Shown here: positions 1 to 64,000 of the stretch, piece by piece | Position numbering within the stretch: the stretch's first letter is position 1 | How the letters are laid out: every line of letters begins with the position of its first letter | Origin: an uncultured Pelagibacteraceae bacterium | Lineage (GTDB): Bacteria > Pseudomonadota > Alphaproteobacteria > Pelagibacterales > Pelagibacteraceae | NCBI GenBank assembly: GCA_902592935.1 | Contig: CACJGD010000002.1 | Span: 7,501-71,500 of the forward strand | Direction of reading: 5' to 3' | Length of the DNA stretch: 64,000 bases | The notes under the pieces: model-generated | Seen by the model: only the letters and a program-made list of their open reading frames with translations | Database searches by the model: none | What the model was told of the DNA's origin: nothing | Made by a program: the position numbers and the translations under genes

Positions 1-2
1 AA

Positions 3-122
3 AAAACTTTTACCCGCGTAAATCATTGTTTTTACGAGATGCCAAAAAATAAATCATTGGAGATCAATGATAAAGAGGAAGCATTTATTATTGATTGTAT
101 ATTAAAAAGGAAAAAAATATGA
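3..122 (+). CDS. C-terminal end of an unidentified protein (cut by window edge)
   Basis: This reading frame stays open from the window edge to a TGA at 120-122 and would give about 39 residues, rich in lysine and glutamate. Its stop overlaps the ATG of the next gene in an ATGA arrangement, the tight coupling seen at several other junctions in this window. Forty stop-free codons are unlikely by chance in such AT-rich DNA, so I favour a real gene end. A competing frame ends with TAA at 50-52 and reads equally protein-like over 16 codons. The family cannot be told from this fragment. A 7-bp perfect inverted repeat (53-59 with 65-71) lies inside it. Confidence 0.4.
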   Translation, partial: KTFTRVNHCFYEMPKNKSLEINDKEEAFIIDCILKRKKI

Positions 123-1300
123 AAATAAACTGGAGTGGCAGAGCGCATAATTATTCTTCTGCTGATGTAAATTATTTACTTAAAATAATAAAAAAAGCTG
201 ATCCTATGACTCAAGGATACTATTTAAAAAAATTTCAAAAAGATTTTTCAGACTACATAGGAAAAAAAAACGTTTTCGCAGTAAGCTCTGCAGCAGCAGC
301 GCTAGAGATTATATCAGCATTATTAAAAATAAAAAAAAATGAAGAAGTAATATTGCCCGCGCACACTTATTGTGCATCAGCGATCCCGTTTGCAAGAAAT
401 GGAGCTAAATTGGTTTGGGCAGATATAAATTTTGACTCGAGAACAATTGATTTAGAAGATTTTAAAAAAAAAGTTACAAAAAAAACAAGAGCTGTAATTA
501 TTGTCCATTTATATGGATATGCTGTTGATTTTAGAAATATAATTAATTTTTGCAAAAAGAAAAAAATTAAAATTATAGAAGATTGTGCGCAAGCACTTGG
601 TGCAGAGATTAATAATAATAAAGTAGGAACTTTAGGTGATTTCTCTTGTTATTCTTTTCATGCTCAAAAGAATATTACTACTCTAGGAGAAGGTGGTATG
701 TTATTTGTAAGAGATCAAAATTTAGCAAAAAAAGTTCCAGGATTAAGACATAACGGGCATTCTAATTTCAAGTTTAAAAGAAAGTATTATTGGAAACCTG
801 CTATGGGAAATGTTGATTCTGATATTATTGGACAATGGCCATTTAAATTTACTTTGAGCGAGGTGCAGTGTGGTGCGGGCATTAGAATGTTAAAAAAACT
901 AGATAGTTTAAACAACCTTCGAATTCAAAGAGCTAGAAAAATTATAGATAAATTATCTAATTTTAAAGAGCTCAAGTTTTTTAATCCAAATGGAAAAAGA
1001 AGACATGTATATCATTTGTTAAGTGCTTATTATAAACCATCCAAAAAAATTAATAGAGATGACTTGATAAATTTATTAAATAAAAAGTATAAGATACAAT
1101 CTGTAATTCAATATTACCCCTTGTATAATTATGATTTATTTAAGAAAAATGGATTTGGAACCGCAAATTGTCCAAATACTGAAAAGTTTTATAATAATAT
1201 GATTTCATTTCCTTTTCATATATGGATGACAGTTACAGAAATTAAATATCTAATTTCCTCAATCTCAAAAAGCTTAAAAATTTTACAAAAAAAAAGGTAA
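119..1300 (+). CDS. DegT/DnrJ/EryC1/StrS family PLP-dependent sugar aminotransferase
   Basis: The protein is a fold-type I aminotransferase of the kind that transaminates nucleotide-linked keto sugars. About 393 residues is the normal family length. It has the substrate/PLP region AHTYCAS, the aspartate motif IIEDCAQALGA and the Schiff-base lysine in FHAQKNITTLGEGG. I chose the ATG at 119 rather than the TTG at 95 because AAGG lies just upstream at about 107-110 and the ATG overlaps the upstream stop. It is followed after one base by a nucleotidyltransferase-fold gene, suggesting an operon. The sugar cannot be read from sequence. It is the first of six DegT-family enzymes in the window. Confidence 0.9.
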   Translation: MKINWSGRAHNYSSADVNYLLKIIKKADPMTQGYYLKKFQKDFSDYIGKKNVFAVSSAAAALEIISALLKIKKNEEVILPAHTYCASAIPFARNGAKLVWADINFDSRTIDLEDFKKKVTKKTRAVIIVHLYGYAVDFRNIINFCKKKKIKIIEDCAQALGAEINNNKVGTLGDFSCYSFHAQKNITTLGEGGMLFVRDQNLAKKVPGLRHNGHSNFKFKRKYYWKPAMGNVDSDIIGQWPFKFTLSEVQCGAGIRMLKKLDSLNNLRIQRARKIIDKLSNFKELKFFNPNGKRRHVYHLLSAYYKPSKKINRDDLINLLNKKYKIQSVIQYYPLYNYDLFKKNGFGTANCPNTEKFYNNMISFPFHIWMTVTEIKYLISSISKSLKILQKKR

Positions 1301-1301
1301 G

Positions 1302-2282
1302 TTGAATAAAATACTTCAAACAAAAAAAAAATTAATACAAGATTTATACAACTTAGTTTTAAAAAATAAATTTATTCAAGATATTTGGATGTATGGAAGT
1401 TTTAAAGATAAAACTTCAGATTTAGATTTGATATTAATTTACAAAGAAAATCCAATAAAAATTAATTTTCCAACCTATATCAAAAAATTAATAGCTGATG
1501 GAAATGTAATATTTGCAAATAAAAAAAATTGTAAAAAAATTTTTTTGTTTGAAAAATTAAATGTTTATTCAATTAAAGAGAAAAAAAAAATTACAGTAAA
1601 ATTAAAGAAAGAAGATGTGAAATTTAGAAATGTAACTTCATTTCTTGAAAGGTATTATTATGCACGCTTATTTTTGAATAAAAATAAATATAGATTTAAT
1701 GATATAAATTTTAGAAATATTAAGTCATTATTTTTTAGTTATAAAACTTTTTTTTTGATTAATAACAAAAAAATTTTGTATAAAAAGTTTAGAAGTTTTG
1801 AAAAAAATTACTATGGTCTAAGGAAAAAATACAATAACAATACTCTCAGAAATAAAGAATATTTGAAATTTATAAAATATCTTAAAATTTTTGATCAAAA
1901 TTTTTCAGATAGTGCTTTTATTTATTTTGAAAAAAAATTTAAATATTTAGAAGTAAAAGACCACACTCTTACTTTTTCTAAACTAAAAAAATTCAATTAT
2001 AAAAATAATCATAATGGCGAAAAAAATAAAATAACTAAAATTCCTAAAATTTTTTCATTAATATATTTTTTTTATGCCCTACAACCTTTAAAGCTATCAA
2101 AAGAAATTCTTAACTCATTTGAACCAAAAATTATTTGTAACAAACTTTATTTTAATAATTTTTTTTCAAAAAAATTCAAAATTTATTTGTTAACCAAAAT
2201 AAATTTTTTAAATTTTGAGTATAAGAGATTAAAAAAAAATAAATTTAAAAGTGGTCTTTATCGGTTTGCATGGTACTTATAA
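1302..2282 (+). CDS. Nucleotidyltransferase-fold protein of unknown role
   Basis: The N-terminal region carries GSFKDKTSDLDLILIY at about residues 32-47, the G-S-x(n)-D-x-D signature of the DNA polymerase beta nucleotidyltransferase superfamily. The remaining roughly 250 residues are very rich in lysine, asparagine and phenylalanine and show no domain I recognise. The start is TTG at 1302, supported by an AAAAAGG ribosome-binding site at about 1291-1297 that overlaps the end of the upstream aminotransferase gene. Its 3' end overlaps the convergent gene at 2258 by 25 bases. That neighbour is also nucleotidyltransferase-fold but not obviously a duplicate. Transfer of a nucleotide or nucleotide-activated group to a glycan precursor is possible but not shown. 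Confidence 0.6.
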   Translation: MNKILQTKKKLIQDLYNLVLKNKFIQDIWMYGSFKDKTSDLDLILIYKENPIKINFPTYIKKLIADGNVIFANKKNCKKIFLFEKLNVYSIKEKKKITVKLKKEDVKFRNVTSFLERYYYARLFLNKNKYRFNDINFRNIKSLFFSYKTFFLINNKKILYKKFRSFEKNYYGLRKKYNNNTLRNKEYLKFIKYLKIFDQNFSDSAFIYFEKKFKYLEVKDHTLTFSKLKKFNYKNNHNGEKNKITKIPKIFSLIYFFYALQPLKLSKEILNSFEPKIICNKLYFNNFFSKKFKIYLLTKINFLNFEYKRLKKNKFKSGLYRFAWYL

Positions 2283-3346
2283 GAATTTTTTAATTTTATT
2301 ATTTTTATTATTTTTTTAATAACTTCGTATGATTTTTCCATATAGTCTTTTCCAATTAATTCCAAAACCCATATAGGAATTTTTTTATTTATGAATTTAT
2401 GTTTGCTCCAGTTTTTTCTTACTTTTTCAGTATTTTTGATTAAATCAATAATTTGTTCGTCATTGATTTCTGAATAAAATTTTCTGAAAGATTTTTTTTT
2501 ATGAATACTTCTTTTTGTAGCATCAAAGTAAAGTATTGGAATATTTAACATATAGCCTAAGTGACAAAATAATTGATACATTTGATTTTTTCCTTCTTTG
2601 AGTGGTATTTCTAGTTTTTTACCTTTATAAGCATGATGGTCATATAATTTTGTTATAATACCATTTTTTAAATATTTTTTTCTATCTTCTAAACTTTTAA
2701 GTGAAAGATTTGTATTCGAATAAATTTCTTTGAATGAAATTGTTTCTTTTCCAAATAAACTAAAACTTTTTTCCAAAGCTTCCTTAGGAAGATATCCTTT
2801 TAAATAATTTTTAAGATCAGATTCAGTGTAAACAATAAGACCATGGTGTTGAAAGTATGAAACTTTTAATAATTTTTTATAAAACTTTCTCAAAATATTT
2901 CTAAGCTTAATTATTGAAATCCTATTAGATAACAAAGAATCCTTTAAAACTATAAAAGTGTCAAAATCACTCCATCCATATATATAGTCATCAGATGCAA
3001 TACTTCCATGTACACAAAAATGTTTTATAAATTTTCTGATTTGTTGTTTTTCTAAATAATTAAATAATTTTGTATATTTTTTTTTAAATTTATTGTCTTT
3101 TTTTTGAAATCTTGATTTATTGAAACTTTTAACGATTATTTTACTACTACGATTTTTTTTATTAAAAATTTTAGTCTTTAATTTTAAATAGTCTTTATTT
3201 ATAATTTTAGCATTATCAATAGTTTCCTTTTTATAATTATTTTTTTCTTGGTAAAGAATAGATTTGATATCATAATACCAATTTAATTTTTTATTAAAAA
3301 TTTCTTGGTTAATTTTACTCTTAGAAAAATAATACTTATATAACAT
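2258..3346 (-). CDS. Nucleotidyltransferase-fold protein, convergent to the preceding one
   Basis: In the middle of this 362-residue protein is HGSIASDDYIYGWSDFDTF, a polymerase-beta-type motif: a Gly-Ser followed by an Asp-x-Asp pair on the next strand. A region of about 110 residues, rich in lysine, precedes it. A mostly helical region follows, with KLYDHHAYKGKK and a C-terminal charged tail. The start is an ATG at 3346, 68 bases from the divergent dioxygenase gene. No third acidic residue is obvious on the expected later strand (FQHHGLIVY), so catalytic activity is uncertain. Related genes occur near LPS and capsule clusters, but I know of no firm function. Confidence 0.6.
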   Translation of the reverse strand: MLYKYYFSKSKINQEIFNKKLNWYYDIKSILYQEKNNYKKETIDNAKIINKDYLKLKTKIFNKKNRSSKIIVKSFNKSRFQKKDNKFKKKYTKLFNYLEKQQIRKFIKHFCVHGSIASDDYIYGWSDFDTFIVLKDSLLSNRISIIKLRNILRKFYKKLLKVSYFQHHGLIVYTESDLKNYLKGYLPKEALEKSFSLFGKETISFKEIYSNTNLSLKSLEDRKKYLKNGIITKLYDHHAYKGKKLEIPLKEGKNQMYQLFCHLGYMLNIPILYFDATKRSIHKKKSFRKFYSEINDEQIIDLIKNTEKVRKNWSKHKFINKKIPIWVLELIGKDYMEKSYEVIKKIIKIIKLKNSYKYHANR

Positions 3347-3414
3347 TAAATTTTATTATTTGAGTTAATTTTATTTTCTAGTAATTTATAAAAACCAAAT
3401 TATAAGATCTATAC

Positions 3415-4275
3415 ATGAAATACAAAAATTACGATATATCTTTTTCAAACAATTCTGAGATCAATAAGTTATTTTCTTTTTATGAACAGAACGGTTATGT
3501 GAAGCTTGGAAAAATAATCTCAGATAATTACATCAAAAAATTAGTTAAAGTCACACAAGATTTGATGCATGGTAAAAGATCTTATCCAGGTATGTTTTTT
3601 AAATTAGATGATCCCAAAGGAAACTACTATAATATTAAGCATGAAGATGTAGAAAATGAAAAATATTCTGGTCCATCTAATAGATATAAAAAAATAAAAG
3701 ATTTAGAATATGTTCCAGAATTTTTAAATTGTATTAAATTAAAAATTATAAAAAAATTTTCACAAAAATTTATTGGCTCAGAAGCCTCCTCTATGAGGAC
3801 TATGATATTAAATAAAAGTTATATAAACTCCTCTATATTGCCATTCCATCAGGACGTAAGCAATAAATGGAAGATGAGTAAGAAACCATCATTTACAGTA
3901 TGGATGTCTTTAAACGGAGCAACAAAAAAAAATGGGTGTTTAAAAGTGATTGAGGGATCTCATAAGTATGGAATTTTAAATTTTGGAAATAATTTAACTA
4001 CCTCGGTGGAAAAAAAATTAAAAAAAAAACATAAAGTAGTTTTTTTAGAACTTAAACCTGGAGAGGCAGTTTTATTTTCGAACTATACAGTTCACGGATC
4101 AAATAAAAATAAAACTAAAAAAAACAGATTAGGATTTACTGTTTGTTTAATGGACGCTAGAATAAAAAATCTAAAAACAAATAAAACATATCCAAAAGTT
4201 TTTGGTAAAAACTCTTTAACATTATCTAAAATTTCTAAGTTAAAAAAAATACCAAAAAAAGTTTATGAAAATTAA
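3415..4275 (+). CDS. Phytanoyl-CoA dioxygenase (PhyH) family Fe(II)/2-oxoglutarate oxygenase
   Basis: This 286-residue protein matches the PhyH family of non-haem iron, 2-oxoglutarate-dependent hydroxylases. The iron ligands are the His and Asp of PFHQDVS near residue 143 and a distal His in YTVHGS near residue 225. The arginine of KNRLGFTV about 13 residues later is the expected 2-oxoglutarate anchor. The fold's W-M-S-L-N strand and the loop NGCLKVIEGSHKYG are typical. It probably hydroxylates a sugar or lipid moiety of the surface glycan, judged by neighbours. The start is ATG at 3415; the 68-base region before it is a divergent intergenic spacer. Confidence 0.85.
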   Translation: MKYKNYDISFSNNSEINKLFSFYEQNGYVKLGKIISDNYIKKLVKVTQDLMHGKRSYPGMFFKLDDPKGNYYNIKHEDVENEKYSGPSNRYKKIKDLEYVPEFLNCIKLKIIKKFSQKFIGSEASSMRTMILNKSYINSSILPFHQDVSNKWKMSKKPSFTVWMSLNGATKKNGCLKVIEGSHKYGILNFGNNLTTSVEKKLKKKHKVVFLELKPGEAVLFSNYTVHGSNKNKTKKNRLGFTVCLMDARIKNLKTNKTYPKVFGKNSLTLSKISKLKKIPKKVYEN

Positions 4276-4332
4276 TAAAATTACCTGATAATTTTATGAT
4301 ATTTTTTTATTCAACAAAAATTATAAATTAAA

Positions 4333-5460
4333 TTGGCTAAATTAAAAGTTTTAATTATTGGTAGTAAAGAAGATAAAAAAATTTTATTAAATTATTTAAA
4401 TTTAAAATCTTATGAAATAATCTTCCATGATGAAGATAAAAGAAATATAAATCTAAGAAATTTTAATGTAAAAATTCTATTCTATTTAATAAAATTTTTT
4501 TACAATAAAAAAAATTACTTTAATAATTTTGGTTTATCAAAAAAAAACTTTTTATATATTATTTGTCTTATTTCATCAATGAAACCAAACATTGTTATCA
4601 CTCTTAATGATGTTTCAAAGATTTATCACACTGTTGTTTCTAATTTTCCTAATTTAAGATGTATTGCAATACAAAATGGGAACAGAACTAAATTTGGATT
4701 ATCACCAAAATTTAATCATGATATTTATTTTTCTTTTGGTGATTATGAGAAAAAACTTTTTGATGACTTTAAAATAAAATATAAAAAAATAATCCCTGTC
4801 GGATCACTCTATGGTGAAGTGAAAAAACTGAGCAATAAAAATTCATATAAAAACATTTATGACATATGTTTAATTTCACAATATAACCAAAAAGATTTTA
4901 AATTTAAAAATTTAAAAATTTTTCGAGAAAGATTTAAAAACATAGCGATAATTTCAAAATTTTTATCAAAATTAGTTGAATCTAGTAAATTTAAAATTTG
5001 TATTTTGTTGAGAGAAAACTCAGAAAATGAAGTTAATTTCTATAAGAATTATTTTAATATTAACTCAAAAAATGTTTCTTTAATAGAATGTTCAAAAAAT
5101 ACAAATACTTTTAAATATATGTTTAGGAGTAGAGTTTGTGTTTCTTTTTACTCAACTACAATAAAGGAGTTATTGCGTTTGAGAAAAAAAGCTTTTTTTA
5201 TGGATTTTACAAATTCTGACAAATTTAATAAAAAATCAAAATCTTTAATTATTTTTAGAGAACAAAATTTCAATAAATTTAATAGTTTTTTTTTAAAAAT
5301 TTTAAATATGAATAATAATATGTTCTATAAAAGTGTATTCAATGAAATTCAATTTTATATGAAGGACTATAATTTTGTTAAACCAAGTAGTATAATAAAT
5401 GAAGAAATTAAAAAAATTCTTAAAAATGAAAAAAAAAAAATTTCCAATAAAATTGTATAA
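4333..5460 (+). CDS. Putative surface-polysaccharide biosynthesis protein, GT-B-like
   Basis: This protein of about 375 residues begins with an alternating hydrophobic strand (KLKVLIIGSKED), as in the first Rossmann domain of GT-B proteins. The region MKPNIVITLNDVSKIYHTVV followed by AIQNGNR and IPVGSLYGE resembles the surface-carbohydrate and CDP-glycerol-transferase-like family often annotated as putative surface polysaccharide biosynthesis protein. The start is TTG at 4333, chosen because it precedes the first beta strand; no good ribosome-binding site is visible. Its 3' end overlaps the next gene by up to 62 bases. No catalytic residue can be named, so the assignment is tentative. Confidence 0.5.
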   Translation: MAKLKVLIIGSKEDKKILLNYLNLKSYEIIFHDEDKRNINLRNFNVKILFYLIKFFYNKKNYFNNFGLSKKNFLYIICLISSMKPNIVITLNDVSKIYHTVVSNFPNLRCIAIQNGNRTKFGLSPKFNHDIYFSFGDYEKKLFDDFKIKYKKIIPVGSLYGEVKKLSNKNSYKNIYDICLISQYNQKDFKFKNLKIFRERFKNIAIISKFLSKLVESSKFKICILLRENSENEVNFYKNYFNINSKNVSLIECSKNTNTFKYMFRSRVCVSFYSTTIKELLRLRKKAFFMDFTNSDKFNKKSKSLIIFREQNFNKFNSFFLKILNMNNNMFYKSVFNEIQFYMKDYNFVKPSSIINEEIKKILKNEKKKISNKIV

Positions 5461-6052
5461 TAAATTAGAAGATTATAATTTTGATTATTCCAAACATATC
5501 ACTAATGCCTTAACAAAAAACAACAGAGAACTTTCACAAGCGGCAAAATTAATTGAAAGGAAAATAAAGCAAAATAAAACTATATATGTTTGCGGAAATG
5601 GAGGATCTTCTGCAATAGCAAATCATTTTGTTTGTGATTATTTTAAAGGGTTGTCTACAAATACAAATTTAGTTCCAAAAATACTTAGCTTAAATGCGCA
5701 TTCAGAGTTGATTAGTGCTATTTCAAATGATTTAAATTACGATCAAATTTTTTCATACCAAGCAAATAAATTAGTAAAAAAGGACGATTTAGTAATTATT
5801 TTTAGTTCTTCTGGGAAATCAAAAAATGTAAAGAAATTATTTCAGTTTACTAAAAAGAGAAAAGTAAAGACTATCGGCTTTTCAGGATTTAATGGCGGTT
5901 TTTTAAAAAAATTTTCTGATATATCTATCCATGTAGATGTTGATAACTATGGAATTACAGAAGATTTATTTCATATATATATGCACATTATAATGCAATT
6001 TGTAAGACAGAAAAATTTATCAAAAAAAAAATTAGAAACTATTAAATTTTAA
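5399..6052 (+). CDS. SIS-domain sugar isomerase, GmhA-like
   Basis: A single SIS domain is clear. The phosphosugar loop CGNGGSSAIANHF lies near residues 65-77, the second serine cluster is IIFSSSGKSKNV, and the C-terminal helix reads FHIYMHIIMQF. The layout matches sedoheptulose-7-phosphate isomerase (GmhA), which makes D-glycero-manno-heptose 7-phosphate for LPS core. Where GmhA has His-Phe-Ala-Glu-Glu, this protein has His-Phe-Val-Cys-Asp, so the catalytic glutamate is an aspartate at best and the substrate may differ. Three starts are possible: ATG 5399, ATG 5426 and TTG 5453. The TTG gives an N terminus most like GmhA and the smallest overlap with the upstream gene. Confidence 0.75.
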   Translation: MKKLKKFLKMKKKKFPIKLYNKLEDYNFDYSKHITNALTKNNRELSQAAKLIERKIKQNKTIYVCGNGGSSAIANHFVCDYFKGLSTNTNLVPKILSLNAHSELISAISNDLNYDQIFSYQANKLVKKDDLVIIFSSSGKSKNVKKLFQFTKKRKVKTIGFSGFNGGFLKKFSDISIHVDVDNYGITEDLFHIYMHIIMQFVRQKNLSKKKLETIKF

Positions 6053-6957
6053 TTACTCCAATTTATAATATCATAAAATTCTTTTTTTACATTAAATGTA
6101 CTATCCTCAATTATATCAAGTTTATTTTGGGAAAATTTCTCTTTTGATAAATATTTTAGATTAGTATTGATTGTATGAATTTTTGTTACCCCAAACAAAA
6201 TATAATCAATTTCTTTCAAACTATTAACATACCTGATCATTAATTCATTAATATTATCAATTTTTAATTTATTTAATAACTTGATATTTATATTATTTGT
6301 TAATTTTTTTTGTTTACGAATTTTCTTAGGCCAATAATTTTTATTAAATATTCCCTGTAAGAATATACTTCTTGCAATAAATTTTTTACTTTTTGAAAAT
6401 GATTTTAAATCTGAGGAAAAAAATATTTTCCATCTTTGATCATAAATATTTATAGGTAACTGGATATACTTAATTAATTTATTTTTAGCAATAATACTAA
6501 TATTTTTATATAAATTTATTGAAACACCAATGTTTTTGATTAATCCCTTTTTTTTATATTTATTTAAAATTGCAATTACATCTTGATTGTTAATATTTAT
6601 GTCCTCTACCCTATGTAACATTAAACAATATATGCTCTTAGTTTTTAATTTTTTTAAGGAATTATTTATCGAAACTTTTATGAATTCCTCAAGACTATTT
6701 TTATCATTAAATTTTAGGTTCTCTTTGATTGGTTTTAACTTAGTAAAAATCTTTATTTTTTTTAAATTTAAGAATTTTTCAGAATCATACGAATATGCGG
6801 TATCAAAATATGAAATATTTTTATTTAAAGCATAATTTAATATTTTATTTTTATTTTTATTAGTGAGTTTAATTTCATTGATACCATACTTCTTATGTCC
6901 AAAGTTTGCTGTTCCTAAAACAACTTGTTTTGATCGTTTTGTTTGTTTATTTGCCAT
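6049..6957 (-). CDS. Aldo/keto reductase family protein
   Basis: The sequence follows the aldo/keto reductase TIM barrel from the first strand (VVLGTANFGHKKYGI) onward. The catalytic tetrad is visible: Asp and Tyr in FDTAYSYDSE, Lys in FTKLK and His in LMLHRVED. The later GLIKNIGVSI and IQLPINIYDQRW segments are typical of family members found in sugar clusters, some of which act as NAD(P)H-dependent keto-sugar reductases or dehydrogenases. It converges on the SIS gene with a four-base overlap. It is divergent, across 165 bases, from the ABC transporter gene. The sugar substrate is unknown. Confidence 0.85.
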   Translation of the reverse strand: MANKQTKRSKQVVLGTANFGHKKYGINEIKLTNKNKNKILNYALNKNISYFDTAYSYDSEKFLNLKKIKIFTKLKPIKENLKFNDKNSLEEFIKVSINNSLKKLKTKSIYCLMLHRVEDININNQDVIAILNKYKKKGLIKNIGVSINLYKNISIIAKNKLIKYIQLPINIYDQRWKIFFSSDLKSFSKSKKFIARSIFLQGIFNKNYWPKKIRKQKKLTNNINIKLLNKLKIDNINELMIRYVNSLKEIDYILFGVTKIHTINTNLKYLSKEKFSQNKLDIIEDSTFNVKKEFYDIINWSN

Positions 6958-7020
6958 CTAATAAAATCTGAAATTTTCTTGAAAGTATGTTGAAGAAATA
7001 TAACATTTATGTTTTATAGC

Positions 7021-7122
7021 AGGAAACCTTAATATTTGAAATTTTATTTGTTTATAAACATATTTATGTCTAAATTTATTCTAATCTTTGCAAATTAAAT
7101 TATAAAAGAGAATAGTGGATGA
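7021..7122 (+). promoter_or_regulatory. Possible promoter region for the ABC exporter operon
   Basis: The 165-base divergent spacer 6958-7122 separates two genes and precedes a run of co-directional genes extending to at least 20126. It contains a TTGAAA near 7037 with a weak CATATT-like -10 seventeen bases later. In DNA this AT-rich such matches arise often, so this is only a candidate. AAAGAG near 7105-7110 could serve as ribosome-binding site for the ATG at 7123. Confidence 0.25.
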
Positions 7123-8847
7123 ATGTCAAATTATTTTAAATTTTTTAAAAAATTTAGTTTTATAGTAGGTAAAAATAAGAAAGTTTTTCCAATAATTATT
7201 TTAATAAGTACATTAAATTCATTTATAGATATAATGGGAATATCATTACTAGTTCCATTTTTAAGCATCCTTTTTTTTAAAGATCTATCGTTTGGACCAT
7301 TGCAGTCCTTACTAAATAGCTATGAGCAAAATGATATAATTTTTTATTCTGGCATATTTATTATTTTAGCTTTCTTTCTAAAAATATTTGTTGCAACTTA
7401 CTTATATTATTATCTGACTAATTTTTCTTTATACTTTCAAAGAAACTTAAGAATCGACATATTAAAAAAATTTCAAGATATTAATTTTAAAGAGTACACA
7501 AAATCTAAAATGTCAAATTATTTTGAATTGGTAACTAATCTTGCACCTTTATTCTCAACAGAGGTTTTAATGCCAATATTAAAAATAATAACAAATATAA
7601 TATTATTAATTTTTTTAGGATCTTTATTAATTTTTACAAATCCAAAAGTTTTTTTAATCCTATTATTTTTTCTTTCATTTATTACAATAATATATTTTTT
7701 CTTTTCTAAGAGAAACAAATATTATGGAAAAAGAGCAAGTATAGCTAATGAAAATTTTTTAAAATCAATTAAAGAAACAATAAGTGGATATCTTGAAATA
7801 TTAATTTTAGATAAGAAAGATTTTTTATTATCAAGATCAAAAAAATTTTCAAAAGAAAATGTTGAATTTTCTATAAAGACTCTTGTCTTACAATTTGTGT
7901 CTAAATACATAATTGAGTTTGTATTAGTAACTTTTTTTATATTATCTATGTTTTATGTGTTTTACTTTAATCAGGAAAAATTAAATGAAACCTTGAATAC
8001 TATGATTGTCTATGTTGCGGTATCATTAAGACTGATTCCAAGTTTTAATGTGATTATGACAAGTATAGTTTCAATAAATTTTGGAGTATTTTCTACAGAT
8101 AGAATTTATTCCCATTTACAAAGTGAAAATAATGAAAATGATAAAAAAAATAAAATTCAAATAAAAAAAACAAAAAATTATTTTGAAAAGAAAATTGATT
8201 TTGAAATTTTGGAATTCAAGAATGTAAGTTTTCAGTATGATGAAAAAAATAAAATAATCGAAAACTTGAATTTTAATATTAAAAAAAATGAAATTATTGG
8301 GTTGTCTGGACCTTCAGGATCCGGCAAAACAACTATAATAAATTTAATTTTAGGACTAATAGAACCTACGTCAGGATCACTGAATATTAATAACAAATTT
8401 ATTTTAAATGATTTAATTGATGAGTGGCATAAAATTATATCATTTATGCCTCAAGATATTTTTGTTATTAATGATACAATAAGTCGAAATATTACTTTAA
8501 AAGAAATCTCCGAAAATAGTGATATTAAAAAATTAAAGTTAAGTTTAGAAAAAGTTGGTCTTGATAGTTTTATTAAAGCTCTACCAAGTGGTATAGATAC
8601 AGAGGTAGAAGAAACTGGAAAAAATTTTTCTGGGGGACAAAAACAAAGAATTGCACTTGCTAGATCAATATATCATGATAAGGAAATACTTATTTTAGAT
8701 GAAGTAACAAGTTCACTTGATATTAATAATACAAAAAAAATTCTTAACCTTTTATTAGATTTAAAAAAAACAAAAACAATAATAATTTCAAGTCATAATA
8801 AAATCATATTAGATGCATGTGATAAAGTAATTGAAACAATTTATTAA
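7123..8847 (+). CDS. ABC transporter, fused permease/ATPase, PglK/MsbA-like flippase
   Basis: This 574-residue half-transporter has an N-terminal membrane domain of about 320 residues with five or six hydrophobic segments, then an ATPase domain. Walker A is SGPSGSGKTT near residue 397, the ABC signature is FSGGQKQRIALARS near 502, and Walker B is ILILDEVTSSLD near 523, with a switch histidine in SSHNK. Length and order match PglK and MsbA, which flip lipid-linked oligosaccharides or lipid A across the inner membrane. No Wzx-type flippase was seen in the window, so this is the best candidate to flip the undecaprenyl-linked glycan made by these genes. It opens a long operon. Confidence 0.85.
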   Translation: MSNYFKFFKKFSFIVGKNKKVFPIIILISTLNSFIDIMGISLLVPFLSILFFKDLSFGPLQSLLNSYEQNDIIFYSGIFIILAFFLKIFVATYLYYYLTNFSLYFQRNLRIDILKKFQDINFKEYTKSKMSNYFELVTNLAPLFSTEVLMPILKIITNIILLIFLGSLLIFTNPKVFLILLFFLSFITIIYFFFSKRNKYYGKRASIANENFLKSIKETISGYLEILILDKKDFLLSRSKKFSKENVEFSIKTLVLQFVSKYIIEFVLVTFFILSMFYVFYFNQEKLNETLNTMIVYVAVSLRLIPSFNVIMTSIVSINFGVFSTDRIYSHLQSENNENDKKNKIQIKKTKNYFEKKIDFEILEFKNVSFQYDEKNKIIENLNFNIKKNEIIGLSGPSGSGKTTIINLILGLIEPTSGSLNINNKFILNDLIDEWHKIISFMPQDIFVINDTISRNITLKEISENSDIKKLKLSLEKVGLDSFIKALPSGIDTEVEETGKNFSGGQKQRIALARSIYHDKEILILDEVTSSLDINNTKKILNLLLDLKKTKTIIISSHNKIILDACDKVIETIY

Positions 8848-8865
8848 TAAATTTAAAAAGCAAAT

Positions 8866-9816
8866 ATGACAAAAAAAGATATTTATAAAATTTTATATTA
8901 TTTTATAAAAATCAGAGAGACAGAATTAAGAATCGCAAAATTTTATTCTAATTCTTTAATGAGATGTCCTGTTCATCTATCAGTAGGACAAGAGTCAATT
9001 GCAGCTGCTTTAAGCGCAATATATAAAAAAAATGATTATGCGATTAGTAATCATCGTTGTCATGCACATTACTTATCAAAAGATGGTTCTTTATTTAAAA
9101 TGATTTCTGAATTACTAGGCTTTAAGGATGGTTGTTCAAAAGGGATTGGAGGTTCGATGCATTTAGTTGATGAAAAAAAAAATTTTATAGGAAGTACAGC
9201 TATTGTCGCTAACTCTATTCCAGTTGGTGTTGGATTTGCATATGGTCAAATGTTAAAAGGTAAAAATTCAAGAGTTTTTATATTTCTTGGAGATGCCTCA
9301 GTTGAAAGTGGAGTGTTTTATGAGTCAATAAATTTTGCCTCTATAAAAAATCTTAATATAACATTTATTTGTGAAAACAATAAGTATTCTGTGTATTCAA
9401 ATTTGACTGATAGACAATTAAAAAATAGAAAAATTTATGAAGTAGTTTCATCATTTGGCATAAAGACAAAAAAAATTAATTCTAATAATCCAATTGTTAT
9501 ATTTAAAAAATTAAAAAAATTTATCAATAAACAGAATTTATCTTTTATTGAATTAGATACTTATAGATACTTAGAGCATTGTGGTCCAAATAATGATGAT
9601 AATTTAAATTATAGACCAAAAAAAGAAATTGAATTTTGGAAATCATCAGATTTCAACAAAAAATTGTATCTTGATAAATATGTTCGAAAGTTTTTTTCTA
9701 GGAAAAGTATTGATAATATAAAAAAAAATGTTTTAAAAGAAATTGATCAAGCCTTTGTTGAAGCTCAAAAAGGAAAATCGTTGAGTATTAATCAATTAAC
9801 TGAAATTATTAAATGA
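8866..9816 (+). CDS. Thiamine-diphosphate dehydrogenase E1 component, alpha subunit-like
   Basis: The protein resembles the E1 alpha subunit of pyruvate, acetoin or branched-chain 2-oxoacid dehydrogenases. Its thiamine diphosphate/Mg motif runs from GDASVESG at about residue 143 to ENN about 30 residues later. SVGQESIAAA and SKGIGGSMHL are family hallmarks. It overlaps the beta-subunit gene by four bases (ATGA). No E2 lipoyl acyltransferase or E3 is nearby; the neighbours are sugar dehydratases and aminotransferases. I infer a decarboxylation or carboligation step on a sugar or small keto acid, not central metabolism. Confidence 0.85.
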   Translation: MTKKDIYKILYYFIKIRETELRIAKFYSNSLMRCPVHLSVGQESIAAALSAIYKKNDYAISNHRCHAHYLSKDGSLFKMISELLGFKDGCSKGIGGSMHLVDEKKNFIGSTAIVANSIPVGVGFAYGQMLKGKNSRVFIFLGDASVESGVFYESINFASIKNLNITFICENNKYSVYSNLTDRQLKNRKIYEVVSSFGIKTKKINSNNPIVIFKKLKKFINKQNLSFIELDTYRYLEHCGPNNDDNLNYRPKKEIEFWKSSDFNKKLYLDKYVRKFFSRKSIDNIKKNVLKEIDQAFVEAQKGKSLSINQLTEIIK

Positions 9817-10883
9817 TAAAGAAATTATATAAATTTTCAGAAATAATTAATTTACAAGTTAAAAAAATAATGAAAAAAAATAACAAAGTAATTTGTTATG
9901 GCTTAGGAATAAATGATCCAAAGTCTATCTTTGGAACAACAAAAGATTTACAAAAACAATTTGGAAATAAAAGAGTTTTTGATGTGCCTACTTCAGAAAA
10001 TTCTTTAACTGGAATTGGACTTGGTATCTCCTTAGGAGGATTTATACCAATTATAACTCATCAAAGATTAGACTTTTTTCTACTAGCTATGGATCAATTA
10101 GTAAACAATCTTGCAAAATGGAAATACATGTTTGCAACAAAAAAAAAAACTACAGTAATAATTAGGCTTATAGTTGGTAGGGGCTGGGGTCAGGGGCCCA
10201 CTCATTCTCAAAGTTTGCATAGTTGGTTTTCACATATTCCAGGTATTAAGGTTTTAACACCCGCTTTTTCAAAGGACTATGTTGGATTACTTAATCAATC
10301 TTTAAAAGAAAATGGACCAACTATAATTATAGAACACAGATGGCTCCATGATATTAAAAGTGAATATTTAAATGCTTCTAAATCCATAAAATATGGATTA
10401 TCTAATCAATTATCGAAAGGAAAGAAACTTACCATCGTAAGCTTTTCATATTCAACAATTGAGATTATGCAAATTAGGCAAATTTTATTAGAAAATAATA
10501 TAGATTATGATCATATAGACTTACCTACAATAAAGCCTCTAGATTATAAGAGTATTTTTAATTCTTGTAAAAAAACTGGAAAATTACTAATTTTAGACAA
10601 TCTTTCACACAAGCATTGTTCAATTGGAAAAGATATTATTTCAACATTAATAGAAATAGATAATAAGATCTTTAAGTCAAAGCCTATCTTATTAAGCTTA
10701 CCAGAATACCCAAATCCTACAAGTTTTTATTTAAATAAATATTTCTATTCTAATCATCAAAAAATTTTAAAAGTTATTTCAAAATTATTAAAAGTAAAAA
10801 TAAAAATAAAAAATTCTCATAAGATAAAATTGCTATCCAATCCTCATGACATTCCAAATAAATATTTCTCTGGGCCTTTTTAG
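9813..10883 (+). CDS. Thiamine-diphosphate dehydrogenase E1 component, beta subunit-like
   Basis: This is the partner of the preceding gene. It has the transketolase pyrimidine-binding domain with DVPTSENSLTGIGLG, carrying the glutamate that activates the thiamine ring. GWGQGPTHSQSLHSWFSHIPGIKV follows near residues 124-147 and matches E1 beta subunits. A C-terminal transketolase domain follows. The last 40 residues are a basic tail longer than in housekeeping E1 beta proteins. The start overlaps the alpha gene, and the stop is followed immediately by the ATG of the next gene. Together the pair should form an alpha2beta2 enzyme. Product and substrate are not deducible. Confidence 0.85.
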   Translation: MIKKLYKFSEIINLQVKKIMKKNNKVICYGLGINDPKSIFGTTKDLQKQFGNKRVFDVPTSENSLTGIGLGISLGGFIPIITHQRLDFFLLAMDQLVNNLAKWKYMFATKKKTTVIIRLIVGRGWGQGPTHSQSLHSWFSHIPGIKVLTPAFSKDYVGLLNQSLKENGPTIIIEHRWLHDIKSEYLNASKSIKYGLSNQLSKGKKLTIVSFSYSTIEIMQIRQILLENNIDYDHIDLPTIKPLDYKSIFNSCKKTGKLLILDNLSHKHCSIGKDIISTLIEIDNKIFKSKPILLSLPEYPNPTSFYLNKYFYSNHQKILKVISKLLKVKIKIKNSHKIKLLSNPHDIPNKYFSGPF

Positions 10884-11834
10884 ATGAAAAAAACAATAAT
10901 GATTTTAGGATCACATAGTTTTTCAGGCGCTTGTTTTATGAACATGATTCTAAAAAAGAATACGTATAAAATAATTTCTATTTTTAACAGTAAAAAAAAG
11001 AACTTACCACCATATACAAAATATATTGATGGTAATTTTGAGAGTTATAAAATTAATTTACTTAAAGATGTTAATAAATTAACCAATATTGTTTTAAAAA
11101 AAAAACCGAACTATATAATTGATTTTGCATCTAATTGTAATGTTGATTTAAGCTGGAAAGATACAGAAAAAATTTCAAAAATTAATTTTTTAAGTAAAAT
11201 TAATTTTATCAAAAACATTAAAAATAGTAAATTTTTAAAAAAATACATATACATATCCACACCTGAAATTTTTGGTTCTAGTTATAATTTTGTAAATGAA
11301 AATACAACAAAATTTAATCCAACTTCTCCTTATGCAACATCTAAATTATCTTTTGAGCTTTTTTTAAAAAATTATTCAAAAACATTTAAATTTCCTGCAA
11401 TAATTTCAAGGTTTTCTAATTTTTATGGTGAATATCAAAGTGAAAATAGACTTATACCTAAACTAATAAATTGTGTTTTAAAAAAACAAAAATTTATACT
11501 TCAGGGTAAAGGAGATTTTCTTCGATCTTATATTTATATTGAGGATGTATGTAATGGGTTGGAAAAAATTATTAAAAAAGGTAAACCTGGAAATAATTAT
11601 CATTTTTCTACAAATCAATTTTTCACAACTAAACAAGTGATTAAACTTATATGTAAAAAATATAGATTAAATTTTAGTAGTTTTATTAAATATGGAAAAA
11701 GTAGAATTAGTCAGGACAAATGCTACAAATTAGAATGTAAACTAACTCAAAAGGATTTAAACTGGAAACCCAATTATAGTTTAGGCCAGGGAATTGACAA
11801 AATCTATAGTTATTATAAAAACCGGCTTAAATAA
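10884..11834 (+). CDS. NAD-dependent sugar epimerase/dehydratase (extended SDR)
   Basis: An N-terminal nucleotide-binding loop is recognisable as ILGSHSFSGACF, a variant of GxxGxxG. The catalytic YxxxK is in SPYATSKLS near residue 150. The triad region STPEIFG aligns with the STDEVYG motif of RmlB-type 4,6-dehydratases, keeping Thr and Glu but with Pro in place of Asp. SRFSNFYGEYQ and FLRSYIYIEDV are standard family motifs. It could be a 4,6-dehydratase or an epimerase acting on a nucleotide sugar before the aminotransferase encoded next. Its ATG follows the upstream stop codon directly. Confidence 0.85.
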   Translation: MKKTIMILGSHSFSGACFMNMILKKNTYKIISIFNSKKKNLPPYTKYIDGNFESYKINLLKDVNKLTNIVLKKKPNYIIDFASNCNVDLSWKDTEKISKINFLSKINFIKNIKNSKFLKKYIYISTPEIFGSSYNFVNENTTKFNPTSPYATSKLSFELFLKNYSKTFKFPAIISRFSNFYGEYQSENRLIPKLINCVLKKQKFILQGKGDFLRSYIYIEDVCNGLEKIIKKGKPGNNYHFSTNQFFTTKQVIKLICKKYRLNFSSFIKYGKSRISQDKCYKLECKLTQKDLNWKPNYSLGQGIDKIYSYYKNRLK

Positions 11835-11842
11835 ATCTTTTA

Positions 11843-12997
11843 ATGAAAAATTACTTACCAAAACAATATTTGAAAGATAAAAAATTTGATTTAAAACACA
11901 ATTATTTATCCGAACAATTTTCAAATTATAAATCTATTCTAAAAAAATTTGAAAAAGTCATTCTAAATAATGATTTTACTTTGGGAAAAAAAGTAGATGA
12001 ATTTGAAAAAAAAATTTCAAAATTATTATCTACAAAATATGTTGTAGCTGTTGGCAGTGGAACAGACGCAATAATGTTGAGTTTAAAAGCTTTAAACATA
12101 GGAGAGGGCGATGAAGTAATTACAACTCCTTACACTTTTTATGCAACAATAGGAGCTATAGTTACCGCGGGGGCAAAACCAGTTTTTGTTGACGTGAAAT
12201 ATGATTACAATATTAATCCAGATTTAATTGAAAAAAAAATTACAAAAAAGACTAAAGCAATATTAGTTGTTCATTGGAGTGGAAGAATTTGCGAAATGGA
12301 CAAAATTTCAAAAATAGCAAAAAGACATTCTTTACATATTGTTGAGGATGCTTGTCATGCAATCACCGCAACATACAAAAAAACTTTTGCTGGAAAATTT
12401 GGAGATTTTGGATGTTTTAGTTTACACCCTTTAAAGAATCTAAATATATGGGGTGATGGCGGTTTTTTGGTAGCTAAAAATAAAAAATATTACGAAAAAA
12501 TTAAGTTATTAAGAAATCATGGACTTATTAATAGAAATACAAATAAAATTTTTGGATACAACTCTAGACTAGATACTTTGCAAGCCGTAGTAGCAATTGA
12601 ATTACTTAAAAAATTAAAATTTATTACAAATTCTAGAATTAATAATTCCAAGTATTTAGATAAATATCTAAAAAAAATTAATAATGTTATTACCAAAGAG
12701 AGAAGAGAAAACTTAAATGAAGTTTTTCATCTATATGAATTTAGAGTAATAAATAAAAAACTTAGAGACAAATTACTTAAAACTCTAATAAAAAATAAAA
12801 TTGATGCTAAAGTTCACTATCCAGTACCTATGCATCTTCAGCCAGCTTCAAAAATTTATGGTTATAAAAAAGGAGATTTTCCAATAACAGAAATGTTAGC
12901 AGATACAAGTATATCTTTACCTGTTCATGAGTTCATAAGAACAAAACACTTAAATAAAATTATTAATGTTATAAAAAATAAATTAGATGATAAATAA
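11843..12997 (+). CDS. DegT/DnrJ/EryC1/StrS family aminotransferase
   Basis: This is a PLP sugar aminotransferase of about 384 residues. VAVGSGTDAIMLSLKAL is the PLP-phosphate loop, IVEDACHAITA holds the PLP-ring aspartate, and the Schiff-base lysine is in SLHPLKNLNIWGDGG. The C terminus has the YPVPMHLQPA segment typical of 3- or 4-aminotransferases. Directly upstream is a dehydratase-like SDR that may supply its keto sugar. Its last codons overlap the start of the 111-residue orphan gene by 11 bases. Together with the second DegT gene at 14510 it brackets the orphan and radical SAM pair. Confidence 0.9.
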   Translation: MKNYLPKQYLKDKKFDLKHNYLSEQFSNYKSILKKFEKVILNNDFTLGKKVDEFEKKISKLLSTKYVVAVGSGTDAIMLSLKALNIGEGDEVITTPYTFYATIGAIVTAGAKPVFVDVKYDYNINPDLIEKKITKKTKAILVVHWSGRICEMDKISKIAKRHSLHIVEDACHAITATYKKTFAGKFGDFGCFSLHPLKNLNIWGDGGFLVAKNKKYYEKIKLLRNHGLINRNTNKIFGYNSRLDTLQAVVAIELLKKLKFITNSRINNSKYLDKYLKKINNVITKERRENLNEVFHLYEFRVINKKLRDKLLKTLIKNKIDAKVHYPVPMHLQPASKIYGYKKGDFPITEMLADTSISLPVHEFIRTKHLNKIINVIKNKLDDK

Positions 12998-13322
12998 GAC
13001 TAATTCACTTAAAGATACTCCATTAACCGGAGATCTATGGAAAAATTTTTCGGAAAACAAAAGAATTAGTTTAGTTGAAGAAATAATTAAAATTGAAAAA
13101 AAATATAACGACTTCCAAGTAAAGTCTGCAGACTTAAATGGATTTGTTACAATTAGAATAGATAGATCTATTCCTGCAAACGAAAGAGGTGTCATGCTTT
13201 TAGAATTTGAGGCATTAATAAAAAAAAAAATAGATGATGCTATTTCAATATGGCTTGAGCCTGTAGGTGACAAAAGTAAATTGAGAAATTTAAGAGGGAT
13301 AAATTTTAAAAAAGGTGTATAG
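12987..13322 (+). CDS. Small protein of unknown function paired with a radical SAM enzyme
   Basis: I do not recognise this 111-residue protein. It has no signal peptide, membrane segment or cysteine cluster. The first half is charged and helical. The C-terminal half reads RGVMLLEFEALIKKKIDDAI and then SIWLEPVGDKSKLRNLRGI, suggesting a compact alpha/beta fold with a conserved basic tail. Its ATG lies inside the last codons of the upstream aminotransferase gene. It ends nine bases before the radical SAM gene, so the two are almost certainly co-translated partners. Its codon use matches its neighbours, and the antisense frame of similar length is a shadow. It could be a partner, chaperone or substrate-binding subunit of the radical SAM enzyme. 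Confidence 0.75.
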   Translation: MINKTNSLKDTPLTGDLWKNFSENKRISLVEEIIKIEKKYNDFQVKSADLNGFVTIRIDRSIPANERGVMLLEFEALIKKKIDDAISIWLEPVGDKSKLRNLRGINFKKGV

Positions 13323-13331
13323 TATTAAAAT

Positions 13332-14489
13332 ATGAATAACGATAGATTTACTAGCAGTAGTGTTGATACAAACGAGGGAGAATTAATTTTAGATTCCCAC
13401 AAACTTTCATTTCATCATGATAGATTAAATCAATGGGAAAATAATGAGAGAATAGCTCCTATCAGCGTTGATATGGCATTAACTAGAGCTTGCGGCGCAA
13501 TGTGCTCTTTTTGTTATGCAATGGTTCAAGAACCTCAAGAAAGAGCTACAATTAAGGTAAAACAAGCACTTGATTTAGTTGATGATTTTGCAGAAATCGG
13601 TGTAAAGGGTGTTTCTTTAATTTCAGATGGAGAAAGCACACTTAGTAAAGCCTATGTTCCATTCATCCAACATGCATCAAAATCTGGTATCGATGTTGGT
13701 AATGCTACAAATGGTTGGGAGTGGGAACCAGATAAAATAGATCAAGTTTTGCAATATTTAACATGGGTAAGATTTACAGTTGCAGCAGGTACGCCAGAAG
13801 GATATTCAAAAATAATGTTTAAAAGTGAAAAGCATACAGAAGTTTTTGATAGAGCAATGAGTCATATTAAATATGCAGTTGAATTAAAAAAAAAACAAAA
13901 TTTAAAAGTCACATTGGGTATTCAGATGGTCTTAATGCCAGAATTTAAAGATGAAATATTACCGTTTGCAAAATTGGCTGTCGATTTAGGGGTAGACTAC
14001 GGGGTGATCAAACATTGTTCTGATGATGAGCTTGGAACCTTGGGGGTTGATTATAGTAAATATGAAGATATGTACGAAGATTTGTTAAATGCAGAAAGTT
14101 TAAGCAATGATAGAACTAAAATAATAGTTAAGTGGGATAAAATTAAAAATAAAGGAAAACCAACTTATAAAAGATTTTATGGCCCACAATTTTTATTACA
14201 AATTAGTGGTAGTGGCCTAGTTGCACCTTCGGGTATGTTTTTTAACGCTAGGTATTCAAAATTTCATATTGGAAATTATGCAGAGGAAAGATTTAAAGAT
14301 ATTTTCAAGTCTAAACAATACTGGAAAATTATGGATTATCTAGCTTCACCTTATTTTAATGCACAAACTATGATGGGAACATTGCCAATTCAACATTATG
14401 TAAGTGAAGCCTTAGATAATCATGTAAAAGGAGAAGTTAAAATTGTTAAACAAACAGGAAAAAAACCTCTCCATGTTAATTTCGTTTAA
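13332..14489 (+). CDS. Radical SAM enzyme of unknown substrate
   Basis: The 4Fe-4S/SAM motif CxxxCxxC is Cys54, Cys58 and Cys61 in ACGAMCSFCYA. It is followed by SLISDGEST, a GGEP-like strand for SAM binding, and a TIM-barrel pattern up to about residue 270. The C-terminal 110 residues have the FGPQFLLQISGSGLVAPSG and FHIGNYAEERFKDIF pattern of a SPASM-type extension. I find no cysteines there, so an auxiliary cluster is unlikely. The gene sits between two sugar aminotransferases and after the 111-residue orphan. That suggests radical chemistry on a nucleotide sugar, for example dehydration, epimerisation or deamination. Its coding sequence is less AT-biased than its neighbours and looks strongly constrained. 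Confidence 0.85.
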   Translation: MNNDRFTSSSVDTNEGELILDSHKLSFHHDRLNQWENNERIAPISVDMALTRACGAMCSFCYAMVQEPQERATIKVKQALDLVDDFAEIGVKGVSLISDGESTLSKAYVPFIQHASKSGIDVGNATNGWEWEPDKIDQVLQYLTWVRFTVAAGTPEGYSKIMFKSEKHTEVFDRAMSHIKYAVELKKKQNLKVTLGIQMVLMPEFKDEILPFAKLAVDLGVDYGVIKHCSDDELGTLGVDYSKYEDMYEDLLNAESLSNDRTKIIVKWDKIKNKGKPTYKRFYGPQFLLQISGSGLVAPSGMFFNARYSKFHIGNYAEERFKDIFKSKQYWKIMDYLASPYFNAQTMMGTLPIQHYVSEALDNHVKGEVKIVKQTGKKPLHVNFV

Positions 14490-14509
14490 ATAAAGAAGAA
14501 AGTAAAATT

Positions 14510-15616
14510 ATGAGATGGATAGTCCCTTATGTAAATTTTAAAGAACAATATAAAATTTATGGAAAAGATTACACAAGAGCATTTCAAAAAGTTATGGTTA
14601 ATGGAGATTTTATACTTAGAGATGAAGTAAAAAAGTTTGAAAAAAATTTAAAAAATTATTTGAATGTTAAATATGTTGTTGGTGTCAACAGTGGAACTGA
14701 TGGTTTATTGTTGGCTTTAGGGGCTCTTGGTTTAAAAAAAGGATCGGAAATTATTACAGTTTCACACACATATGTAGCAACTTTATCAGCCATCACTCAT
14801 ATTGGTTGCAAGCCAGTATTCTGTGATATCAATGAAGATTACAATATTAATACCAATGAAATTGAGAAATTAATTAATAAAAATACTGTAGCAATAGTGG
14901 CCGTTCATTTAAATGGAAGATCATGTGAAATGAGAAAAATAAAGAGTTTGTGTACAAAATACAAGTTACATCTTGTAGAAGATGCCGCTCAATCATTAGG
15001 AGCAATGCACTCTGGTAAAAAAGTAGGTACATTTGGAATTGCTGGATCTTTTTCACTCCACCCTTTAAAATCCCTTAGTGGAGCAGGAGATGGTGGTTTT
15101 ATATCTACTAATAATAGTAAAATAGCTAAATATATTTACAGACTTAGAAATCATGGACAAAAATCAAGAACAAATATAGCCCACTTTGGGTTTAACAGTA
15201 GATTAGATAATTTGCAGGCGGCATTGGTAAATATTAAATTTAGAAAATTCAATAGTGATATTATTAAAAGAAGAAATATCGCTAGAAAATATTTGAAAGA
15301 ATTAAGTGGTCTACCAATAGTTTTGCCTCACTTTGATGGAAAAGCAAATTTTGATACTTTTAATTCATTTGTAATAAGAACAAATAAACAAAAAAAACTT
15401 TTTGATTACTTAACGAGAAAAAAAATTGAGGTGTTTATTAATTGGCCGAAACCTCTGCATAAACAAAAGGGCTTAAAGTTAAATTTGAATAAAAAAATTC
15501 CAATTACTGAAAAATTCTGTAAAGAAATGATTTCATTGCCAATTTTTCCAGAAATGAAAAAAAATCAATTAAAATATGTGATTCAAAGTATTAAAAGTTT
15601 TTATCTTAATAAATGA
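14510..15616 (+). CDS. DegT/DnrJ/EryC1/StrS family aminotransferase
   Basis: This 368-residue sugar aminotransferase has the PLP loop GVNSGTDGLLLALGAL, the Asp motif LVEDAAQSLGAMHSG and the Schiff-base lysine in SLHPLKSLSGAGDGG. It resembles the enzyme at 11843 in overall pattern, but their middle regions differ enough that they are likely separate functions rather than a recent duplication. RNHGQKSRTNIAHFGFNSRLD is the usual substrate-loop region. AAGAAGAAAG before the ATG at 14510 is a usable ribosome-binding site. The 3' end overlaps the next gene by four bases. Confidence 0.9.
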   Translation: MRWIVPYVNFKEQYKIYGKDYTRAFQKVMVNGDFILRDEVKKFEKNLKNYLNVKYVVGVNSGTDGLLLALGALGLKKGSEIITVSHTYVATLSAITHIGCKPVFCDINEDYNINTNEIEKLINKNTVAIVAVHLNGRSCEMRKIKSLCTKYKLHLVEDAAQSLGAMHSGKKVGTFGIAGSFSLHPLKSLSGAGDGGFISTNNSKIAKYIYRLRNHGQKSRTNIAHFGFNSRLDNLQAALVNIKFRKFNSDIIKRRNIARKYLKELSGLPIVLPHFDGKANFDTFNSFVIRTNKQKKLFDYLTRKKIEVFINWPKPLHKQKGLKLNLNKKIPITEKFCKEMISLPIFPEMKKNQLKYVIQSIKSFYLNK

Positions 15617-17118
15617 GTAAAATTTTATCTCCCACAGAATTTACAGCAAAAAAAATAAAAAAAAAAATAGTAATGTGTCATGGGGTATTTGACATACTTC
15701 ATATTGGACATATAAAGCACTTTGAAGAGGCAAAAAAATATGGAGAATTACTTGTTGTTGGTATTACAACTGACAAGTTTATAAATAAAGGCCCCAATAG
15801 ACCTTTTTTTAAGTTAAATCAAAGAGCTGAGGCAATTGAATCATTATCAGTTGTAGATTATGTGATTGTAAGCAACTTCCCAACAGCAACTGAGTTAATA
15901 AAAAAAATAAGACCACATTTTTATTGCAAAGGACTAGATTTTAAAAAAATTTCAGATGATTTGACACTTAATATTAAAAAAGAAATATCTGCAGTAAAAA
16001 GTGTTGGTGGAAAATTTATAACCACAAAATCAAATAAACTAAGTTCTACAGATATTTTTAAAGAATATTTCGAAGCACACAATATTAATGAAAAAAAATT
16101 TTTAACAAAAGTAAGAAAAAAATATAATTTTAAAAGCGTTCAAAAAATATTTGATAAATTATCTAAACTCAATTGTCTAGTTGTTGGTGAAGCAATGATA
16201 GATCAATATAGTTTTTGTGAACCAGTAAACAAATCTGGTAAAGATCCAATGTTAGTTTTTAGGGATTTGTATTTAAAAACTTATTTAGGAGGCTCTTTAG
16301 CTATCGCAAACCATGTTTCAAAATTTGCTAAAACTGTATCTATATTAACAGATATAGGTGATAGGAGTAAATTTAAAAATTTTATTAAACAAAATCTATC
16401 TGCTAATGTAAATTTAAATTTAATAAATAAATTTGACTCAGAAACAATTGTAAAAAAGAGATATATAGATGCGATATCTAACACAAAAGTTTTTGGTTTG
16501 TATAAAATAGATGAGAAAAAATATAATAATATTCAAGAATTAAAATTTCAAAAAAAAATAAAAAAAATAATTAACAAATTTGAATTTGTAATTCTTTCTG
16601 ATTATGGACATGGCCTTATTAGTGATCAAGTTGCAAAAATATTAACAAAAAAATCAAAATTTTTAATTGTCAATTGTCAAATAAATTCATTTAATGTGGG
16701 CTTCCATAGACTTAGTAAATATCAAAATTTTGATTGTTTGATAGTAAATGAAAATGAATTAAGATTTGATTGTCGAGATAAGTACTCGAAAATAGAAAGT
16801 TTAATTACACAAAAGAGTAAAGAATTAAAGGTAAAGTTCCTTATTGTTACAAGAGGTAAAGATGGAGCAATTTTTTATAGCAGAAAAAATAATAAATTTT
16901 TTTATGCCCCAGCATTCGCAAAAATAGCGTTAGATAAAATTGGAGCTGGAGATACTATGATGGCATTATTAGCACCGTTATTATACTTAAAATTAGATCC
17001 AGATTTTATATTGTTGATAGCTTCTTTGGCAGGTTCTTTTTCAGTAGGTAATTATGCAAATAGCAAGATTCTAGATAAACAAAAAATGTTAAAAGATTTA
17101 CAACATATTTTAGATTAA
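15613..17118 (+). CDS. Cytidylyltransferase-PfkB kinase fusion, HldE-like in reversed order
   Basis: The N-terminal 150 residues form a nucleotidyltransferase with the HxGH motif in GVFDILHIGHIKHFEEAKK, as in the ADP-heptose synthase half of HldE. Residues from about 185 to 501 are a PfkB/ribokinase-like sugar kinase with VILSDYGHG, VTRGKDGA and the catalytic GAGD at about residue 444. In the classical HldE the kinase is N-terminal and the transferase C-terminal; here the order is reversed. The expected reactions are phosphorylation at C1 of a sugar phosphate and then NDP transfer. The SIS isomerase at 5399 could supply a heptose 7-phosphate. It starts inside the end of the upstream gene and its stop overlaps the next ATG. 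Confidence 0.85.
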   Translation: MSKILSPTEFTAKKIKKKIVMCHGVFDILHIGHIKHFEEAKKYGELLVVGITTDKFINKGPNRPFFKLNQRAEAIESLSVVDYVIVSNFPTATELIKKIRPHFYCKGLDFKKISDDLTLNIKKEISAVKSVGGKFITTKSNKLSSTDIFKEYFEAHNINEKKFLTKVRKKYNFKSVQKIFDKLSKLNCLVVGEAMIDQYSFCEPVNKSGKDPMLVFRDLYLKTYLGGSLAIANHVSKFAKTVSILTDIGDRSKFKNFIKQNLSANVNLNLINKFDSETIVKKRYIDAISNTKVFGLYKIDEKKYNNIQELKFQKKIKKIINKFEFVILSDYGHGLISDQVAKILTKKSKFLIVNCQINSFNVGFHRLSKYQNFDCLIVNENELRFDCRDKYSKIESLITQKSKELKVKFLIVTRGKDGAIFYSRKNNKFFYAPAFAKIALDKIGAGDTMMALLAPLLYLKLDPDFILLIASLAGSFSVGNYANSKILDKQKMLKDLQHILD

Positions 17119-17912
17119 TGAAAAAAAATATTTTGATTACGGGTAGCTCAGGTTATCTAGGTAGTTACTTGGTGAATAATTTAATTAAAGAGGGACACAA
17201 CATTATTGGTATAGATATTAAAAAACCAAAAATAAAAAATAAAAATTTCCATTTTATAAAAAAAAAAATTATTGATTTAAAAAAAAGAGAAATAAAAAAT
17301 ATAGATTGCATAGTACATTGTGGAACTATTTCACGTAATTATTCTGAAATTTCTAAATTAAATTTTTTTGATGATTTATTTGGATTATATTTTTTGTCTC
17401 AGCAAATAGATAAAAAAACTATATTTATTTTTTTAAGCAGTATAGATATTTATAAAAAAAAAATAAAAACTGACTATCAAAATTTTAAAATTTTGAGTGA
17501 GCAATACTTAATTAATTTAAGTAAAACAAAAAAATTTAATTTAATAATAATTAGGCCATCTACTTTTTTTTCAAAAAAGTACCCAAAAAAAAATATTGCT
17601 ATTTATAAAATAAAAAAATGTATTAAGAAAAATAGAAATTTTTATTTAATAAGAGGTGCACCAAAGTTAAATATAATTGAGATAGAAAAATTATATGAAA
17701 TTATAAAAAAACAATTAAACCAAAAAAAATATAAACCAAAAATTTATAATTTACTGAATAAAAAGTCCTATAATTATGAGACTGTTTTTAAACATTTTAA
17801 AAAACAAAATAAATCAAAATCAAAGTTATTTTATATTGAGTCAAAAAAAAAGAAGCCTGTAAAACTAAAAGAAAAAATTATTTTTCTTGAAGACACCTTA
17901 GATAGTTTTTAA
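17118..17912 (+). CDS. NAD-dependent epimerase/dehydratase (short extended-SDR)
   Basis: The Rossmann loop is TGSSGYLGSYL near residues 8-18, followed by DIIGIDI-type beta strands and IVHCGTIS. The active-site strand reads FIFLSSIDIY. A YxxxK is present as YQNFK, although its context is atypical and the usual STxxVYG is degenerate. At 264 residues it is shorter than most sugar epimerases because the C-terminal substrate domain is reduced. It overlaps the previous gene by one base and is followed at once by the glycosyltransferase gene. It may be an epimerase or reductase with unusual substrate; catalytic competence is probable but not certain. Confidence 0.75.
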   Translation: MKKNILITGSSGYLGSYLVNNLIKEGHNIIGIDIKKPKIKNKNFHFIKKKIIDLKKREIKNIDCIVHCGTISRNYSEISKLNFFDDLFGLYFLSQQIDKKTIFIFLSSIDIYKKKIKTDYQNFKILSEQYLINLSKTKKFNLIIIRPSTFFSKKYPKKNIAIYKIKKCIKKNRNFYLIRGAPKLNIIEIEKLYEIIKKQLNQKKYKPKIYNLLNKKSYNYETVFKHFKKQNKSKSKLFYIESKKKKPVKLKEKIIFLEDTLDSF

Positions 17913-19172
17913 ATGATATTAAAGTTAATTAATTATATTAATAAATCTAAAATACCTATTTTTTTTTCAACACCCTTACCTTATGCAATTGGTACTGCAA
18001 GTTTTCAAATATTATATTCTTATATTTTATCAGTAAAAAAAAAAAAAAATTTAATAATTATTTTTCCAAAAATTTTTAAAAATTTATTAAAGTATAAATT
18101 ATGTAATCATGAATTATTTACGAAAATTGAATTTAATAATAACAATTTTTTTTTAATTAAATCTATTGAAATTTTAGTTCAAATTTTTTTTAACATATAT
18201 TTTTTAATTAAAAGATTAATATTCCTTTTAAAAAAAAATTCCTCAAATTTTAATTTTCCAAGTATTAACTTAGAGCTAGAATTAAATGAGATAGAAAAAA
18301 AAAATATAAGAGAAAATTTTTTGTCAAAAATAAATAATATCGATTTCTCTTGTGGGGAAAATCTTCAAATAAATGAAAAATATGAAAATTTATGTAAAAA
18401 AAAATTACAAAACATTGTCGATTTTAAAAAAGAAATAATCTGTATTCATGTAAGAGAAGATGGTTATCACAATGAACTAGGAAGAAGAAGTTATAGAAAT
18501 TCATCAATTAAAAATTATGAAAAACTTATTCATTTTTTTTTAAATACAAATAAATTTACTATAGTTAGACTTGGAGATAAAAATATGAGTAAATTACAGA
18601 TAAATAATAAAAATTTAATTGATCTTCCCTCATACAACTTTGGTAATAAACTAGATTTGTTTTTTATAAAAAAATGTAAATTTTATATTGGTTGTGACTC
18701 TGGTCCTATAGATACTGCTTGGTTATTCAATAAACCTGTTTTTGTCACAAATATGTATGCGTTGCATACTGACACGTATCCTAGAGGTAACTATGACCGT
18801 GGTATTTTGAAGAAGATGTACTGGAAGTCATCAATGGAGAGAATATCTATCATAGATTTTATAAAATTAGATTTTTCTTATCATAACTCAGAAAGAACCA
18901 TTGACGATATTGAATTTCATGAAAACACATCCGAGGAAATATATGAAAATGGACTAGAATTTTATGAGAATATAGAAAAAAAAAGATATAATTTATCTTT
19001 AAAACAAGAAAATTTTAATAAATTGCTAAAAAAATCTTTATATGAAAATTTGATAAAAGATAGAAATGAAAAAGAAGATTTATTAAATTTTTTTGAAGCA
19101 AAAAAAATATTAGAATTAAGTAATTATAATAAAGGCTCACTATCAAATAATTATTTAAATATAAATTTATAA
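17913..19172 (+). CDS. Putative glycosyltransferase, TIGR04372-like
   Basis: The central region shows CIHVREDGYHNELGRRSYRN, then SIKNYEKLI, FTIVRLGDKNMSK, and FYIGCDSGPIDTAWLFNKPV. I recognise this set from the TIGR04372 putative glycosyltransferase family of surface polysaccharide clusters, which probably adopts a GT-B-like fold. The first 110 residues are hydrophobic and strongly lysine-rich and diverge from the family. A run of 15 consecutive adenines at 18035-18049 encodes four lysines and could be a slippage site. The ATG follows the upstream stop directly. Donor and acceptor sugars are unknown. Confidence 0.7.
   Translation: MILKLINYINKSKIPIFFSTPLPYAIGTASFQILYSYILSVKKKKNLIIIFPKIFKNLLKYKLCNHELFTKIEFNNNNFFLIKSIEILVQIFFNIYFLIKRLIFLLKKNSSNFNFPSINLELELNEIEKKNIRENFLSKINNIDFSCGENLQINEKYENLCKKKLQNIVDFKKEIICIHVREDGYHNELGRRSYRNSSIKNYEKLIHFFLNTNKFTIVRLGDKNMSKLQINNKNLIDLPSYNFGNKLDLFFIKKCKFYIGCDSGPIDTAWLFNKPVFVTNMYALHTDTYPRGNYDRGILKKMYWKSSMERISIIDFIKLDFSYHNSERTIDDIEFHENTSEEIYENGLEFYENIEKKRYNLSLKQENFNKLLKKSLYENLIKDRNEKEDLLNFFEAKKILELSNYNKGSLSNNYLNINL
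18035..18049 (+). repeat. Run of 15 adenines inside a glycosyltransferase gene
   Basis: Fifteen consecutive A residues encode the end of a valine codon, four lysines and the start of an asparagine codon, about 40 codons into the gene at 17913. It is the longest homopolymer I noticed in a coding region here. Others include 13 A near 21891 in legC and 12 A near 29092 in hisH. Tracts this long are prone to polymerase slippage and also to sequencing error. Confidence 0.8.
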
Positions 19173-20126
19173 ATGAAAACAATTTTAGTCACAGGTGGCT
19201 CGGGATACAAAGGTAGTGTTTTAATTCCAAAATTATTAAAAAAATATAAAGTAATTTCGATAGATACAGAATGGTTTGGTAAAAATTTAAAATCTCATCC
19301 TAATTTAAGAATAATTAATTTAGACATAAGAAATATTAGTAAAATTTCTATGAGAAATGTTGATTGCATTATTCATTTAGCATCTATAGCTAATGACACC
19401 ATGTCAGAACTAGATAAGAATCTTAGTTGGGAAATTTCTGCTTTATCAACACAGTTATTACTAGAAAAAGCAATAAAAGATGGAGTAAAAAGATTTATAT
19501 ATGCTTCATCAGGATCAGTTTATGGAATTAAAAAAGAGAAAAAAGTAATAGAGACTTTATCTTTAAAACCAATATCTTTATATAATAAAGCAAAGATGTG
19601 CACTGAAAGAATTATCCAATCTTACAAGGATAAGATTGAAATTTTTATAGTAAGACCTGCTACTGTTTGTGGGTATTCTCCAAGAATGAGATTTGATATA
19701 TCTGTTAACGCGTTAACAATTAATGCTCTTACAAAAAAAAAAATTATAGTTTTTGGTGGTTCTCAAATTAGACCTAATATTCATATTGATGATATAACCG
19801 ATTTATATTTATTTTTAATTAAAACAAGAAAAAAATTTACTGGAATCTACAATGCAGGATTTGAAAATATTTCAATAAAATCTATGGCCAAAATAATTCA
19901 AAAGAAATTAAAATGTAAAATTAAAATTATTAGAGACTTTACAGATCCCAGAAGTTATAGATTGGATTCTTCAAAACTTACCAAAATTGGATTCAAACCA
20001 AAAAAAGGAATAAATAACGCAATAGAAGATATAATTAAAATGTTCAACGATGGATATATAAAGGATGAACCAATTAATCATTCAGTAAAATGGTTAAAAA
20101 AAGTAATTAAAAAGAAAAATATATGA
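19173..20126 (+). CDS. NAD-dependent sugar epimerase/dehydratase (extended SDR)
   Basis: This is a canonical extended SDR of 317 residues. It has the NAD loop TGGSGYKGSVL near residues 7-17, IIHLASIANDTMS, the serine strand YASSGSVYG near residue 112 and the YNKAK catalytic Tyr/Lys near residue 139. VRPATVCGYSPRMRFD and RPNIHIDDI are typical substrate-domain motifs of UDP-glucose 4-epimerase-like and NDP-sugar epimerase proteins. Its end overlaps the legB start by four bases, so it is translationally coupled to the legionaminic acid genes. Whether it acts in that pathway or in block b is unclear. Confidence 0.85.
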   Translation: MKTILVTGGSGYKGSVLIPKLLKKYKVISIDTEWFGKNLKSHPNLRIINLDIRNISKISMRNVDCIIHLASIANDTMSELDKNLSWEISALSTQLLLEKAIKDGVKRFIYASSGSVYGIKKEKKVIETLSLKPISLYNKAKMCTERIIQSYKDKIEIFIVRPATVCGYSPRMRFDISVNALTINALTKKKIIVFGGSQIRPNIHIDDITDLYLFLIKTRKKFTGIYNAGFENISIKSMAKIIQKKLKCKIKIIRDFTDPRSYRLDSSKLTKIGFKPKKGINNAIEDIIKMFNDGYIKDEPINHSVKWLKKVIKKKNI

Positions 20127-21097
20127 AAAAAATCTTAATCACAGGAGGTTGTGGATTTATTGGATCTCATTTGGCAGAAAAACTAGTTTCTAAAAATTAC
20201 AAAGTAACAGTTTTTGATAGATATAATATCGATAATGATTTTGGTAATTTAGAAAATAGTGAATTAAAAAAAAATATAGAAATTAAACTTGGAGATATAA
20301 GAGATTACGACTCAGTCTTGGACGCGATATCTGGTCATGATACTGTATTTCATTTGGCTGCTTTAATTGGAATTCCGTACTCATATGTTTCACCCATGGG
20401 ATATATAAAGACCAATGTTGAGGGAACATACAATGTATTGGAGGCATCTAGGAAAAAGGGAATAAAACAAATTGTGATTACATCCACCAGTGAAACATAT
20501 GGATCGGCACAATATGTTCCTATTGACGAAAATCATCCAAAGGTGGGTCAATCACCATATGCAGCAACTAAAATTTCAGCCGATCAATTGGCATTAAGTT
20601 ATTATAAAAGCTTCAATTTACCAGTTAAAATTGCAAGACCTTTTAATACATATGGACCAAGACAATCAGCAAGAGCAATTATTCCAACTGTAATAAGTCA
20701 AATTATTGGAGGTAATAAATTTCTTGATTTAGGAAATCTTTCTCCAACTAGAGATCTTACATATGTTGATGATACTTGTGAGGGTTTAATTCAATTAGCA
20801 AAATCTAAAAAGTTATTTGGGCATGAAGTAAACATTGGATCAAAAACTGAGATATCCGTTGAACAATTAGTAAAAAAAATAAAAAAAATAATGAAATCAA
20901 ATATTAAAATTAAAATAAATAAAAAAAAGATACGTCCAAAGTTAAGTGAAGTAGATAGACTGGTTTGTGATAATAAAAAAATTAAAAAATATACTAAATG
21001 GAAGCCAAAAACAAATATTGATACAGGGTTAAGAAAAACAATAAAATGGATTGAGTCAAATAAAATTAAATTTAAATTTAAAAATTATAACATATGA
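20123..21097 (+). CDS. legB: LegB-like NAD-dependent GDP/UDP-GlcNAc 4,6-dehydratase
   Basis: The enzyme would make the 4-keto-6-deoxy intermediate at the first committed step of legionaminic acid synthesis. It has TGGCGFIGSHLAEKL at residues 6-20, STSETYGSAQYVP near 124-136 with the dehydratase Thr and Glu, and YAATK near 146-150. RPFNTYGPRQSARAIIPTVI is the segment characteristic of LegB and related 4,6-dehydratases. It is followed by legC with a four-base overlap, the same gene order as in Campylobacter and Legionella legionaminic loci. In Campylobacter the substrate is GDP-GlcNAc. The presence of ptmE downstream in this window supports the same use here. Confidence 0.9.
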   Translation: MKKILITGGCGFIGSHLAEKLVSKNYKVTVFDRYNIDNDFGNLENSELKKNIEIKLGDIRDYDSVLDAISGHDTVFHLAALIGIPYSYVSPMGYIKTNVEGTYNVLEASRKKGIKQIVITSTSETYGSAQYVPIDENHPKVGQSPYAATKISADQLALSYYKSFNLPVKIARPFNTYGPRQSARAIIPTVISQIIGGNKFLDLGNLSPTRDLTYVDDTCEGLIQLAKSKKLFGHEVNIGSKTEISVEQLVKKIKKIMKSNIKIKINKKKIRPKLSEVDRLVCDNKKIKKYTKWKPKTNIDTGLRKTIKWIESNKIKFKFKNYNI

Positions 21098-22236
21098 TCA
21101 GTTTAAATGAGCCAAATATAAGCAAAAAGGATATTAAATCTGTTATTAAAACTTTAAATGATAATTGGGTATCTTCATCAGGTCCAATTGTAAATATGTT
21201 TGAAAAAAAAATATGTAAATATTCTTCAGTTAAAAATGCAGTTGCTTTTGTAAATGCTACCTCAGCACTTCAGATAGCACTTAAGCTAATTGGAACAAAC
21301 AACAAAACTGAGATAATAGTACCAACAGTAACATTTGTTGCACCGGTTAATGCTATCATTTACAACTCAGGTTCACCTATATTTATGGATGTTGATAAAT
21401 ATTTTAATATTGATCTTAATAAAACATTGGAATTTTTAGATAAAAAAACAAAATTTAAAAATGGATATACTATTAATAAAAAAACAGGAAAAAAAATTTT
21501 AGCTATAATTATAGTTCATGTATGGGGCAATGCTGTTTTTTTAGATGATATAAAAAAAATATGTAAAAGAAAAAATATCAAAATAATTGAAGATGCTTCT
21601 GAAAGTTTAGGCACCAAGTATAAATTAGGTAAATTTAAAAATCATATGACAGGCACGGTCGGTGATATTGGTATTTATTCATTTAATGGAAATAAAATTA
21701 TTACTGGTGGAAATGGAGGCGTTTTAGTAACTAATAATTCCAAAATTGCAAAAAAGGCAAAATATTTAAGTAGCCAGGCTATTGACGACAGTGATTTTTA
21801 TATACATAAAAAAATAGGTTATAATTTTAGGCTATCGAGTTTAAATGCAGCCTTATGCATATCACAATTGAGTAATTTAAATAATTTTTTAAAAAAAAAA
21901 AAATCAATCTACAATGAATATAAAAAAAAGCTTATTAATAATTTAAATTTTCGATTAGTTGAGCCACCACTTTATGCAAATAATAACCATTGGATGAATG
22001 TAGTTATTGTTAGAAAAGGGAAATTAAAAAGCTTAATAGAAAGAATGAAAAAAAAGAGGATACAGGCTAGGGCTATGTGGCTACCTAATCATCTACAAAA
22101 ACCCTATAGAAAATATGAAACTTATAAGATTTCTTTTGCTAATTATTTAAAAAATACTGCTCTATGCATTCCCTCAAGTACAAACTTATCCGCATTAAAT
22201 ATTAATAAAGTATTATCTGCATTAAAAAATGATTAA
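21094..22236 (+). CDS. legC: LegC-like aminotransferase
   Basis: LegC transaminates the 4-keto sugar made by LegB. The N terminus EPNISKKDIKSVIKTLNDNW and the following WVSSSGPIV are close to the LegC subfamily, as are VPTVTFVAPVNAIIYNSG and the FMDVDKYFNID strand. The Asp motif is IIEDASESLGTKYK and the Schiff-base lysine is in SFNGNKIITGGNGG. It is 380 residues long, normal for the family. A run of 13 adenines near 21891-21903 encodes four lysines in the C-terminal half. It overlaps legB by four bases and the acetyltransferase gene by eight. Confidence 0.92.
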   Translation: MISLNEPNISKKDIKSVIKTLNDNWVSSSGPIVNMFEKKICKYSSVKNAVAFVNATSALQIALKLIGTNNKTEIIVPTVTFVAPVNAIIYNSGSPIFMDVDKYFNIDLNKTLEFLDKKTKFKNGYTINKKTGKKILAIIIVHVWGNAVFLDDIKKICKRKNIKIIEDASESLGTKYKLGKFKNHMTGTVGDIGIYSFNGNKIITGGNGGVLVTNNSKIAKKAKYLSSQAIDDSDFYIHKKIGYNFRLSSLNAALCISQLSNLNNFLKKKKSIYNEYKKKLINNLNFRLVEPPLYANNNHWMNVVIVRKGKLKSLIERMKKKRIQARAMWLPNHLQKPYRKYETYKISFANYLKNTALCIPSSTNLSALNINKVLSALKND

Positions 22237-22825
22237 GTTAGTTTTGATTGGAGCTGGGGGACATGCAAAATCTTGTTTTGAAGTAATAAACAAAATTAAA
22301 AAAATTAAAATAGTTGGTTGTATAGCTGAAAAATCAAACAAAAAGTTTTATTATTTAGGTAAAGATAAAGATTTACCAAGTGTTAGAAAAAAATATAAAC
22401 ATGCCCATTTAGCAATTGGATTTATCAAGAATTATAAGTTGAGGCTTAAAATTTTGAAAAAATTAAAAAATTTAAAATATATAATGCCTACAATTATTTC
22501 AAATAACTCAATTGTATCTAAAAACTCAAAAATTGGGGCAGGAACAATTGTAATGAATTATTGCATAGTAAATTATGATGCTCAAATTGGTGATAATACA
22601 ATAATAAACAATAGAGCTTTGATTGAGCATGACGTTGTTATTGGTTCAAACTGTCATATATCTACATCCGTTACAGTTAATGGGAACTGTAAAATTGGAA
22701 ATAATACTTTTATTGGAAGTGGCACAGTTATAGATAACGGAGTTAGCATTGGTAAAAATTGCATTATTGGGTCAGGCTTAATAATAAAAAAAAATATAAA
22801 AGATAATGAGATCAAAAAAAAATAA
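22229..22825 (+). CDS. neuD: NeuD/PglD-family acyltransferase, probable LegH role
   Basis: The N-terminal 75 residues form a small nucleotide-sugar-binding Rossmann-like domain (LVLIGAGGHAKSCFEVI). A left-handed beta-helix of hexapeptide repeats follows (IVSKNSKIGAGTIVMNYCIV, DNTIINNRALIEHDVVIG and so on). The catalytic His lies in LIEHDVVIG near residue 132. This architecture is that of PglD and NeuD. In legionaminic acid synthesis the N-acetyl group at C4 of the 6-deoxy sugar is added by LegH, and position between legC and legI argues for that role. An O-acetyltransferase role is the alternative. It overlaps legI by 20 bases. Confidence 0.8.
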   Translation: MIKLVLIGAGGHAKSCFEVINKIKKIKIVGCIAEKSNKKFYYLGKDKDLPSVRKKYKHAHLAIGFIKNYKLRLKILKKLKNLKYIMPTIISNNSIVSKNSKIGAGTIVMNYCIVNYDAQIGDNTIINNRALIEHDVVIGSNCHISTSVTVNGNCKIGNNTFIGSGTVIDNGVSIGKNCIIGSGLIIKKNIKDNEIKKK

Positions 22826-23828
22826 TATTTACATCATTGCCGAAATAGGCGTTAATCACAATGGAAGTCTAAGCAAAGCAAAAGAGATGATTTTAAAATC
22901 AAAAGAAGCTGGAGCAAATGCTGTAAAAATTCAATCGTATGTTGCTAGCGAGGTTGTAATTAAGACAGCTCAAATTGCAAAATATCAAAAAATAAATATT
23001 AAAAACAGAATTTTAAAACAATACGATCTATTAAAAAAATATGAGCTTAATTTTAATCAGCAAAAAAAATTATATAGGTTTTCAAAGTTACATAAGATAG
23101 ATTTTTTATCCTCAGCCTTTGATCTAGATAGTCTAAATTTCATTAAAAAATTAAATTTAAGATATTTCAAAATCCCCTCAGGTGAAATTACAAATTTTCA
23201 GCTTTTAAGCAAATATTCAGAAATGAAAAAAAAAATTATTCTTTCTACTGGCATGTCAAATCTTAATGAGATTAGGAATGCATTAAAAGTTTTGCTTAAG
23301 AAAAAAAATGTCCTAAAAAATATTACTCTTCTTGCCTGCAACACTGATTATCCAACGAAAATTTCAGACTTAAACCTACGCTCTATAAAATTTTTAAAGA
23401 AAAAATTTAAATGTAATGTTGGTTATTCAGATCACTCTATAAGTATAGAGGCTCCTGCTCTTGCTGTAGCCTTAGGCGCAAAAGTAATTGAAAAACACGT
23501 TACACTAGATAGAAAACTTAGTGGACCAGATCATAAGGCAAGTTTAAATTTTAAAGAATTTAAGAGAATGATAGATTTAATCAGAAAAACTGAAATAATG
23601 CTTGGACGTGAAGATAAAAAAGTTAGTAAAAGTGAAAATAAAAATATATTTTTTTCTAGAAGATCCATTTTTGCAAAAACAAAAATAATAAAGGGTGATA
23701 TTTTCACGCATAATAATTTAGTATGTAAAAGACCATTAGAAGGAGTTCCAGCAAGTAAATATTTAGTTTACTTGGGAAAAAAGTCAAAATATAACTACTC
23801 CACTGATGATATTATAAAGAAGCAATAA
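22806..23828 (+). CDS. legI: LegI/NeuB-family nonulosonic acid synthase
   Basis: The enzyme condenses phosphoenolpyruvate with a 2,4-diacetamido-hexose to give legionaminic acid. The NeuB barrel runs from IAEIGVNHNGSLSKAKEMI through FKIPSGEITN, STGMSNLNEI and CNTDYPT to GYSDHS. GAKVIEKHVTLDR with GPDHKASL supplies metal and PEP ligands. The C-terminal 60 residues (RRSIFAKTKIIKGDIF and VPASKYL) are the antifreeze-like SAF domain. At 340 residues it is full length. Neighbouring legB and legC favour legionaminic over N-acetylneuraminic or pseudaminic acid. It ends six bases before the radical SAM gene. Confidence 0.92.
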   Translation: MRSKKNNIYIIAEIGVNHNGSLSKAKEMILKSKEAGANAVKIQSYVASEVVIKTAQIAKYQKINIKNRILKQYDLLKKYELNFNQQKKLYRFSKLHKIDFLSSAFDLDSLNFIKKLNLRYFKIPSGEITNFQLLSKYSEMKKKIILSTGMSNLNEIRNALKVLLKKKNVLKNITLLACNTDYPTKISDLNLRSIKFLKKKFKCNVGYSDHSISIEAPALAVALGAKVIEKHVTLDRKLSGPDHKASLNFKEFKRMIDLIRKTEIMLGREDKKVSKSENKNIFFSRRSIFAKTKIIKGDIFTHNNLVCKRPLEGVPASKYLVYLGKKSKYNYSTDDIIKKQ

Positions 23829-23834
23829 ATAGAT

Positions 23835-25934
23835 ATGAAAAAAAAAATTTTTTTATGTGATTTAACATACGATACTATAATTTTAGTTTCAGATACCATT
23901 CCAATTAATATTGGATTTATTGGGTCTTATCTTTTAAAACACCTAAAGGATGAAGTCGAAGTCGAATTATTTAAATATCCAAAAGATGCAATTGAAAAAA
24001 TTAAAAAAGAAAAACCAGATGTTGTTGCTTTAAGCAATTATTCCTGGAATAGTAATCTATCTGATTTTGTCTCAAAAATTGCTTTGGAAGTTAATCCAAA
24101 CTGTATCACAGTACAAGGTGGAACAAATTTCCCCCATGATAAAACTCAACAAGAATTATTTTTAAAACAAAAAAAATATGTAGATATTTATACTTTGCTA
24201 GAGGGTGAAAAATCTTTTTTAAATATAATTAAAAAATTAATTGATGTTAATGGGGATAAATCTAAAATGTTTGATAATCCTATTGATGGATGTGTATTTA
24301 TTCATCCCAAGTCAAAAAAGTTTACATCAGGTAATTATTTAGAGAGAATTAATGATTTGGATGAAATTCCATCTCCATATTTAAATGGTATGCTTGATAA
24401 ATTTTTTGATGGCATGCTAACACCATTTATAGAAACAAATAGGGGATGTCCTTTTACATGTTCTTTTTGCCATACTGGAAATGATTATTTTCATAAACTT
24501 AAAAAATTTTCTGCAGATAGGGTTAGAGATGAAATAGAATATATTGGAAAAAAATGTCATAAACTTGGTATCACTAATTTGCATTTAGCTGATGTTAATT
24601 TTGGCATGTATCCTACAGATAAACTTACATGTGAGTACCTTTTGGAATCAAAAAACAAATATAGCTGGCCATTACAAATTATGGCTACCACTGGAAAAAA
24701 TAGTAAAAAAAGAGTGATGGAAATCACAAGTATTCTTGGAAATATGTTTTCAGTAAATATGTCGATGCAATCAATGGATCCTGTTGTTTTAAAAAATATT
24801 AAGCGTGAAAATATTAAAAATTCTCACATTATTGAAGTCAACCAGCATTTACGTGATCAAGGTAGATCAACAAAAGCAGAACTAATTGTTCCATTGCCAG
24901 GAGAATCTAAAGATACATTTGTTAATGGATTAAATACTGCTTTAGAGGCGGGTGCATCTACAGTAACTATTTATACATTAATGATGCTTCAAGGAACCGA
25001 GTTTAAGTTACCATCTTATAGAAAACAATTTGATTATATAACGAAGTTTAGAATAGTTCCTTTAAATTTTGGTGAATATGATAATGAAAGAATATTTGAT
25101 TATGAGGAAGTTGGAGTTGGTACAAAAGACTTATCTTTTGACGACTATTTATACATTCGTTCCCTTGCGCTAATGGTGGAATCTTTGTTTAATGGAAAAC
25201 CTTTTGATGAATTTTTTATGTATGCTAACCAAAATGGTATTAGACCAGGATATTTATTGAAGTATTTATTAGATAATATCGAAAAATCAGATAAACAAAT
25301 AAGAGAATTATTCTCTGATTTTACTGAGGAGACAAGAACAGAATTATGGGATTCAGAAGAAAAGCTAGTAAGTCATTACAAAAAAGATGAAAACTACAAA
25401 CTTCTAAAAGAAGGAAAAGTTGGTGGAAATCTTATTTATAAATATAAGTCTAGAAGTGTAATAGCTGCTAAAAAAAATTGGATAGACTTTATTTCTAATC
25501 AGATACAAGATATTTTAACAAAAAGATCTGAGAAAAATAATTTTGTGGGTGAAATTAGAAACTTAAATGTATTTTGCAACCAAAAACTAAAAGGTATGTT
25601 GGATGTAGAGGCTAACACAAGTACCTCTCAAGATGAATTTCAATATGATGTTTTAAAATGGATACATGATGGTTATTCAAAAAAACTATCTTTTTATAAA
25701 TTAGCAAAACCTAAAAAATATGTATTTGAATATACTGAGGAGCAATTAAAAAATAGAGTCGATTTATTTAAAAGATACGGAACTGATATAAATGCATTGT
25801 CTAAAATTATGACTAGAGTTTCAAATCTTGAGAGTCAATTCAGAAAAGTTAGAAATGAGGGAGAAGATACTTTGATCGATATTTATCCTCAAAAAATTGG
25901 TGATAGCTTTGTCAGGTATGCTATCGCAAATTAA
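23835..25934 (+). CDS. B12-binding radical SAM enzyme
   Basis: Residues 1 to about 140 look like the cobalamin-binding Rossmann domain of class B radical SAM proteins, with PDVVALSNYSWN, ITVQGGTNFP and YTLLEGEKSF marking successive strands. The radical SAM motif CxxxCxxC is Cys205, Cys209 and Cys212 in NRGCPFTCSFCHTGN, followed by a barrel to about 420. The final 250 residues are a large extension I cannot assign. The classical DxHxxG cobalamin-ligand motif is not evident, which is usual in this class. Enzymes of this class methylate unactivated carbons or do other rearrangements. Position after legI suggests a glycan substrate. A cobalamin riboswitch and uptake genes follow directly. Confidence 0.85.
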   Translation: MKKKIFLCDLTYDTIILVSDTIPINIGFIGSYLLKHLKDEVEVELFKYPKDAIEKIKKEKPDVVALSNYSWNSNLSDFVSKIALEVNPNCITVQGGTNFPHDKTQQELFLKQKKYVDIYTLLEGEKSFLNIIKKLIDVNGDKSKMFDNPIDGCVFIHPKSKKFTSGNYLERINDLDEIPSPYLNGMLDKFFDGMLTPFIETNRGCPFTCSFCHTGNDYFHKLKKFSADRVRDEIEYIGKKCHKLGITNLHLADVNFGMYPTDKLTCEYLLESKNKYSWPLQIMATTGKNSKKRVMEITSILGNMFSVNMSMQSMDPVVLKNIKRENIKNSHIIEVNQHLRDQGRSTKAELIVPLPGESKDTFVNGLNTALEAGASTVTIYTLMMLQGTEFKLPSYRKQFDYITKFRIVPLNFGEYDNERIFDYEEVGVGTKDLSFDDYLYIRSLALMVESLFNGKPFDEFFMYANQNGIRPGYLLKYLLDNIEKSDKQIRELFSDFTEETRTELWDSEEKLVSHYKKDENYKLLKEGKVGGNLIYKYKSRSVIAAKKNWIDFISNQIQDILTKRSEKNNFVGEIRNLNVFCNQKLKGMLDVEANTSTSQDEFQYDVLKWIHDGYSKKLSFYKLAKPKKYVFEYTEEQLKNRVDLFKRYGTDINALSKIMTRVSNLESQFRKVRNEGEDTLIDIYPQKIGDSFVRYAIAN

Positions 25935-25947
25935 TTTATAGAAAAAT

Positions 25948-25953
25948 TATAAT
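25948..25953 (+). promoter_or_regulatory. Candidate -10 box upstream of the cobalamin riboswitch
   Basis: A perfect TATAAT lies 14 bases after the stop of the radical SAM gene and about 30 bases before the first riboswitch stem. This is a sensible position for a transcript that begins just before the aptamer. No convincing -35 hexamer is seen 16-18 bases upstream. It would give the receptor gene its own transcript separate from the leg operon. Confidence 0.35.
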
Positions 25954-25984
25954 TTTTTGATAAATTCTAATAATACCGAATCTT

Positions 25985-26093
25985 GGTGGGGAATCAGTGC
26001 GTAATTCATTGGCTCTTCCTGGAACCGTAAAGTCGGAGTACCACCCGGTAAAGTCCACTGTTGAATGATGGCCAGGAAAAGTCTAATTCTACA
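25985..26093 (+). promoter_or_regulatory. Cobalamin riboswitch aptamer
   Basis: The pairing can be drawn by eye. The closing stem is GGTGG 25985-25989 with CCACC 26041-26045. A stem CAGTG 25995-25999 pairs with CATTG 26007-26011. A small hairpin has CCG 26025-26027 with CGG 26034-26036. A downstream hairpin pairs 26059-26069 with 26081-26093. Loop bases TTCCTGG 26016-26022 are exactly complementary to CCAGGAA 26072-26078, giving the kissing-loop contact that defines cobalamin riboswitches. The conserved GGGAA and the compact layout resemble the small Cbl-II type common in marine metagenomes. It lies in the 5' leader of a BtuB-like gene, which fits B12-repressed uptake. Confidence 0.9.
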
Positions 26094-26109
26094 ATGAAAA
26101 ATTAACAGA

Positions 26110-26137
26110 GGCATTAACTTAACGCCACGAAAGGGGC
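26110..26137 (+). promoter_or_regulatory. Riboswitch expression platform with alternative hairpins over the ribosome-binding site
   Basis: Two hairpins compete for the same GCC at 26124-26126. One pairs it with GGC 26110-26112 and extends through TTA/TAA. The other pairs it with GGC 26135-26137 and covers the purine-rich AAAGGGG at 26130-26136, the only good Shine-Dalgarno before the ATG at 26149. This would let ligand binding upstream switch translation of the receptor. No poly-T terminator follows, so translational rather than transcriptional control is favoured. The switch itself is inferred from pairing only. Confidence 0.5.
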
Positions 26138-26148
26138 AAAATAGTGCT

Positions 26149-28017
26149 ATGTTAAAATTTCTTATTATCCTGACTATAAATACTTTACTTATTAATATCT
26201 CATTTGCTGATAGTTTGAATGAACTTTATGATTGCTCTTGGGACAACAGGTCAAATACACCATGTTTAGAAATAAGCAAAAACTTATCAAATTCATCCAA
26301 ATTTTCTAAAACGGGAATAAATAAAATTGTTATATCAAAAGAAGAAATAGACCGTAGTGGAGCTGTAGATGTTATTGATCTTCTTAAAAATATTCCAGAT
26401 ATCAATATTACGCAAAGTGGTCCAAAAGGACAGCAAGCCTCAATTTTTTCACGGGGAACAGGATCAAATCATACTATTGTAATGATAAATGGTGTACCAA
26501 TTAATGACCAATCAACTACCCAAGGATTACATGATTTTGGTGTAGATTTTATTCAAACTATTCATCAAATTGAGATTTATCCCGGTTCATCAGCAACACA
26601 TTTTGGAACCAATTCAATTGGTGGAGCAATAAATATAATTCTTACAGGAGATTTTAAAGATAATTTTAAAGTTAACACCGATAAGAATGCAAATTACGAA
26701 TTAGCATTAAACAAAAATTATATATACGATAATTCTTCCCTCAACATGAAATTTGGTAGTGTTAAAAATAAAACCATAAGCGCCAGAGGTAATAGTGATG
26801 ATGAAAAAGATGGACTAGAAAATTATTCAGTAAATATAAATTATGAAAAATTTTTAAGAGATAACAATAGATTATACAATACAACGTATATCAGACAAAC
26901 GGTAGCTGCATACGATAATTCATCTACCAATCAAACTGGTTATGAAGGTGACAATAAGTTTGGTTCGTTTCAAATTGGATTAGAGAAAAAAGATAAAACA
27001 AAGAAAAAAAACTATATAATTTATTATAATATTTATGATAGGGAATATGATGAAAGAGGAACTATTGATACATATGAAAGTGAGGTCATAGGTATAAAGT
27101 ATGATTTTTCAAATATTTTAAATAATAGTTTTTCATATGGTTTAGGTTCGGAATATAAATATGATTGGGGTTATTTTGATAATAGAGGAAGTTATCAGGC
27201 ATCAACAAAAGGTAATTCGAATAATTTTTCACTTTATGGAAATGCTGGGATCAATTTAGGAAATAATTTTACCTTTTCTCTGTTTACAAGATCAGATATT
27301 CATAAACAGACAGGGTTAAATTCAACTTATAAAGTTAATTTAGATAAAAGATTTGAAAATTTTAATTTTGGAACAGCATTTATGACTGGTTTACGAAACC
27401 CTACTTTATACGAAATGTTTGGAACCGATAATTTTGGATATTCAGGAAATAGAGATTTAAAACCAGAAAAAAGCAACACAGCAGAAATATATTCAAATAT
27501 ATCTGTAAACGAAAATTTAAATTTTAAGGCAAGAGCATTTAGATCGAATATTGAAAATAATATAGAGTATATAAATAATAAATATTCTAATGATAATGAT
27601 GATGTAAATTTAAACCAATCTGGTATTAATTTTTTAATAGGTCTAAAAACTGATGATATTTCAGCAAATATATCATCCTCATTTTTAAGCACAAAAAAAG
27701 AAAATGGCTCTAGCCAAACAAGAAGACCAAAAAAGACACATAGTTTAAATCTTTATAAGACCTTAAATAATAAAATATTTGGTAATTATAATATCAATTT
27801 ATCTTATAAACATTATGGTAAGCATTATGACGTACATAGTTCTACATTTAATACTATTGAGATGGATAGTACCGATATATTAGATTTGATCATTACAAAA
27901 AAAATAAATCAGACAAATTATTTCTTAAAAGTTAGCAATTTATTAGATGAAAGTTATCAAAGACCTCATGGTTATAATCAGGAAAACAGAATAATCAAAT
28001 TTGGCTTTAAATACTAA
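26149..28017 (+). CDS. btuB: BtuB-like TonB-dependent outer-membrane receptor, probable B12 uptake
   Basis: A signal peptide covers residues 1-20 with likely cleavage after SFA. The plug domain at about 55-165 has SRGTGSNHTIVMINGVPIND, QIEIYPGSSATHFGTNSIGG and AINI, all standard TonB-receptor plug motifs. The rest is an alternating beta-barrel pattern ending in RIIKFGFKY with a terminal aromatic residue, the usual outer-membrane assembly signal. At 622 residues it is close to E. coli BtuB. The cobalamin riboswitch in its leader is the main evidence that it imports corrinoids. TonB, ExbBD and a BtuCDF transporter are not in this window. Confidence 0.88.
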   Translation: MLKFLIILTINTLLINISFADSLNELYDCSWDNRSNTPCLEISKNLSNSSKFSKTGINKIVISKEEIDRSGAVDVIDLLKNIPDINITQSGPKGQQASIFSRGTGSNHTIVMINGVPINDQSTTQGLHDFGVDFIQTIHQIEIYPGSSATHFGTNSIGGAINIILTGDFKDNFKVNTDKNANYELALNKNYIYDNSSLNMKFGSVKNKTISARGNSDDEKDGLENYSVNINYEKFLRDNNRLYNTTYIRQTVAAYDNSSTNQTGYEGDNKFGSFQIGLEKKDKTKKKNYIIYYNIYDREYDERGTIDTYESEVIGIKYDFSNILNNSFSYGLGSEYKYDWGYFDNRGSYQASTKGNSNNFSLYGNAGINLGNNFTFSLFTRSDIHKQTGLNSTYKVNLDKRFENFNFGTAFMTGLRNPTLYEMFGTDNFGYSGNRDLKPEKSNTAEIYSNISVNENLNFKARAFRSNIENNIEYINNKYSNDNDDVNLNQSGINFLIGLKTDDISANISSSFLSTKKENGSSQTRRPKKTHSLNLYKTLNNKIFGNYNINLSYKHYGKHYDVHSSTFNTIEMDSTDILDLIITKKINQTNYFLKVSNLLDESYQRPHGYNQENRIIKFGFKY

Positions 28018-28066
28018 TAATTTAATTTGTTTAATTACATATATTTTATTATAAAACTCTAATTAA

Positions 28067-28576
28067 ATGTATAGTTACATAAAAATATCAATAGGAATTC
28101 TGGCATTACTATCTTTAACAAGATTTATTCCACATCCACCAAACTTTACTAGTTTAATTGCATTAAGCTTTTATGTTCCAATAATTTTTGGAATAAAATT
28201 TTTGCCAATTTTATTACTTAGTTTTGTTTTTACTGACTTATTTATTGGATTCCATACATTAACATTTTTTACTTGGGGTAGCATTTGTGTGATAGCACTA
28301 ATTTCAAAATATTTTTCAAAAACTTTAATTTCAAGGTTTACAGGTGCAATCTCTGGGGCATTAATTTTTTTTATTATATCAAACCTAGGTGTGTGGTTAA
28401 TGGGTTCCTATGGTTATACTTTAAATGGTTTCATAAAATGCTATATTCTAGCAATTCCATTTTTTGGAAATACTTTGGTTTCAACAATAATTTATTCTTT
28501 TATTTTTGAAATTTTATACAAATATTCTAAAACAAATAATTTTAATAATTTTCTTATAAATTTATTTTCTAAATGA
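28067..28576 (+). CDS. DUF6580-type membrane protein, putative cobalamin-associated transporter
   Basis: This 169-residue protein has five or six hydrophobic segments. Near the N terminus is RFIPHPPNFTSLIALSFY, a motif I associate with the DUF6580 family of small membrane proteins that resemble ECF-type substrate-binding components. TDLFIGFHTLTFFTWGS follows in a loop. It lies 49 bases after the BtuB-like gene and presumably shares the riboswitch-controlled transcript, so inner-membrane corrinoid transport is a reasonable inference. Its last codons overlap the hisH start by four bases, which couples B12 uptake physically to the glycan amidotransferase genes. Confidence 0.65.
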   Translation: MYSYIKISIGILALLSLTRFIPHPPNFTSLIALSFYVPIIFGIKFLPILLLSFVFTDLFIGFHTLTFFTWGSICVIALISKYFSKTLISRFTGAISGALIFFIISNLGVWLMGSYGYTLNGFIKCYILAIPFFGNTLVSTIIYSFIFEILYKYSKTNNFNNFLINLFSK

Positions 28577-29199
28577 AAATAGGAATAGTTGATTATGAGT
28601 TAAATAATATTAACTCAGTTAAAAATGCATTGGATAGACTAGATTGTGAAAATCTTGTTATCAAAAAATTAAAAGATTTTAAATTAGTTGATGCCATAAT
28701 TTTACCAGGTGTAGGATCATATGGTGAAGCTATTTCCAAACTGAATAATTCTAAAATGTCTGAAAAAATTTATAACGAGGTTATAATTAAAAAAAAACCT
28801 TTTTTAGGTATCTGTTTAGGTATGCAGTTAATGTCAACAAATGGATATGAAGGAGGATTTTTTAAAGGACTAAATTTAATAAAAGGAGATGTAAAAAAAA
28901 TAAATGTAAAAAAAAAACTAAAGCTTCCCCATGTAGGATGGAATAATATTAAAATCATAAAAGAAAATCCTCTGTTTGAAGATATCAAAAATAACTCATG
29001 CTTTTATTTTGTGCATTCTTATAGTTATAATTGTAATAAGAGTAATATAACTTCGACAACAGATTATAGTACATCTGTTATATCTTCTATACAAAAAAAA
29101 AAAATATTTGGAGTTCAATTTCATCCAGAAAGAAGTCAAAAAAATGGAGAAATTTTAATTTCTAATTTTATAAAATTCTGTAATAAATCTCATGCTTAA
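28573..29199 (+). CDS. hisH: HisH-type glutamine amidotransferase, glycan-modifying paralogue
   Basis: A class I glutaminase with the full triad: Cys81 in GICLGM, and His184 and Glu186 in QFHPE. LPGVGSYGEA and LPHVGWNNIKI match HisH. No other histidine gene is present, and the next genes encode a HisF paralogue and two N-acetyl-sugar amidotransferases. It therefore most likely supplies ammonia for acetamidino-group formation, as HisH2 does with WbpG in Pseudomonas, rather than for histidine synthesis. A run of 12 adenines near 29092 lies just before the catalytic histidine codon. It overlaps both neighbours by four to eight bases. Confidence 0.85.
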   Translation: MKIGIVDYELNNINSVKNALDRLDCENLVIKKLKDFKLVDAIILPGVGSYGEAISKLNNSKMSEKIYNEVIIKKKPFLGICLGMQLMSTNGYEGGFFKGLNLIKGDVKKINVKKKLKLPHVGWNNIKIIKENPLFEDIKNNSCFYFVHSYSYNCNKSNITSTTDYSTSVISSIQKKKIFGVQFHPERSQKNGEILISNFIKFCNKSHA

Positions 29200-30052
29200 A
29201 AAAAGATTAATAGCTTCATTAATAATAAAAGATGGAATGTTAGTCCAAAGTATCAATTTTAAAAATTATTTACCTATTGGAAACCCAAAATATACAATAG
29301 AACTTATTTCTAAGTGGGATGTTGATGAAATTATTTTAATTGATATAGATTGCACGCCCAAAAATAAAAAATTTGATTTAAAAAAATTATCTGAATTTGC
29401 AAAGTTTACTTCTGTTCCATTGACAGTTGGAGGAGGAATAAAAGATATAAATGATGTAAAAAAAATAATTTCTGCAGGAGCAGATAAAGTTTGTATAAAT
29501 AGTATAATTTTTAAAAATTTTAATTTTATAAGCGAAATATCTAATTCTTTTGGCTCCCAATGTGTTGTTGTATGCCTAGATATTAAAAAAAAAAATTCTG
29601 AGTATAAGATTTATACCAACCAGGGAAAAACTTTAATTAATGAAAATATATATCTTTTTATAAAGAAAATTACTAATGCAGGTGCTGGAGAAATTTTACT
29701 TAATTTTATAGATAGAGATGGAAAAAGGAATGGTTTCGATACAAATTTTTTAAAAAAAATATGTATTGAGTCAAAAATTCCTATTATTGCAATGGGGGGT
29801 GCTGGAAAATATTCAGATTTTGTAAAACCTTTTATTAAAACGGAAGTATCTGCTCTAGCAGCTGCAAATATATTTCATTTTACTGAACACAGTACAATTT
29901 TAGCAAAAGCTCATATGTATAGAAATGGAATTGATGTAAGATTGAATAATGATGCTAGTTATAAATATAGAAATTTTGATAAAATGGGTAGATTATTAGC
30001 ATTAAATGCAAAAAATTTATCAAAACTTTTACTAAAACCTTATTCAAAATAA
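29192..30052 (+). CDS. hisF: HisF paralogue (AglZ/HisF2 type) for acetamidino modification
   Basis: The TIM barrel follows HisF closely, from KRLIASLIIKDGMLV through LTVGGGIKD and ADKVCINS to GAGEILLNFIDRDG and AMGGAGK. Compared with Thermotoga HisF numbering, the ammonia-gate residues Arg5, Glu46, Lys99 and Glu167 are all kept. The catalytic Asp11, however, is Ile11 here, while Asp130 (CLDIKK) remains. Loss of Asp11 should abolish imidazole-glycerol-phosphate cyclisation. It can still pair with HisH as an ammonia channel and then dock to a sugar amidotransferase. At 286 residues it is about 30 longer than HisF, with an extra basic C-terminal tail. Confidence 0.85.
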   Translation: MLKKRLIASLIIKDGMLVQSINFKNYLPIGNPKYTIELISKWDVDEIILIDIDCTPKNKKFDLKKLSEFAKFTSVPLTVGGGIKDINDVKKIISAGADKVCINSIIFKNFNFISEISNSFGSQCVVVCLDIKKKNSEYKIYTNQGKTLINENIYLFIKKITNAGAGEILLNFIDRDGKRNGFDTNFLKKICIESKIPIIAMGGAGKYSDFVKPFIKTEVSALAAANIFHFTEHSTILAKAHMYRNGIDVRLNNDASYKYRNFDKMGRLLALNAKNLSKLLLKPYSK

Positions 30053-30054
30053 AT

Positions 30055-31341
30055 ATGAACTATTGTTCTAGATGTTTATATCCTTCGAATCATCCCTATG
30101 GAATTATTTTTAATGAAAATAATTTGTGTTCTGGATGTATAATTCATGAAGAAAAAAATGTAATAGATTGGAAAAAAAAATTTAAAATTTTAAAAAAATT
30201 AGTTTGGGAATATAAAAAAAGAAATAGTGGTCAAAATTTTGATTGTATTGTTCCTGTAACAGGAGGTTCAGATAGTTTTTTTATTCTTCATACCGTAAAA
30301 AAGGTTTTGGGTCTAAATCCATTATTAGTTAATTATAACTCGCATTTTAACACAAAAATTGGAATTAGAAATTTATCAAGATTAGTTACTTCTTTTGATT
30401 GTGATATGGTTACTTCTACATTATCTCCTGATTTATTAAAAAAAATAACGAGACATACACTAAAAAAATATGGCACAATGTACTGGCAAGTTCTTTCTGG
30501 ATTTACAACTTTTCCTGTTCAAACTGCTGTAAAGTATAAAATTCCGTTAATAATATGGGGTGTTCATGGCTGGTCGGAGCAAACAGGAATGTTTTCACAT
30601 CATGATCAAGCTGAAATGACACAAAGATGCAGAAGAGAACACGCTCTATTAGGCATAAAAGCTGAAGATTTAATTGATAAAAAATCAAAAATATCAAGAC
30701 GTGATATCCAACCTTTTATTTACCCTTACGATAACGAGTTAGAAGCAGTTGGTGTAAGAGGGTTATATTTAAGTAATTTCATAAGATGGGACTCGAAAAA
30801 GCAACATGAAAAAATGATTAAGATTTATCATTATGAAACTGAGGAACAACAAAGAACATTTAATACTTATGAAGACGTACATTGTATGCATTCTGCTGGG
30901 ATTCATGATTATATTAAATTTCTTAAATTAGGTTATTCAAAAGTTCATGACCACGCAACACGAGAAATAAGACTTCAAAGAATGACTAGATCGGAGGGGA
31001 TCAGAATGGTTAAAAAGTATATGTATAAAAAGCCAAAAGATATTAATATTTTTTCAGAATGGATAGAATTACCAGAAAAAAAAATTTTTGATCAAATAAA
31101 TAAATTCAGAGACAAAAAAATTTGGCGGTATCAAAATAATAAGTGGAAACTTTTAGATTGTGTTTCTAAACATAAGGAAAACAAGTTTAATGCAAAAGTT
31201 AAATTGAGAATCAAAGAAGATTGTAAATTTATTCAAACAAAATTAAATGAAGAAAAAACATTTAATGAAAAAAACTATACATTAATGGGAAGAAGTTATT
31301 ACGATAAAAATAATTATGGAGCTGTTAAAGATAAACCCTAA
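30055..31341 (+). CDS. N-acetyl sugar amidotransferase (WbpG/PseA-like), copy 1
   Basis: The N terminus has a zinc-ribbon-like set Cys4, Cys7, Cys25 and Cys28, then an ATP pyrophosphatase (PP-loop) domain. The PP-loop reads TGGSDS at residues 69-74 instead of the usual SGGKDS, so the loop lysine is a serine. WGVHGWSEQTGMFSHHDQAEM and VRGLYLSNFIRWDSKKQ match the WbpG/PseA family, whose members convert N-acetyl to acetamidino groups on sugars using ammonia. At 428 residues it is longer than the next gene's product because of a C-terminal extension of about 60 residues. HisH and HisF immediately upstream complete the system. Confidence 0.82.
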   Translation: MNYCSRCLYPSNHPYGIIFNENNLCSGCIIHEEKNVIDWKKKFKILKKLVWEYKKRNSGQNFDCIVPVTGGSDSFFILHTVKKVLGLNPLLVNYNSHFNTKIGIRNLSRLVTSFDCDMVTSTLSPDLLKKITRHTLKKYGTMYWQVLSGFTTFPVQTAVKYKIPLIIWGVHGWSEQTGMFSHHDQAEMTQRCRREHALLGIKAEDLIDKKSKISRRDIQPFIYPYDNELEAVGVRGLYLSNFIRWDSKKQHEKMIKIYHYETEEQQRTFNTYEDVHCMHSAGIHDYIKFLKLGYSKVHDHATREIRLQRMTRSEGIRMVKKYMYKKPKDINIFSEWIELPEKKIFDQINKFRDKKIWRYQNNKWKLLDCVSKHKENKFNAKVKLRIKEDCKFIQTKLNEEKTFNEKNYTLMGRSYYDKNNYGAVKDKP

Positions 31342-31349
31342 ATAAAATT

Positions 31350-32462
31350 ATGAATTATTGTAAAAAATGTGTAATGCCTGATACAAAACCAGGTTTAAAA
31401 TTTGATACGTCAGGAGTTTGTTTTGCATGCATAAATGCAGAGAAAAAAACTAAAATAAATTGGCAAAAAAGGAATAAGCTTCTTCATAAAATATGCAATG
31501 AAATAAGAGGCAAAAATAAAAATGGCTATGATTGTGTTGTACCAGTTAGTGGCGGAAAAGATAGTATGTATCAGACTTATATGATGAGTAAAATTTATAA
31601 TTTAAAAGTACTTGCTGTCAGTGTTCCACAACATTGTCAAACTGAGGAAGGCATTGAAAATTTAAATTCACTGGTCACAAATTTAAATGTAGATTTAATT
31701 AAGGTAACTATAAGACACAAAACCCATAAAAAATTAAGACTTATAGGCTTGAAAGAAATGGGAAACCCAAGTTATTCAGAGCATAAATCAGTTTTTGCTG
31801 GTGTAACAAGAGTAGCTTTAAATTTTAAAGTTCCATTAGTAGTTTGGGGGGAAGATATAGGAGTTGAATTTGGAGGTAATGTTGATAAAAAATCTTCTAA
31901 AGAAGGTTTAGCAGATGACCTTATAAATAACGATTTGTTTGCTGATGTTTCTTTTTCGGAGTTTGTTAAAAATAGAATTCCTAAAAATGAATTATATTTT
32001 TATAATCATCCAGATATAAAAGAATTTAAAAATCATAAAGTAAAAACTATATATCTAAGTCATTTTCATAATTGGGATGGTTACAAAAATTTTAAACTCG
32101 CCATGAAATTTGGATTTACTGGAAGAAAAAAGGGTCCTTTATCAGGAAATATTTTAAACTATGACAATATAGATGAAAAATTATGTGAAATGCACATATG
32201 GATTAAGATGCTTAAGTATGGCTTTTGGAGACCAACAGACCAATCTTGTTACCATATATGGAATAGAAGAATGACTAGAGAGGAAGGAGTAGAAAATGTT
32301 TTGAAAAAACAATATGAATTTCCTTATGAGTATCTTAAAGATTTTTTAGACTACCACTCATTAAAAGAGGGAGAATTTATGGATGAATTAGAGAATTGGA
32401 GAAATAAAGATATTTGGGTAAAAAAAAATAGAAAATGGAGATTAAAAAACGAAATTTCGTAA
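31350..32462 (+). CDS. N-acetyl sugar amidotransferase (WbpG/PseA-like), copy 2
   Basis: This 370-residue paralogue of the preceding gene has Cys4, Cys7, Cys24 and Cys27 and a canonical PP-loop SGGKDS at residues 67-72. VVWGEDIGVEFGG and TIYLSHFHNWDGYKNF are family motifs, and TRMTREEGVENV near the C terminus matches the TRxEG segment in copy 1. Two copies may act on two different N-acetyl groups, or on two sugars, or form a hetero-complex. Its canonical loop makes it the better bet for ATP-dependent activation. The neighbouring SDR gene begins inside or immediately after its stop. Confidence 0.85.
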   Translation: MNYCKKCVMPDTKPGLKFDTSGVCFACINAEKKTKINWQKRNKLLHKICNEIRGKNKNGYDCVVPVSGGKDSMYQTYMMSKIYNLKVLAVSVPQHCQTEEGIENLNSLVTNLNVDLIKVTIRHKTHKKLRLIGLKEMGNPSYSEHKSVFAGVTRVALNFKVPLVVWGEDIGVEFGGNVDKKSSKEGLADDLINNDLFADVSFSEFVKNRIPKNELYFYNHPDIKEFKNHKVKTIYLSHFHNWDGYKNFKLAMKFGFTGRKKGPLSGNILNYDNIDEKLCEMHIWIKMLKYGFWRPTDQSCYHIWNRRMTREEGVENVLKKQYEFPYEYLKDFLDYHSLKEGEFMDELENWRNKDIWVKKNRKWRLKNEIS

Positions 32463-33330
32463 GAAAATATTAATAACTGGTGGAACAGGGTTTGTAGGAA
32501 AAAATCTAATTAAAAAATTGGATTTAAATAAAAATTATAAAATCTTTGTAGTCTCAAGAAAAAAATTAAGATCAAAAAATAAAAATATAGAGTATATACA
32601 GCATGATTTAACTAAAGGAGTTATTCATAAAATCAAAGAAATAGAGATAGATTTTATAATTCATCTTGCAGGAAAAACATATAGCGTAGATTCTTCTAAT
32701 AGAGAGTATATTGAGAAAAATTTTATAACTACACTTAATTTACTCAAAAGTATTAACAAGAAAATTGAAAAACTGATATTTATTTCATCGCAATATGTTT
32801 ATGGAAATAATAACTCTACAAATTTACTTGAAAAAACTAGACTTGATGCAAAACACAGTTTTTATGGAAAAAGCAAAATAAATTGTGAAAAAATAATAAA
32901 AAAATATTCTAAAAAAATTGAAAAAATAATTATTTTAAGATCATGTGGATTTATTGAGGGGGGAGGTATAATTGACTATATACAAAAACAAATTAAAGCT
33001 AATAAAGAAATATTGTTATACCGAAATGGAAAAGTTGTTAGAGATTATATTTCTGTGAATGATATTATTGATTTAATATTAATTATTCTAAAAAAAAAAA
33101 TAATAAAGTCAATCACTACAATCAATGTAGGATCGAAAAATTTAATTAATACAAAGAAAATTGTATTAATAATATCGAAAATTTTGAATAAAAAATTTAA
33201 GTTGATTTTATCTGATAAAAAAATTGGACTTCCAAATACTAAATTAAATATAAAATTGGCGAAAAAAATGTTTAATTACAACCCTAAATCTTTTAATCAT
33301 AATCTAAAAGTATATTTAAAAAAATTATAA
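32458..33330 (+). CDS. NAD-dependent epimerase/dehydratase lacking a normal start codon
   Basis: Reading upstream from the first TTG (32518), the frame continues through KKILITGGTGFVGKNLI. This is a complete NAD-binding Rossmann loop that a real enzyme needs. No ATG, GTG or TTG occurs between the in-frame stop at 32443 and 32518. The codon where Met would be expected (32458) is CGT, and the upstream gene's TAA overlaps it. The rest is ordinary SDR: IIHLAGKTYS, FISSQYVYG, YGKSK and VVRDYISVNDI. Either translation begins at a rare codon such as ATA 32467, the start was mutated, or the assembly has an error. I placed the left end at the expected Met position. Confidence 0.7.
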   Translation, partial: RKKILITGGTGFVGKNLIKKLDLNKNYKIFVVSRKKLRSKNKNIEYIQHDLTKGVIHKIKEIEIDFIIHLAGKTYSVDSSNREYIEKNFITTLNLLKSINKKIEKLIFISSQYVYGNNNSTNLLEKTRLDAKHSFYGKSKINCEKIIKKYSKKIEKIIILRSCGFIEGGGIIDYIQKQIKANKEILLYRNGKVVRDYISVNDIIDLILIILKKKIIKSITTINVGSKNLINTKKIVLIISKILNKKFKLILSDKKIGLPNTKLNIKLAKKMFNYNPKSFNHNLKVYLKKL

Positions 33331-33331
33331 A

Positions 33332-34453
33332 ATGACAAAAAAAATTACAATGGCTGACCCTAGCTTTTCGCCACAAGATAAAAAAATAATAATTAAAGAA
33401 ACAAAAAAAATTTTAAAAAAATCTTTGAGTATGGGTCCAAATGTTTTTGAGTTTGAAAAAAAATTTAAAGCTAAATTTAAATCTAAATACGCAGTAGCTA
33501 TGAACTCATGTACATCTACTTTAGAAGCCGCGTTGATGAGTATTAAAAATAAAAAAAAAGAAGTAATTTTATCGCCACAAACATTTATTGCAAATGCAAC
33601 TGCTGTATATAATAACAATTTAAAACCTGTTTTCTCTGAAATTTCAGAAAAAAATTTGTGTCTTGATTTAAAAGATTTAGAGGAAAAAATAAATAAAAAA
33701 ACAGCAGCTGTAATATTGGTTAACATGTTTGGTACAATCAGTGAAGATATTTTTAAAATAAAAAAATTATGTAAAAAAAAAAATATTTTGTTGGTTGAGG
33801 ATTGTGCACATTCAATTGGTGCCAAGATTAAGAATAAATATTCTGGAACTATAGGTGATGTAGGATGTTTTTCTTTTTATCCAACAAAAATAATTACATC
33901 AGGCGAGGGAGGAATGTTAATTACAAATAATCAAAAGATTTATAATATAGCTCGTTCATATCAAAATAGAGGAAGAAATATAAAAAAAATAGAAGAGGAA
34001 TACATTTTTCCTGGAAGAAATGTAAGGATGCCAGAATTTTCAGCTTTAATAGGAAAAATACAATTAAAAAATTTAGAAAAATTTTTAAAGTTTAGACGGT
34101 TAAACGTGAATTTTTACACAACTTATCTTAAATCCAATGATAACATAAAAATCTTAAAACCAAAAAAATTAACAGAGTCCTCATTCTGGAAATTACCTAT
34201 TATATTAAAAAATAAAAAAATAAGAGATGCTTTATTAAAATATTTAATTTCTCAAAATATTTTTGCAGATAAATCTTATTATCCATTATTACATCTTCAG
34301 CCAGCCTTAAAAATGAGAAATAAAAATAATAATAATCTTAAAAATAGTGAAAAAATATCAGATAAACATTTATTGCTTCCTTGTCATCAAAGTTTAAGAA
34401 AGCGAGATATAAAAACTATTTGCGATAAAATTAACAAATTTTTTAAGACATGA
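33332..34453 (+). CDS. DegT/DnrJ/EryC1/StrS family aminotransferase
   Basis: This 373-residue sugar aminotransferase has the PLP loop MNSCTSTLEAALMSI, the Asp motif LVEDCAHSIGAKI and the Schiff-base lysine in SFYPTKIITSGEGG. The pattern around FYPTKIITSGEGGMLI and RNVRMPEFSALIG is that of enzymes acting on 4-keto or 3-keto nucleotide sugars. It lies between the start-defective SDR and a WbqC gene. The upstream dehydratase-like SDR may provide its substrate. It overlaps the WbqC gene by four bases. Substrate is not deducible. Confidence 0.9.
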   Translation: MTKKITMADPSFSPQDKKIIIKETKKILKKSLSMGPNVFEFEKKFKAKFKSKYAVAMNSCTSTLEAALMSIKNKKKEVILSPQTFIANATAVYNNNLKPVFSEISEKNLCLDLKDLEEKINKKTAAVILVNMFGTISEDIFKIKKLCKKKNILLVEDCAHSIGAKIKNKYSGTIGDVGCFSFYPTKIITSGEGGMLITNNQKIYNIARSYQNRGRNIKKIEEEYIFPGRNVRMPEFSALIGKIQLKNLEKFLKFRRLNVNFYTTYLKSNDNIKILKPKKLTESSFWKLPIILKNKKIRDALLKYLISQNIFADKSYYPLLHLQPALKMRNKNNNNLKNSEKISDKHLLLPCHQSLRKRDIKTICDKINKFFKT

Positions 34454-35121
34454 TTGTTTCAATACATCAACCCCAATATTTACCTTGGGATAACTTTTTT
34501 AGAAAAATAAAAAAATCTGATTATTTTATTTATTTAGATAATGTTGAGTTTCAAAAAAATGGGCTACAAAATAGGAATCAAATCAAGACTGCATCGGGCT
34601 CTACTTGGCTTACAGTTCCAGTAAAGCATAATTTAGGTCAAAAAATATGTGATGTTGAAATAGATAATTCAAAAAATTGGAGACGTAAGCACTGGAAAAC
34701 AATATGTGAAAATTATAGCAAAAGTTCATATTTTAACGAGTTTTTCTTAGTATTTGAAAATATTTTTAAATCGAGTTGGATTAATTTATCTGAATTAAAT
34801 ATTAAATTAATTTCAGAAATTTTAAGCATATTAAATATTAAAACTAAAATGTTAAAAGCCAGTTCATTAAATGTTGACGGTAATTCCTCAGAATTACTAA
34901 TTAATTTATGCAAAGAAGTTGATTGTAAAATATATTTATCAGGAGAAGGGGGAAAAAATTATCTAGAACTTGATAAATTCGAAACGGCAGGCATTAAAGT
35001 AATTTTTGAGAAAAATACTGAGCAAAAACCTTATAAACAAAATCATGCTAATCTAGGATTTGTTCAAAATCTTTCTGTCATCGATAACATTTTCAACAAT
35101 GGTAACAAGGTATTGGATTAA
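34450..35121 (+). CDS. WbqC family protein
   Basis: The N terminus IVSIHQPQYLPWDNFFRKI and the following YLDNVEFQKNGLQNRNQIKT are diagnostic of the WbqC-like family, and WRRKHWKTICENYSKSSYF is a further family segment. At 223 residues the length is normal. WbqC/WbmP proteins occur widely in O-antigen loci, often beside nonulosonic or amino-sugar genes, and their biochemical role is not firmly known. Its position directly before legG is consistent. The stop and the legG start overlap by one base. Confidence 0.88.
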   Translation: MIVSIHQPQYLPWDNFFRKIKKSDYFIYLDNVEFQKNGLQNRNQIKTASGSTWLTVPVKHNLGQKICDVEIDNSKNWRRKHWKTICENYSKSSYFNEFFLVFENIFKSSWINLSELNIKLISEILSILNIKTKMLKASSLNVDGNSSELLINLCKEVDCKIYLSGEGGKNYLELDKFETAGIKVIFEKNTEQKPYKQNHANLGFVQNLSVIDNIFNNGNKVLD

Positions 35122-36281
35122 TGACTAAAAAGAGAAAAATTTTAGCTATCACAGGTATAAGATCAGATTATGATCTAATGTCAAATTTATTTATTAAATT
35201 GAGTAATGATCTAAATATTGATTTTGGATTAATTGTTACAGGAGCTCATTTAGAAAAAAAATACGGTTACTCTTATAAAGAAATTAAAAAAGACAAAATT
35301 AAAATTATTGGAAAAGTAAAAAGCTATATTGATGGAAATGGACTCTCACCAAGAGTGTTAAGCTTGTTTAAACAAGGATCTAAAATGGTAAATATTGTTA
35401 AAAAATTTAATCCAGATATTGTTTTAACAATGGGTGATAGAGAAGAGTCAATTGTTATTTCATTGATTGCGACTTATCTCAATATACCAATAGCTCATAT
35501 AAGTGGTGGCGATAAAGTAGTAGGAAATATTGATGATCATATAAGGCATGCTGTATCTAAATTAGCTCATATTCACTTTCCAACAAGTTTAGACAGTAAA
35601 ATGAGACTTATTATGATGGGCGAAAATAAAAAAAATATATTTAATTTTGGAAACCCAGGCTTAGATAGACTGAGAAATGAAAAAAAAATTACATTAAGTG
35701 ATCTTAGTAAAAAAATACAATTTAATATAAATAAAAATGAAAAATATTTTGTATGCATACAACATTCATTGTCTTCTGAATTTAAAAAATCTTATGATCA
35801 AATGTATTTAACACTAAATTGTTTGAAAAAAATGAAAATCAAAACAATTATAATTTATCCCAATAGTGATGCCGGCAGTTCAGGTGTAATTTCTGCGATT
35901 AGTCGTTTTAAAAATGTAAAGTATTTCTGTATTAAAAAAAATTTACCAAGGAATATTTTTGTAAATTTGCTTAGAAATGCCAGGTGTTTAATTGGAAATT
36001 CAAGTGCGGGTATCTTAGAAACGCCATTTTTAGGTTTGCCATCAATTAATGTTGGAAATAGACAATTAAAAAGAAACCATGCTAATAATACCATTTTTAT
36101 TCCAAGTGAAAAAAAAATATTAATTAAAACTATAAGCATGATAAATAATGACAAGTATTATAAAAAAATTGCTAAAAAAAGTAATATTTTTGGTTTAGGA
36201 AATTCGTCCAATAAAATTATTAAAGTTTTAAAATCTATAAAAATAAATAAAAAGTTGTTTAATAAAGAAATAATATATTAA
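35121..36281 (+). CDS. legG: LegG/NeuC-type hydrolysing nucleotide-sugar 2-epimerase
   Basis: This enzyme removes the nucleotide and inverts C2 to give 2,4-diacetamido-2,4,6-trideoxy-mannose, the substrate of LegI. The N terminus AITGIRSDYDLMSNLFIKL is typical of NeuC/LegG, with TGAHLEKKYGYS, TMGDREESI, ISGGDKVVGNIDDHIRHA and GNSSAGILETPFLGLPSINVG. At 386 residues it is full length. It lies about 11 kb from legB-legC-legI, separated by the B12 and amidotransferase genes. It begins a second leg block that ends with legF and ptmA. Confidence 0.92.
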   Translation: MTKKRKILAITGIRSDYDLMSNLFIKLSNDLNIDFGLIVTGAHLEKKYGYSYKEIKKDKIKIIGKVKSYIDGNGLSPRVLSLFKQGSKMVNIVKKFNPDIVLTMGDREESIVISLIATYLNIPIAHISGGDKVVGNIDDHIRHAVSKLAHIHFPTSLDSKMRLIMMGENKKNIFNFGNPGLDRLRNEKKITLSDLSKKIQFNINKNEKYFVCIQHSLSSEFKKSYDQMYLTLNCLKKMKIKTIIIYPNSDAGSSGVISAISRFKNVKYFCIKKNLPRNIFVNLLRNARCLIGNSSAGILETPFLGLPSINVGNRQLKRNHANNTIFIPSEKKILIKTISMINNDKYYKKIAKKSNIFGLGNSSNKIIKVLKSIKINKKLFNKEIIY

Positions 36282-36283
36282 TA

Positions 36284-36958
36284 ATGATTAAATCAAATGT
36301 ACTAGTTATAGCACCTCATCCAGATGATGAGACACTTGGATGTGGTGGTACAATATTAAAACATGTCGGAAAAAAAGATAAAGTTCATTGGTTGATTATG
36401 ACTAATTTTGAATTATTAAAAAATATTAAAAAAAAATTGATTATTAAAAAAAACAAAGAAATTTTACAGGTTAAAAAAAGTTATAATTTTAAGAGTTTGA
36501 CACGTTTGAACTTTGAACCAGCTAAATTAGATTTAATTCCTAAAAAAAATATAATTGAAGAGATTCAAAAAGTAGTTAATAAGTTAAAACCAAATATATT
36601 ATATATACCTTATGGTGGTGATGCTCATTCAGATCATAAGATAACTTTTGAAGCATCATGTGCAATCTCTAAATCATTCAGAAATAAGTCAATTAAAAAA
36701 GTTATAGTTTATGAAACACCATCCGAAACGGACTTTAATTTAAATCCAAAAGTTAAAAATTTTAAACCCAATCTTTGGGTAGATATAACTAAGCACATAA
36801 GCAAAAAGCTAAATATTTTAAGAAAATATAAATCTGAGATTGGAAAACATCCTTTTCCAAGAAGTTTGGAAAATATCAAGTCTTATGCAAAAATTAGAGG
36901 TTCAGTGAGCGGTCATAAATTTGCAGAGTCATTTCAGATAATTAAGGAAATTTTATAA
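36284..36958 (+). CDS. PIG-L family N-deacetylase
   Basis: The zinc-binding PHPDDE motif is in VIAPHPDDETLGCGG at residues 9-23, and the third-ligand segment is PYGGDAHSDHK near residue 107. These define the PIG-L/LmbE family, which removes N-acetyl groups from amino sugars. At 224 residues the length is typical. It sits between legG and ptmE, two genes adjacent in Campylobacter, so it may act on a legionaminic acid intermediate or its GlcNAc precursor. Freeing an amine here could permit a different N-acyl group. That role is inferred from position only. Confidence 0.85.
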   Translation: MIKSNVLVIAPHPDDETLGCGGTILKHVGKKDKVHWLIMTNFELLKNIKKKLIIKKNKEILQVKKSYNFKSLTRLNFEPAKLDLIPKKNIIEEIQKVVNKLKPNILYIPYGGDAHSDHKITFEASCAISKSFRNKSIKKVIVYETPSETDFNLNPKVKNFKPNLWVDITKHISKKLNILRKYKSEIGKHPFPRSLENIKSYAKIRGSVSGHKFAESFQIIKEIL

Positions 36959-38004
36959 TGGATGATCAAATTTGGAAAAAGGCAATTCTTTCAGTTAATA
37001 GTAGAGTCAAAGATGTTATTAGATCTTTGGAATTAAGTGGCACAAAGATATCTTTAATAGTAAATCCAAAAGACAAATTTATAGGAACAATTACTGATGG
37101 AGATATTAGAAGATTTATAATTAAAAAGACAAACATTAACGAACCAATAAAAAGTCTTGTTAAAAAAAAATGTCTGACAATTCCTAATGGCCTCAATAAA
37201 AATCAAATTTTAAAACTAATGGAAAAACACAAAGTGAATCAAATTCCAATTGTTGATAAATATAAAAATATTCATGGATTGGTTACGCTTGAGGAAATAC
37301 TTTCAATTGAGAGAAAAAAAAATATTTTTTTTATTATGGCTGGAGGAAAAGGACTGAGACTTGGAGACCTTACGAAAGACACACCTAAGCCAATGCTTAA
37401 AGTTGGTAATAAACCAATGATAGAAAGAGTTATATCAAACGCAAAAAAAAATGGATTCAGTAATTTTTTATTAAGTGTGAATTACAAAAAAAATAAAATT
37501 ATAAACTATTTTAAAAATGGATCAAAATTCGATATCAAAATAAATTATATTAAAGAGGATAATAATAAACCCTTAGGAACAGCTGGATCTCTCGCTTATT
37601 TGCCCAAAACAGAATTTCCGGTCATAGTTTCAAATGCAGATGTAATAAGTGATATTGATTATGATGATTTGCTAAATTTTCATTATGAAAATAAGTCTGA
37701 TTTTACAGTTGTTACTGCATCTAATGAAATAGAAACACTTTTTGGTCAAGTAGAATTAAAAAAAAATAAAATTGTAGGTATTAAAGAAAAGCCTATTATT
37801 AAAATTCAGGTTGCCGCAGGTATTTACGTTATTAATTCAAATTTAACAAAATATGTTAAAAGGGGCGTTTATTTAAATATGAATGAGTTGATCTTAAAAT
37901 TACTTAGAAAAAACAAAAAAATTTTTTCTTATTCTATTAACGGAAGCTGGTCTGATTTAGGTAGTAAAGAGGATTTTATAAGTATTCAAAATAAATATAA
38001 TTAA
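36958..38004 (+). CDS. ptmE: PtmE-like CBS-pair nucleotidyltransferase
   Basis: Residues 1 to about 115 form a pair of CBS domains (SLIVNPKDKFIGTITDGDIRR and HKVNQIPIVDKYKNIHGLVT). Residues from about 122 form a sugar-1-phosphate nucleotidyltransferase beginning FIMAGGKGLRLGDLTKDTPKPM. This fusion is the architecture of Campylobacter PtmE, which makes GDP-GlcN/GlcNAc for the legionaminic acid route and replaces UDP with GDP activation. Its neighbours legG and legF match the Campylobacter order. The CBS pair may sense an adenine nucleotide. GDP specificity is inferred from synteny. Confidence 0.88.
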   Translation: MDDQIWKKAILSVNSRVKDVIRSLELSGTKISLIVNPKDKFIGTITDGDIRRFIIKKTNINEPIKSLVKKKCLTIPNGLNKNQILKLMEKHKVNQIPIVDKYKNIHGLVTLEEILSIERKKNIFFIMAGGKGLRLGDLTKDTPKPMLKVGNKPMIERVISNAKKNGFSNFLLSVNYKKNKIINYFKNGSKFDIKINYIKEDNNKPLGTAGSLAYLPKTEFPVIVSNADVISDIDYDDLLNFHYENKSDFTVVTASNEIETLFGQVELKKNKIVGIKEKPIIKIQVAAGIYVINSNLTKYVKRGVYLNMNELILKLLRKNKKIFSYSINGSWSDLGSKEDFISIQNKYN

Positions 38005-38706
38005 GTGAAAATTAAATATTGCATCATTTGTGCTAGAGCAGGATCAAAAGGACTCAAAAATAAAAATATACTAAAATTGTCCAATAAGTTATTGTTAGAA
38101 CATACATTAGATCAGGCGCTTAAATCCAAAATATTTGATAGAGTTATAATTACTACAAACATTATTAAAGTATTAAGGAAATTTAAAAATTCAAAAAATA
38201 TTTACTTGGTAAAAAGAAAAAAAAATCTTAGTAGTGATAAATCTGAAAAAATTCTTTCAATTAGAGATGCAGTTTTAAAAATCGAAAAATTATATAATGA
38301 AAAAAGTTCATTCGTTTTTGATCTAGATGTTACTTCTCCTTTAAGAAATGTAGTGGATATTAAAAAAGCTTTTAATATTTTTAAAAATAATAAATTAGAT
38401 AATTTATTTTCGGTCAACAAATCCAGAAAAAATCCGTATTTTAATATGATTGAAATATCAAAAAATAAAGTAGTTAAAAAAATTAAAAACATAAATTCAA
38501 AAACTGTTGTTAGAAGACAGGATGCACCTAAAGTTTATGATATGAATGCATCTATATATATTTGGAAAAGAAATATTTTATTTAAAAAAAATTATTTATT
38601 TAGAAAAAAATCTGGTATTTATTTAATGCCTTATAAAAGATCTATTGATATAGATAGTAAAGATGATTTAAATTTAGTTAAATATTTTAAAAAAATTAAT
38701 GATTAA
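38005..38706 (+). CDS. legF: CMP-legionaminate synthase (acylneuraminate cytidylyltransferase family)
   Basis: The N terminus IICARAGSKGLKNKNILKL contains the RxGSKGxxxKN CTP-binding loop of NeuA-type CMP-sugar synthases. DLDVTSPLRNVVDI, RRQDAPKVYDMNASIYIWK and the C-terminal IDIDSKDDLNLV are further family marks. At 233 residues it lacks any extra esterase domain. It activates the nonulosonic acid for a glycosyltransferase. The start is GTG at 38005, just after the ptmE stop; it also overlaps ptmA by eight bases. Context decides for legionaminic acid. Confidence 0.92.
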   Translation: MKIKYCIICARAGSKGLKNKNILKLSNKLLLEHTLDQALKSKIFDRVIITTNIIKVLRKFKNSKNIYLVKRKKNLSSDKSEKILSIRDAVLKIEKLYNEKSSFVFDLDVTSPLRNVVDIKKAFNIFKNNKLDNLFSVNKSRKNPYFNMIEISKNKVVKKIKNINSKTVVRRQDAPKVYDMNASIYIWKRNILFKKNYLFRKKSGIYLMPYKRSIDIDSKDDLNLVKYFKKIND

Positions 38707-39469
38707 TTTTAAAAATAAAATAGTGTTTATTGTTGGTGGAAGCGGTCTCGTTGGTAAAAAAATTATATCTAAATTAAATAAGCTTGGTTGTAAAAAAATA
38801 CATAATTTTGATTTAAAAACACATAAATTTAATAACTCAAATCGAGTTATGAATCATAAAATAGATATTACAAATATTGAGAATTTTAATTCTTTTTTAA
38901 AAAAAAAAGTAAATAAAAAACAGTTATGTCCAGATATATTTATTAATTGCAGCTACCCTCATTCAAAAGATTGGATTAGAAATAATTTTAAATCTGTAGA
39001 CCATGAAGATTATGAAAAAAACATTAATCTTCATCTAAATTCTTATATTTGGACAACAAAATTAATAATTGAAAAAATGAAAATTTTTAAAAAAAAAGGA
39101 TCAGTTTTATTATTTAGCTCCATATACGGTGTTGTAGCTCAAAATAATAATCTATATAAAAACAACAAGCTTAATGAGAATTTTTCATATCCAATAATCA
39201 AAAATGGAATTAATGGAGGTGTTAAGCAATTTGCTGCATATTATGGAAAATTTAACATTAGAGTAAATGCGATATGCCCTGGTGGGATAATAAATAATAA
39301 TTTAAAAAAAAATATAAAATTTATAAATAATTACTCAAAAATTTGTCCGATGGGACGCTTAGCAACGCCTGAAGAAGTAGCAAATACAGCAATATTTTTA
39401 GTTTCAGATTTAGCATCCTATACAACAGGAACGCTGGCAATGGTTGATGGGGGATGGTCTATAATTTAA
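38699..39469 (+). CDS. ptmA: PtmA-like short-chain dehydrogenase
   Basis: This classical SDR has the cofactor loop VGGSGLVGKKI near residues 12-22, the serine strand LLFSSIYG near 137, and a C-terminal CPGGIINNN, RLATPEEVANTAIFLVSDLA and TTGTLAMVDGGW. The usual YxxxK is displaced: after the serine the tyrosine candidate is in FSYPIIKNGI, so Tyr-x-x-x-Lys is YPIIK. It is the last gene of the legG-ptmE-legF block, as ptmA is in Campylobacter. PtmA there is linked to legionaminic acid precursors. It converges with the minus-strand block with a four-base overlap. Confidence 0.85.
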   Translation: MINFKNKIVFIVGGSGLVGKKIISKLNKLGCKKIHNFDLKTHKFNNSNRVMNHKIDITNIENFNSFLKKKVNKKQLCPDIFINCSYPHSKDWIRNNFKSVDHEDYEKNINLHLNSYIWTTKLIIEKMKIFKKKGSVLLFSSIYGVVAQNNNLYKNNKLNENFSYPIIKNGINGGVKQFAAYYGKFNIRVNAICPGGIINNNLKKNIKFINNYSKICPMGRLATPEEVANTAIFLVSDLASYTTGTLAMVDGGWSII

Positions 39470-40251
39470 TAATTTACTTTAAGCCACTGAGAAGAAAAAA
39501 GAATTCTTAATAATTTAAGAATAAAAACATGAAAAGGTACTTTGCTTCTATATCTAAAACATATTTTAATAAGAGATAAAATTTTTTTGAAATAATATCT
39601 ATTAGTAATATTATCTTTTCTGTCTATGTAGCTTCCTAAGGATAATGGTATAATTTGTAATTTGATTTTTTTAGAAATCTTCAACCATAGATCATAATCT
39701 TGCGCATTTGGTAAAGAGATGTCAAATTTTAACTTTCCTTTAAATGATTTTTTTTTACAAGTAACAGCTGATGTTGAAAAAAAATTTTTTTTATATAGTT
39801 GTAAAAACAAATCTTTTTTATAATTTATTTTTTGTCCATGCTTTAATTTCTTTTTATTATTTTTTTTAATAAAAGTTTCCCAATGAATAAAAAAATTTTT
39901 TTTGGGGGAACTTCTTATATATTTTTTTAAAATATATATTTTATTTTTATTCCAAGTGTCATCAGAGTCTAAAAAACATATATATTCAGAACTTACTTGA
40001 TTTAAAGCTTTATTACGTGCGCTTCCAGGACCTTTGTGCTGAGATTTAATTAGTTTAAATCTAACTTTTTTTTTTTTAAAAATATTTGAATATATATTAA
40101 GAATTTTTAATGTATTATCATTAGAACCATCATCACAAAATATAACTTCATTTGGTAATTTTTTTTGCTTTAGCAGCATTTCTAGTGTTCGTTTTATATA
40201 TCTTTCGGAATTATATGTGGGACAAACCACAGAAATACTAATTTTTCCCAT
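39466..40251 (-). CDS. Family 2 glycosyltransferase
   Basis: A GT-A fold GT2 enzyme of 261 residues. SVVCPTYNSERYIKRTLEML is the classical N-terminal strand, IFCDDGSNDNTLKI binds the nucleotide, and FLDSDDTWNKNK carries the DxD metal motif. No membrane segment is present beyond a short hydrophobic C-terminal stretch (VFILKLLRILF). It is the last gene of a minus-strand operon that begins near 48709. It overlaps the upstream asparagine-synthase-like gene by 14 bases. Donor and acceptor are unknown. Confidence 0.9.
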   Translation of the reverse strand: MGKISISVVCPTYNSERYIKRTLEMLLKQKKLPNEVIFCDDGSNDNTLKILNIYSNIFKKKKVRFKLIKSQHKGPGSARNKALNQVSSEYICFLDSDDTWNKNKIYILKKYIRSSPKKNFFIHWETFIKKNNKKKLKHGQKINYKKDLFLQLYKKNFFSTSAVTCKKKSFKGKLKFDISLPNAQDYDLWLKISKKIKLQIIPLSLGSYIDRKDNITNRYYFKKILSLIKICFRYRSKVPFHVFILKLLRILFSSQWLKVNY

Positions 40252-42106
40252 GAAATTGATACCATTTAATTAGTGTATAAATCATAAATATATCATTTGA
40301 ATATTTATTAATTAATTTTTTTGACTCCAAAATTTTTTTTATTTCATTGAAATCAAATACACCCCAAATTTCAGATTTATTCTCATTTAAAATAAAATTT
40401 TTAAAATATTCGTATTCTTTTTTTACCCACTGATTTGATGGAACATTAAAACCAACTTTCTTAGTATTAAGACTCTCTAACGAAATATATTTTTTTAAAA
40501 TTTGTCTTAGTAACCTTTTTGAATTTTTGAAGGATTTACTAATGATAAGTTTTTTGGGAAAAGAAAATATTTTTTCAATAATTCTATGATCTAAAAACGG
40601 AACTCTTACTTCTACACTATTATCCATGCTTGTTTGATCAGCAATAAAGAGCAAATTATCAGGGACATAATACTTTAAATCCTGAAACATTCCTGCATAA
40701 ACTGGACCATATTTTTCATAATTAAAGTTATAGTCAATAAATTTTTTATTAATTAATTCACATCCTTTTTCAAAAAAATTATTTTTAAGAGTTTTACTTA
40801 AAAAACCCAAGTTAGTTCCTGAAGAATTAGAAACAAAACGTATAATTGGATCAGTAAGTTTAATCTCATAATGTAGCAAATTTTTATTAAAATAAAATAA
40901 GTTACCTTTTACATTGATTTTTTTTTTTATTTTTGAAATAAAGTTTCCAATTATAAATCTATTTTTAATATAGTGTCTGTCATAACCACCAAATATTTCA
41001 TCTCCGCCACATCCATTCAATATAACTTTATCATTATTTTTTTTGGAATTTTTAGCCAATAAATAACTTGGTATTGACGCACTATCAGAATTTGGTTCAT
41101 CTAAAGATTTTATTACTTCGTAAAAAATTTTTTTATTGTCTTCGAAATTAATAATTTCATAATTAATTCTGGTATTTAAATCTTTTGAAAAGTTTTTAAC
41201 ATTTTCAATTTCTTTAATCTTTTTTCCTTCAAAATCTACAGTATAAGTATTAAAAGTTTTTTTGTAATTTAGAGTAAGAATTTTAGTAATAAAAGAGCTA
41301 TCTAGTCCACCACTCAAAAAAACTCCAATATTTGCATCACTCCTACTTTGGATTTCATTAGAGTCTAAAATTATATTTTCTAGTTCATCGGTGTGAGTTT
41401 GAACATTTTTTTCATTAATTTTCTCATTTATATTAATTTTTAATTCCCAATATTTTGTGATTGAAAATTTATTATTTTCAATTTCGATATAACTACCTGG
41501 CTCTAGTTTATGAAAATTTTTCCATATAGTTTTGGGCGATGGTATATATCCTAGGAAGCTATAATAAATTAAACTTTCAGAATCTATAATTTTTTCAATA
41601 TCAGTGTTTTTAACTATTGAATTAAGAGTTGATGAAAAAATTAAATTTTTTTTATCATAATAAAAATATAATGGTTTTACTCCTAATCTATCTCTTGCTA
41701 TAAACAATTTTTTTTTATTTCTATCCCATATTGAAAAAGCAAACATACCGTTGAGTTTATTAAGCATTTTCTTTCCATATGCTTGATAACATTTTAGCAC
41801 GACTTCAGTATCAGACTCTGTCTTAAACTTATATCCTTCTTTAATTAAATCTTCTCTTAATTCGATATAATTATAAATTTCTCCGTTAAATACTAAGATA
41901 ATGTTTTTATCTTCACTCTCAAAAGGCTGTTCTCCTCCTAGAAAATCTATGATTTTAAGCCTTCTATTTCCAAGACCGATTGATTTATTGTTATAGATAC
42001 CACCAGAATCAGGACCTCTTTTATAGAGATTTTCATTAATTATTTTTAATAATTTTAAATTTATTTCTGTACCATCAAAATTGTAAATCCCACAAATTCC
42101 ACACAC
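40238..42106 (-). CDS. asnB: Asparagine synthase-like glutamine-hydrolysing amidotransferase
   Basis: The N-terminal glutaminase domain starts MCGICGIYNF with the nucleophile Cys2 after Met removal, and has VFNGEIYNY and ESDTEVVLKCYQAYG. The C-terminal AMP-forming domain has the PP-loop SGGLDSSFITK near residue 262 and NGCGGDEIFGGYDRH. At 622 residues it matches AsnB. In exopolysaccharide and O-antigen clusters such proteins usually amidate uronic acids or other carboxylated sugars rather than make asparagine. Position between a GT2 and a heparinase-like gene favours that. Confidence 0.88.
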   Translation of the reverse strand: MCGICGIYNFDGTEINLKLLKIINENLYKRGPDSGGIYNNKSIGLGNRRLKIIDFLGGEQPFESEDKNIILVFNGEIYNYIELREDLIKEGYKFKTESDTEVVLKCYQAYGKKMLNKLNGMFAFSIWDRNKKKLFIARDRLGVKPLYFYYDKKNLIFSSTLNSIVKNTDIEKIIDSESLIYYSFLGYIPSPKTIWKNFHKLEPGSYIEIENNKFSITKYWELKININEKINEKNVQTHTDELENIILDSNEIQSRSDANIGVFLSGGLDSSFITKILTLNYKKTFNTYTVDFEGKKIKEIENVKNFSKDLNTRINYEIINFEDNKKIFYEVIKSLDEPNSDSASIPSYLLAKNSKKNNDKVILNGCGGDEIFGGYDRHYIKNRFIIGNFISKIKKKINVKGNLFYFNKNLLHYEIKLTDPIIRFVSNSSGTNLGFLSKTLKNNFFEKGCELINKKFIDYNFNYEKYGPVYAGMFQDLKYYVPDNLLFIADQTSMDNSVEVRVPFLDHRIIEKIFSFPKKLIISKSFKNSKRLLRQILKKYISLESLNTKKVGFNVPSNQWVKKEYEYFKNFILNENKSEIWGVFDFNEIKKILESKKLINKYSNDIFMIYTLIKWYQFHGKN

Positions 42107-42108
42107 TT

Positions 42109-43836
42109 TTATTTATTCCAATCTATAACGAATTGATTTTTAATATTACTTATATCCTTTGTAACAGAATTTTCAAAAATAAGCTTTGTCATTAGTTTTT
42201 TTTCACCATAATTATCCGGTGAAAAATAACATTCTTTTTTTATAAAACTCAGATTATTTGAGGAGGATAATTTTCCTTTAATATTTTTTGATTTTATTTC
42301 AAATTTATTTGATTTACTTAGTATATTCTTTTTAGTGTGAAAATATGATTTTACTATAATATTTGAGGGACAATTTATGATTTGATCTATTATCTCTATC
42401 TTTTTATTGTAAAGAAAAATTCTTCTAATCCAATTAATATTTTTATTAATTCTGTTAAAACCACTCATTTCTAATCTTATTTCTAAATAATTTTTTTTGT
42501 TAAAAATTTTTATTTTATTTTTTGAAATTAGATATTTAAAAGGTAATTGACTTTTATTAGGTATTAATCCCAAATCATTTAAAGTAATTGAATTATGATT
42601 TTCTGCAAAAATATAATTTAAATTTAAATAGTTTAACCTGCCGGTATCACTGAAAACTTCATTGTCTTTGTACAAATATATAAAATGGCCCTGATCATAA
42701 TGAAAGTGACCTGGATAATTTTTAGGTTCTATTTCTGATAATTTAAAAAAGATTTTATGATTAAACTTTTTAATTTTATACCAACCAGAATTTGGAAAAA
42801 GTTCTATATTTTTTTTTAATTTTGAGTAATTTTTAAGTATTAATTTATTATTTTTGTTTTTAGTAAAGAGATTTGACCAACATTCAATATTTTTTTTCTC
42901 TCTATTAAAGGATAAAATACTATTAATCCATTCTGATTTAAAATCAGGCGAAACATCACCAAAATTAACTACTTTAATTTTTTTTTCATCATAAAGAAAA
43001 AAGTTGGAACCAATAAATAACTTCTTTGATATATTACTTAACAACCTATGAAAATTGATATCTTCATTTTTCGTAAAGTACGTAAGCTCTATAATCCACC
43101 TATGGAAGATTAATTGATAATTTGAACTACCTTCTCTTAAAAAACCATCTTGAGATATGAGTTTTTTATAATTTAATAAAAAAATTTTTTTTGCTTTTAT
43201 TAAAAAGTTCTTTTTTTTTAACATTAATCCTGAGAAATAAATTGCTCTGGAATTATTTATAATGTGATTATTAATTGAGGTTTTAAAGTATTCTAAATTA
43301 TTTATTAAAAACAAAGTTTCTTGTTCAATTTTAGGTTTAATACTTTCAGGAATATTTATATTTAATAATTTATAAAATAAATAAATGTTAGATATTCTTT
43401 CAGAGACTGTATAAGGGGTCCATTTACTATCTTTAACATTTTGAAAATTGATTTCCGAAAAAAACTTATTGTACCAATCTAAAATTTGAGATTCACACCA
43501 TTCAATTTTATTCTTCGATATTTTCTTGCTTGAAATTAAATCAATTATCCAAGATAATCTATGTAATCTTTCTTCAGATTCTGGATCCAAAAATTTTTTA
43601 TGCCAATTAATTTTATTTCTTACTTTTAATTTATAACCTGCCAGATCAATCGTAATATTAATTTTTTTTTTTTTAGTAATTACAGGTTTTTTTAAAAATA
43701 AGTAATATTTATCTGAGTAATTAATTTTTCTTTTGATATAACTACGACAAATATCAAAAACTTTTTTACAAAAATATAAAAAAATATAATAAGGATTTTT
43801 TATGCTCCATTTTGTAAATAGAATATATTCATTCAT
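42109..43836 (-). CDS. Heparinase II/III-like protein
   Basis: This 575-residue protein has an N-terminal alpha-helical (alpha/alpha toroid) region with RAIYFSGLML and SNYQLIFHRWIIELTYF. A beta-sandwich region follows with YPGHFHYDQGHFIYLYKDN and VFSDTGRLNYLN, the motif set of heparinase II/III-like C-terminal domains. No signal peptide is visible, so it may act in the cytoplasm or in concert with the assembly complex. Homologues next to asparagine-synthase-like genes are common in exopolysaccharide clusters, where they may trim or modify uronic-acid-containing glycan. Its stop lies two bases from the asnB start. Confidence 0.85.
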   Translation of the reverse strand: MNEYILFTKWSIKNPYYIFLYFCKKVFDICRSYIKRKINYSDKYYLFLKKPVITKKKKINITIDLAGYKLKVRNKINWHKKFLDPESEERLHRLSWIIDLISSKKISKNKIEWCESQILDWYNKFFSEINFQNVKDSKWTPYTVSERISNIYLFYKLLNINIPESIKPKIEQETLFLINNLEYFKTSINNHIINNSRAIYFSGLMLKKKNFLIKAKKIFLLNYKKLISQDGFLREGSSNYQLIFHRWIIELTYFTKNEDINFHRLLSNISKKLFIGSNFFLYDEKKIKVVNFGDVSPDFKSEWINSILSFNREKKNIECWSNLFTKNKNNKLILKNYSKLKKNIELFPNSGWYKIKKFNHKIFFKLSEIEPKNYPGHFHYDQGHFIYLYKDNEVFSDTGRLNYLNLNYIFAENHNSITLNDLGLIPNKSQLPFKYLISKNKIKIFNKKNYLEIRLEMSGFNRINKNINWIRRIFLYNKKIEIIDQIINCPSNIIVKSYFHTKKNILSKSNKFEIKSKNIKGKLSSSNNLSFIKKECYFSPDNYGEKKLMTKLIFENSVTKDISNIKNQFVIDWNK

Positions 43837-43848
43837 CGTTTAACAAAA

Positions 43849-44991
43849 TTATAAAAGTTTTATTTTTTTTATTTTATTAATAAAAATATCTCTCGAACTT
43901 ATTCCTTCTTTATTCTTTGAAACTATATAATTGTACTTATATTTATTATATAAAGTTTTATTAACTTTTAATTTTAAACTATTTTTAGGTTTAAATTTAT
44001 CAATATTTAAAAATTCACAACCTAAGTAATTAGATAAAATCTTTGCAATTCTTACATCTTCTCCGTTGTCTGAATAATCATTAAAAATTTTTGAATTTAG
44101 GAATATTAAGGGTTTTAAATTCAAAATTGCATAACTAATCGATAGGCTTGTATGAGCAAAGACAAATTTAGATTCTCTTACTAGCTTTGCTGTACTACCC
44201 AAATAAGTCGATCTTCCAAAAAAATATTTTTGAGGTAAATAATTTTTTGGATGTAAAGCAATTTTAACTTTTAATTTGAACTTTTTTTCAATTTTAGAAA
44301 AAAAGATATCTAAAGATTTATAATAATCCATATGTATTTTTTTTTTATCTAATTGTAAATCATCACTATGGCATGTATATGCTTGATCTAAAAAAACACA
44401 GTAATTTTTTTTTTTATTTTTTTTAAATTCTAAGTAGTTATCATAATCTATGAGGTGTGTTTCAAATAAATTATCAGATAGTTTTTTTGCTCGCTCAATA
44501 CTTTTTTTACCAGCTACAAAAACTAGATTAAATATTTTTGAAGATACAATTCCAGTTTTTAGGAAAATTTTTTCAAAAATTCTTTTAATTGATAAATCAA
44601 AAGTCATTTTAAGTGAAATTTTTTTTAATAATTTTAAATAATCTTGAGGCATAAAGCCCCAAAGGATAAGAATTAAATAAGTATTTTTATTGTTAAAATT
44701 ATTTAAAATTTTATATGTATCAAAATTTAAATTTACTATTGATAAAATGATCTTTTTAACATTTTCATTTTTTTTAATATTTTTTTTTAACTCTTTTATA
44801 TTTTTAAATTTTTTTACATATGGTCCTTTCACTTTATTGGGATCTTTGTTGTTGTGATTATGTAATTTTGATATATCCCAAAATTCAAAATCTTTTCTAA
44901 AGAGCTTCAATAGATCACCAATATACCAACTTTGGTAAATTTTTTTAGTCAATGGTACAACTGAAAATACAATTAATTTCTTTTTACTCAT
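43849..44991 (-). CDS. Putative GT-B-type glycan biosynthesis protein, unrecognised family
   Basis: I cannot place this 380-residue protein in a named family. It starts KKKLIVFSVVPLT like a first Rossmann strand. The second half contains IALHPKNYLPQKYFFGRS followed by KFVFAHTSLSISYAILNLKPLIFL. This is reminiscent of the C-terminal donor-binding half of polysialyltransferase-like and capsule GT-B enzymes, where an HP motif and a serine-rich loop contact the nucleotide. There is no signal peptide. It lies between a heparinase-like gene and a GT4 gene and overlaps the latter by eight bases. A sugar-transfer role is inferred. Confidence 0.5.
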   Translation of the reverse strand: MSKKKLIVFSVVPLTKKIYQSWYIGDLLKLFRKDFEFWDISKLHNHNNKDPNKVKGPYVKKFKNIKELKKNIKKNENVKKIILSIVNLNFDTYKILNNFNNKNTYLILILWGFMPQDYLKLLKKISLKMTFDLSIKRIFEKIFLKTGIVSSKIFNLVFVAGKKSIERAKKLSDNLFETHLIDYDNYLEFKKNKKKNYCVFLDQAYTCHSDDLQLDKKKIHMDYYKSLDIFFSKIEKKFKLKVKIALHPKNYLPQKYFFGRSTYLGSTAKLVRESKFVFAHTSLSISYAILNLKPLIFLNSKIFNDYSDNGEDVRIAKILSNYLGCEFLNIDKFKPKNSLKLKVNKTLYNKYKYNYIVSKNKEGISSRDIFINKIKKIKLL

Positions 44992-46180
44992 TTATGATTA
45001 AATTAAAATATTTCTTGGTCATAAGTTCTGCCGTGTATTTCTTTTTATAATCTTCATAACCGTTTTTAATAAATTTATTTCGTAATTTATGATTTTTTAA
45101 TAAGTGTATTATTTTTTTTGCAAATAATTTTGTGTCAAATTTTTTTACGAGATAACCATTGTAGTTATTTTTTATTATTTCATTCAGTGATTTTATTCTA
45201 TAAGCCAAAACAGGTATTTTGTAGAAAAATGATTCTACTACTACGTATCCAAATGCTTCTTTAAAAGATGGAATAACTATCAAATCAGAGGTAGAATATA
45301 TTTTTTCAATATTTGGTGTAAACTTTTTCAAAGTTATAATATCATTTAATCCATATTTATTTATGTCTGTTTTTATAATTTTTTTTTCAAATTTATTCCC
45401 ATCTCCATAAATAAAAAGCTTAAGGTTTTTATTCAGTTTTTTAAGGTAAAACATAGTTTTTATAATATTTTGAAATCCCTTGTTTGGTTCATAAACTGCG
45501 AGCATTGAAATTTTTTTAAATTTATTTTTCTTATATAAAAAATTACTTTTCTTTTCCAAATTACAACCGTTAAAAATAAATTTTTTTTTCGAATTTTTTA
45601 ATATTGGTCTTAATTTTAAGGAATTTATACAAGCTTTACTTACACTGATAAAACCTTTTGAACTTAATAAAACTTTTTTATCAATTATATTTCTTAAATA
45701 GTTTTCAACAAAATGAATTTTTGATTTTTTATATTTACAATGACTATGAAAATTATACCATGGTAAGTCATTGGGTTTGTATCTTTTCCATCCAAATAAA
45801 GCAGAGTTACATGCTTCTCCCCCATAGTAGCCACCGTTAATTATCAATATTTTGTCTATTTTATTTTTTCTATAAATTTTTTCAAAGTAATTTGGTTTAA
45901 AATATATTGAATTAAATAATAAAATATACTTCATAATTTTAATTAAAAATTTTAAAAAAAAGTTAGAGGTAAATTTAAAATTTTGAGTTAAAAAATAATC
46001 ATATTTTATGTATTTTATGTTTCTCTTTATTTTTTTTTTATAGTCAATTATTCCTTTATGATTTTTATTATAAATTATAAATAAATTATCTTTTTTTCTT
46101 GGCCAAAAATTAATGAGATTTATTACAAAAGTATCTAAACCGCCTCTCTTATCATTTTGAATAAAAAAACCGATTTTCAT
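44984..46180 (-). CDS. Family 4 (GT-B) glycosyltransferase
   Basis: The N-terminal half begins IGFFIQNDKRGGLDTFVINLI, the acceptor domain of GT4 enzymes with the flexible Gly-Gly. The C-terminal half has ISMLAVYEPNKGFQNIIKTM, LKLFIYGDGNKFEKKI and the conserved VIPSFKEAFGYVVVESFFYK with the two glutamates of the E-x7-E motif. NGYLVKKFDTKLFAKKI is the usual tail. At 398 residues it is of normal length. It lies four bases after the formyltransferase-fusion gene in transcription order. Likely transfers one residue of the repeat unit. Confidence 0.9.
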   Translation of the reverse strand: MKIGFFIQNDKRGGLDTFVINLINFWPRKKDNLFIIYNKNHKGIIDYKKKIKRNIKYIKYDYFLTQNFKFTSNFFLKFLIKIMKYILLFNSIYFKPNYFEKIYRKNKIDKILIINGGYYGGEACNSALFGWKRYKPNDLPWYNFHSHCKYKKSKIHFVENYLRNIIDKKVLLSSKGFISVSKACINSLKLRPILKNSKKKFIFNGCNLEKKSNFLYKKNKFKKISMLAVYEPNKGFQNIIKTMFYLKKLNKNLKLFIYGDGNKFEKKIIKTDINKYGLNDIITLKKFTPNIEKIYSTSDLIVIPSFKEAFGYVVVESFFYKIPVLAYRIKSLNEIIKNNYNGYLVKKFDTKLFAKKIIHLLKNHKLRNKFIKNGYEDYKKKYTAELMTKKYFNLIINE

Positions 46181-46184
46181 TTTA

Positions 46185-47822
46185 TTATTTTTGATATTTT
46201 ACAAAATCGATCGCTAAAACATTAGAATTAAAGCAAAAACTATGAGTTCCTCTAATATTTTTGAAAAATTTTGGTTCTATATTTGTTAAAATTTCTTCTT
46301 CATAATCATTTTCATTTAAGGTTTTAATTATAGAAATACCCGATGATTTACCATACATATCAAAGTCTTGTCTTTGAAAGACTCTGTAAATTTTATCGCT
46401 CTGAGGATAGATCATGCCACCATTTCTTGCTTGATTTGAATCAAAGATAACTGGGTTATTTTTGTGAGGTATCCAATCTTTAGAAATTAGATTGTCAGAG
46501 TAAAAAATATGAAGTTCTGATGAATGATCGCCAGTCTTTGAGGAGTCTATATTTGTGAACATCCAGTACTTATTATTAAATTTAATGATATTCGTATCTG
46601 CTGCACTTACGTTTTTCATTAATATTTCCTTGAGTTCCCATTTAAGTGGAAATTCTAAACACTTGTAAATTCTTATATCTTTTGCTTGATGACTTTCAGG
46701 TATTAAAAAAATATCATTTTCACTTTTAATTATAAATGGGTAAGAAAGATGGAATTTTTCTTCAATAGCTATCCCAATTTCTTTATATCCGTTTTTGTTT
46801 ATTTCATAAGCTGAAATTACACCTTTATTTAATTGAATATCAAAGTTTTCGGCAAATAAAATTGTTTTACCATTATAATTTACAACAAAAGGATCTGCTA
46901 AAAACCTATTAGTAGGATTTTTAATAATTTTAGATTTTCTCAAAACTGAGTTTTCCCAATCATCTGTAAACTGATAAGCAATATGCCACTTATACTTAAA
47001 ACCTAAAAGCTTACTAAAAATTTTTTTTAATCCAAGCACAAACGATCTTAACAAATATATTGCAGACTCATAATAATTTGGAAATTTATATAATGGATAT
47101 GAATAAGGAGTTTTTGAAAAAAAATTTATTTTTCCATTTTTGTAAGAAAGTTTTTCAATAGTATGATGTAAAAAAATATTCGATTTTACACATAGATTAC
47201 AATAGTTAAGCATATATAAAAATGATGTTCCTATTTTGCCTTTAAAAATTACATCACCTCCATCAAGTTCTTCGGTCAAACGTTGAATAATAAAACCAGT
47301 TGAAGGCTCTTTATTAAAAACTTCCCAAAAGCCTGCAGGACCACCTCTATTGATATTATTATCACCATGATGAAAAGAAATAATACCCAACCGACATATG
47401 TTTAAAACATTACCTTTTAAAATTCCACTTCCTGCTCTAACTAGTAAATCTAAATTTAAATCTTTAATTTTTTCTAAATCGGTTTCTTTGTATCTATAAA
47501 ATATTCCAGATCTTGAAATATCAGGAATTACGTGAACTTTCTGAACATCAAATTTTGAAATGGGATGTTTTAAAAAAATCTCTTTGAAAGAATTTTTTTT
47601 TTTTACTAAATAAGTCTCTATTTTTGTAATAATTTTAAAAAAAAAACGGTCTAGCAATCTGTCATTATGTTTTTTATCTAAATTATTTGTTTTTTGAATT
47701 ATTAGAGCATCAATAGAATAATATTTACTATCAAGGCTTTTTTCATATAAATCATTGGTGAAGTAAGTTTGATTTCCATCATCCACTATTATTCCCACTT
47801 TAAGTTTCTGAAAATTATTCAT
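46185..47822 (-). CDS. Formyltransferase-like domain fused to a beta-propeller domain
   Basis: Residues 1 to about 250 resemble the formyltransferase fold. ISFHHGDNNINRGGPAGFWE is followed by TGFIIQRLTEELDGGDVIF, aligning with the N-x-H-x-S-L-L-P region and the catalytic Asp of methionyl-tRNA formyltransferase. The His and Asp are kept but the catalytic Asn is Ser. Residues from about 290 look like a five-bladed propeller of the GINT1/GH43-like type, with FLADPFVVNYNGKTILFAEN, LSYPFIIKSENDIFLIPES and NGGMIYPQSD. The pair occurs in polysaccharide clusters, but its chemistry is unknown. N-formylation of an amino sugar is possible but weakened by the substitution. Confidence 0.65.
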   Translation of the reverse strand: MNNFQKLKVGIIVDDGNQTYFTNDLYEKSLDSKYYSIDALIIQKTNNLDKKHNDRLLDRFFFKIITKIETYLVKKKNSFKEIFLKHPISKFDVQKVHVIPDISRSGIFYRYKETDLEKIKDLNLDLLVRAGSGILKGNVLNICRLGIISFHHGDNNINRGGPAGFWEVFNKEPSTGFIIQRLTEELDGGDVIFKGKIGTSFLYMLNYCNLCVKSNIFLHHTIEKLSYKNGKINFFSKTPYSYPLYKFPNYYESAIYLLRSFVLGLKKIFSKLLGFKYKWHIAYQFTDDWENSVLRKSKIIKNPTNRFLADPFVVNYNGKTILFAENFDIQLNKGVISAYEINKNGYKEIGIAIEEKFHLSYPFIIKSENDIFLIPESHQAKDIRIYKCLEFPLKWELKEILMKNVSAADTNIIKFNNKYWMFTNIDSSKTGDHSSELHIFYSDNLISKDWIPHKNNPVIFDSNQARNGGMIYPQSDKIYRVFQRQDFDMYGKSSGISIIKTLNENDYEEEILTNIEPKFFKNIRGTHSFCFNSNVLAIDFVKYQK

Positions 47823-48022
47823 AAGATTTATTAATTAATTTAATACTAATTCTTACTAAAAAAAAATATATAAATTTTTGAAATTAATTTCGACTTAAAA
47901 ACGTTAAAATCTGTATTATTTATAAAATTAGTAAATCTCATTTTTTTAATCTTCAATTAAATCAGATTTATGAGAAAAGTTTATAAGATTTTTTTTATTA
48001 TGTTTTAAAGAATTGCTTTAAT
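47823..48022. other. 200-base spacer between two minus-strand genes
   Basis: This is the second longest gene-free stretch. It is over 80 percent A+T with runs of A and T and contains no open frame I would defend, no clear hairpin-plus-T-run terminator and no RNA gene. It probably holds a promoter for the gene ending at 46185 on the minus strand and the end of the methyltransferase transcript. I see nothing decisive in it. Confidence 0.6.
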
Positions 48023-48709
48023 TTACAAATCTTTAATTTTCCATATCGCAAAAAATTTATTACTATCAAACTCACCTTCATAATTATCATTTAAAATTAT
48101 ATAAGGTTTAGGTAGATTAAATGGATCTTTGGTTAAATTTATAGGCCTCCATTTATCTGGTTTCTTACTTAAATCGTTACTATATTTTTCTGAAAATATT
48201 GTACTGCCAAAAAAAGTAGAATTAGACTTTTTAATGTTATTTAATGTTTCAATAATTTCATTATTATCAAAATGTACCAAACAATCTCTATTTATAATTA
48301 AATCATATTTCTTTAAGCTATCTTTAATAATGTCAATTTTAATAAATTTTAAATTTTTCTTTCCATATTTTTTTTTATTATCTTCAATAATTTCATCAAC
48401 TATGTCTGCACCCGTATAATCTAAATGGTCAAGTTTCATCTGAGACATCCAATAATAATCACCACAAGGTGCGTCTAAAATGGTATTTATATTTTCTCTT
48501 TTTATGAATTCAAACAAGTCCCTTCTTATATTTTGGGTTGCGCTCATTTCTGAGCCAGATCCAGAAAAAGATATTGAAGTACTACTTTTCCAGTATGAAA
48601 ATTTATAAATAAGTTTAAATTTTTCTTCCCTGTTCTTAGATCTTATGTAAATACCAATTAAGAAGTCTTTAAAATATTTAAAAATGCTTGTAATTTTTTT
48701 AAGTAACAT
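48023..48709 (-). CDS. Class I SAM-dependent methyltransferase
   Basis: The SAM-binding loop is ILDAPCGDYYWMSQM near residues 76-90, followed by YTGADIVDEII with the ribose-binding acid and DLIINRDCLVHFDNNEI, the post-I and motif IV regions. DAPCGDYYWM is typical of a small-molecule or sugar methyltransferase subgroup. At 228 residues it has only a short N-terminal extension that is basic and hydrophobic (FLIGIYIRSK). It is the first gene of the minus-strand block but is separated from the rest by a 200-base spacer. O-methylation of a glycan residue is the likely role. Confidence 0.82.
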   Translation of the reverse strand: MLLKKITSIFKYFKDFLIGIYIRSKNREEKFKLIYKFSYWKSSTSISFSGSGSEMSATQNIRRDLFEFIKRENINTILDAPCGDYYWMSQMKLDHLDYTGADIVDEIIEDNKKKYGKKNLKFIKIDIIKDSLKKYDLIINRDCLVHFDNNEIIETLNNIKKSNSTFFGSTIFSEKYSNDLSKKPDKWRPINLTKDPFNLPKPYIILNDNYEGEFDSNKFFAIWKIKDL

Positions 48710-48719
48710 TGTACTTCTA

Positions 48720-48747
48720 TTAACATATTTATTATTAACAATATAAG
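48720..48747 (+). promoter_or_regulatory. Candidate promoter in the divergent gap
   Basis: TTAACA at 48720-48725 and TATAAG at 48742-48747 are separated by 16 bases. Transcription would then start close to the GTG at 48756, giving a nearly leaderless message. The position in a 46-base gap between divergent genes makes a promoter necessary here, but the hexamers are only moderate matches. Confidence 0.35.
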
Positions 48748-48755
48748 TATAAATT

Positions 48756-49709
48756 GTGGATAAAAACTTATTTTTTTTAAATGGAAGATCAGCTCTGATG
48801 GCTGGCTTGATGTTATTACAACTTCAAAAAGATGATGAAGTATTAATACCTCAATTTATATGTGACTCAGTGCTTTATCCTTTTAAAGATTTAAAAATAA
48901 AAACAAATTTTTACAAAGTAAAAAAAAATTTGAATCCAGATTGGATTGATATTAATAAAAAATTTTCAAAAAAAACAAAAGCCATTATGATGATACATTA
49001 TTTTGGTTTTCCAACAGAAATAAAAAAATTTTTAAAATTTAAAAAAAAAAATAAAATTTATTTAATTGAAGATTATTGCCACGGATATACTGGTAAAAAA
49101 AATAAAATTGAATTGGGTAATATTGGCGATTTCTCTTTTTCATCATTAAAAAAAATATTTCCAGATACTATCTCTGGTGGAATATTAAAAATTAACAACA
49201 AGAAACTATCAAACATTAATTTAATTAGAAATTTTAAAAATTATAAAAATTATAAATTATTTTTTGAAATTTTTAAAAAAATTAAATATATAAAAAGTAA
49301 AATTGAAAAAACAAAATTTTTTTTATCTAAAAACTCAAGATATGCTTCTTATCAGTCAAACACATCAAAAAACAAGAAAAATTATTTTTATGGAGATTTA
49401 GAGTCTTTTAAATTTTTATCAAAAAAAAATTTTGTTTATGAAAAAAAAAAAAGATTTTTAAAATATAAGAAAATAGAAAAATTATTAAAACGAGAAAAAA
49501 TTTATCCACTTCTAGATTTAAAAAATAATTCATTATTACCATGGTATTTTGTAGCAAAAGTAAAAGAGGATAAAAGAAAACATATATTTAGAAAATTAAG
49601 TAAGATCGGCTTGAAAGTATTTTCTTGGCCAAATTTTCCAAAAGAACTTGAAAAAAATAAATTAAATATGAAATTATGGAATAGTATTATTTGTGTGAAT
49701 TTAATTTGA
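48756..49709 (+). CDS. DegT-like aminotransferase, divergent and short
   Basis: The protein starts with FFLNGRSALMAGLMLLQLQ and DEVLIPQFICDSVLYP, the PLP loop and following strand of DegT proteins. LIEDYCHGYTGKKN follows, and SFSSLKKIFPDTISGG contains the Schiff-base lysine. At 317 residues it is 50-70 shorter than its relatives, lacking the usual N-terminal segment before the PLP loop and having a lysine-rich, diverged middle. The start is GTG at 48756. It belongs to the same superfamily as the five others here but is the most diverged, and its activity is less certain. Confidence 0.75.
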   Translation: MDKNLFFLNGRSALMAGLMLLQLQKDDEVLIPQFICDSVLYPFKDLKIKTNFYKVKKNLNPDWIDINKKFSKKTKAIMMIHYFGFPTEIKKFLKFKKKNKIYLIEDYCHGYTGKKNKIELGNIGDFSFSSLKKIFPDTISGGILKINNKKLSNINLIRNFKNYKNYKLFFEIFKKIKYIKSKIEKTKFFLSKNSRYASYQSNTSKNKKNYFYGDLESFKFLSKKNFVYEKKKRFLKYKKIEKLLKREKIYPLLDLKNNSLLPWYFVAKVKEDKRKHIFRKLSKIGLKVFSWPNFPKELEKNKLNMKLWNSIICVNLI

Positions 49710-49713
49710 AAAG

Positions 49714-50793
49714 ATGAGTATGAAATTTTATTTTAAAATTGATAATTATATTAATCAAGAGCTTAGATTAAAGTGGGTAGAGTTAGAAAAAAATAGTTAT
49801 TTAAATTTTTTTCAATCTATTGAATGGATTGAATATTGGAATAAAATTTTTATAGAAACTAAAAATGTTCACTACAAACCTTTTTATGTATCAGTTTATC
49901 ACAATGAAGCCCTAGTTCTTGTTCTTCCACTATGTATAGAAATAAAAAAATTTAATGTTAAAGTTCTTAAATTTATTGGTGAACCTTATAATGACATTTG
50001 TTTTCCAATAATTAAAAAAAATTACGAGTTTGATTTTAAAAATTTTAATTTATGTTTTGAAGAATTTTTAAAAAAAAATAAAAATAAGTTTGATTTAATT
50101 TATTTAAAAAATTTATTAAATCATAATAAGTTTTGTGAAAACCCCCTTCTCCAAAATAAAAGAATATTTAAGTCTGATATCAATTATTATATTCATCTTA
50201 AAGATTGGCAGAGTTATTTAAATGAAATAGGCTCTGGAAAAAATAATGAAGTAAATAAAAAAATAAAAAATTTAAAAAAAGAAGGTGAATTAAAATATGA
50301 ATTTGATAACAAGTCAAAAAAGACTGAAATTTTAAGCTTTATTATTCATCACAAAAATAAACAATTTAATTTAAAAAAAAAAAGAAATATTTTTTATTTT
50401 CAACAAAACAAGAAATATATAGAAAATTTAAATAAATTTGAGCCGGCAATATTTAGTTATTTATCATTAAACGATGAAATTATAAGTGCTCATGTTGGAT
50501 ATCTACATAATCATAATTTTTATCATATAATGCCAACACATAACATAGATTATAATAAATTTTCACCAGGAACTTTGCTGTTATCGAATATGATAAAAAG
50601 TTCTTGTGAAGAAAAAGAAATTAAAAATTTTGATTTTACAATTGGATCTGAAATTTACAAAATGAAATGGAGCAATAATAAAAATATTTTATATACATAT
50701 TTGTATTATACAAGTTTAAAAGGTTTTATTTATAATTTATTCTTAAAATTTAAAATTAAATTCATTAAAAAATATTTAATAAGAAAAAAATGA
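49714..50793 (+). CDS. FemAB-like GNAT-fold N-acyltransferase
   Basis: The N-terminal region reads LNFFQSIEWIEYWNKIF, then LVLPLCIEIKKFNVKVLKFIG, and the C-terminal GNAT half has SAHVGYLHNHNFYHIMPTHN, SPGTLLLSNMIKSSCEE and FDFTIGSEIYKMKWSN. This is the pattern of the acetyltransferase family (BioF2/FemAB-like) found in exopolysaccharide and exosortase-linked clusters. At 359 residues the length is typical. It probably acylates an amino sugar. Two in-frame ATGs six bases apart are possible starts. It overlaps the membrane polymerase gene by four bases. Confidence 0.8.
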   Translation: MSMKFYFKIDNYINQELRLKWVELEKNSYLNFFQSIEWIEYWNKIFIETKNVHYKPFYVSVYHNEALVLVLPLCIEIKKFNVKVLKFIGEPYNDICFPIIKKNYEFDFKNFNLCFEEFLKKNKNKFDLIYLKNLLNHNKFCENPLLQNKRIFKSDINYYIHLKDWQSYLNEIGSGKNNEVNKKIKNLKKEGELKYEFDNKSKKTEILSFIIHHKNKQFNLKKKRNIFYFQQNKKYIENLNKFEPAIFSYLSLNDEIISAHVGYLHNHNFYHIMPTHNIDYNKFSPGTLLLSNMIKSSCEEKEIKNFDFTIGSEIYKMKWSNNKNILYTYLYYTSLKGFIYNLFLKFKIKFIKKYLIRKK

Positions 50794-52001
50794 AAAAACT
50801 TGGAGTATTAAATTTAAAATTGATTAATATTCAAAGTTTCACTCAATCAAAATTTTTTTTAATTATATTATTTTTATTGCTTCTTATAAGTAGCTACAGT
50901 TTTATAAATTCTATGATACCGGTTTATTTAGTTTGTTCTTTTGCAATAATAATAAATTTAAACAAATTAAAATTAAGTAAAAAAAATATAATTGGTTATC
51001 TGTTATTTATATTATTTATAGGTATAACTTTATTAAATTCCGATAATTTTATTTTTAGTTTAAGAGTATTCAGGTATTATTTTGGATTTTTAATATTTTA
51101 CTTATATTTAAATTTGATAGATATTAAAAATCTTAATTATAAAAATATTATAATTTTTTTAATTTATTGGGTAATTATAGAGTCATTATTGATCAATACA
51201 ATTATTGATCCTGGCCTAATTCAACCAGATTTTAGAGATACGACGTTTTTAGGTTTTTATTATAGACCATGGTCTTTTAACTCAAATCCAACAGCAACAG
51301 CTTGTATTTTAATTTTTATGTATTACTTCATTGAAACCTCACTTAGAGTAAACTTAGGAATTAAAAATCTTTTTTTACTTTGTATAGCTATACTTCTTTT
51401 ATTTAGTACTACTGGTTTTGCATTATTAGCCATTTTTTTATTCTTAAAATTCATTATTGATGATAAATATAAAATTATTAATTTTTTTATATTAAGTGTA
51501 TTTACAATAATTCTATTAAGTATTGAAAATTTATATCCAAGTAATTATTATAGTATAACTGATAAATATATTAATTTTGAAAAAATTTCTTCTAAATATC
51601 TTCTAGAAATTTATGATTACAAATTAAAACAATCTATTGATTTTATTTTTCAATTTATAAACAGGCCTATTTCTAATTTAATTTTGGGAGCCAACATTTA
51701 CAATTTTTCATCGTGTGAAAAAATTTATATAACTGCTCAGGATATTTGTCATTTATTAAAACAAAAAGGTATTGGCGGAGATTTTTCTATTCTAAATATC
51801 TTATCTCAAATAGGCTTATTAGGAACTTTTACTTTTGTATTAATGTTTATTTTACTTAAAAATAACAATTTAAAATTATATAAATTATACATTTTAATAA
51901 TTGTTTCATTTTTGCATTATTCAACTATTTTTATGCCATTAGGACAATTATTTTTAGCTTTTATTTTATCTAATAATTTTCGCAATGAACCAAAATTATA
52001 A
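50790..52001 (+). CDS. O-antigen polymerase/ligase-like membrane protein
   Basis: About ten hydrophobic segments fill this 403-residue protein. A large hydrophilic loop lies at about residues 245-330 between late segments, with SIDFIFQFINRPISNLILGAN and GGDFSILNILSQIGLLGT. This topology, and the loop with a conserved D-F-S-I-L-N and GxxG, is that of Wzy polymerases and WaaL ligases. Unlike the two proteins at 53861 and 57151, it has no HPHN motif, so it is better seen as the Wzy candidate. The gene overlaps both neighbours. Confidence 0.7.
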   Translation: MKKLGVLNLKLINIQSFTQSKFFLIILFLLLLISSYSFINSMIPVYLVCSFAIIINLNKLKLSKKNIIGYLLFILFIGITLLNSDNFIFSLRVFRYYFGFLIFYLYLNLIDIKNLNYKNIIIFLIYWVIIESLLINTIIDPGLIQPDFRDTTFLGFYYRPWSFNSNPTATACILIFMYYFIETSLRVNLGIKNLFLLCIAILLLFSTTGFALLAIFLFLKFIIDDKYKIINFFILSVFTIILLSIENLYPSNYYSITDKYINFEKISSKYLLEIYDYKLKQSIDFIFQFINRPISNLILGANIYNFSSCEKIYITAQDICHLLKQKGIGGDFSILNILSQIGLLGTFTFVLMFILLKNNNLKLYKLYILIIVSFLHYSTIFMPLGQLFLAFILSNNFRNEPKL

Positions 52002-52908
52002 AATTTCAGTTATTGTTCCTTATTTTAATGAGCAAAGAAAAATTATTAAAACTTTAAACGCTTTAAGAAAACAAACATATAAAAAATTTGAGGTTATAAT
52101 GATTAATTCAAATTCTACAGACAATAGTTTTAAAATCGTAAATAACTGGATTGCTAAAAAAAAAGGTAAAATCAAATTTAAAAATTATAACAAAAAAACT
52201 TCTTATCCATCTTCCTCTAAAAATGCTGGTATCAAGTGTTCAAATAATGATTGGATTGCTTTCATGGATTGCGATTTAAAGTTTTCAAAAAATTGGCTTC
52301 AAACTCAAGTTGAATTTTTGAAAAAAAATAAAACTTCGCATGTAATGGGATTATGTCATTTCACTGGTTTTGATATGATGGATAAAGTTTATGTTTCACA
52401 AACTTGGGGTTATAATTCAAAAATTGCGGTAATACCCTCATCTATATTTCATAAATCATTATTTAAAAAAATAGGTTATTTTCAGAAAACAAGAGCTGGA
52501 TATGATAGAATTTGGAAAAATAAATTAAAAAAATACAATAAAAATTTAGAAGTTAATAATAAATGTTTAATTAAATATCAAACATATAATCATGCAAATA
52601 GTTACATAAATTTCCTTAAAAAAATATTCAATTACTCAATTTCTTCTTTCAAAGTAAAAGGTAATAATCAACCAAAAATTTACTTGTTAGTTTTTATGTT
52701 ATTTGTGTTTATATCTTTAAAAGGATTTAAATATGTTGTTTTTATTTCACTTTTATACTTAATAATTAGATCTTATTTATACCCTTTAATTAAATCTAAG
52801 AAAATAGATTTAAGAATTTCTTCAATATTTTTTTTGCCAATAGTAGGTTTATCAATCGATTTTATAAGATTTCTCGCTTATTGTTTATGTATTTTAAGAC
52901 TTAAGTGA
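51985..52908 (+). CDS. Family 2 glycosyltransferase with C-terminal membrane segments
   Basis: The GT-A domain has SVIVPYFNEQRKIIKTLNAL, VIMINSNSTDNSFKIV and FMDCDLKFSKNW, where DCD is the DxD metal motif. Residues after about 225 contain two or three hydrophobic segments (IYLLVFMLFVFISL and VVFISLLYLII) that should anchor the enzyme to the inner membrane. The arrangement resembles membrane-anchored GT2 enzymes that extend lipid-linked sugars. It overlaps the polymerase gene by 17 bases and converges on the epimerase gene with an eight-base overlap. Confidence 0.85.
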   Translation: MNQNYKISVIVPYFNEQRKIIKTLNALRKQTYKKFEVIMINSNSTDNSFKIVNNWIAKKKGKIKFKNYNKKTSYPSSSKNAGIKCSNNDWIAFMDCDLKFSKNWLQTQVEFLKKNKTSHVMGLCHFTGFDMMDKVYVSQTWGYNSKIAVIPSSIFHKSLFKKIGYFQKTRAGYDRIWKNKLKKYNKNLEVNNKCLIKYQTYNHANSYINFLKKIFNYSISSFKVKGNNQPKIYLLVFMLFVFISLKGFKYVVFISLLYLIIRSYLYPLIKSKKIDLRISSIFFLPIVGLSIDFIRFLAYCLCILRLK

Positions 52909-53812
52909 ATTTTCTGTACCACTCTAAAGTTTTGTAAATACCTTTATTTAATGGAGTAAAAAAACTACTTTTTATTTTCAAAAATTTTTTTATTTTAGCA
53001 TTATTTATCTTAACATCTTTAACTTCTGTTGGATTTTTTTTTGCATAAGCATACTTTAAATTTACATCAATATTTTTCATAATATTTAAAATTTGATTTA
53101 CAGAAAATGACTCACCAGATGCAATATTGTAAGATCCATGCTTTAATTTAAAACTTTTGTATATCAATTTTACTAAGTCTTGAACATAAATAAAATCTCT
53201 AGTTTGTTTACCATCTCCAAATATTAAAATTTTTTTATTTAATAAAATATTTTTAATACAATTATGAATAAAACTTTTTTTGTGTACAGAGTATTCTCCA
53301 TATACATTAGAAAATCTTAAATTAACTGTTTCTACTTTGTATAACTTAAAAAACACATTAGATATTTCTTCATTAAATTTTTTTGTTAGTCCATAATATG
53401 AAATAGGAAATTTATGACTATCTTCTCTAGAGGCATTAATGTTATCCCCGTATATTGCTCCACCTGTAGAAGCGTTTATTATTTTTACTTTTTTTTTATT
53501 TCTTCTAACAATGTTTAATATGTTAGAAAATCCAACAATGTTTTGTGAAATACAGTAGTTTGGTCTTTTGTCAGACTCCAATACCCCAGTTTGACCAGCT
53601 AAATTTATAATAATGTCAAAACTAATTAATTTTTTTTTAAGAAGTGATAAGTTTCTAGTATCACAATAAATTATATCTCTTTTATTAAAATACTTATAAT
53701 TAATTTTAACTTTGAAATTATCTAAAATTTTTACATTTAGTTTTTTTTCTTTTAAATATTTATAAAGGTTTGTTCCAATAAAACCTAGGCCACCAATAAT
53801 TGCAATTTTCAT
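52901..53812 (-). CDS. NAD-dependent nucleotide-sugar epimerase
   Basis: This extended SDR has IIGGLGFIGTNLYKYL near residues 5-20 and INLAGQTGVLES. The serine strand is NASTGGAIYGDN near 114, and the catalytic pair is YYGLTKK near residue 140. LRFSNVYGEYSVHKKSF and GKQTRDFIYVQDL follow. The motif set is that of UDP-glucose/UDP-GlcNAc 4-epimerase relatives. At 303 residues it is slightly short. It is a single minus-strand gene flanked by plus-strand genes. Its ATG at 53812 is 48 bases from the divergent ligase gene. Confidence 0.87.
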   Translation of the reverse strand: MKIAIIGGLGFIGTNLYKYLKEKKLNVKILDNFKVKINYKYFNKRDIIYCDTRNLSLLKKKLISFDIIINLAGQTGVLESDKRPNYCISQNIVGFSNILNIVRRNKKKVKIINASTGGAIYGDNINASREDSHKFPISYYGLTKKFNEEISNVFFKLYKVETVNLRFSNVYGEYSVHKKSFIHNCIKNILLNKKILIFGDGKQTRDFIYVQDLVKLIYKSFKLKHGSYNIASGESFSVNQILNIMKNIDVNLKYAYAKKNPTEVKDVKINNAKIKKFLKIKSSFFTPLNKGIYKTLEWYRKFT

Positions 53813-53830
53813 CGCAAAATGTATAACAGA

Positions 53831-53836
53831 TATAAT
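53831..53836 (+). promoter_or_regulatory. Candidate -10 box in a divergent gap
   Basis: TATAAT occurs in the 48-base spacer between the epimerase and the O-antigen ligase-like gene, 24 bases before the ATG at 53861. A TTGCAA further upstream is too far (25 bases) for a normal -35. It is a plausible but unproven promoter element. Confidence 0.3.
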
Positions 53837-53860
53837 CCTAAATTAAATTAAATTGATTTA

Positions 53861-55150
53861 ATGAATCAAAAAATAATTAATTACTCCTCAATTTTACTTT
53901 ATATACTTCCTTACTCCTTTATAGTGGGACCACTAGTATCAGAATCTCTTATTTTAATTTGTAATATTTCTGTTGTTTACATTATAATTAAACATAAAGA
54001 GTTTCATTTTTTTAAAAAAAAATTAATAATTTTTTTAACAATAATTAATTTATATTTAATTTTTTCATCCTTATTATCTGAACATATTCTTTTTTCATTA
54101 AAATCCTCTTTTTTTTATTTTAGGTGGATATTACTTGTAGTATCAATTTATTATATAGCATCAAATAATAAAAATTTTTTAAAATATCTTTGTTTGAATT
54201 TTTTTGTTTCTTTTCTAATATTTTTTTTAGACAGTCATTTTCAGTTAATTTTTGAAAAAAATATTTTAGGATATAAAATTTTAGTTCCCCATAGAATTTC
54301 AAGTTTTTTTGCTGATGAACTTATATTAGGAGGCTTCGTCTTAAAAATACTTCCATTGTTGTTAGTTTGTTTTTTTATGTACAAAAAATACTTTAAATAT
54401 CCAAAAGCTTTATTTACAATTCTAGTTGCATTAGTTTTTTCCACAATAATAATAAGTGGTGAAAGATCTGCGATATATTTATTTTTAATTTTTTTCTTAA
54501 TATTTTTTGTAATAAATTTACATAAGTTCAATAAGGAATTTATTAACTTCTTCTTAGTTGTTTTTATATTTTTTGGCTCGGTTTATTTTTTTAGTGACAC
54601 TTATAAGTTGAGAATATTTACAAATTTTTATAATTCAATTTCAAACAAAGTGTTTCATAATGAAATTGGCAGATCAAAATTTAAGAATTTTTCATTATTC
54701 TCATACGAACATGAAAAACATATCACTAGTGCTTATCTAATTTTTAAAAAGAGTGACTTTAAAACAAAATTAATAGGAATCGGACCTAAAAATTTTAGAA
54801 ATTTTTGTGACATAAAAAAGTATTGTGATTATGAAAATTGTTGTAGCTCACACCCACACAATATACCGATTCAGATTTTGGCTGAAACTGGATTAATTGG
54901 ATTAGCTTTGCTAATTTTTGTTTATTTAAAATTAATTCAAATTTTATGGAAAATTTTTCTATCTAATTTTAAAAACAAAAACACTCGGACAAATTTTATC
55001 GAAAATTCTTTAGTCTTAGGAATTTTTATTTTATTGTTTCCTCTTTCAACATCGGGTAATTTTTTTCACAATAAATTTAATATTATTTTGTTTACTTTAA
55101 TAGGTTTTTGGCATGCTACAAAAATAAAAAAACAACACAAAAGTCTTTAA
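53861..55150 (+). CDS. O-antigen ligase (WaaL)-like membrane protein
   Basis: A 429-residue protein with about eleven hydrophobic segments. The segment VPHRISSFFADELILGGF and the periplasmic-loop sequence LIGIGPKNFRNFC followed by SSHPHNIPIQILAETGLIG match the O-antigen ligase family; the HPHN and AETGLIG stretch is its hallmark. Several cysteines (two adjacent) lie just before HPHN. A closely similar design appears in the gene at 57151. It would transfer the completed polymer or oligosaccharide to lipid A core, or polymerise repeats. Its stop overlaps the convergent Wzz-like gene by four bases. Confidence 0.8.
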   Translation: MNQKIINYSSILLYILPYSFIVGPLVSESLILICNISVVYIIIKHKEFHFFKKKLIIFLTIINLYLIFSSLLSEHILFSLKSSFFYFRWILLVVSIYYIASNNKNFLKYLCLNFFVSFLIFFLDSHFQLIFEKNILGYKILVPHRISSFFADELILGGFVLKILPLLLVCFFMYKKYFKYPKALFTILVALVFSTIIISGERSAIYLFLIFFLIFFVINLHKFNKEFINFFLVVFIFFGSVYFFSDTYKLRIFTNFYNSISNKVFHNEIGRSKFKNFSLFSYEHEKHITSAYLIFKKSDFKTKLIGIGPKNFRNFCDIKKYCDYENCCSSHPHNIPIQILAETGLIGLALLIFVYLKLIQILWKIFLSNFKNKNTRTNFIENSLVLGIFILLFPLSTSGNFFHNKFNIILFTLIGFWHATKIKKQHKSL

Positions 55151-55938
55151 TTTTTATTTGGCATAAAGAGCACCAATCCAATTGATATAATAAATCCAAC
55201 AAATATTGACAAAATTACAATTTTAAATTTACTAATTCTATTGTCAGTTATCTGCATGGTACTTAGATTAATTGAAACAAACTCTATACTATTGCTTTTA
55301 TTTAATAAACTTTCCAAATTTACAATTGTGCTTCTAAGTTCTGATATTTCTCTTAATTGCTCTAATGAGTCAGTAGATAGAATATCAATTTTTTTAGATG
55401 TACTTTCTAGCTTATGTTTAACGGTAGTATTAAAATTCTCTTTAAAGTTTTCATTAGTTATACTTAATATTTTTTCTAAAAAAATATTTACATTCTGATT
55501 TTGTTTAAGCTTGAGAATATCTATTAGTAAAGAATGTTGGTTGGCAGAATTATCCTTAATTATTCTTGTATTTTTCTTTAAATCTTCAAAATTTAACAAT
55601 TGTTCATTTTTACTTAATATTGTGGTGATCAGCTCTTGTTCGTAACTACGTAAAAAACTTAAAGGTGAATAGTATAATGAATATAAGCTATCAATGTTTT
55701 TCTTATTAGTTTGTCTAGTCTTCGGATTAAAATTATAGGAAAATTCTGGAAAATTTTTTTCAAATTCGATGACTGAAATTGGGTGAATTCTTAATTTATA
55801 ATTTTCAATTATTTTTTTGTTTGTTTCCCATAAATATGCACAAATTGGAATCACAATAACTAAAAATAGAGGAATAAATTTATATTTGTAAATTTTAACT
55901 ACTAGATCACTTAAATTTTCTACTTCATTTGAATTCAT
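55147..55938 (-). CDS. Wzz-like chain-length determinant protein
   Basis: The topology is the Wzz one: one membrane segment near the N terminus (FIPLFLVIVIPICAYLW, about 18-34), a periplasmic region of about 190 residues, and a second segment near the C terminus (VILSIFVGFIISIGLVLF). The periplasmic part contains predicted coiled-coil helices rich in Leu, Ser and Glu, as in polysaccharide co-polymerases. At 263 residues it is at the short end for Wzz, and there is no cytoplasmic kinase. It probably sets modal length of the polymer in concert with one of the membrane polymerases nearby. Confidence 0.75.
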   Translation of the reverse strand: MNSNEVENLSDLVVKIYKYKFIPLFLVIVIPICAYLWETNKKIIENYKLRIHPISVIEFEKNFPEFSYNFNPKTRQTNKKNIDSLYSLYYSPLSFLRSYEQELITTILSKNEQLLNFEDLKKNTRIIKDNSANQHSLLIDILKLKQNQNVNIFLEKILSITNENFKENFNTTVKHKLESTSKKIDILSTDSLEQLREISELRSTIVNLESLLNKSNSIEFVSINLSTMQITDNRISKFKIVILSIFVGFIISIGLVLFMPNKN

Positions 55939-55993
55939 TATTATTATTTATATTTTGTTTGTAATAATATCAATATAACTTTTTTTGTTAAAT

Positions 55994-57127
55994 TTATGAT
56001 GATTTATGTTCTATTTTAAAAAAAGATAATAAGATGGAAACGTAGAATGCTACATATGAATACCTAAAATATGAAGTAAATGTATTTGTATAAATACCAA
56101 TTAATATAAGAATAATTAGTAAATTAATTGTTATCAAGGATTTTCTAAAAAAATAATAAAATACAATTTGAACAAATAATATTTCAAATGCCAAATAGTA
56201 GAATAAATAGCTTTTAGTAAAAAAAGAAAAACTCCCACTTATAAAAATAATAGGCCAAAGTCCTGCTCTTATTAATGATCCAGCTTTGTATTCTGCAAAA
56301 CTAGGTACTTGATCAAATCCTCTACCTCCGAGATCTGCTACATTTCTAGATTTTAAAAATTCTTTAATTGATATAACGAAATCTTGGTGAGTATAATCAT
56401 AGTCGTTATAAATAATCCTAAAAAATAATATTAATAAAAATATTATGATAAGAGACAAAAGTGAGACAAAAATTTTTTTGTTGAATCTTTTATAGTCTAA
56501 AAATAAAATATAATAAATTATTGCTCCAAATCTTAACGGCGTGGCAAGTAAAAAACTGACAATTAATGAATATATATTTTGATAAGTAAAAAAAATAATT
56601 AAAGTAAATAATACAAGACTGTCTTTAAGTATATTGATTGTTAAATGACATCTATAAGGCAAAAATAGAACCAAAGATAAAAAAATTAAATTTTTATGAT
56701 CAAAAGCTCTTTTTTTAAAATTTTTAAAATAGTAATTAATAATTAGTATATTTAGAATTAAATGAATAATAATGTTAAACTGAATAACATATCTATAAAA
56801 AGTATTATGAAAAAAAGTAAGAGATTTAATTGAATTTATTTTTTCATGGAACTCAAAAATTAAGTTGATAATTGAGGGATATAATGCATTAGAAAAGAAT
56901 TTAGTATAAAATATTTTAATATTTTCAAATAAACCTAATTTGAAAGATAAGTTTGTATATCTTGAAAAATTTTCAAAGTAATATACGGAATCAGGGTGAT
57001 ATTGTGGTGAAATTCCAATTATTCTTCTTTCAAAATATAAAAAAAAATAAATATAAATCGTTGATAAAATAGTTATAAAAATAAAAATTATGTATTTTTT
57101 TATTTTTTTATTTTCATCTAAAAACAT
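55994..57127 (-). CDS. Multi-spanning membrane protein of unknown function
   Basis: The protein has about ten hydrophobic segments and no catalytic motif I can name. The hydrophilic segments include RRIIGISPQYHPDSVYYFENFSR early and SRNVADLGGRGFDQVPSFAEYKAGSLIRAG late. Its size and topology are those of polysaccharide polymerases or EpsG-like proteins. I prefer the ATG at 57127, giving about 377 residues. The alternative GTG at 57193 would place its first 22 residues antisense to the start of the divergent gene. With the ATG the two starts are 23 bases apart. It may be the repeat-unit polymerase. Confidence 0.65.
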   Translation of the reverse strand: MFLDENKKIKKYIIFIFITILSTIYIYFFLYFERRIIGISPQYHPDSVYYFENFSRYTNLSFKLGLFENIKIFYTKFFSNALYPSIINLIFEFHEKINSIKSLTFFHNTFYRYVIQFNIIIHLILNILIINYYFKNFKKRAFDHKNLIFLSLVLFLPYRCHLTINILKDSLVLFTLIIFFTYQNIYSLIVSFLLATPLRFGAIIYYILFLDYKRFNKKIFVSLLSLIIIFLLILFFRIIYNDYDYTHQDFVISIKEFLKSRNVADLGGRGFDQVPSFAEYKAGSLIRAGLWPIIFISGSFSFFTKSYLFYYLAFEILFVQIVFYYFFRKSLITINLLIILILIGIYTNTFTSYFRYSYVAFYVSILLSFFKIEHKSS

Positions 57128-57150
57128 AATAGAATTTATTAAATATATTA

Positions 57151-58446
57151 ATGGATAGTAAAATTCTATTAATAAATAGGTATTTAGTATCACTTTTGCC
57201 TATAACATTAATTTTTAGTATTTTTTTAGCAGATTTAATTGTTGTATGTACTTCAATTATTTTTTTATTATTTATTTTTAAAAATAAAAAATTTGACTTA
57301 TTTAACAATCTTGAATTTAAAATTTTTCTTATATTATATTCATCGGTACTTCTAAGCCTAATATTATCTGATTTAAAACCTGATAATTTTATAAAAGGAA
57401 TTGGTTATTTTAGATTTGGAATATTAATATTATTAATAAAATATTTGATCGATTATGATAAAAAATTCTTAAATCTTTTTGTAAGAATTACGATTTATTC
57501 AATAATAATATTATTTTTTGGAGTTTTGCTGCAAGTTTTAGATTTTGAACCTATTTCTGAGTTAAAACCATATTCAAGATTTACAAGTTTTTTTCATGAT
57601 GAAGCTGTATTAGGATCATATTTAATTAAAATTTTACCCCTTATAATCGGAATCCTTGTTTATCTAAAAAAAGAGAAACTAGCATACTTTGTTCTATTTC
57701 TTGTTTGTGTTATGATATTTCTTTCCGGAGAAAGATCAGCTATTTTTTTATTATTATTTTTTTTATTTTCTTTATTTTTTTTAACAAAAATTTATTCAAT
57801 ATTTATAAAAGGTATTCTGATAGCATTAATAATAATATCCTCTTATTCTGTTTTAAAATTATTTCCAGAAACTAAATTTAGAGTTTACAATAAAACCTTA
57901 TATCAACTTGGTATCATAGAGCCTGAGAGAAAGTATGTTGAATTTGAAGTATCAAAAGATAAGTGGATTGGCGTTATAAAGGAAGATTATTTTATTCCTT
58001 TAAAATATTATTTAATGTTTAAAACTTCTATAAATATTTTTAAAGATAATTATTTTTTTGGTACTGGGGTAAAATCATTTAGAGAACAATGTAAAAAAAA
58101 TAAATATTATATAATTGAAAATTATTCAGCATTTGAAGATAAACCACATGATTATTATCCTGGTTATACTGGTATAGATGGTTGTTCTACACATCCACAT
58201 AATTATTATTTTCAACTTTTATCAGAAACAGGAATTTTTTCCTTTATAGTTGTTATTTTTACTTTTTTTTACTCTTTCTATAACTTTTTTAGTCGAGAAG
58301 AAATTTATCTAAAAATATTATATTTAAGTCTAGTAATGAATTTGTTCCCTTTTGTTTTTACCGGTTCTTTTTATAATAATTTTTTATCCATACTAATTTA
58401 CTTGCCTATTGGTTTTTTACATGTAAAAAATATGAAAGAGGTTTAA
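57151..58446 (+). CDS. O-antigen ligase (WaaL)-like membrane protein, paralogue
   Basis: About eleven hydrophobic segments span 431 residues. FTSFFHDEAVLGSYLIKILP matches the FFADELILGGF region of the protein at 53861, and FFGTGVKSFREQC with CSTHPHNYYFQLLSETGIFS matches its periplasmic loop. The HPHN motif is preceded by two spaced cysteines that could form a disulfide. Compared with the paralogue it carries a longer insertion in the loop (about 30 residues rich in Tyr and Lys). Having two WaaL-type genes suggests two glycan acceptors or one polymerase and one ligase. A good ribosome-binding site is not visible. Confidence 0.8.
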   Translation: MDSKILLINRYLVSLLPITLIFSIFLADLIVVCTSIIFLLFIFKNKKFDLFNNLEFKIFLILYSSVLLSLILSDLKPDNFIKGIGYFRFGILILLIKYLIDYDKKFLNLFVRITIYSIIILFFGVLLQVLDFEPISELKPYSRFTSFFHDEAVLGSYLIKILPLIIGILVYLKKEKLAYFVLFLVCVMIFLSGERSAIFLLLFFLFSLFFLTKIYSIFIKGILIALIIISSYSVLKLFPETKFRVYNKTLYQLGIIEPERKYVEFEVSKDKWIGVIKEDYFIPLKYYLMFKTSINIFKDNYFFGTGVKSFREQCKKNKYYIIENYSAFEDKPHDYYPGYTGIDGCSTHPHNYYFQLLSETGIFSFIVVIFTFFYSFYNFFSREEIYLKILYLSLVMNLFPFVFTGSFYNNFLSILIYLPIGFLHVKNMKEV

Positions 58447-58490
58447 ATTTTTTTTAAATACCAAATTAATTATATTTATTTTTTATTGAT

Positions 58491-59648
58491 ATGAGAATTA
58501 TTGTTTTAGGGGGTGATGGTTTTTGTGGGTGGGCTTCAGCTTTGAGACTTTCAAGGAAGGGGCATGATGTTTATATATTTGACAACCTTTCTAGAAGAAA
58601 AATAGATAAAGAACTGAACGCCTCCTCTTTAACACCCATCAAATCAATTTATCAAAGAATTAAAGTTTGGAACAAAATTAATAAAAAAAAAATAAAATTT
58701 TATAAAATTGATATTTCAAAAGAAATATTAAAATTAGAAAGCCTTATAAAGAAAATTAGGCCAGATACGATTGTTCATTTTGCAGAACAACGATCCGCTC
58801 CCTATAGTATGATAAATCTTAAAACTAGAAATTATACTTTATCAAACAATATTCTTACTAATAATAACATTCTTTATTTAATTGCTAAATTGAAGAGAAA
58901 TATTCACTTAATTCACCTAGGTACCATGGGAGTTTATGGTTATGATTTTAGTAAATTTTTGTTACCAGAGGGATATTATAAAGCAAAACTTTTTATAAAA
59001 AAAAATATAATTAATACAAAAATTCTGCATCCTGCTAATCCTGGTAGTATTTATCATTTGACAAAAGCACAAGACGAACTTTTATTTCAATTTTACCAAA
59101 AAATGTATGGCTTAAAAATAACTGACTTACACCAAGGTGTTGTTTGGGGAACAAACACTAAGGAGACGTTGTTACATCCTGATTTAATAAATAGGTATGA
59201 CTATGATGGAGATTATGGAACAGTATTAAATAGATTTATTATGCAAGCTGCACTTAATTATCCCTTAACTTTGCATGGTAGTGGAAATCAAGTTAGACCT
59301 TTTATTAATATTAATAATACAGCTGATTGCATTCTTTTAGCAGCACAAAACAAGAAAAAGTTTAACGAAGTTAAAATTTTTAATCAATTAACCGAAACCT
59401 TTAGATTAAAAAATCTTGCAAAAAAAATTCAAAAATTAACTAATTGTAAAATAATGCATCACAAAAATCCTAGAATAGAAAATGAGAATAATACTTTGGT
59501 AGCTAAACCGATGGGTCTCATTGAATTAGGTCTAAAGCCAATAAAATTAAGTGATAATTTAATTAAAAATGAACTGGCTGTTTCTAAGAGATACTCTTTT
59601 AGAGCAGATTTAAATAAAATAAGAGCTAAAAGCCAATGGAGAATTTAA
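58491..59648 (+). CDS. sqdB: UDP-sulfoquinovose synthase homologue (SqdB/SQD1-like)
   Basis: The N terminus VLGGDGFCGWASALRLSRKG followed by IFDNLSRRKIDKELN and ASSLTPIKSIYQRIKVWN is the SqdB signature, including the tryptophan-containing nucleotide loop. The active site has HLGTMGVYG near residue 145 and YHLTK near 188-192, and LHQGVVWGTNTKETLLHP is the sulfite/UDP-glucose pocket region of the family. At 385 residues it is full length. SqdB normally makes UDP-sulfoquinovose for the sulfolipid SQDG. Here the neighbours are polysaccharide genes, so a sulfonated sugar in the surface glycan is likely. No recognisable SqdX/SqdD-type partner was seen. Confidence 0.88.
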   Translation: MRIIVLGGDGFCGWASALRLSRKGHDVYIFDNLSRRKIDKELNASSLTPIKSIYQRIKVWNKINKKKIKFYKIDISKEILKLESLIKKIRPDTIVHFAEQRSAPYSMINLKTRNYTLSNNILTNNNILYLIAKLKRNIHLIHLGTMGVYGYDFSKFLLPEGYYKAKLFIKKNIINTKILHPANPGSIYHLTKAQDELLFQFYQKMYGLKITDLHQGVVWGTNTKETLLHPDLINRYDYDGDYGTVLNRFIMQAALNYPLTLHGSGNQVRPFININNTADCILLAAQNKKKFNEVKIFNQLTETFRLKNLAKKIQKLTNCKIMHHKNPRIENENNTLVAKPMGLIELGLKPIKLSDNLIKNELAVSKRYSFRADLNKIRAKSQWRI

Positions 59649-59663
59649 TTTTTTTCCAATTTT

Positions 59664-60761
59664 ATGAATTTTTATTTAATATCTAATTCATTCAAGTCCT
59701 TTTATTTGTTTAGAAAAGATATTATTCGTAAGTTATCAAAAAAATATAATATAATTTTAATAGCAAATTCAGACTCTTATTCAAATTATTTTGAAAAAAA
59801 AAATAAAATTACATGTGTAAAATTAAATAATGTTTTTAATAATAAAAGCATATTTAAAAATATTATTTTTTCTGTAAGATTAATCTACTTATTTTCACTA
59901 AAAAAACCCTATATAGTTCAAACTTATACAATTCATCCAAATATTTTATGTATACCAATTGCAAAACTATTCTTTGCTAAAACTTCTGCAATGATAACTG
60001 GAATGGGGGCAACCTCAATCACGAGAAACTCTGTTGTAAAAAATCTGATTAATTTTTTTTATAAGCTGTCCTTTTCTTTCTGTGATCATTTATTTTTTGT
60101 GAACTCTGATAATGAAAAATTTTTTAAATTAAAATTAGGTTTAAAGAAAAAATCAACAAGAATCTTTGGTGCAGGTGTATCAAAAAAAAAATTAATCTTA
60201 AAACAAAATTTTATTAAAAATAAATATAATTTATATAATACGTTTAATATTCTTTTTTTAGGTAGGATTATAAAAGAAAAAGGTGTGATAGATTTAATAA
60301 AAATCTTTAAATTATTAAAAATAAAAAATAAGAAATTAATTTTCATAGGAGATATCGACAGATCAGGATTTTCTCAAAATATAAACAAAAAAATATTTAA
60401 TTACCCGAATATCATTTTTTTGGGTCATATTAAAGATGCAGAAAATTATTATGATTTAGCAAATTTATTTATTTTACCTTCATATACAGAGGGTATGCCC
60501 ACAACTTTGATGGAAGCAATCAAATATAAAGTCCCAACACTAACTTATAAAATACCAGGTGTTATTGATGTTATAAAAGATAACATGAATGGATGTACGG
60601 TTAATCCTGGAGAAATTAATCAGATGATAAACAAAATTTATAAAATTTATAATAATAAAAGTTATAGATTAAATTTGATAAATAACTCAAACAAAACACT
60701 TATTAAATTTGATAGAAATAAAATAATTGATAAAGTTTATAATGTTTACGAAAATCTTTAA
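59664..60761 (+). CDS. Family 4 glycosyltransferase
   Basis: The N-terminal domain starts NFYLISNSFKSFYLFRKDII and includes AMITGMGATSITRNS, a loop seen in GT4 enzymes of the kind found beside WecA-like phosphotransferases. The C-terminal domain has ILFLGRIIKEKGVIDLI, KLIFIGDIDRSG and the EGMPTTLMEAI glutamate motif near residue 278. At 365 residues it is complete. It lies between sqdB and a WecA-like gene, 11 bases before the latter, and likely adds the second sugar of the lipid-linked unit. A role in transferring sulfoquinovose is possible but speculative. Confidence 0.88.
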   Translation: MNFYLISNSFKSFYLFRKDIIRKLSKKYNIILIANSDSYSNYFEKKNKITCVKLNNVFNNKSIFKNIIFSVRLIYLFSLKKPYIVQTYTIHPNILCIPIAKLFFAKTSAMITGMGATSITRNSVVKNLINFFYKLSFSFCDHLFFVNSDNEKFFKLKLGLKKKSTRIFGAGVSKKKLILKQNFIKNKYNLYNTFNILFLGRIIKEKGVIDLIKIFKLLKIKNKKLIFIGDIDRSGFSQNINKKIFNYPNIIFLGHIKDAENYYDLANLFILPSYTEGMPTTLMEAIKYKVPTLTYKIPGVIDVIKDNMNGCTVNPGEINQMINKIYKIYNNKSYRLNLINNSNKTLIKFDRNKIIDKVYNVYENL

Positions 60762-60772
60762 AAATAAAAATT

Positions 60773-61762
60773 ATGTTAATTATTTTTTTACTCTTTAATT
60801 TTATATTATTTTTATTGTTTAATAAATTTTATAAAGTTATTGCAATTTACGATAGTCCAAATTCAATATTAAAAAAACATGATAAGAAAATGCCAGTCTA
60901 TGGTGGAATAATTTTTTTTTTAAATTTTATTTTATTTTTCTTTTTAGATTTATTTTATTTTAATTCTTTTTTTGAAATATTTAGCAGAACTAATATAGTT
61001 TTATTAATATCATCATCAGCTATTTTTTTAATGGGATTATTAGATGATAAATTTGAGTTAGATGCAAAAAACAAAACTTTACAAATAATCTTTTTCTCAA
61101 TTTTGCTTATAATATCAAGTGAGGTTTTTCATGTCAGATCAATTTATCTTGAAAATTTAGGAAATATTAATTTAAATAATTTTTCAATTATATTCACAAT
61201 TTTATGTGTGTTTACGTTTGTTAACTCCTACAACATGCTTGATGGGGCAGACTTAAATATAGCTTTGTATAATTTTTTTATATTAGCTGTTTTGTTCTAT
61301 AAAACTAATTATAACGAATTAATCCTAGTTTTTTTAATTTCAAATACACTATTTTTCTTTCTTAATTTAAGAAATAAGACTTTTTTTGGTAATAATGGCT
61401 CTTACTTTTTTAGTTTTCTGATCGGTTTTTTAATAATTTATTTTTACAACACAGAAGTACTTTATGAAAAAAATATTATTTTAATAATGCTTTGCCCTGT
61501 AGTTGAATTAATAAGATTGTTTTTAACTAGAATAATAAGTAATAAAAATCCATTTATTGGAGATAGGAATCATTTACATCACATTTCACAAGATTTTTAT
61601 GGAAAAAAGATTGGAATTGTTGTTTGCAATTTACTCGTAGTATTACCCTTGGCTTTAGACCAATTATTAAATTTAAATCTTTGGTTTATAATTTTAGTAT
61701 TTTTAATACTATATAGTTTTTTTATTATCATATTAAAAAAAAAAAATAAACTTGCAAAATAA
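60773..61762 (+). CDS. WecA/MraY-like polyprenyl-phosphate sugar-1-phosphate transferase
   Basis: This integral membrane enzyme has about ten hydrophobic segments. YDSPNSILKKHDKKMPVYGG near the N terminus, LMGLLDDKFELD, NSYNMLDGADLN, FFGNNGSYFFSFLIG and GDRNHLHH match the conserved loops and the C-terminal HxHH-like histidine motif of the WecA/TagO family. These enzymes begin glycan assembly on undecaprenyl phosphate. The usual DGIDGL reads DGADLN. It overlaps the deacetylase gene by 11 bases. It likely starts the O-antigen or capsule unit here. Confidence 0.87.
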   Translation: MLIIFLLFNFILFLLFNKFYKVIAIYDSPNSILKKHDKKMPVYGGIIFFLNFILFFFLDLFYFNSFFEIFSRTNIVLLISSSAIFLMGLLDDKFELDAKNKTLQIIFFSILLIISSEVFHVRSIYLENLGNINLNNFSIIFTILCVFTFVNSYNMLDGADLNIALYNFFILAVLFYKTNYNELILVFLISNTLFFFLNLRNKTFFGNNGSYFFSFLIGFLIIYFYNTEVLYEKNIILIMLCPVVELIRLFLTRIISNKNPFIGDRNHLHHISQDFYGKKIGIVVCNLLVVLPLALDQLLNLNLWFIILVFLILYSFFIIILKKKNKLAK

Positions 61763-62504
61763 ATTTAAAAAAAAATTAGCAGAAATAATTTCATCATTAT
61801 ATTTTAAAGATGAAAAAAACTCATTTGCTCTGACATATCATTCTGTAAATAATACAAAAAATGATTTAACTTCAAAAATTTATCAGTTAGATGAACAAGA
61901 ATTTAAAAACCAAATAAATTTTTTGATAAATAAAAATATTCAATTTAAAAAGCCTTCAAATTTATTTAAAGAGGATAGAGGATGTTTAATCACTTTTGAC
62001 GATGGTTACAAAAGTATAATTAAAAATGCTTTAGATTTTCTTAATCAAAAAAAAATTCCATATATCCTATTTGTTTGTCCTTCTCAACTTTTGTCAAATT
62101 CAAAAGACTATATGAGTTTAATCGAATTAAAAGAGTTAGTTAATATGGAAAATGTTTACGTAGGTTCCCACTCCTTTAATCATATTAAGCTTAATGAACT
62201 AGAGGAAAAAAAAATAATTTCTGAACTTAAAGATAGTAAAAATTTTTTAGAACAAAAATTATCTGTCGAAGTAAACACAATATCTTATCCTTTTGGTGCT
62301 ATTGATGACAGAGTGTTAAAAATTGCTGAAGAAATAGGTTATAAATCAGGATTTTCGACAAAATTTGATTTTATTAAACAAGGATATAATAAATTAAATT
62401 TGCCAAGAGTAGATATCTGGGATGGAGATAATTCAAAGATTTTTGAAAATAAAGTAATTGGTAAATGGAATTGGATGAGGTTTTTTTCAAAATATAAAAT
62501 TTAA
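61752..62504 (+). CDS. Polysaccharide deacetylase (NodB-type)
   Basis: The NodB homology domain is present: CLITFDDGYKSIIKNALDFL supplies the catalytic Asp and metal Asp, and VGSHSFNHIKLNEL the two metal-binding histidines (H-x3-H). SYPFGAIDDRV is motif 3, and the GFSTKF region is the usual C-terminal part. The start is TTG at 61752, in the tail of the WecA-like gene. There is no signal peptide, suggesting cytoplasmic de-N-acetylation of a lipid-linked GlcNAc-type sugar. At 250 residues it is a minimal family member. Confidence 0.88.
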   Translation: MQNKFKKKLAEIISSLYFKDEKNSFALTYHSVNNTKNDLTSKIYQLDEQEFKNQINFLINKNIQFKKPSNLFKEDRGCLITFDDGYKSIIKNALDFLNQKKIPYILFVCPSQLLSNSKDYMSLIELKELVNMENVYVGSHSFNHIKLNELEEKKIISELKDSKNFLEQKLSVEVNTISYPFGAIDDRVLKIAEEIGYKSGFSTKFDFIKQGYNKLNLPRVDIWDGDNSKIFENKVIGKWNWMRFFSKYKI

Positions 62505-62551
62505 AATAATTATTTCTTTAATTTTATTATTTATCTTATATTAGAGTATTC

Positions 62552-63556
62552 ATGAAAGTATTTATCTCAGGAATAGCAGGTTTTTTAGGATCTCATCTTG
62601 CAGAAATTTGTATTAAAAAAAAATACAAAGTTGTTGGTTGTGATACACTTATTGGTGGCACATTAGATAATTTAAGTGATCTTGATGTAGAATTCCACAA
62701 GGTGGATTGCAGTGATTTAGATAAAATGACTGAAATTATGAGAGGAGTAGATGTTTTATGTCATGCTGCAGCTTTTGCACATGAAGGACTGTCCAATGTA
62801 TCACCAAAGTTAGTTTCTGAAAATAATGTAGTTGGATCTGTATCTACGTTCACAGCAGCAATAAAAAATAAAGTTAAAAGAATAGTTTTTTGTTCTTCAA
62901 TGGCCAGATATGGAAATGCACCAACACCTTATGTTGAGGATACGAAACCTTTGCCTATGGATCCATATGGTATTTCCAAGGTAGCTGCAGAAGATATACT
63001 TAAGATTCTTTCTAAAACTTATGGTTTTGAATATAATATAGCAGTACCCCATAACATAATAGGTCCAAAGCAAAAATATGACGATGCATTTAGAAATGTA
63101 GCTTCAATAATGATAAATTTAATATTACAAAATCGTAGACCAACAATTTATGGAGATGGAAATCAGAAAAGATGTTTTTCTGATATTAATGATTGCATTC
63201 AGTGTTTAGAAAAGCTGATGTTTGATCCTGAGGTAAAATCCCAAATTGTTAACATTGGTCCGGATGAAGAGTTTATATCGATAAATGATTTATATGAAAT
63301 GATATCAAATAAATTAAAATTTAATAAGGAACCTATATATGATAAAGCTAGACCAAATGAAGTATATCACGCTTTTTGTTCATCTGATAAAGCAAGAAAA
63401 ATTTTATCGTATGAAACCAAAGTGCACCTTACTGAGTCGTTAGATAAAATGATCGATTACATAAAGCTTAAAGGTCCAAAAAAATTTGAGTATAATTATG
63501 ATATTGAGGTAGAGACTGATATCACACCTAAAACTTGGACAAAAAAATTATTTTAA
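62552..63556 (+). CDS. NAD-dependent nucleotide-sugar epimerase
   Basis: This SDR starts VFISGIAGFLGSHLAEICIKK and has VDVLCHAAAFAHEG. The serine strand is VFCSSMARYG near 113-122, and the catalytic pair is PYGISKVAAED near 143. VPHNIIGPKQKYDDAFRNV, GDGNQKRCFSDIND and RPNEVYHAFCSSDKAR follow. The pattern is close to UDP-glucose/GlcNAc 4-epimerase and related marine members, with sequence and codon use somewhat less AT-biased than its neighbours. It ends two bases before the nucleotidyltransferase ATG. This probably marks a better-conserved end of the island. Confidence 0.88.
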   Translation: MKVFISGIAGFLGSHLAEICIKKKYKVVGCDTLIGGTLDNLSDLDVEFHKVDCSDLDKMTEIMRGVDVLCHAAAFAHEGLSNVSPKLVSENNVVGSVSTFTAAIKNKVKRIVFCSSMARYGNAPTPYVEDTKPLPMDPYGISKVAAEDILKILSKTYGFEYNIAVPHNIIGPKQKYDDAFRNVASIMINLILQNRRPTIYGDGNQKRCFSDINDCIQCLEKLMFDPEVKSQIVNIGPDEEFISINDLYEMISNKLKFNKEPIYDKARPNEVYHAFCSSDKARKILSYETKVHLTESLDKMIDYIKLKGPKKFEYNYDIEVETDITPKTWTKKLF

Positions 63557-63558
63557 TA

Positions 63559-64000
63559 ATGCAGAAAAAGATTTTGAAGGATAATCTTACTACAATTATT
63601 TTGTGTGGTGGAAAAGGAAAAAGACTTTTTCCACTAACTAAAAGTTTACCAAAGCCACTTGTCAAAATAAATGGCACTGAGATACTTACATATATTTTAA
63701 AAAATCAGTTAAAATATAATTTAAAAGATATAATTATAGCAACTGGTTATAAACACAAATATTTTAAAAATTATCAAAAAAAAAATAATAAAAAATTTAA
63801 AATTAAACTAGTAAATACAAATGTTAAAGCTGATATTATTCAGAGAATTATTAAATGTGAAAAATATTGCAAGGACTACGTGATGGTATGTTATGGAGAT
63901 ACAATTGTAGATATAAATATAGATAAACTTATCAAGTTTTTTTTAATTAATAAAAAAAACATAGTATTGTCCTCATATAATTTAAAATCCCAATTTGGCT
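63559..64000 (+). CDS. Sugar-1-phosphate nucleotidyltransferase, cut by window end
   Basis: From ATG 63559 the frame is open to the window end (147 codons). The protein has TTIILCGGKGKRLFPLTKSL at residues 11-30, the G-G-x-G-x-R-L nucleotide loop, then PKPLVKINGTEILTYIL, IIIATGYKHKYF, and MVCYGDTIVDINI with the metal-binding Asp. It is a partial NTP-transferase of the RfbF/RmlA/GCD1 type. The start is two bases after the epimerase stop, so the two are co-transcribed. Which nucleotide it uses cannot be told from this half. Confidence 0.85.
   Translation, partial: MQKKILKDNLTTIILCGGKGKRLFPLTKSLPKPLVKINGTEILTYILKNQLKYNLKDIIIATGYKHKYFKNYQKKNNKKFKIKLVNTNVKADIIQRIIKCEKYCKDYVMVCYGDTIVDINIDKLIKFFLINKKNIVLSSYNLKSQFG

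What the first reader, a model, noticed from the sequence alone, without database searches (positions are those of the whole stretch)
23835..28576. A B12-binding radical SAM enzyme sits directly before a B12-regulated uptake pair inside a glycan island
Three independent signals align in 4.7 kb: a class B radical SAM protein, a riboswitch whose kissing loop is exactly complementary, and a BtuB-like receptor plus DUF6580-like membrane protein. If the enzyme needs cobalamin, the island carries cofactor supply together with the modification that consumes it. I know of no described case of a surface-glycan island carrying its own B12 uptake. The pair may instead have been inserted by chance.
Basis: partly seen in the sequence, partly recalled or inferred. 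Interest (0 to 1): 0.75.

Follow-up and report, generated by a model that had tools for sequence, protein, structure and literature searches.

The report
B12 uptake paired with B12-using methylase
In this ocean SAR11 bacterium a set of genes that likely imports vitamin B12 sits directly beside a gene for an enzyme predicted to use B12 to add methyl groups to a surface sugar, and because the same pairing recurs in related genomes in which the usual B12 enzymes searched for were not found, it would explain what some of these very abundant bacteria want B12 for.

Summary
At 23835-28576 lie a class B (B12-binding) radical SAM protein whose predicted fold matches the cobalamin-dependent methylases TokK and CysS over nearly its full length, an AdoCbl-II riboswitch (83.9 bits) with a 7/7 Watson-Crick L5-L13 kissing loop, a BtuB-like receptor, and a DUF6580 protein predicted to have the S-component fold of the B12 importer BtuM. 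It is not a one-off. Among 397 Pelagibacteraceae genomes 76 carry the uptake cassette; 72 of these encode a class B radical SAM protein. By one and the same domain search it is 68 of 76 against 34 of 321 without the cassette. In 34 of 76 cassette loci the two are immediate neighbours, in all four orientations and with 15 radical SAM subfamilies. In the 63 cassette genomes searched I found no MetH, methylmalonyl-CoA mutase, above-cut-off NrdJ, QueG or PduO. I conclude that in these SAR11 lineages B12 is most likely imported to serve class B radical SAM enzymes; the window's enzyme probably methylates a legionaminic-acid-type sugar. Function is untested, phylogeny uncorrected, and 4 of 76 cassette genomes show no partner.

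The parts
23835..25934 (+). class B (cobalamin-binding) radical SAM protein, TokK/CysS/KedN5-like, predicted methylase; CxxxCxxC at residues 205-212
25973..26051 (+). AdoCbl-II cobalamin riboswitch aptamer (RF01689)
26016..26022 (+). L5 loop, 5' partner of the kissing loop (UUCCUGG)
26072..26078 (+). L13 partner (CCAGGAA), exact complement of L5
26149..28017 (+). BtuB-like TonB-dependent outer-membrane receptor
28067..28576 (+). DUF6580 membrane protein, predicted S-component fold (BtuM/ThiT-like); likely inner-membrane B12 importer
20123..21097 (+). LegB-like 4,6-dehydratase (island context)
   Evidence: 448.8 bits, cut-off 475
21094..22236 (+). LegC-like aminotransferase (context)
   Evidence: 387.9 bits, cut-off 420
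22229..22825 (+). NeuD-family sugar acetyltransferase (context)
22806..23828 (+). NeuB-family nonulosonic acid synthase, directly before the radical SAM gene
28573..29199 (+). HisH-like glutamine amidotransferase (name HisH by context); its ATG overlaps the DUF6580 stop
29192..30052 (+). HisF-like protein (His_biosynth; context)
30055..31341 (+). WbuX-family N-acetyl sugar amidotransferase 1 (context)
31350..32462 (+). WbuX-family N-acetyl sugar amidotransferase 2 (context)
35121..36281 (+). UDP-GlcNAc 2-epimerase family protein (context)
36958..38004 (+). CBS plus nucleotidyltransferase, PtmE-like (context; the PtmE name is recalled)
38005..38706 (+). cytidylyltransferase, NeuA-like (context; the NeuA name is recalled)

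Best explanation
This is a SAR11 (Pelagibacteraceae) gene module in which a riboswitch-headed vitamin B12 uptake cassette, likely importing cobalamin, stands next to the enzyme that is predicted to consume it, a class B radical SAM protein that would methylate a surface sugar. Predicted working: BtuB brings cobalamin through the outer membrane; DUF6580, a predicted solitary S-component-fold protein working like BtuM, would bring it through the inner membrane in place of BtuCDF; the AdoCbl-II riboswitch would turn uptake down when cobalamin is plentiful through the L5-L13 kissing loop; and methylcobalamin regenerated from SAM would let the radical SAM enzyme add one or more methyl groups to an unactivated carbon of a legionaminic-acid-type precursor or its N-acyl/amidino group. 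Shown here: the genes, the riboswitch and its covarying kissing loop, the recurrent co-occurrence and adjacency, the predicted folds, and the absence of hits to the usual B12 enzymes searched for. Inferred: transport, regulation, cofactor use, substrate and reaction. The wider claim is that in these SAR11 lineages B12 is imported mainly or only for class B radical SAM enzymes.
Confidence: 0.72

Rival explanations
1. The cassette is a generally mobile B12-uptake unit that happens to land in the same hypervariable region as radical SAM genes; there is no functional tie.
For: 28 of 76 cassette loci have no class B radical SAM gene in the held stretch; neighbours are diverse; one Pelagibacteraceae locus carries the pair close to 16S rRNA (L198).
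Against: 34 of 76 immediate adjacency in four orientations with 15 subfamilies; 47 of 76 within 5 kb against 17 expected even inside a 100-kb island; 72 of 76 cassette genomes hold such an enzyme.
Confidence: 0.13
2. B12 is taken up for another, unrecognised enzyme or for remodelling/scavenging, and class B radical SAM genes are only secondary users.
For: 4 of 76 cassette genomes have no class B radical SAM protein found; weak PF02310 hits near 1e-4 in many genomes were not identified.
Against: MetH, MCM, PduO, QueG 0/63 each and NrdJ 0/63 over cut-off; the 150 listed PF02310 hits sit in frames of at most 708 aa, none MetH-sized.
Confidence: 0.12
3. The receptor and DUF6580 import a different corrinoid, cobinamide or a metal complex, and the riboswitch senses that.
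For: BtuB score is below the equivalog cut-off (154.8 against 599.7); S-component folds carry many vitamins.
Against: Cobalamin riboswitch directly upstream with a covarying kissing loop; best-scoring solved fold for DUF6580 is BtuM with hydroxocobalamin (tied within 1 with the next row); strong link to B12-domain enzymes.
Confidence: 0.05

Closest known systems
TokK / CysS (KedN5-type cobalamin-dependent radical SAM methylases)
   Different: 21-22% identity; KedN5 model score 204 against a cut-off of 700; sits in a nonulosonic-acid gene cluster, not an antibiotic cluster (the latter recalled)
BtuM, solitary S-component-fold B12 importer
   Different: 12% identity; no invariant cysteine ligand, instead an invariant RxxPHPxNF motif; no sequence match to a solved structure
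env8-type AdoCbl-II riboswitch before btuB
   Same: RF01689 aptamer, L5-L13 kissing loop (env8 mechanism from PMC10907184, passages read)
   Different: In env8 the ribosome-binding site lies in the L13 loop; here the L13 partner is about 70 nt before the btuB start, so the expression platform differs
BtuB-BtuCDF uptake feeding MetH/MCM/NrdJ
   Same: Outer-membrane step and riboswitch control
   Different: No convincing BtuC-like permease (only weak FecCD hits); DUF6580 instead; the consumers found are class B radical SAM enzymes

Membership tests
AdoCbl-II cobalamin riboswitch (RF01689) | covariance-model match over the gathering score | tested here: met
   83.9 against 36.5 bits
AdoCbl-II cobalamin riboswitch (RF01689) | L5-L13 kissing loop kept by covariation | tested here: met
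   7/7 in the window; 56 of 61 with CAGG partner, 5 of 61 with compensatory CGAG/CGGG
AdoCbl-II cobalamin riboswitch (RF01689) | binds cobalamin and represses btuB | not testable with these tools
   needs bench work
class B (cobalamin-binding) radical SAM enzymes | N-terminal B12-binding domain plus radical SAM domain | tested here: met
   PF04055 48.6 bits; PF02310 E 9e-7 but 29.1 bits, under its 32.1 cut-off; full-length fold match to TokK
class B (cobalamin-binding) radical SAM enzymes | CxxxCxxC 4Fe-4S motif | tested here: met
   C205, C209, C212 invariant in 50 sequences
class B (cobalamin-binding) radical SAM enzymes | cobalamin bound and used | not testable with these tools
   needs purified protein
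KedN5 subfamily (NF033712) | score over the curated cut-off | tested here: not met
   204.1 against 700 bits; filed as KedN5-like only
BtuB (TIGR01779) | plug and TonB-dependent receptor barrel domains | tested here: met
   PF07715 and PF00593 over cut-off
BtuB (TIGR01779) | equivalog cut-off | tested here: not met
   154.8 against 599.7 bits; BtuB-like only
BtuM / ECF S-component fold | S-component fold | tested here: met
   the 15 best rows by Z (8.8-14.2) are titled BtuM, S-component, ThiT, RibU, FolT, ECF or other transporter, including cobalt/transition-metal ones; next row 7.6
BtuM proper | cysteine ligand to cobalt (Cys80 in BtuM) | tested here: not met
   no invariant or nearly invariant Cys in 59 DUF6580 sequences; works-like claim only

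The most novel reading that the evidence does not exclude
SAR11 bacteria import vitamin B12 only to run class B radical SAM methylases that decorate their surface sugars: uptake cassette and enzyme are repeatedly assembled into one cofactor-plus-consumer module in the variable genome, making B12 in the ocean a nutrient for surface diversification rather than for methionine synthesis.
Probability: 0.45. Interest if true: 0.88.

Novelty: new variant of a known kind. Interest (0 to 1): 0.74.

Why it matters
SAR11 is called B12-auxotrophic and rose in relative abundance on B12 supply in one of three ocean experiments (PMC9296465, passages read), yet is reported to lack both methionine synthases (PMC12478193, passages read), so its use for B12 has been unclear; the first paper also says it is unknown whether SAR11 btuB is regulated by B12. 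This report offers a concrete, testable answer: a cobalamin riboswitch in 61 of 397 family genomes, before btuB where I looked, and class B radical SAM enzymes as the apparent consumers. It also suggests a role for DUF6580 (no paper in the library names it) as a B12 importer, and links a family of predicted methylases to legionaminic-acid-type sugars across phyla (no library paper holds both 'radical SAM' and 'legionaminic acid').

Tried and rejected
Kissing loop, first test: I took the first hairpin (P4) for P5 and found chance-level complementarity (4.90 against 4.88); repeated with the right hairpin. NrdJ: 57 of 63 genomes give sub-cut-off hits; read as class I because a NrdB-like ORF follows in L190 (only that locus was read, the NrdB name is by eye). 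FecCD: weak hits in 46 of 63 (14 over cut-off), mostly 267-288 aa frames, read as not BtuC, not verified. Viral copies: 9 loci, only short 22-42% segments, not followed. Chance insertion: tested by adjacency and island null, rejected. A riboswitch search of ten radical SAM loci (L003-L012) with flanks of at most 1.5 kb gave none at gathering score. Paper searches (titles and abstract starts seen) showed no description of this pairing; subscription papers and preprints are not held.

Rows dropped before counts: A1 holds 50 of 58 radical-SAM-like ORFs (8 outside the class B cluster left out). The 63 genomes are 63 of the 76 cassette genomes; 13, mostly fragmentary or low-completeness, were left out. 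A2 used 14 and A4 40 of the 120 listed homologues. A3 used the window and 58 of 66 listed DUF6580 ORFs. One search scanned 133 neighbours, up to two of 150-560 aa per locus. One search lists only its 150 best matches but gives the best E per matching genome; one search uses those. An earlier tally (66 of 76 against 25 of 321) used only listed hits. Not counted: in G188 a contig-end DUF6580 piece lies beside a class B radical SAM gene (L236), while its riboswitch locus is on another contig.

Full report
What is there. The window lies on a 93.9-kb contig of a 0.94-Mb, 75% complete genome; a genome of the same family bears the label Pelagibacteraceae (G075, whose 221,297-bp contig is that of L197), so this is SAR11. 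The claims about the anatomy hold: the 699-aa class B radical SAM protein, the AdoCbl-II riboswitch, its exactly complementary kissing loop, the BtuB-like receptor, the DUF6580 protein and the glycan setting. The genes run in one direction: the NeuB-family gene ends at 23828, the radical SAM gene is 23835-25934, the aptamer starts 38 bp later, btuB is 26149-28017, DUF6580 28067-28576, and its stop overlaps the ATG of a HisH-like gene followed by HisF-like and two WbuX-family genes.

The pairing is recurrent. In 397 family genomes the riboswitch is in 61, DUF6580 in 69, either in 76. I fetched stretches around the cassette for 75 genomes and added the window. Of these 76 loci, 48 hold a gene of the class B radical SAM cluster, 34 with no ORF of 90 aa or more between it and the cassette. 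All four orientations occur among the 34 (5'-side same strand 13, 5'-side opposite 9, 3'-side opposite 7, 3'-side same 5), with 15 subfamilies at 40% identity. 49 of 50 of these proteins match Radical_SAM and 48 match B12-binding; identity to the window's enzyme is 15-63%. The next most frequent neighbour clusters are in 34, 17 and 13 loci. Among the 24 loci of the window's own enzyme family, uptake genes lie within the held flank in 7 of 9 Pelagibacteraceae/Pelagibacter-labelled loci (L196-L200, L202, L204; not L203, L207) and in none of the 15 others (of these 15 only L201, L205, L206 and L208-L212 were also scanned for riboswitches). Some of these loci are the same contigs as in the 76.

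Genome level. By the B12-binding-domain search at E < 1e-5, 68 of 76 cassette genomes and 34 of 321 others score; in genomes at least 90% complete 13 of 16 and 8 of 124. Four more cassette genomes (G083, G141, G151, G389) hold a member of the class B cluster in the fetched locus (L185, L154, L137, L156), L137 being a contig-end fragment. So 72 of 76: 48 in the cassette locus and 24 elsewhere, the 24 checked and, with others, by Pfam (43 of 43 with both domains). The four without are G121 (4.2-kb contig), G230, G260 and G386. These tests treat species as independent, which they are not; the varied orientations and subfamilies are the better argument for repeated assembly.

No other B12 use found. 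In 63 of the 76 genomes, MetH, methylmalonyl-CoA mutase, PduO adenosyltransferase and QueG are not found (0/63 each), NrdJ never passes its cut-off, and the 150 listed B12-binding hits sit in frames of at most 708 aa. The same five searches ring in 7-11 of 14 control genomes. [quoted passage not shown] PMC9296465 (passages read) calls SAR11 B12-auxotrophic and says it is unknown whether its btuB is regulated by B12. The present data give a candidate answer to both points. Other cobalamin enzymes (for example ethanolamine ammonia-lyase) and the CobA/BtuR adenosyltransferase were not searched for.

Limits. Most genomes are incomplete; ligand binding, transport and methylation are untested; in 6 of 48 loci the enzyme lies behind the cassette on the same strand and would be repressed along with it; and genes around the cassettes are not always glycan genes. 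I rate the supply-and-consumer reading 0.72, the 'only use of B12' version 0.45.

Noticed in passing
window 13332-14489: A second radical SAM gene in the same island, without a B12-binding domain hit; function not examined.
   Followed up: no
window 8866-10883: A pyruvate-dehydrogenase E1 alpha/beta-like pair inside the glycan island, next to a dTDP-glucose 4,6-dehydratase-like gene.
   Followed up: no
window 28573-28576: The DUF6580 stop overlaps the start of the HisH-like gene, so the B12 riboswitch may also influence the HisH-HisF-WbuX genes downstream.
   Followed up: no
L116, L135, L168, L175, L177, L183, L184: A SPASM-type radical SAM protein of about 387 aa lies near the B12 cassette in 7 of 76 loci (domains checked for the L116 copy only).
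   Followed up: no
L198 9234-10707: The KedN5-like gene with its B12 cassette lies about 3 kb from the 16S rRNA gene and two tRNAs.
   Followed up: no
G002, G046, G029: Some family genomes of about 1 Mb carry 7-8 B12-binding-domain hits each, a large battery for a streamlined genome.
   Followed up: no
window 26052-26148 and 61 related leaders: About 60 nt behind the Rfam aptamer look strongly conserved in the leaders printed (GGCCAGGAAAAGTCTARTTCT...), beyond the 81-nt model; a CAGNGGC-type strand before the start codon is present in 57 of 61.
   Followed up: partly
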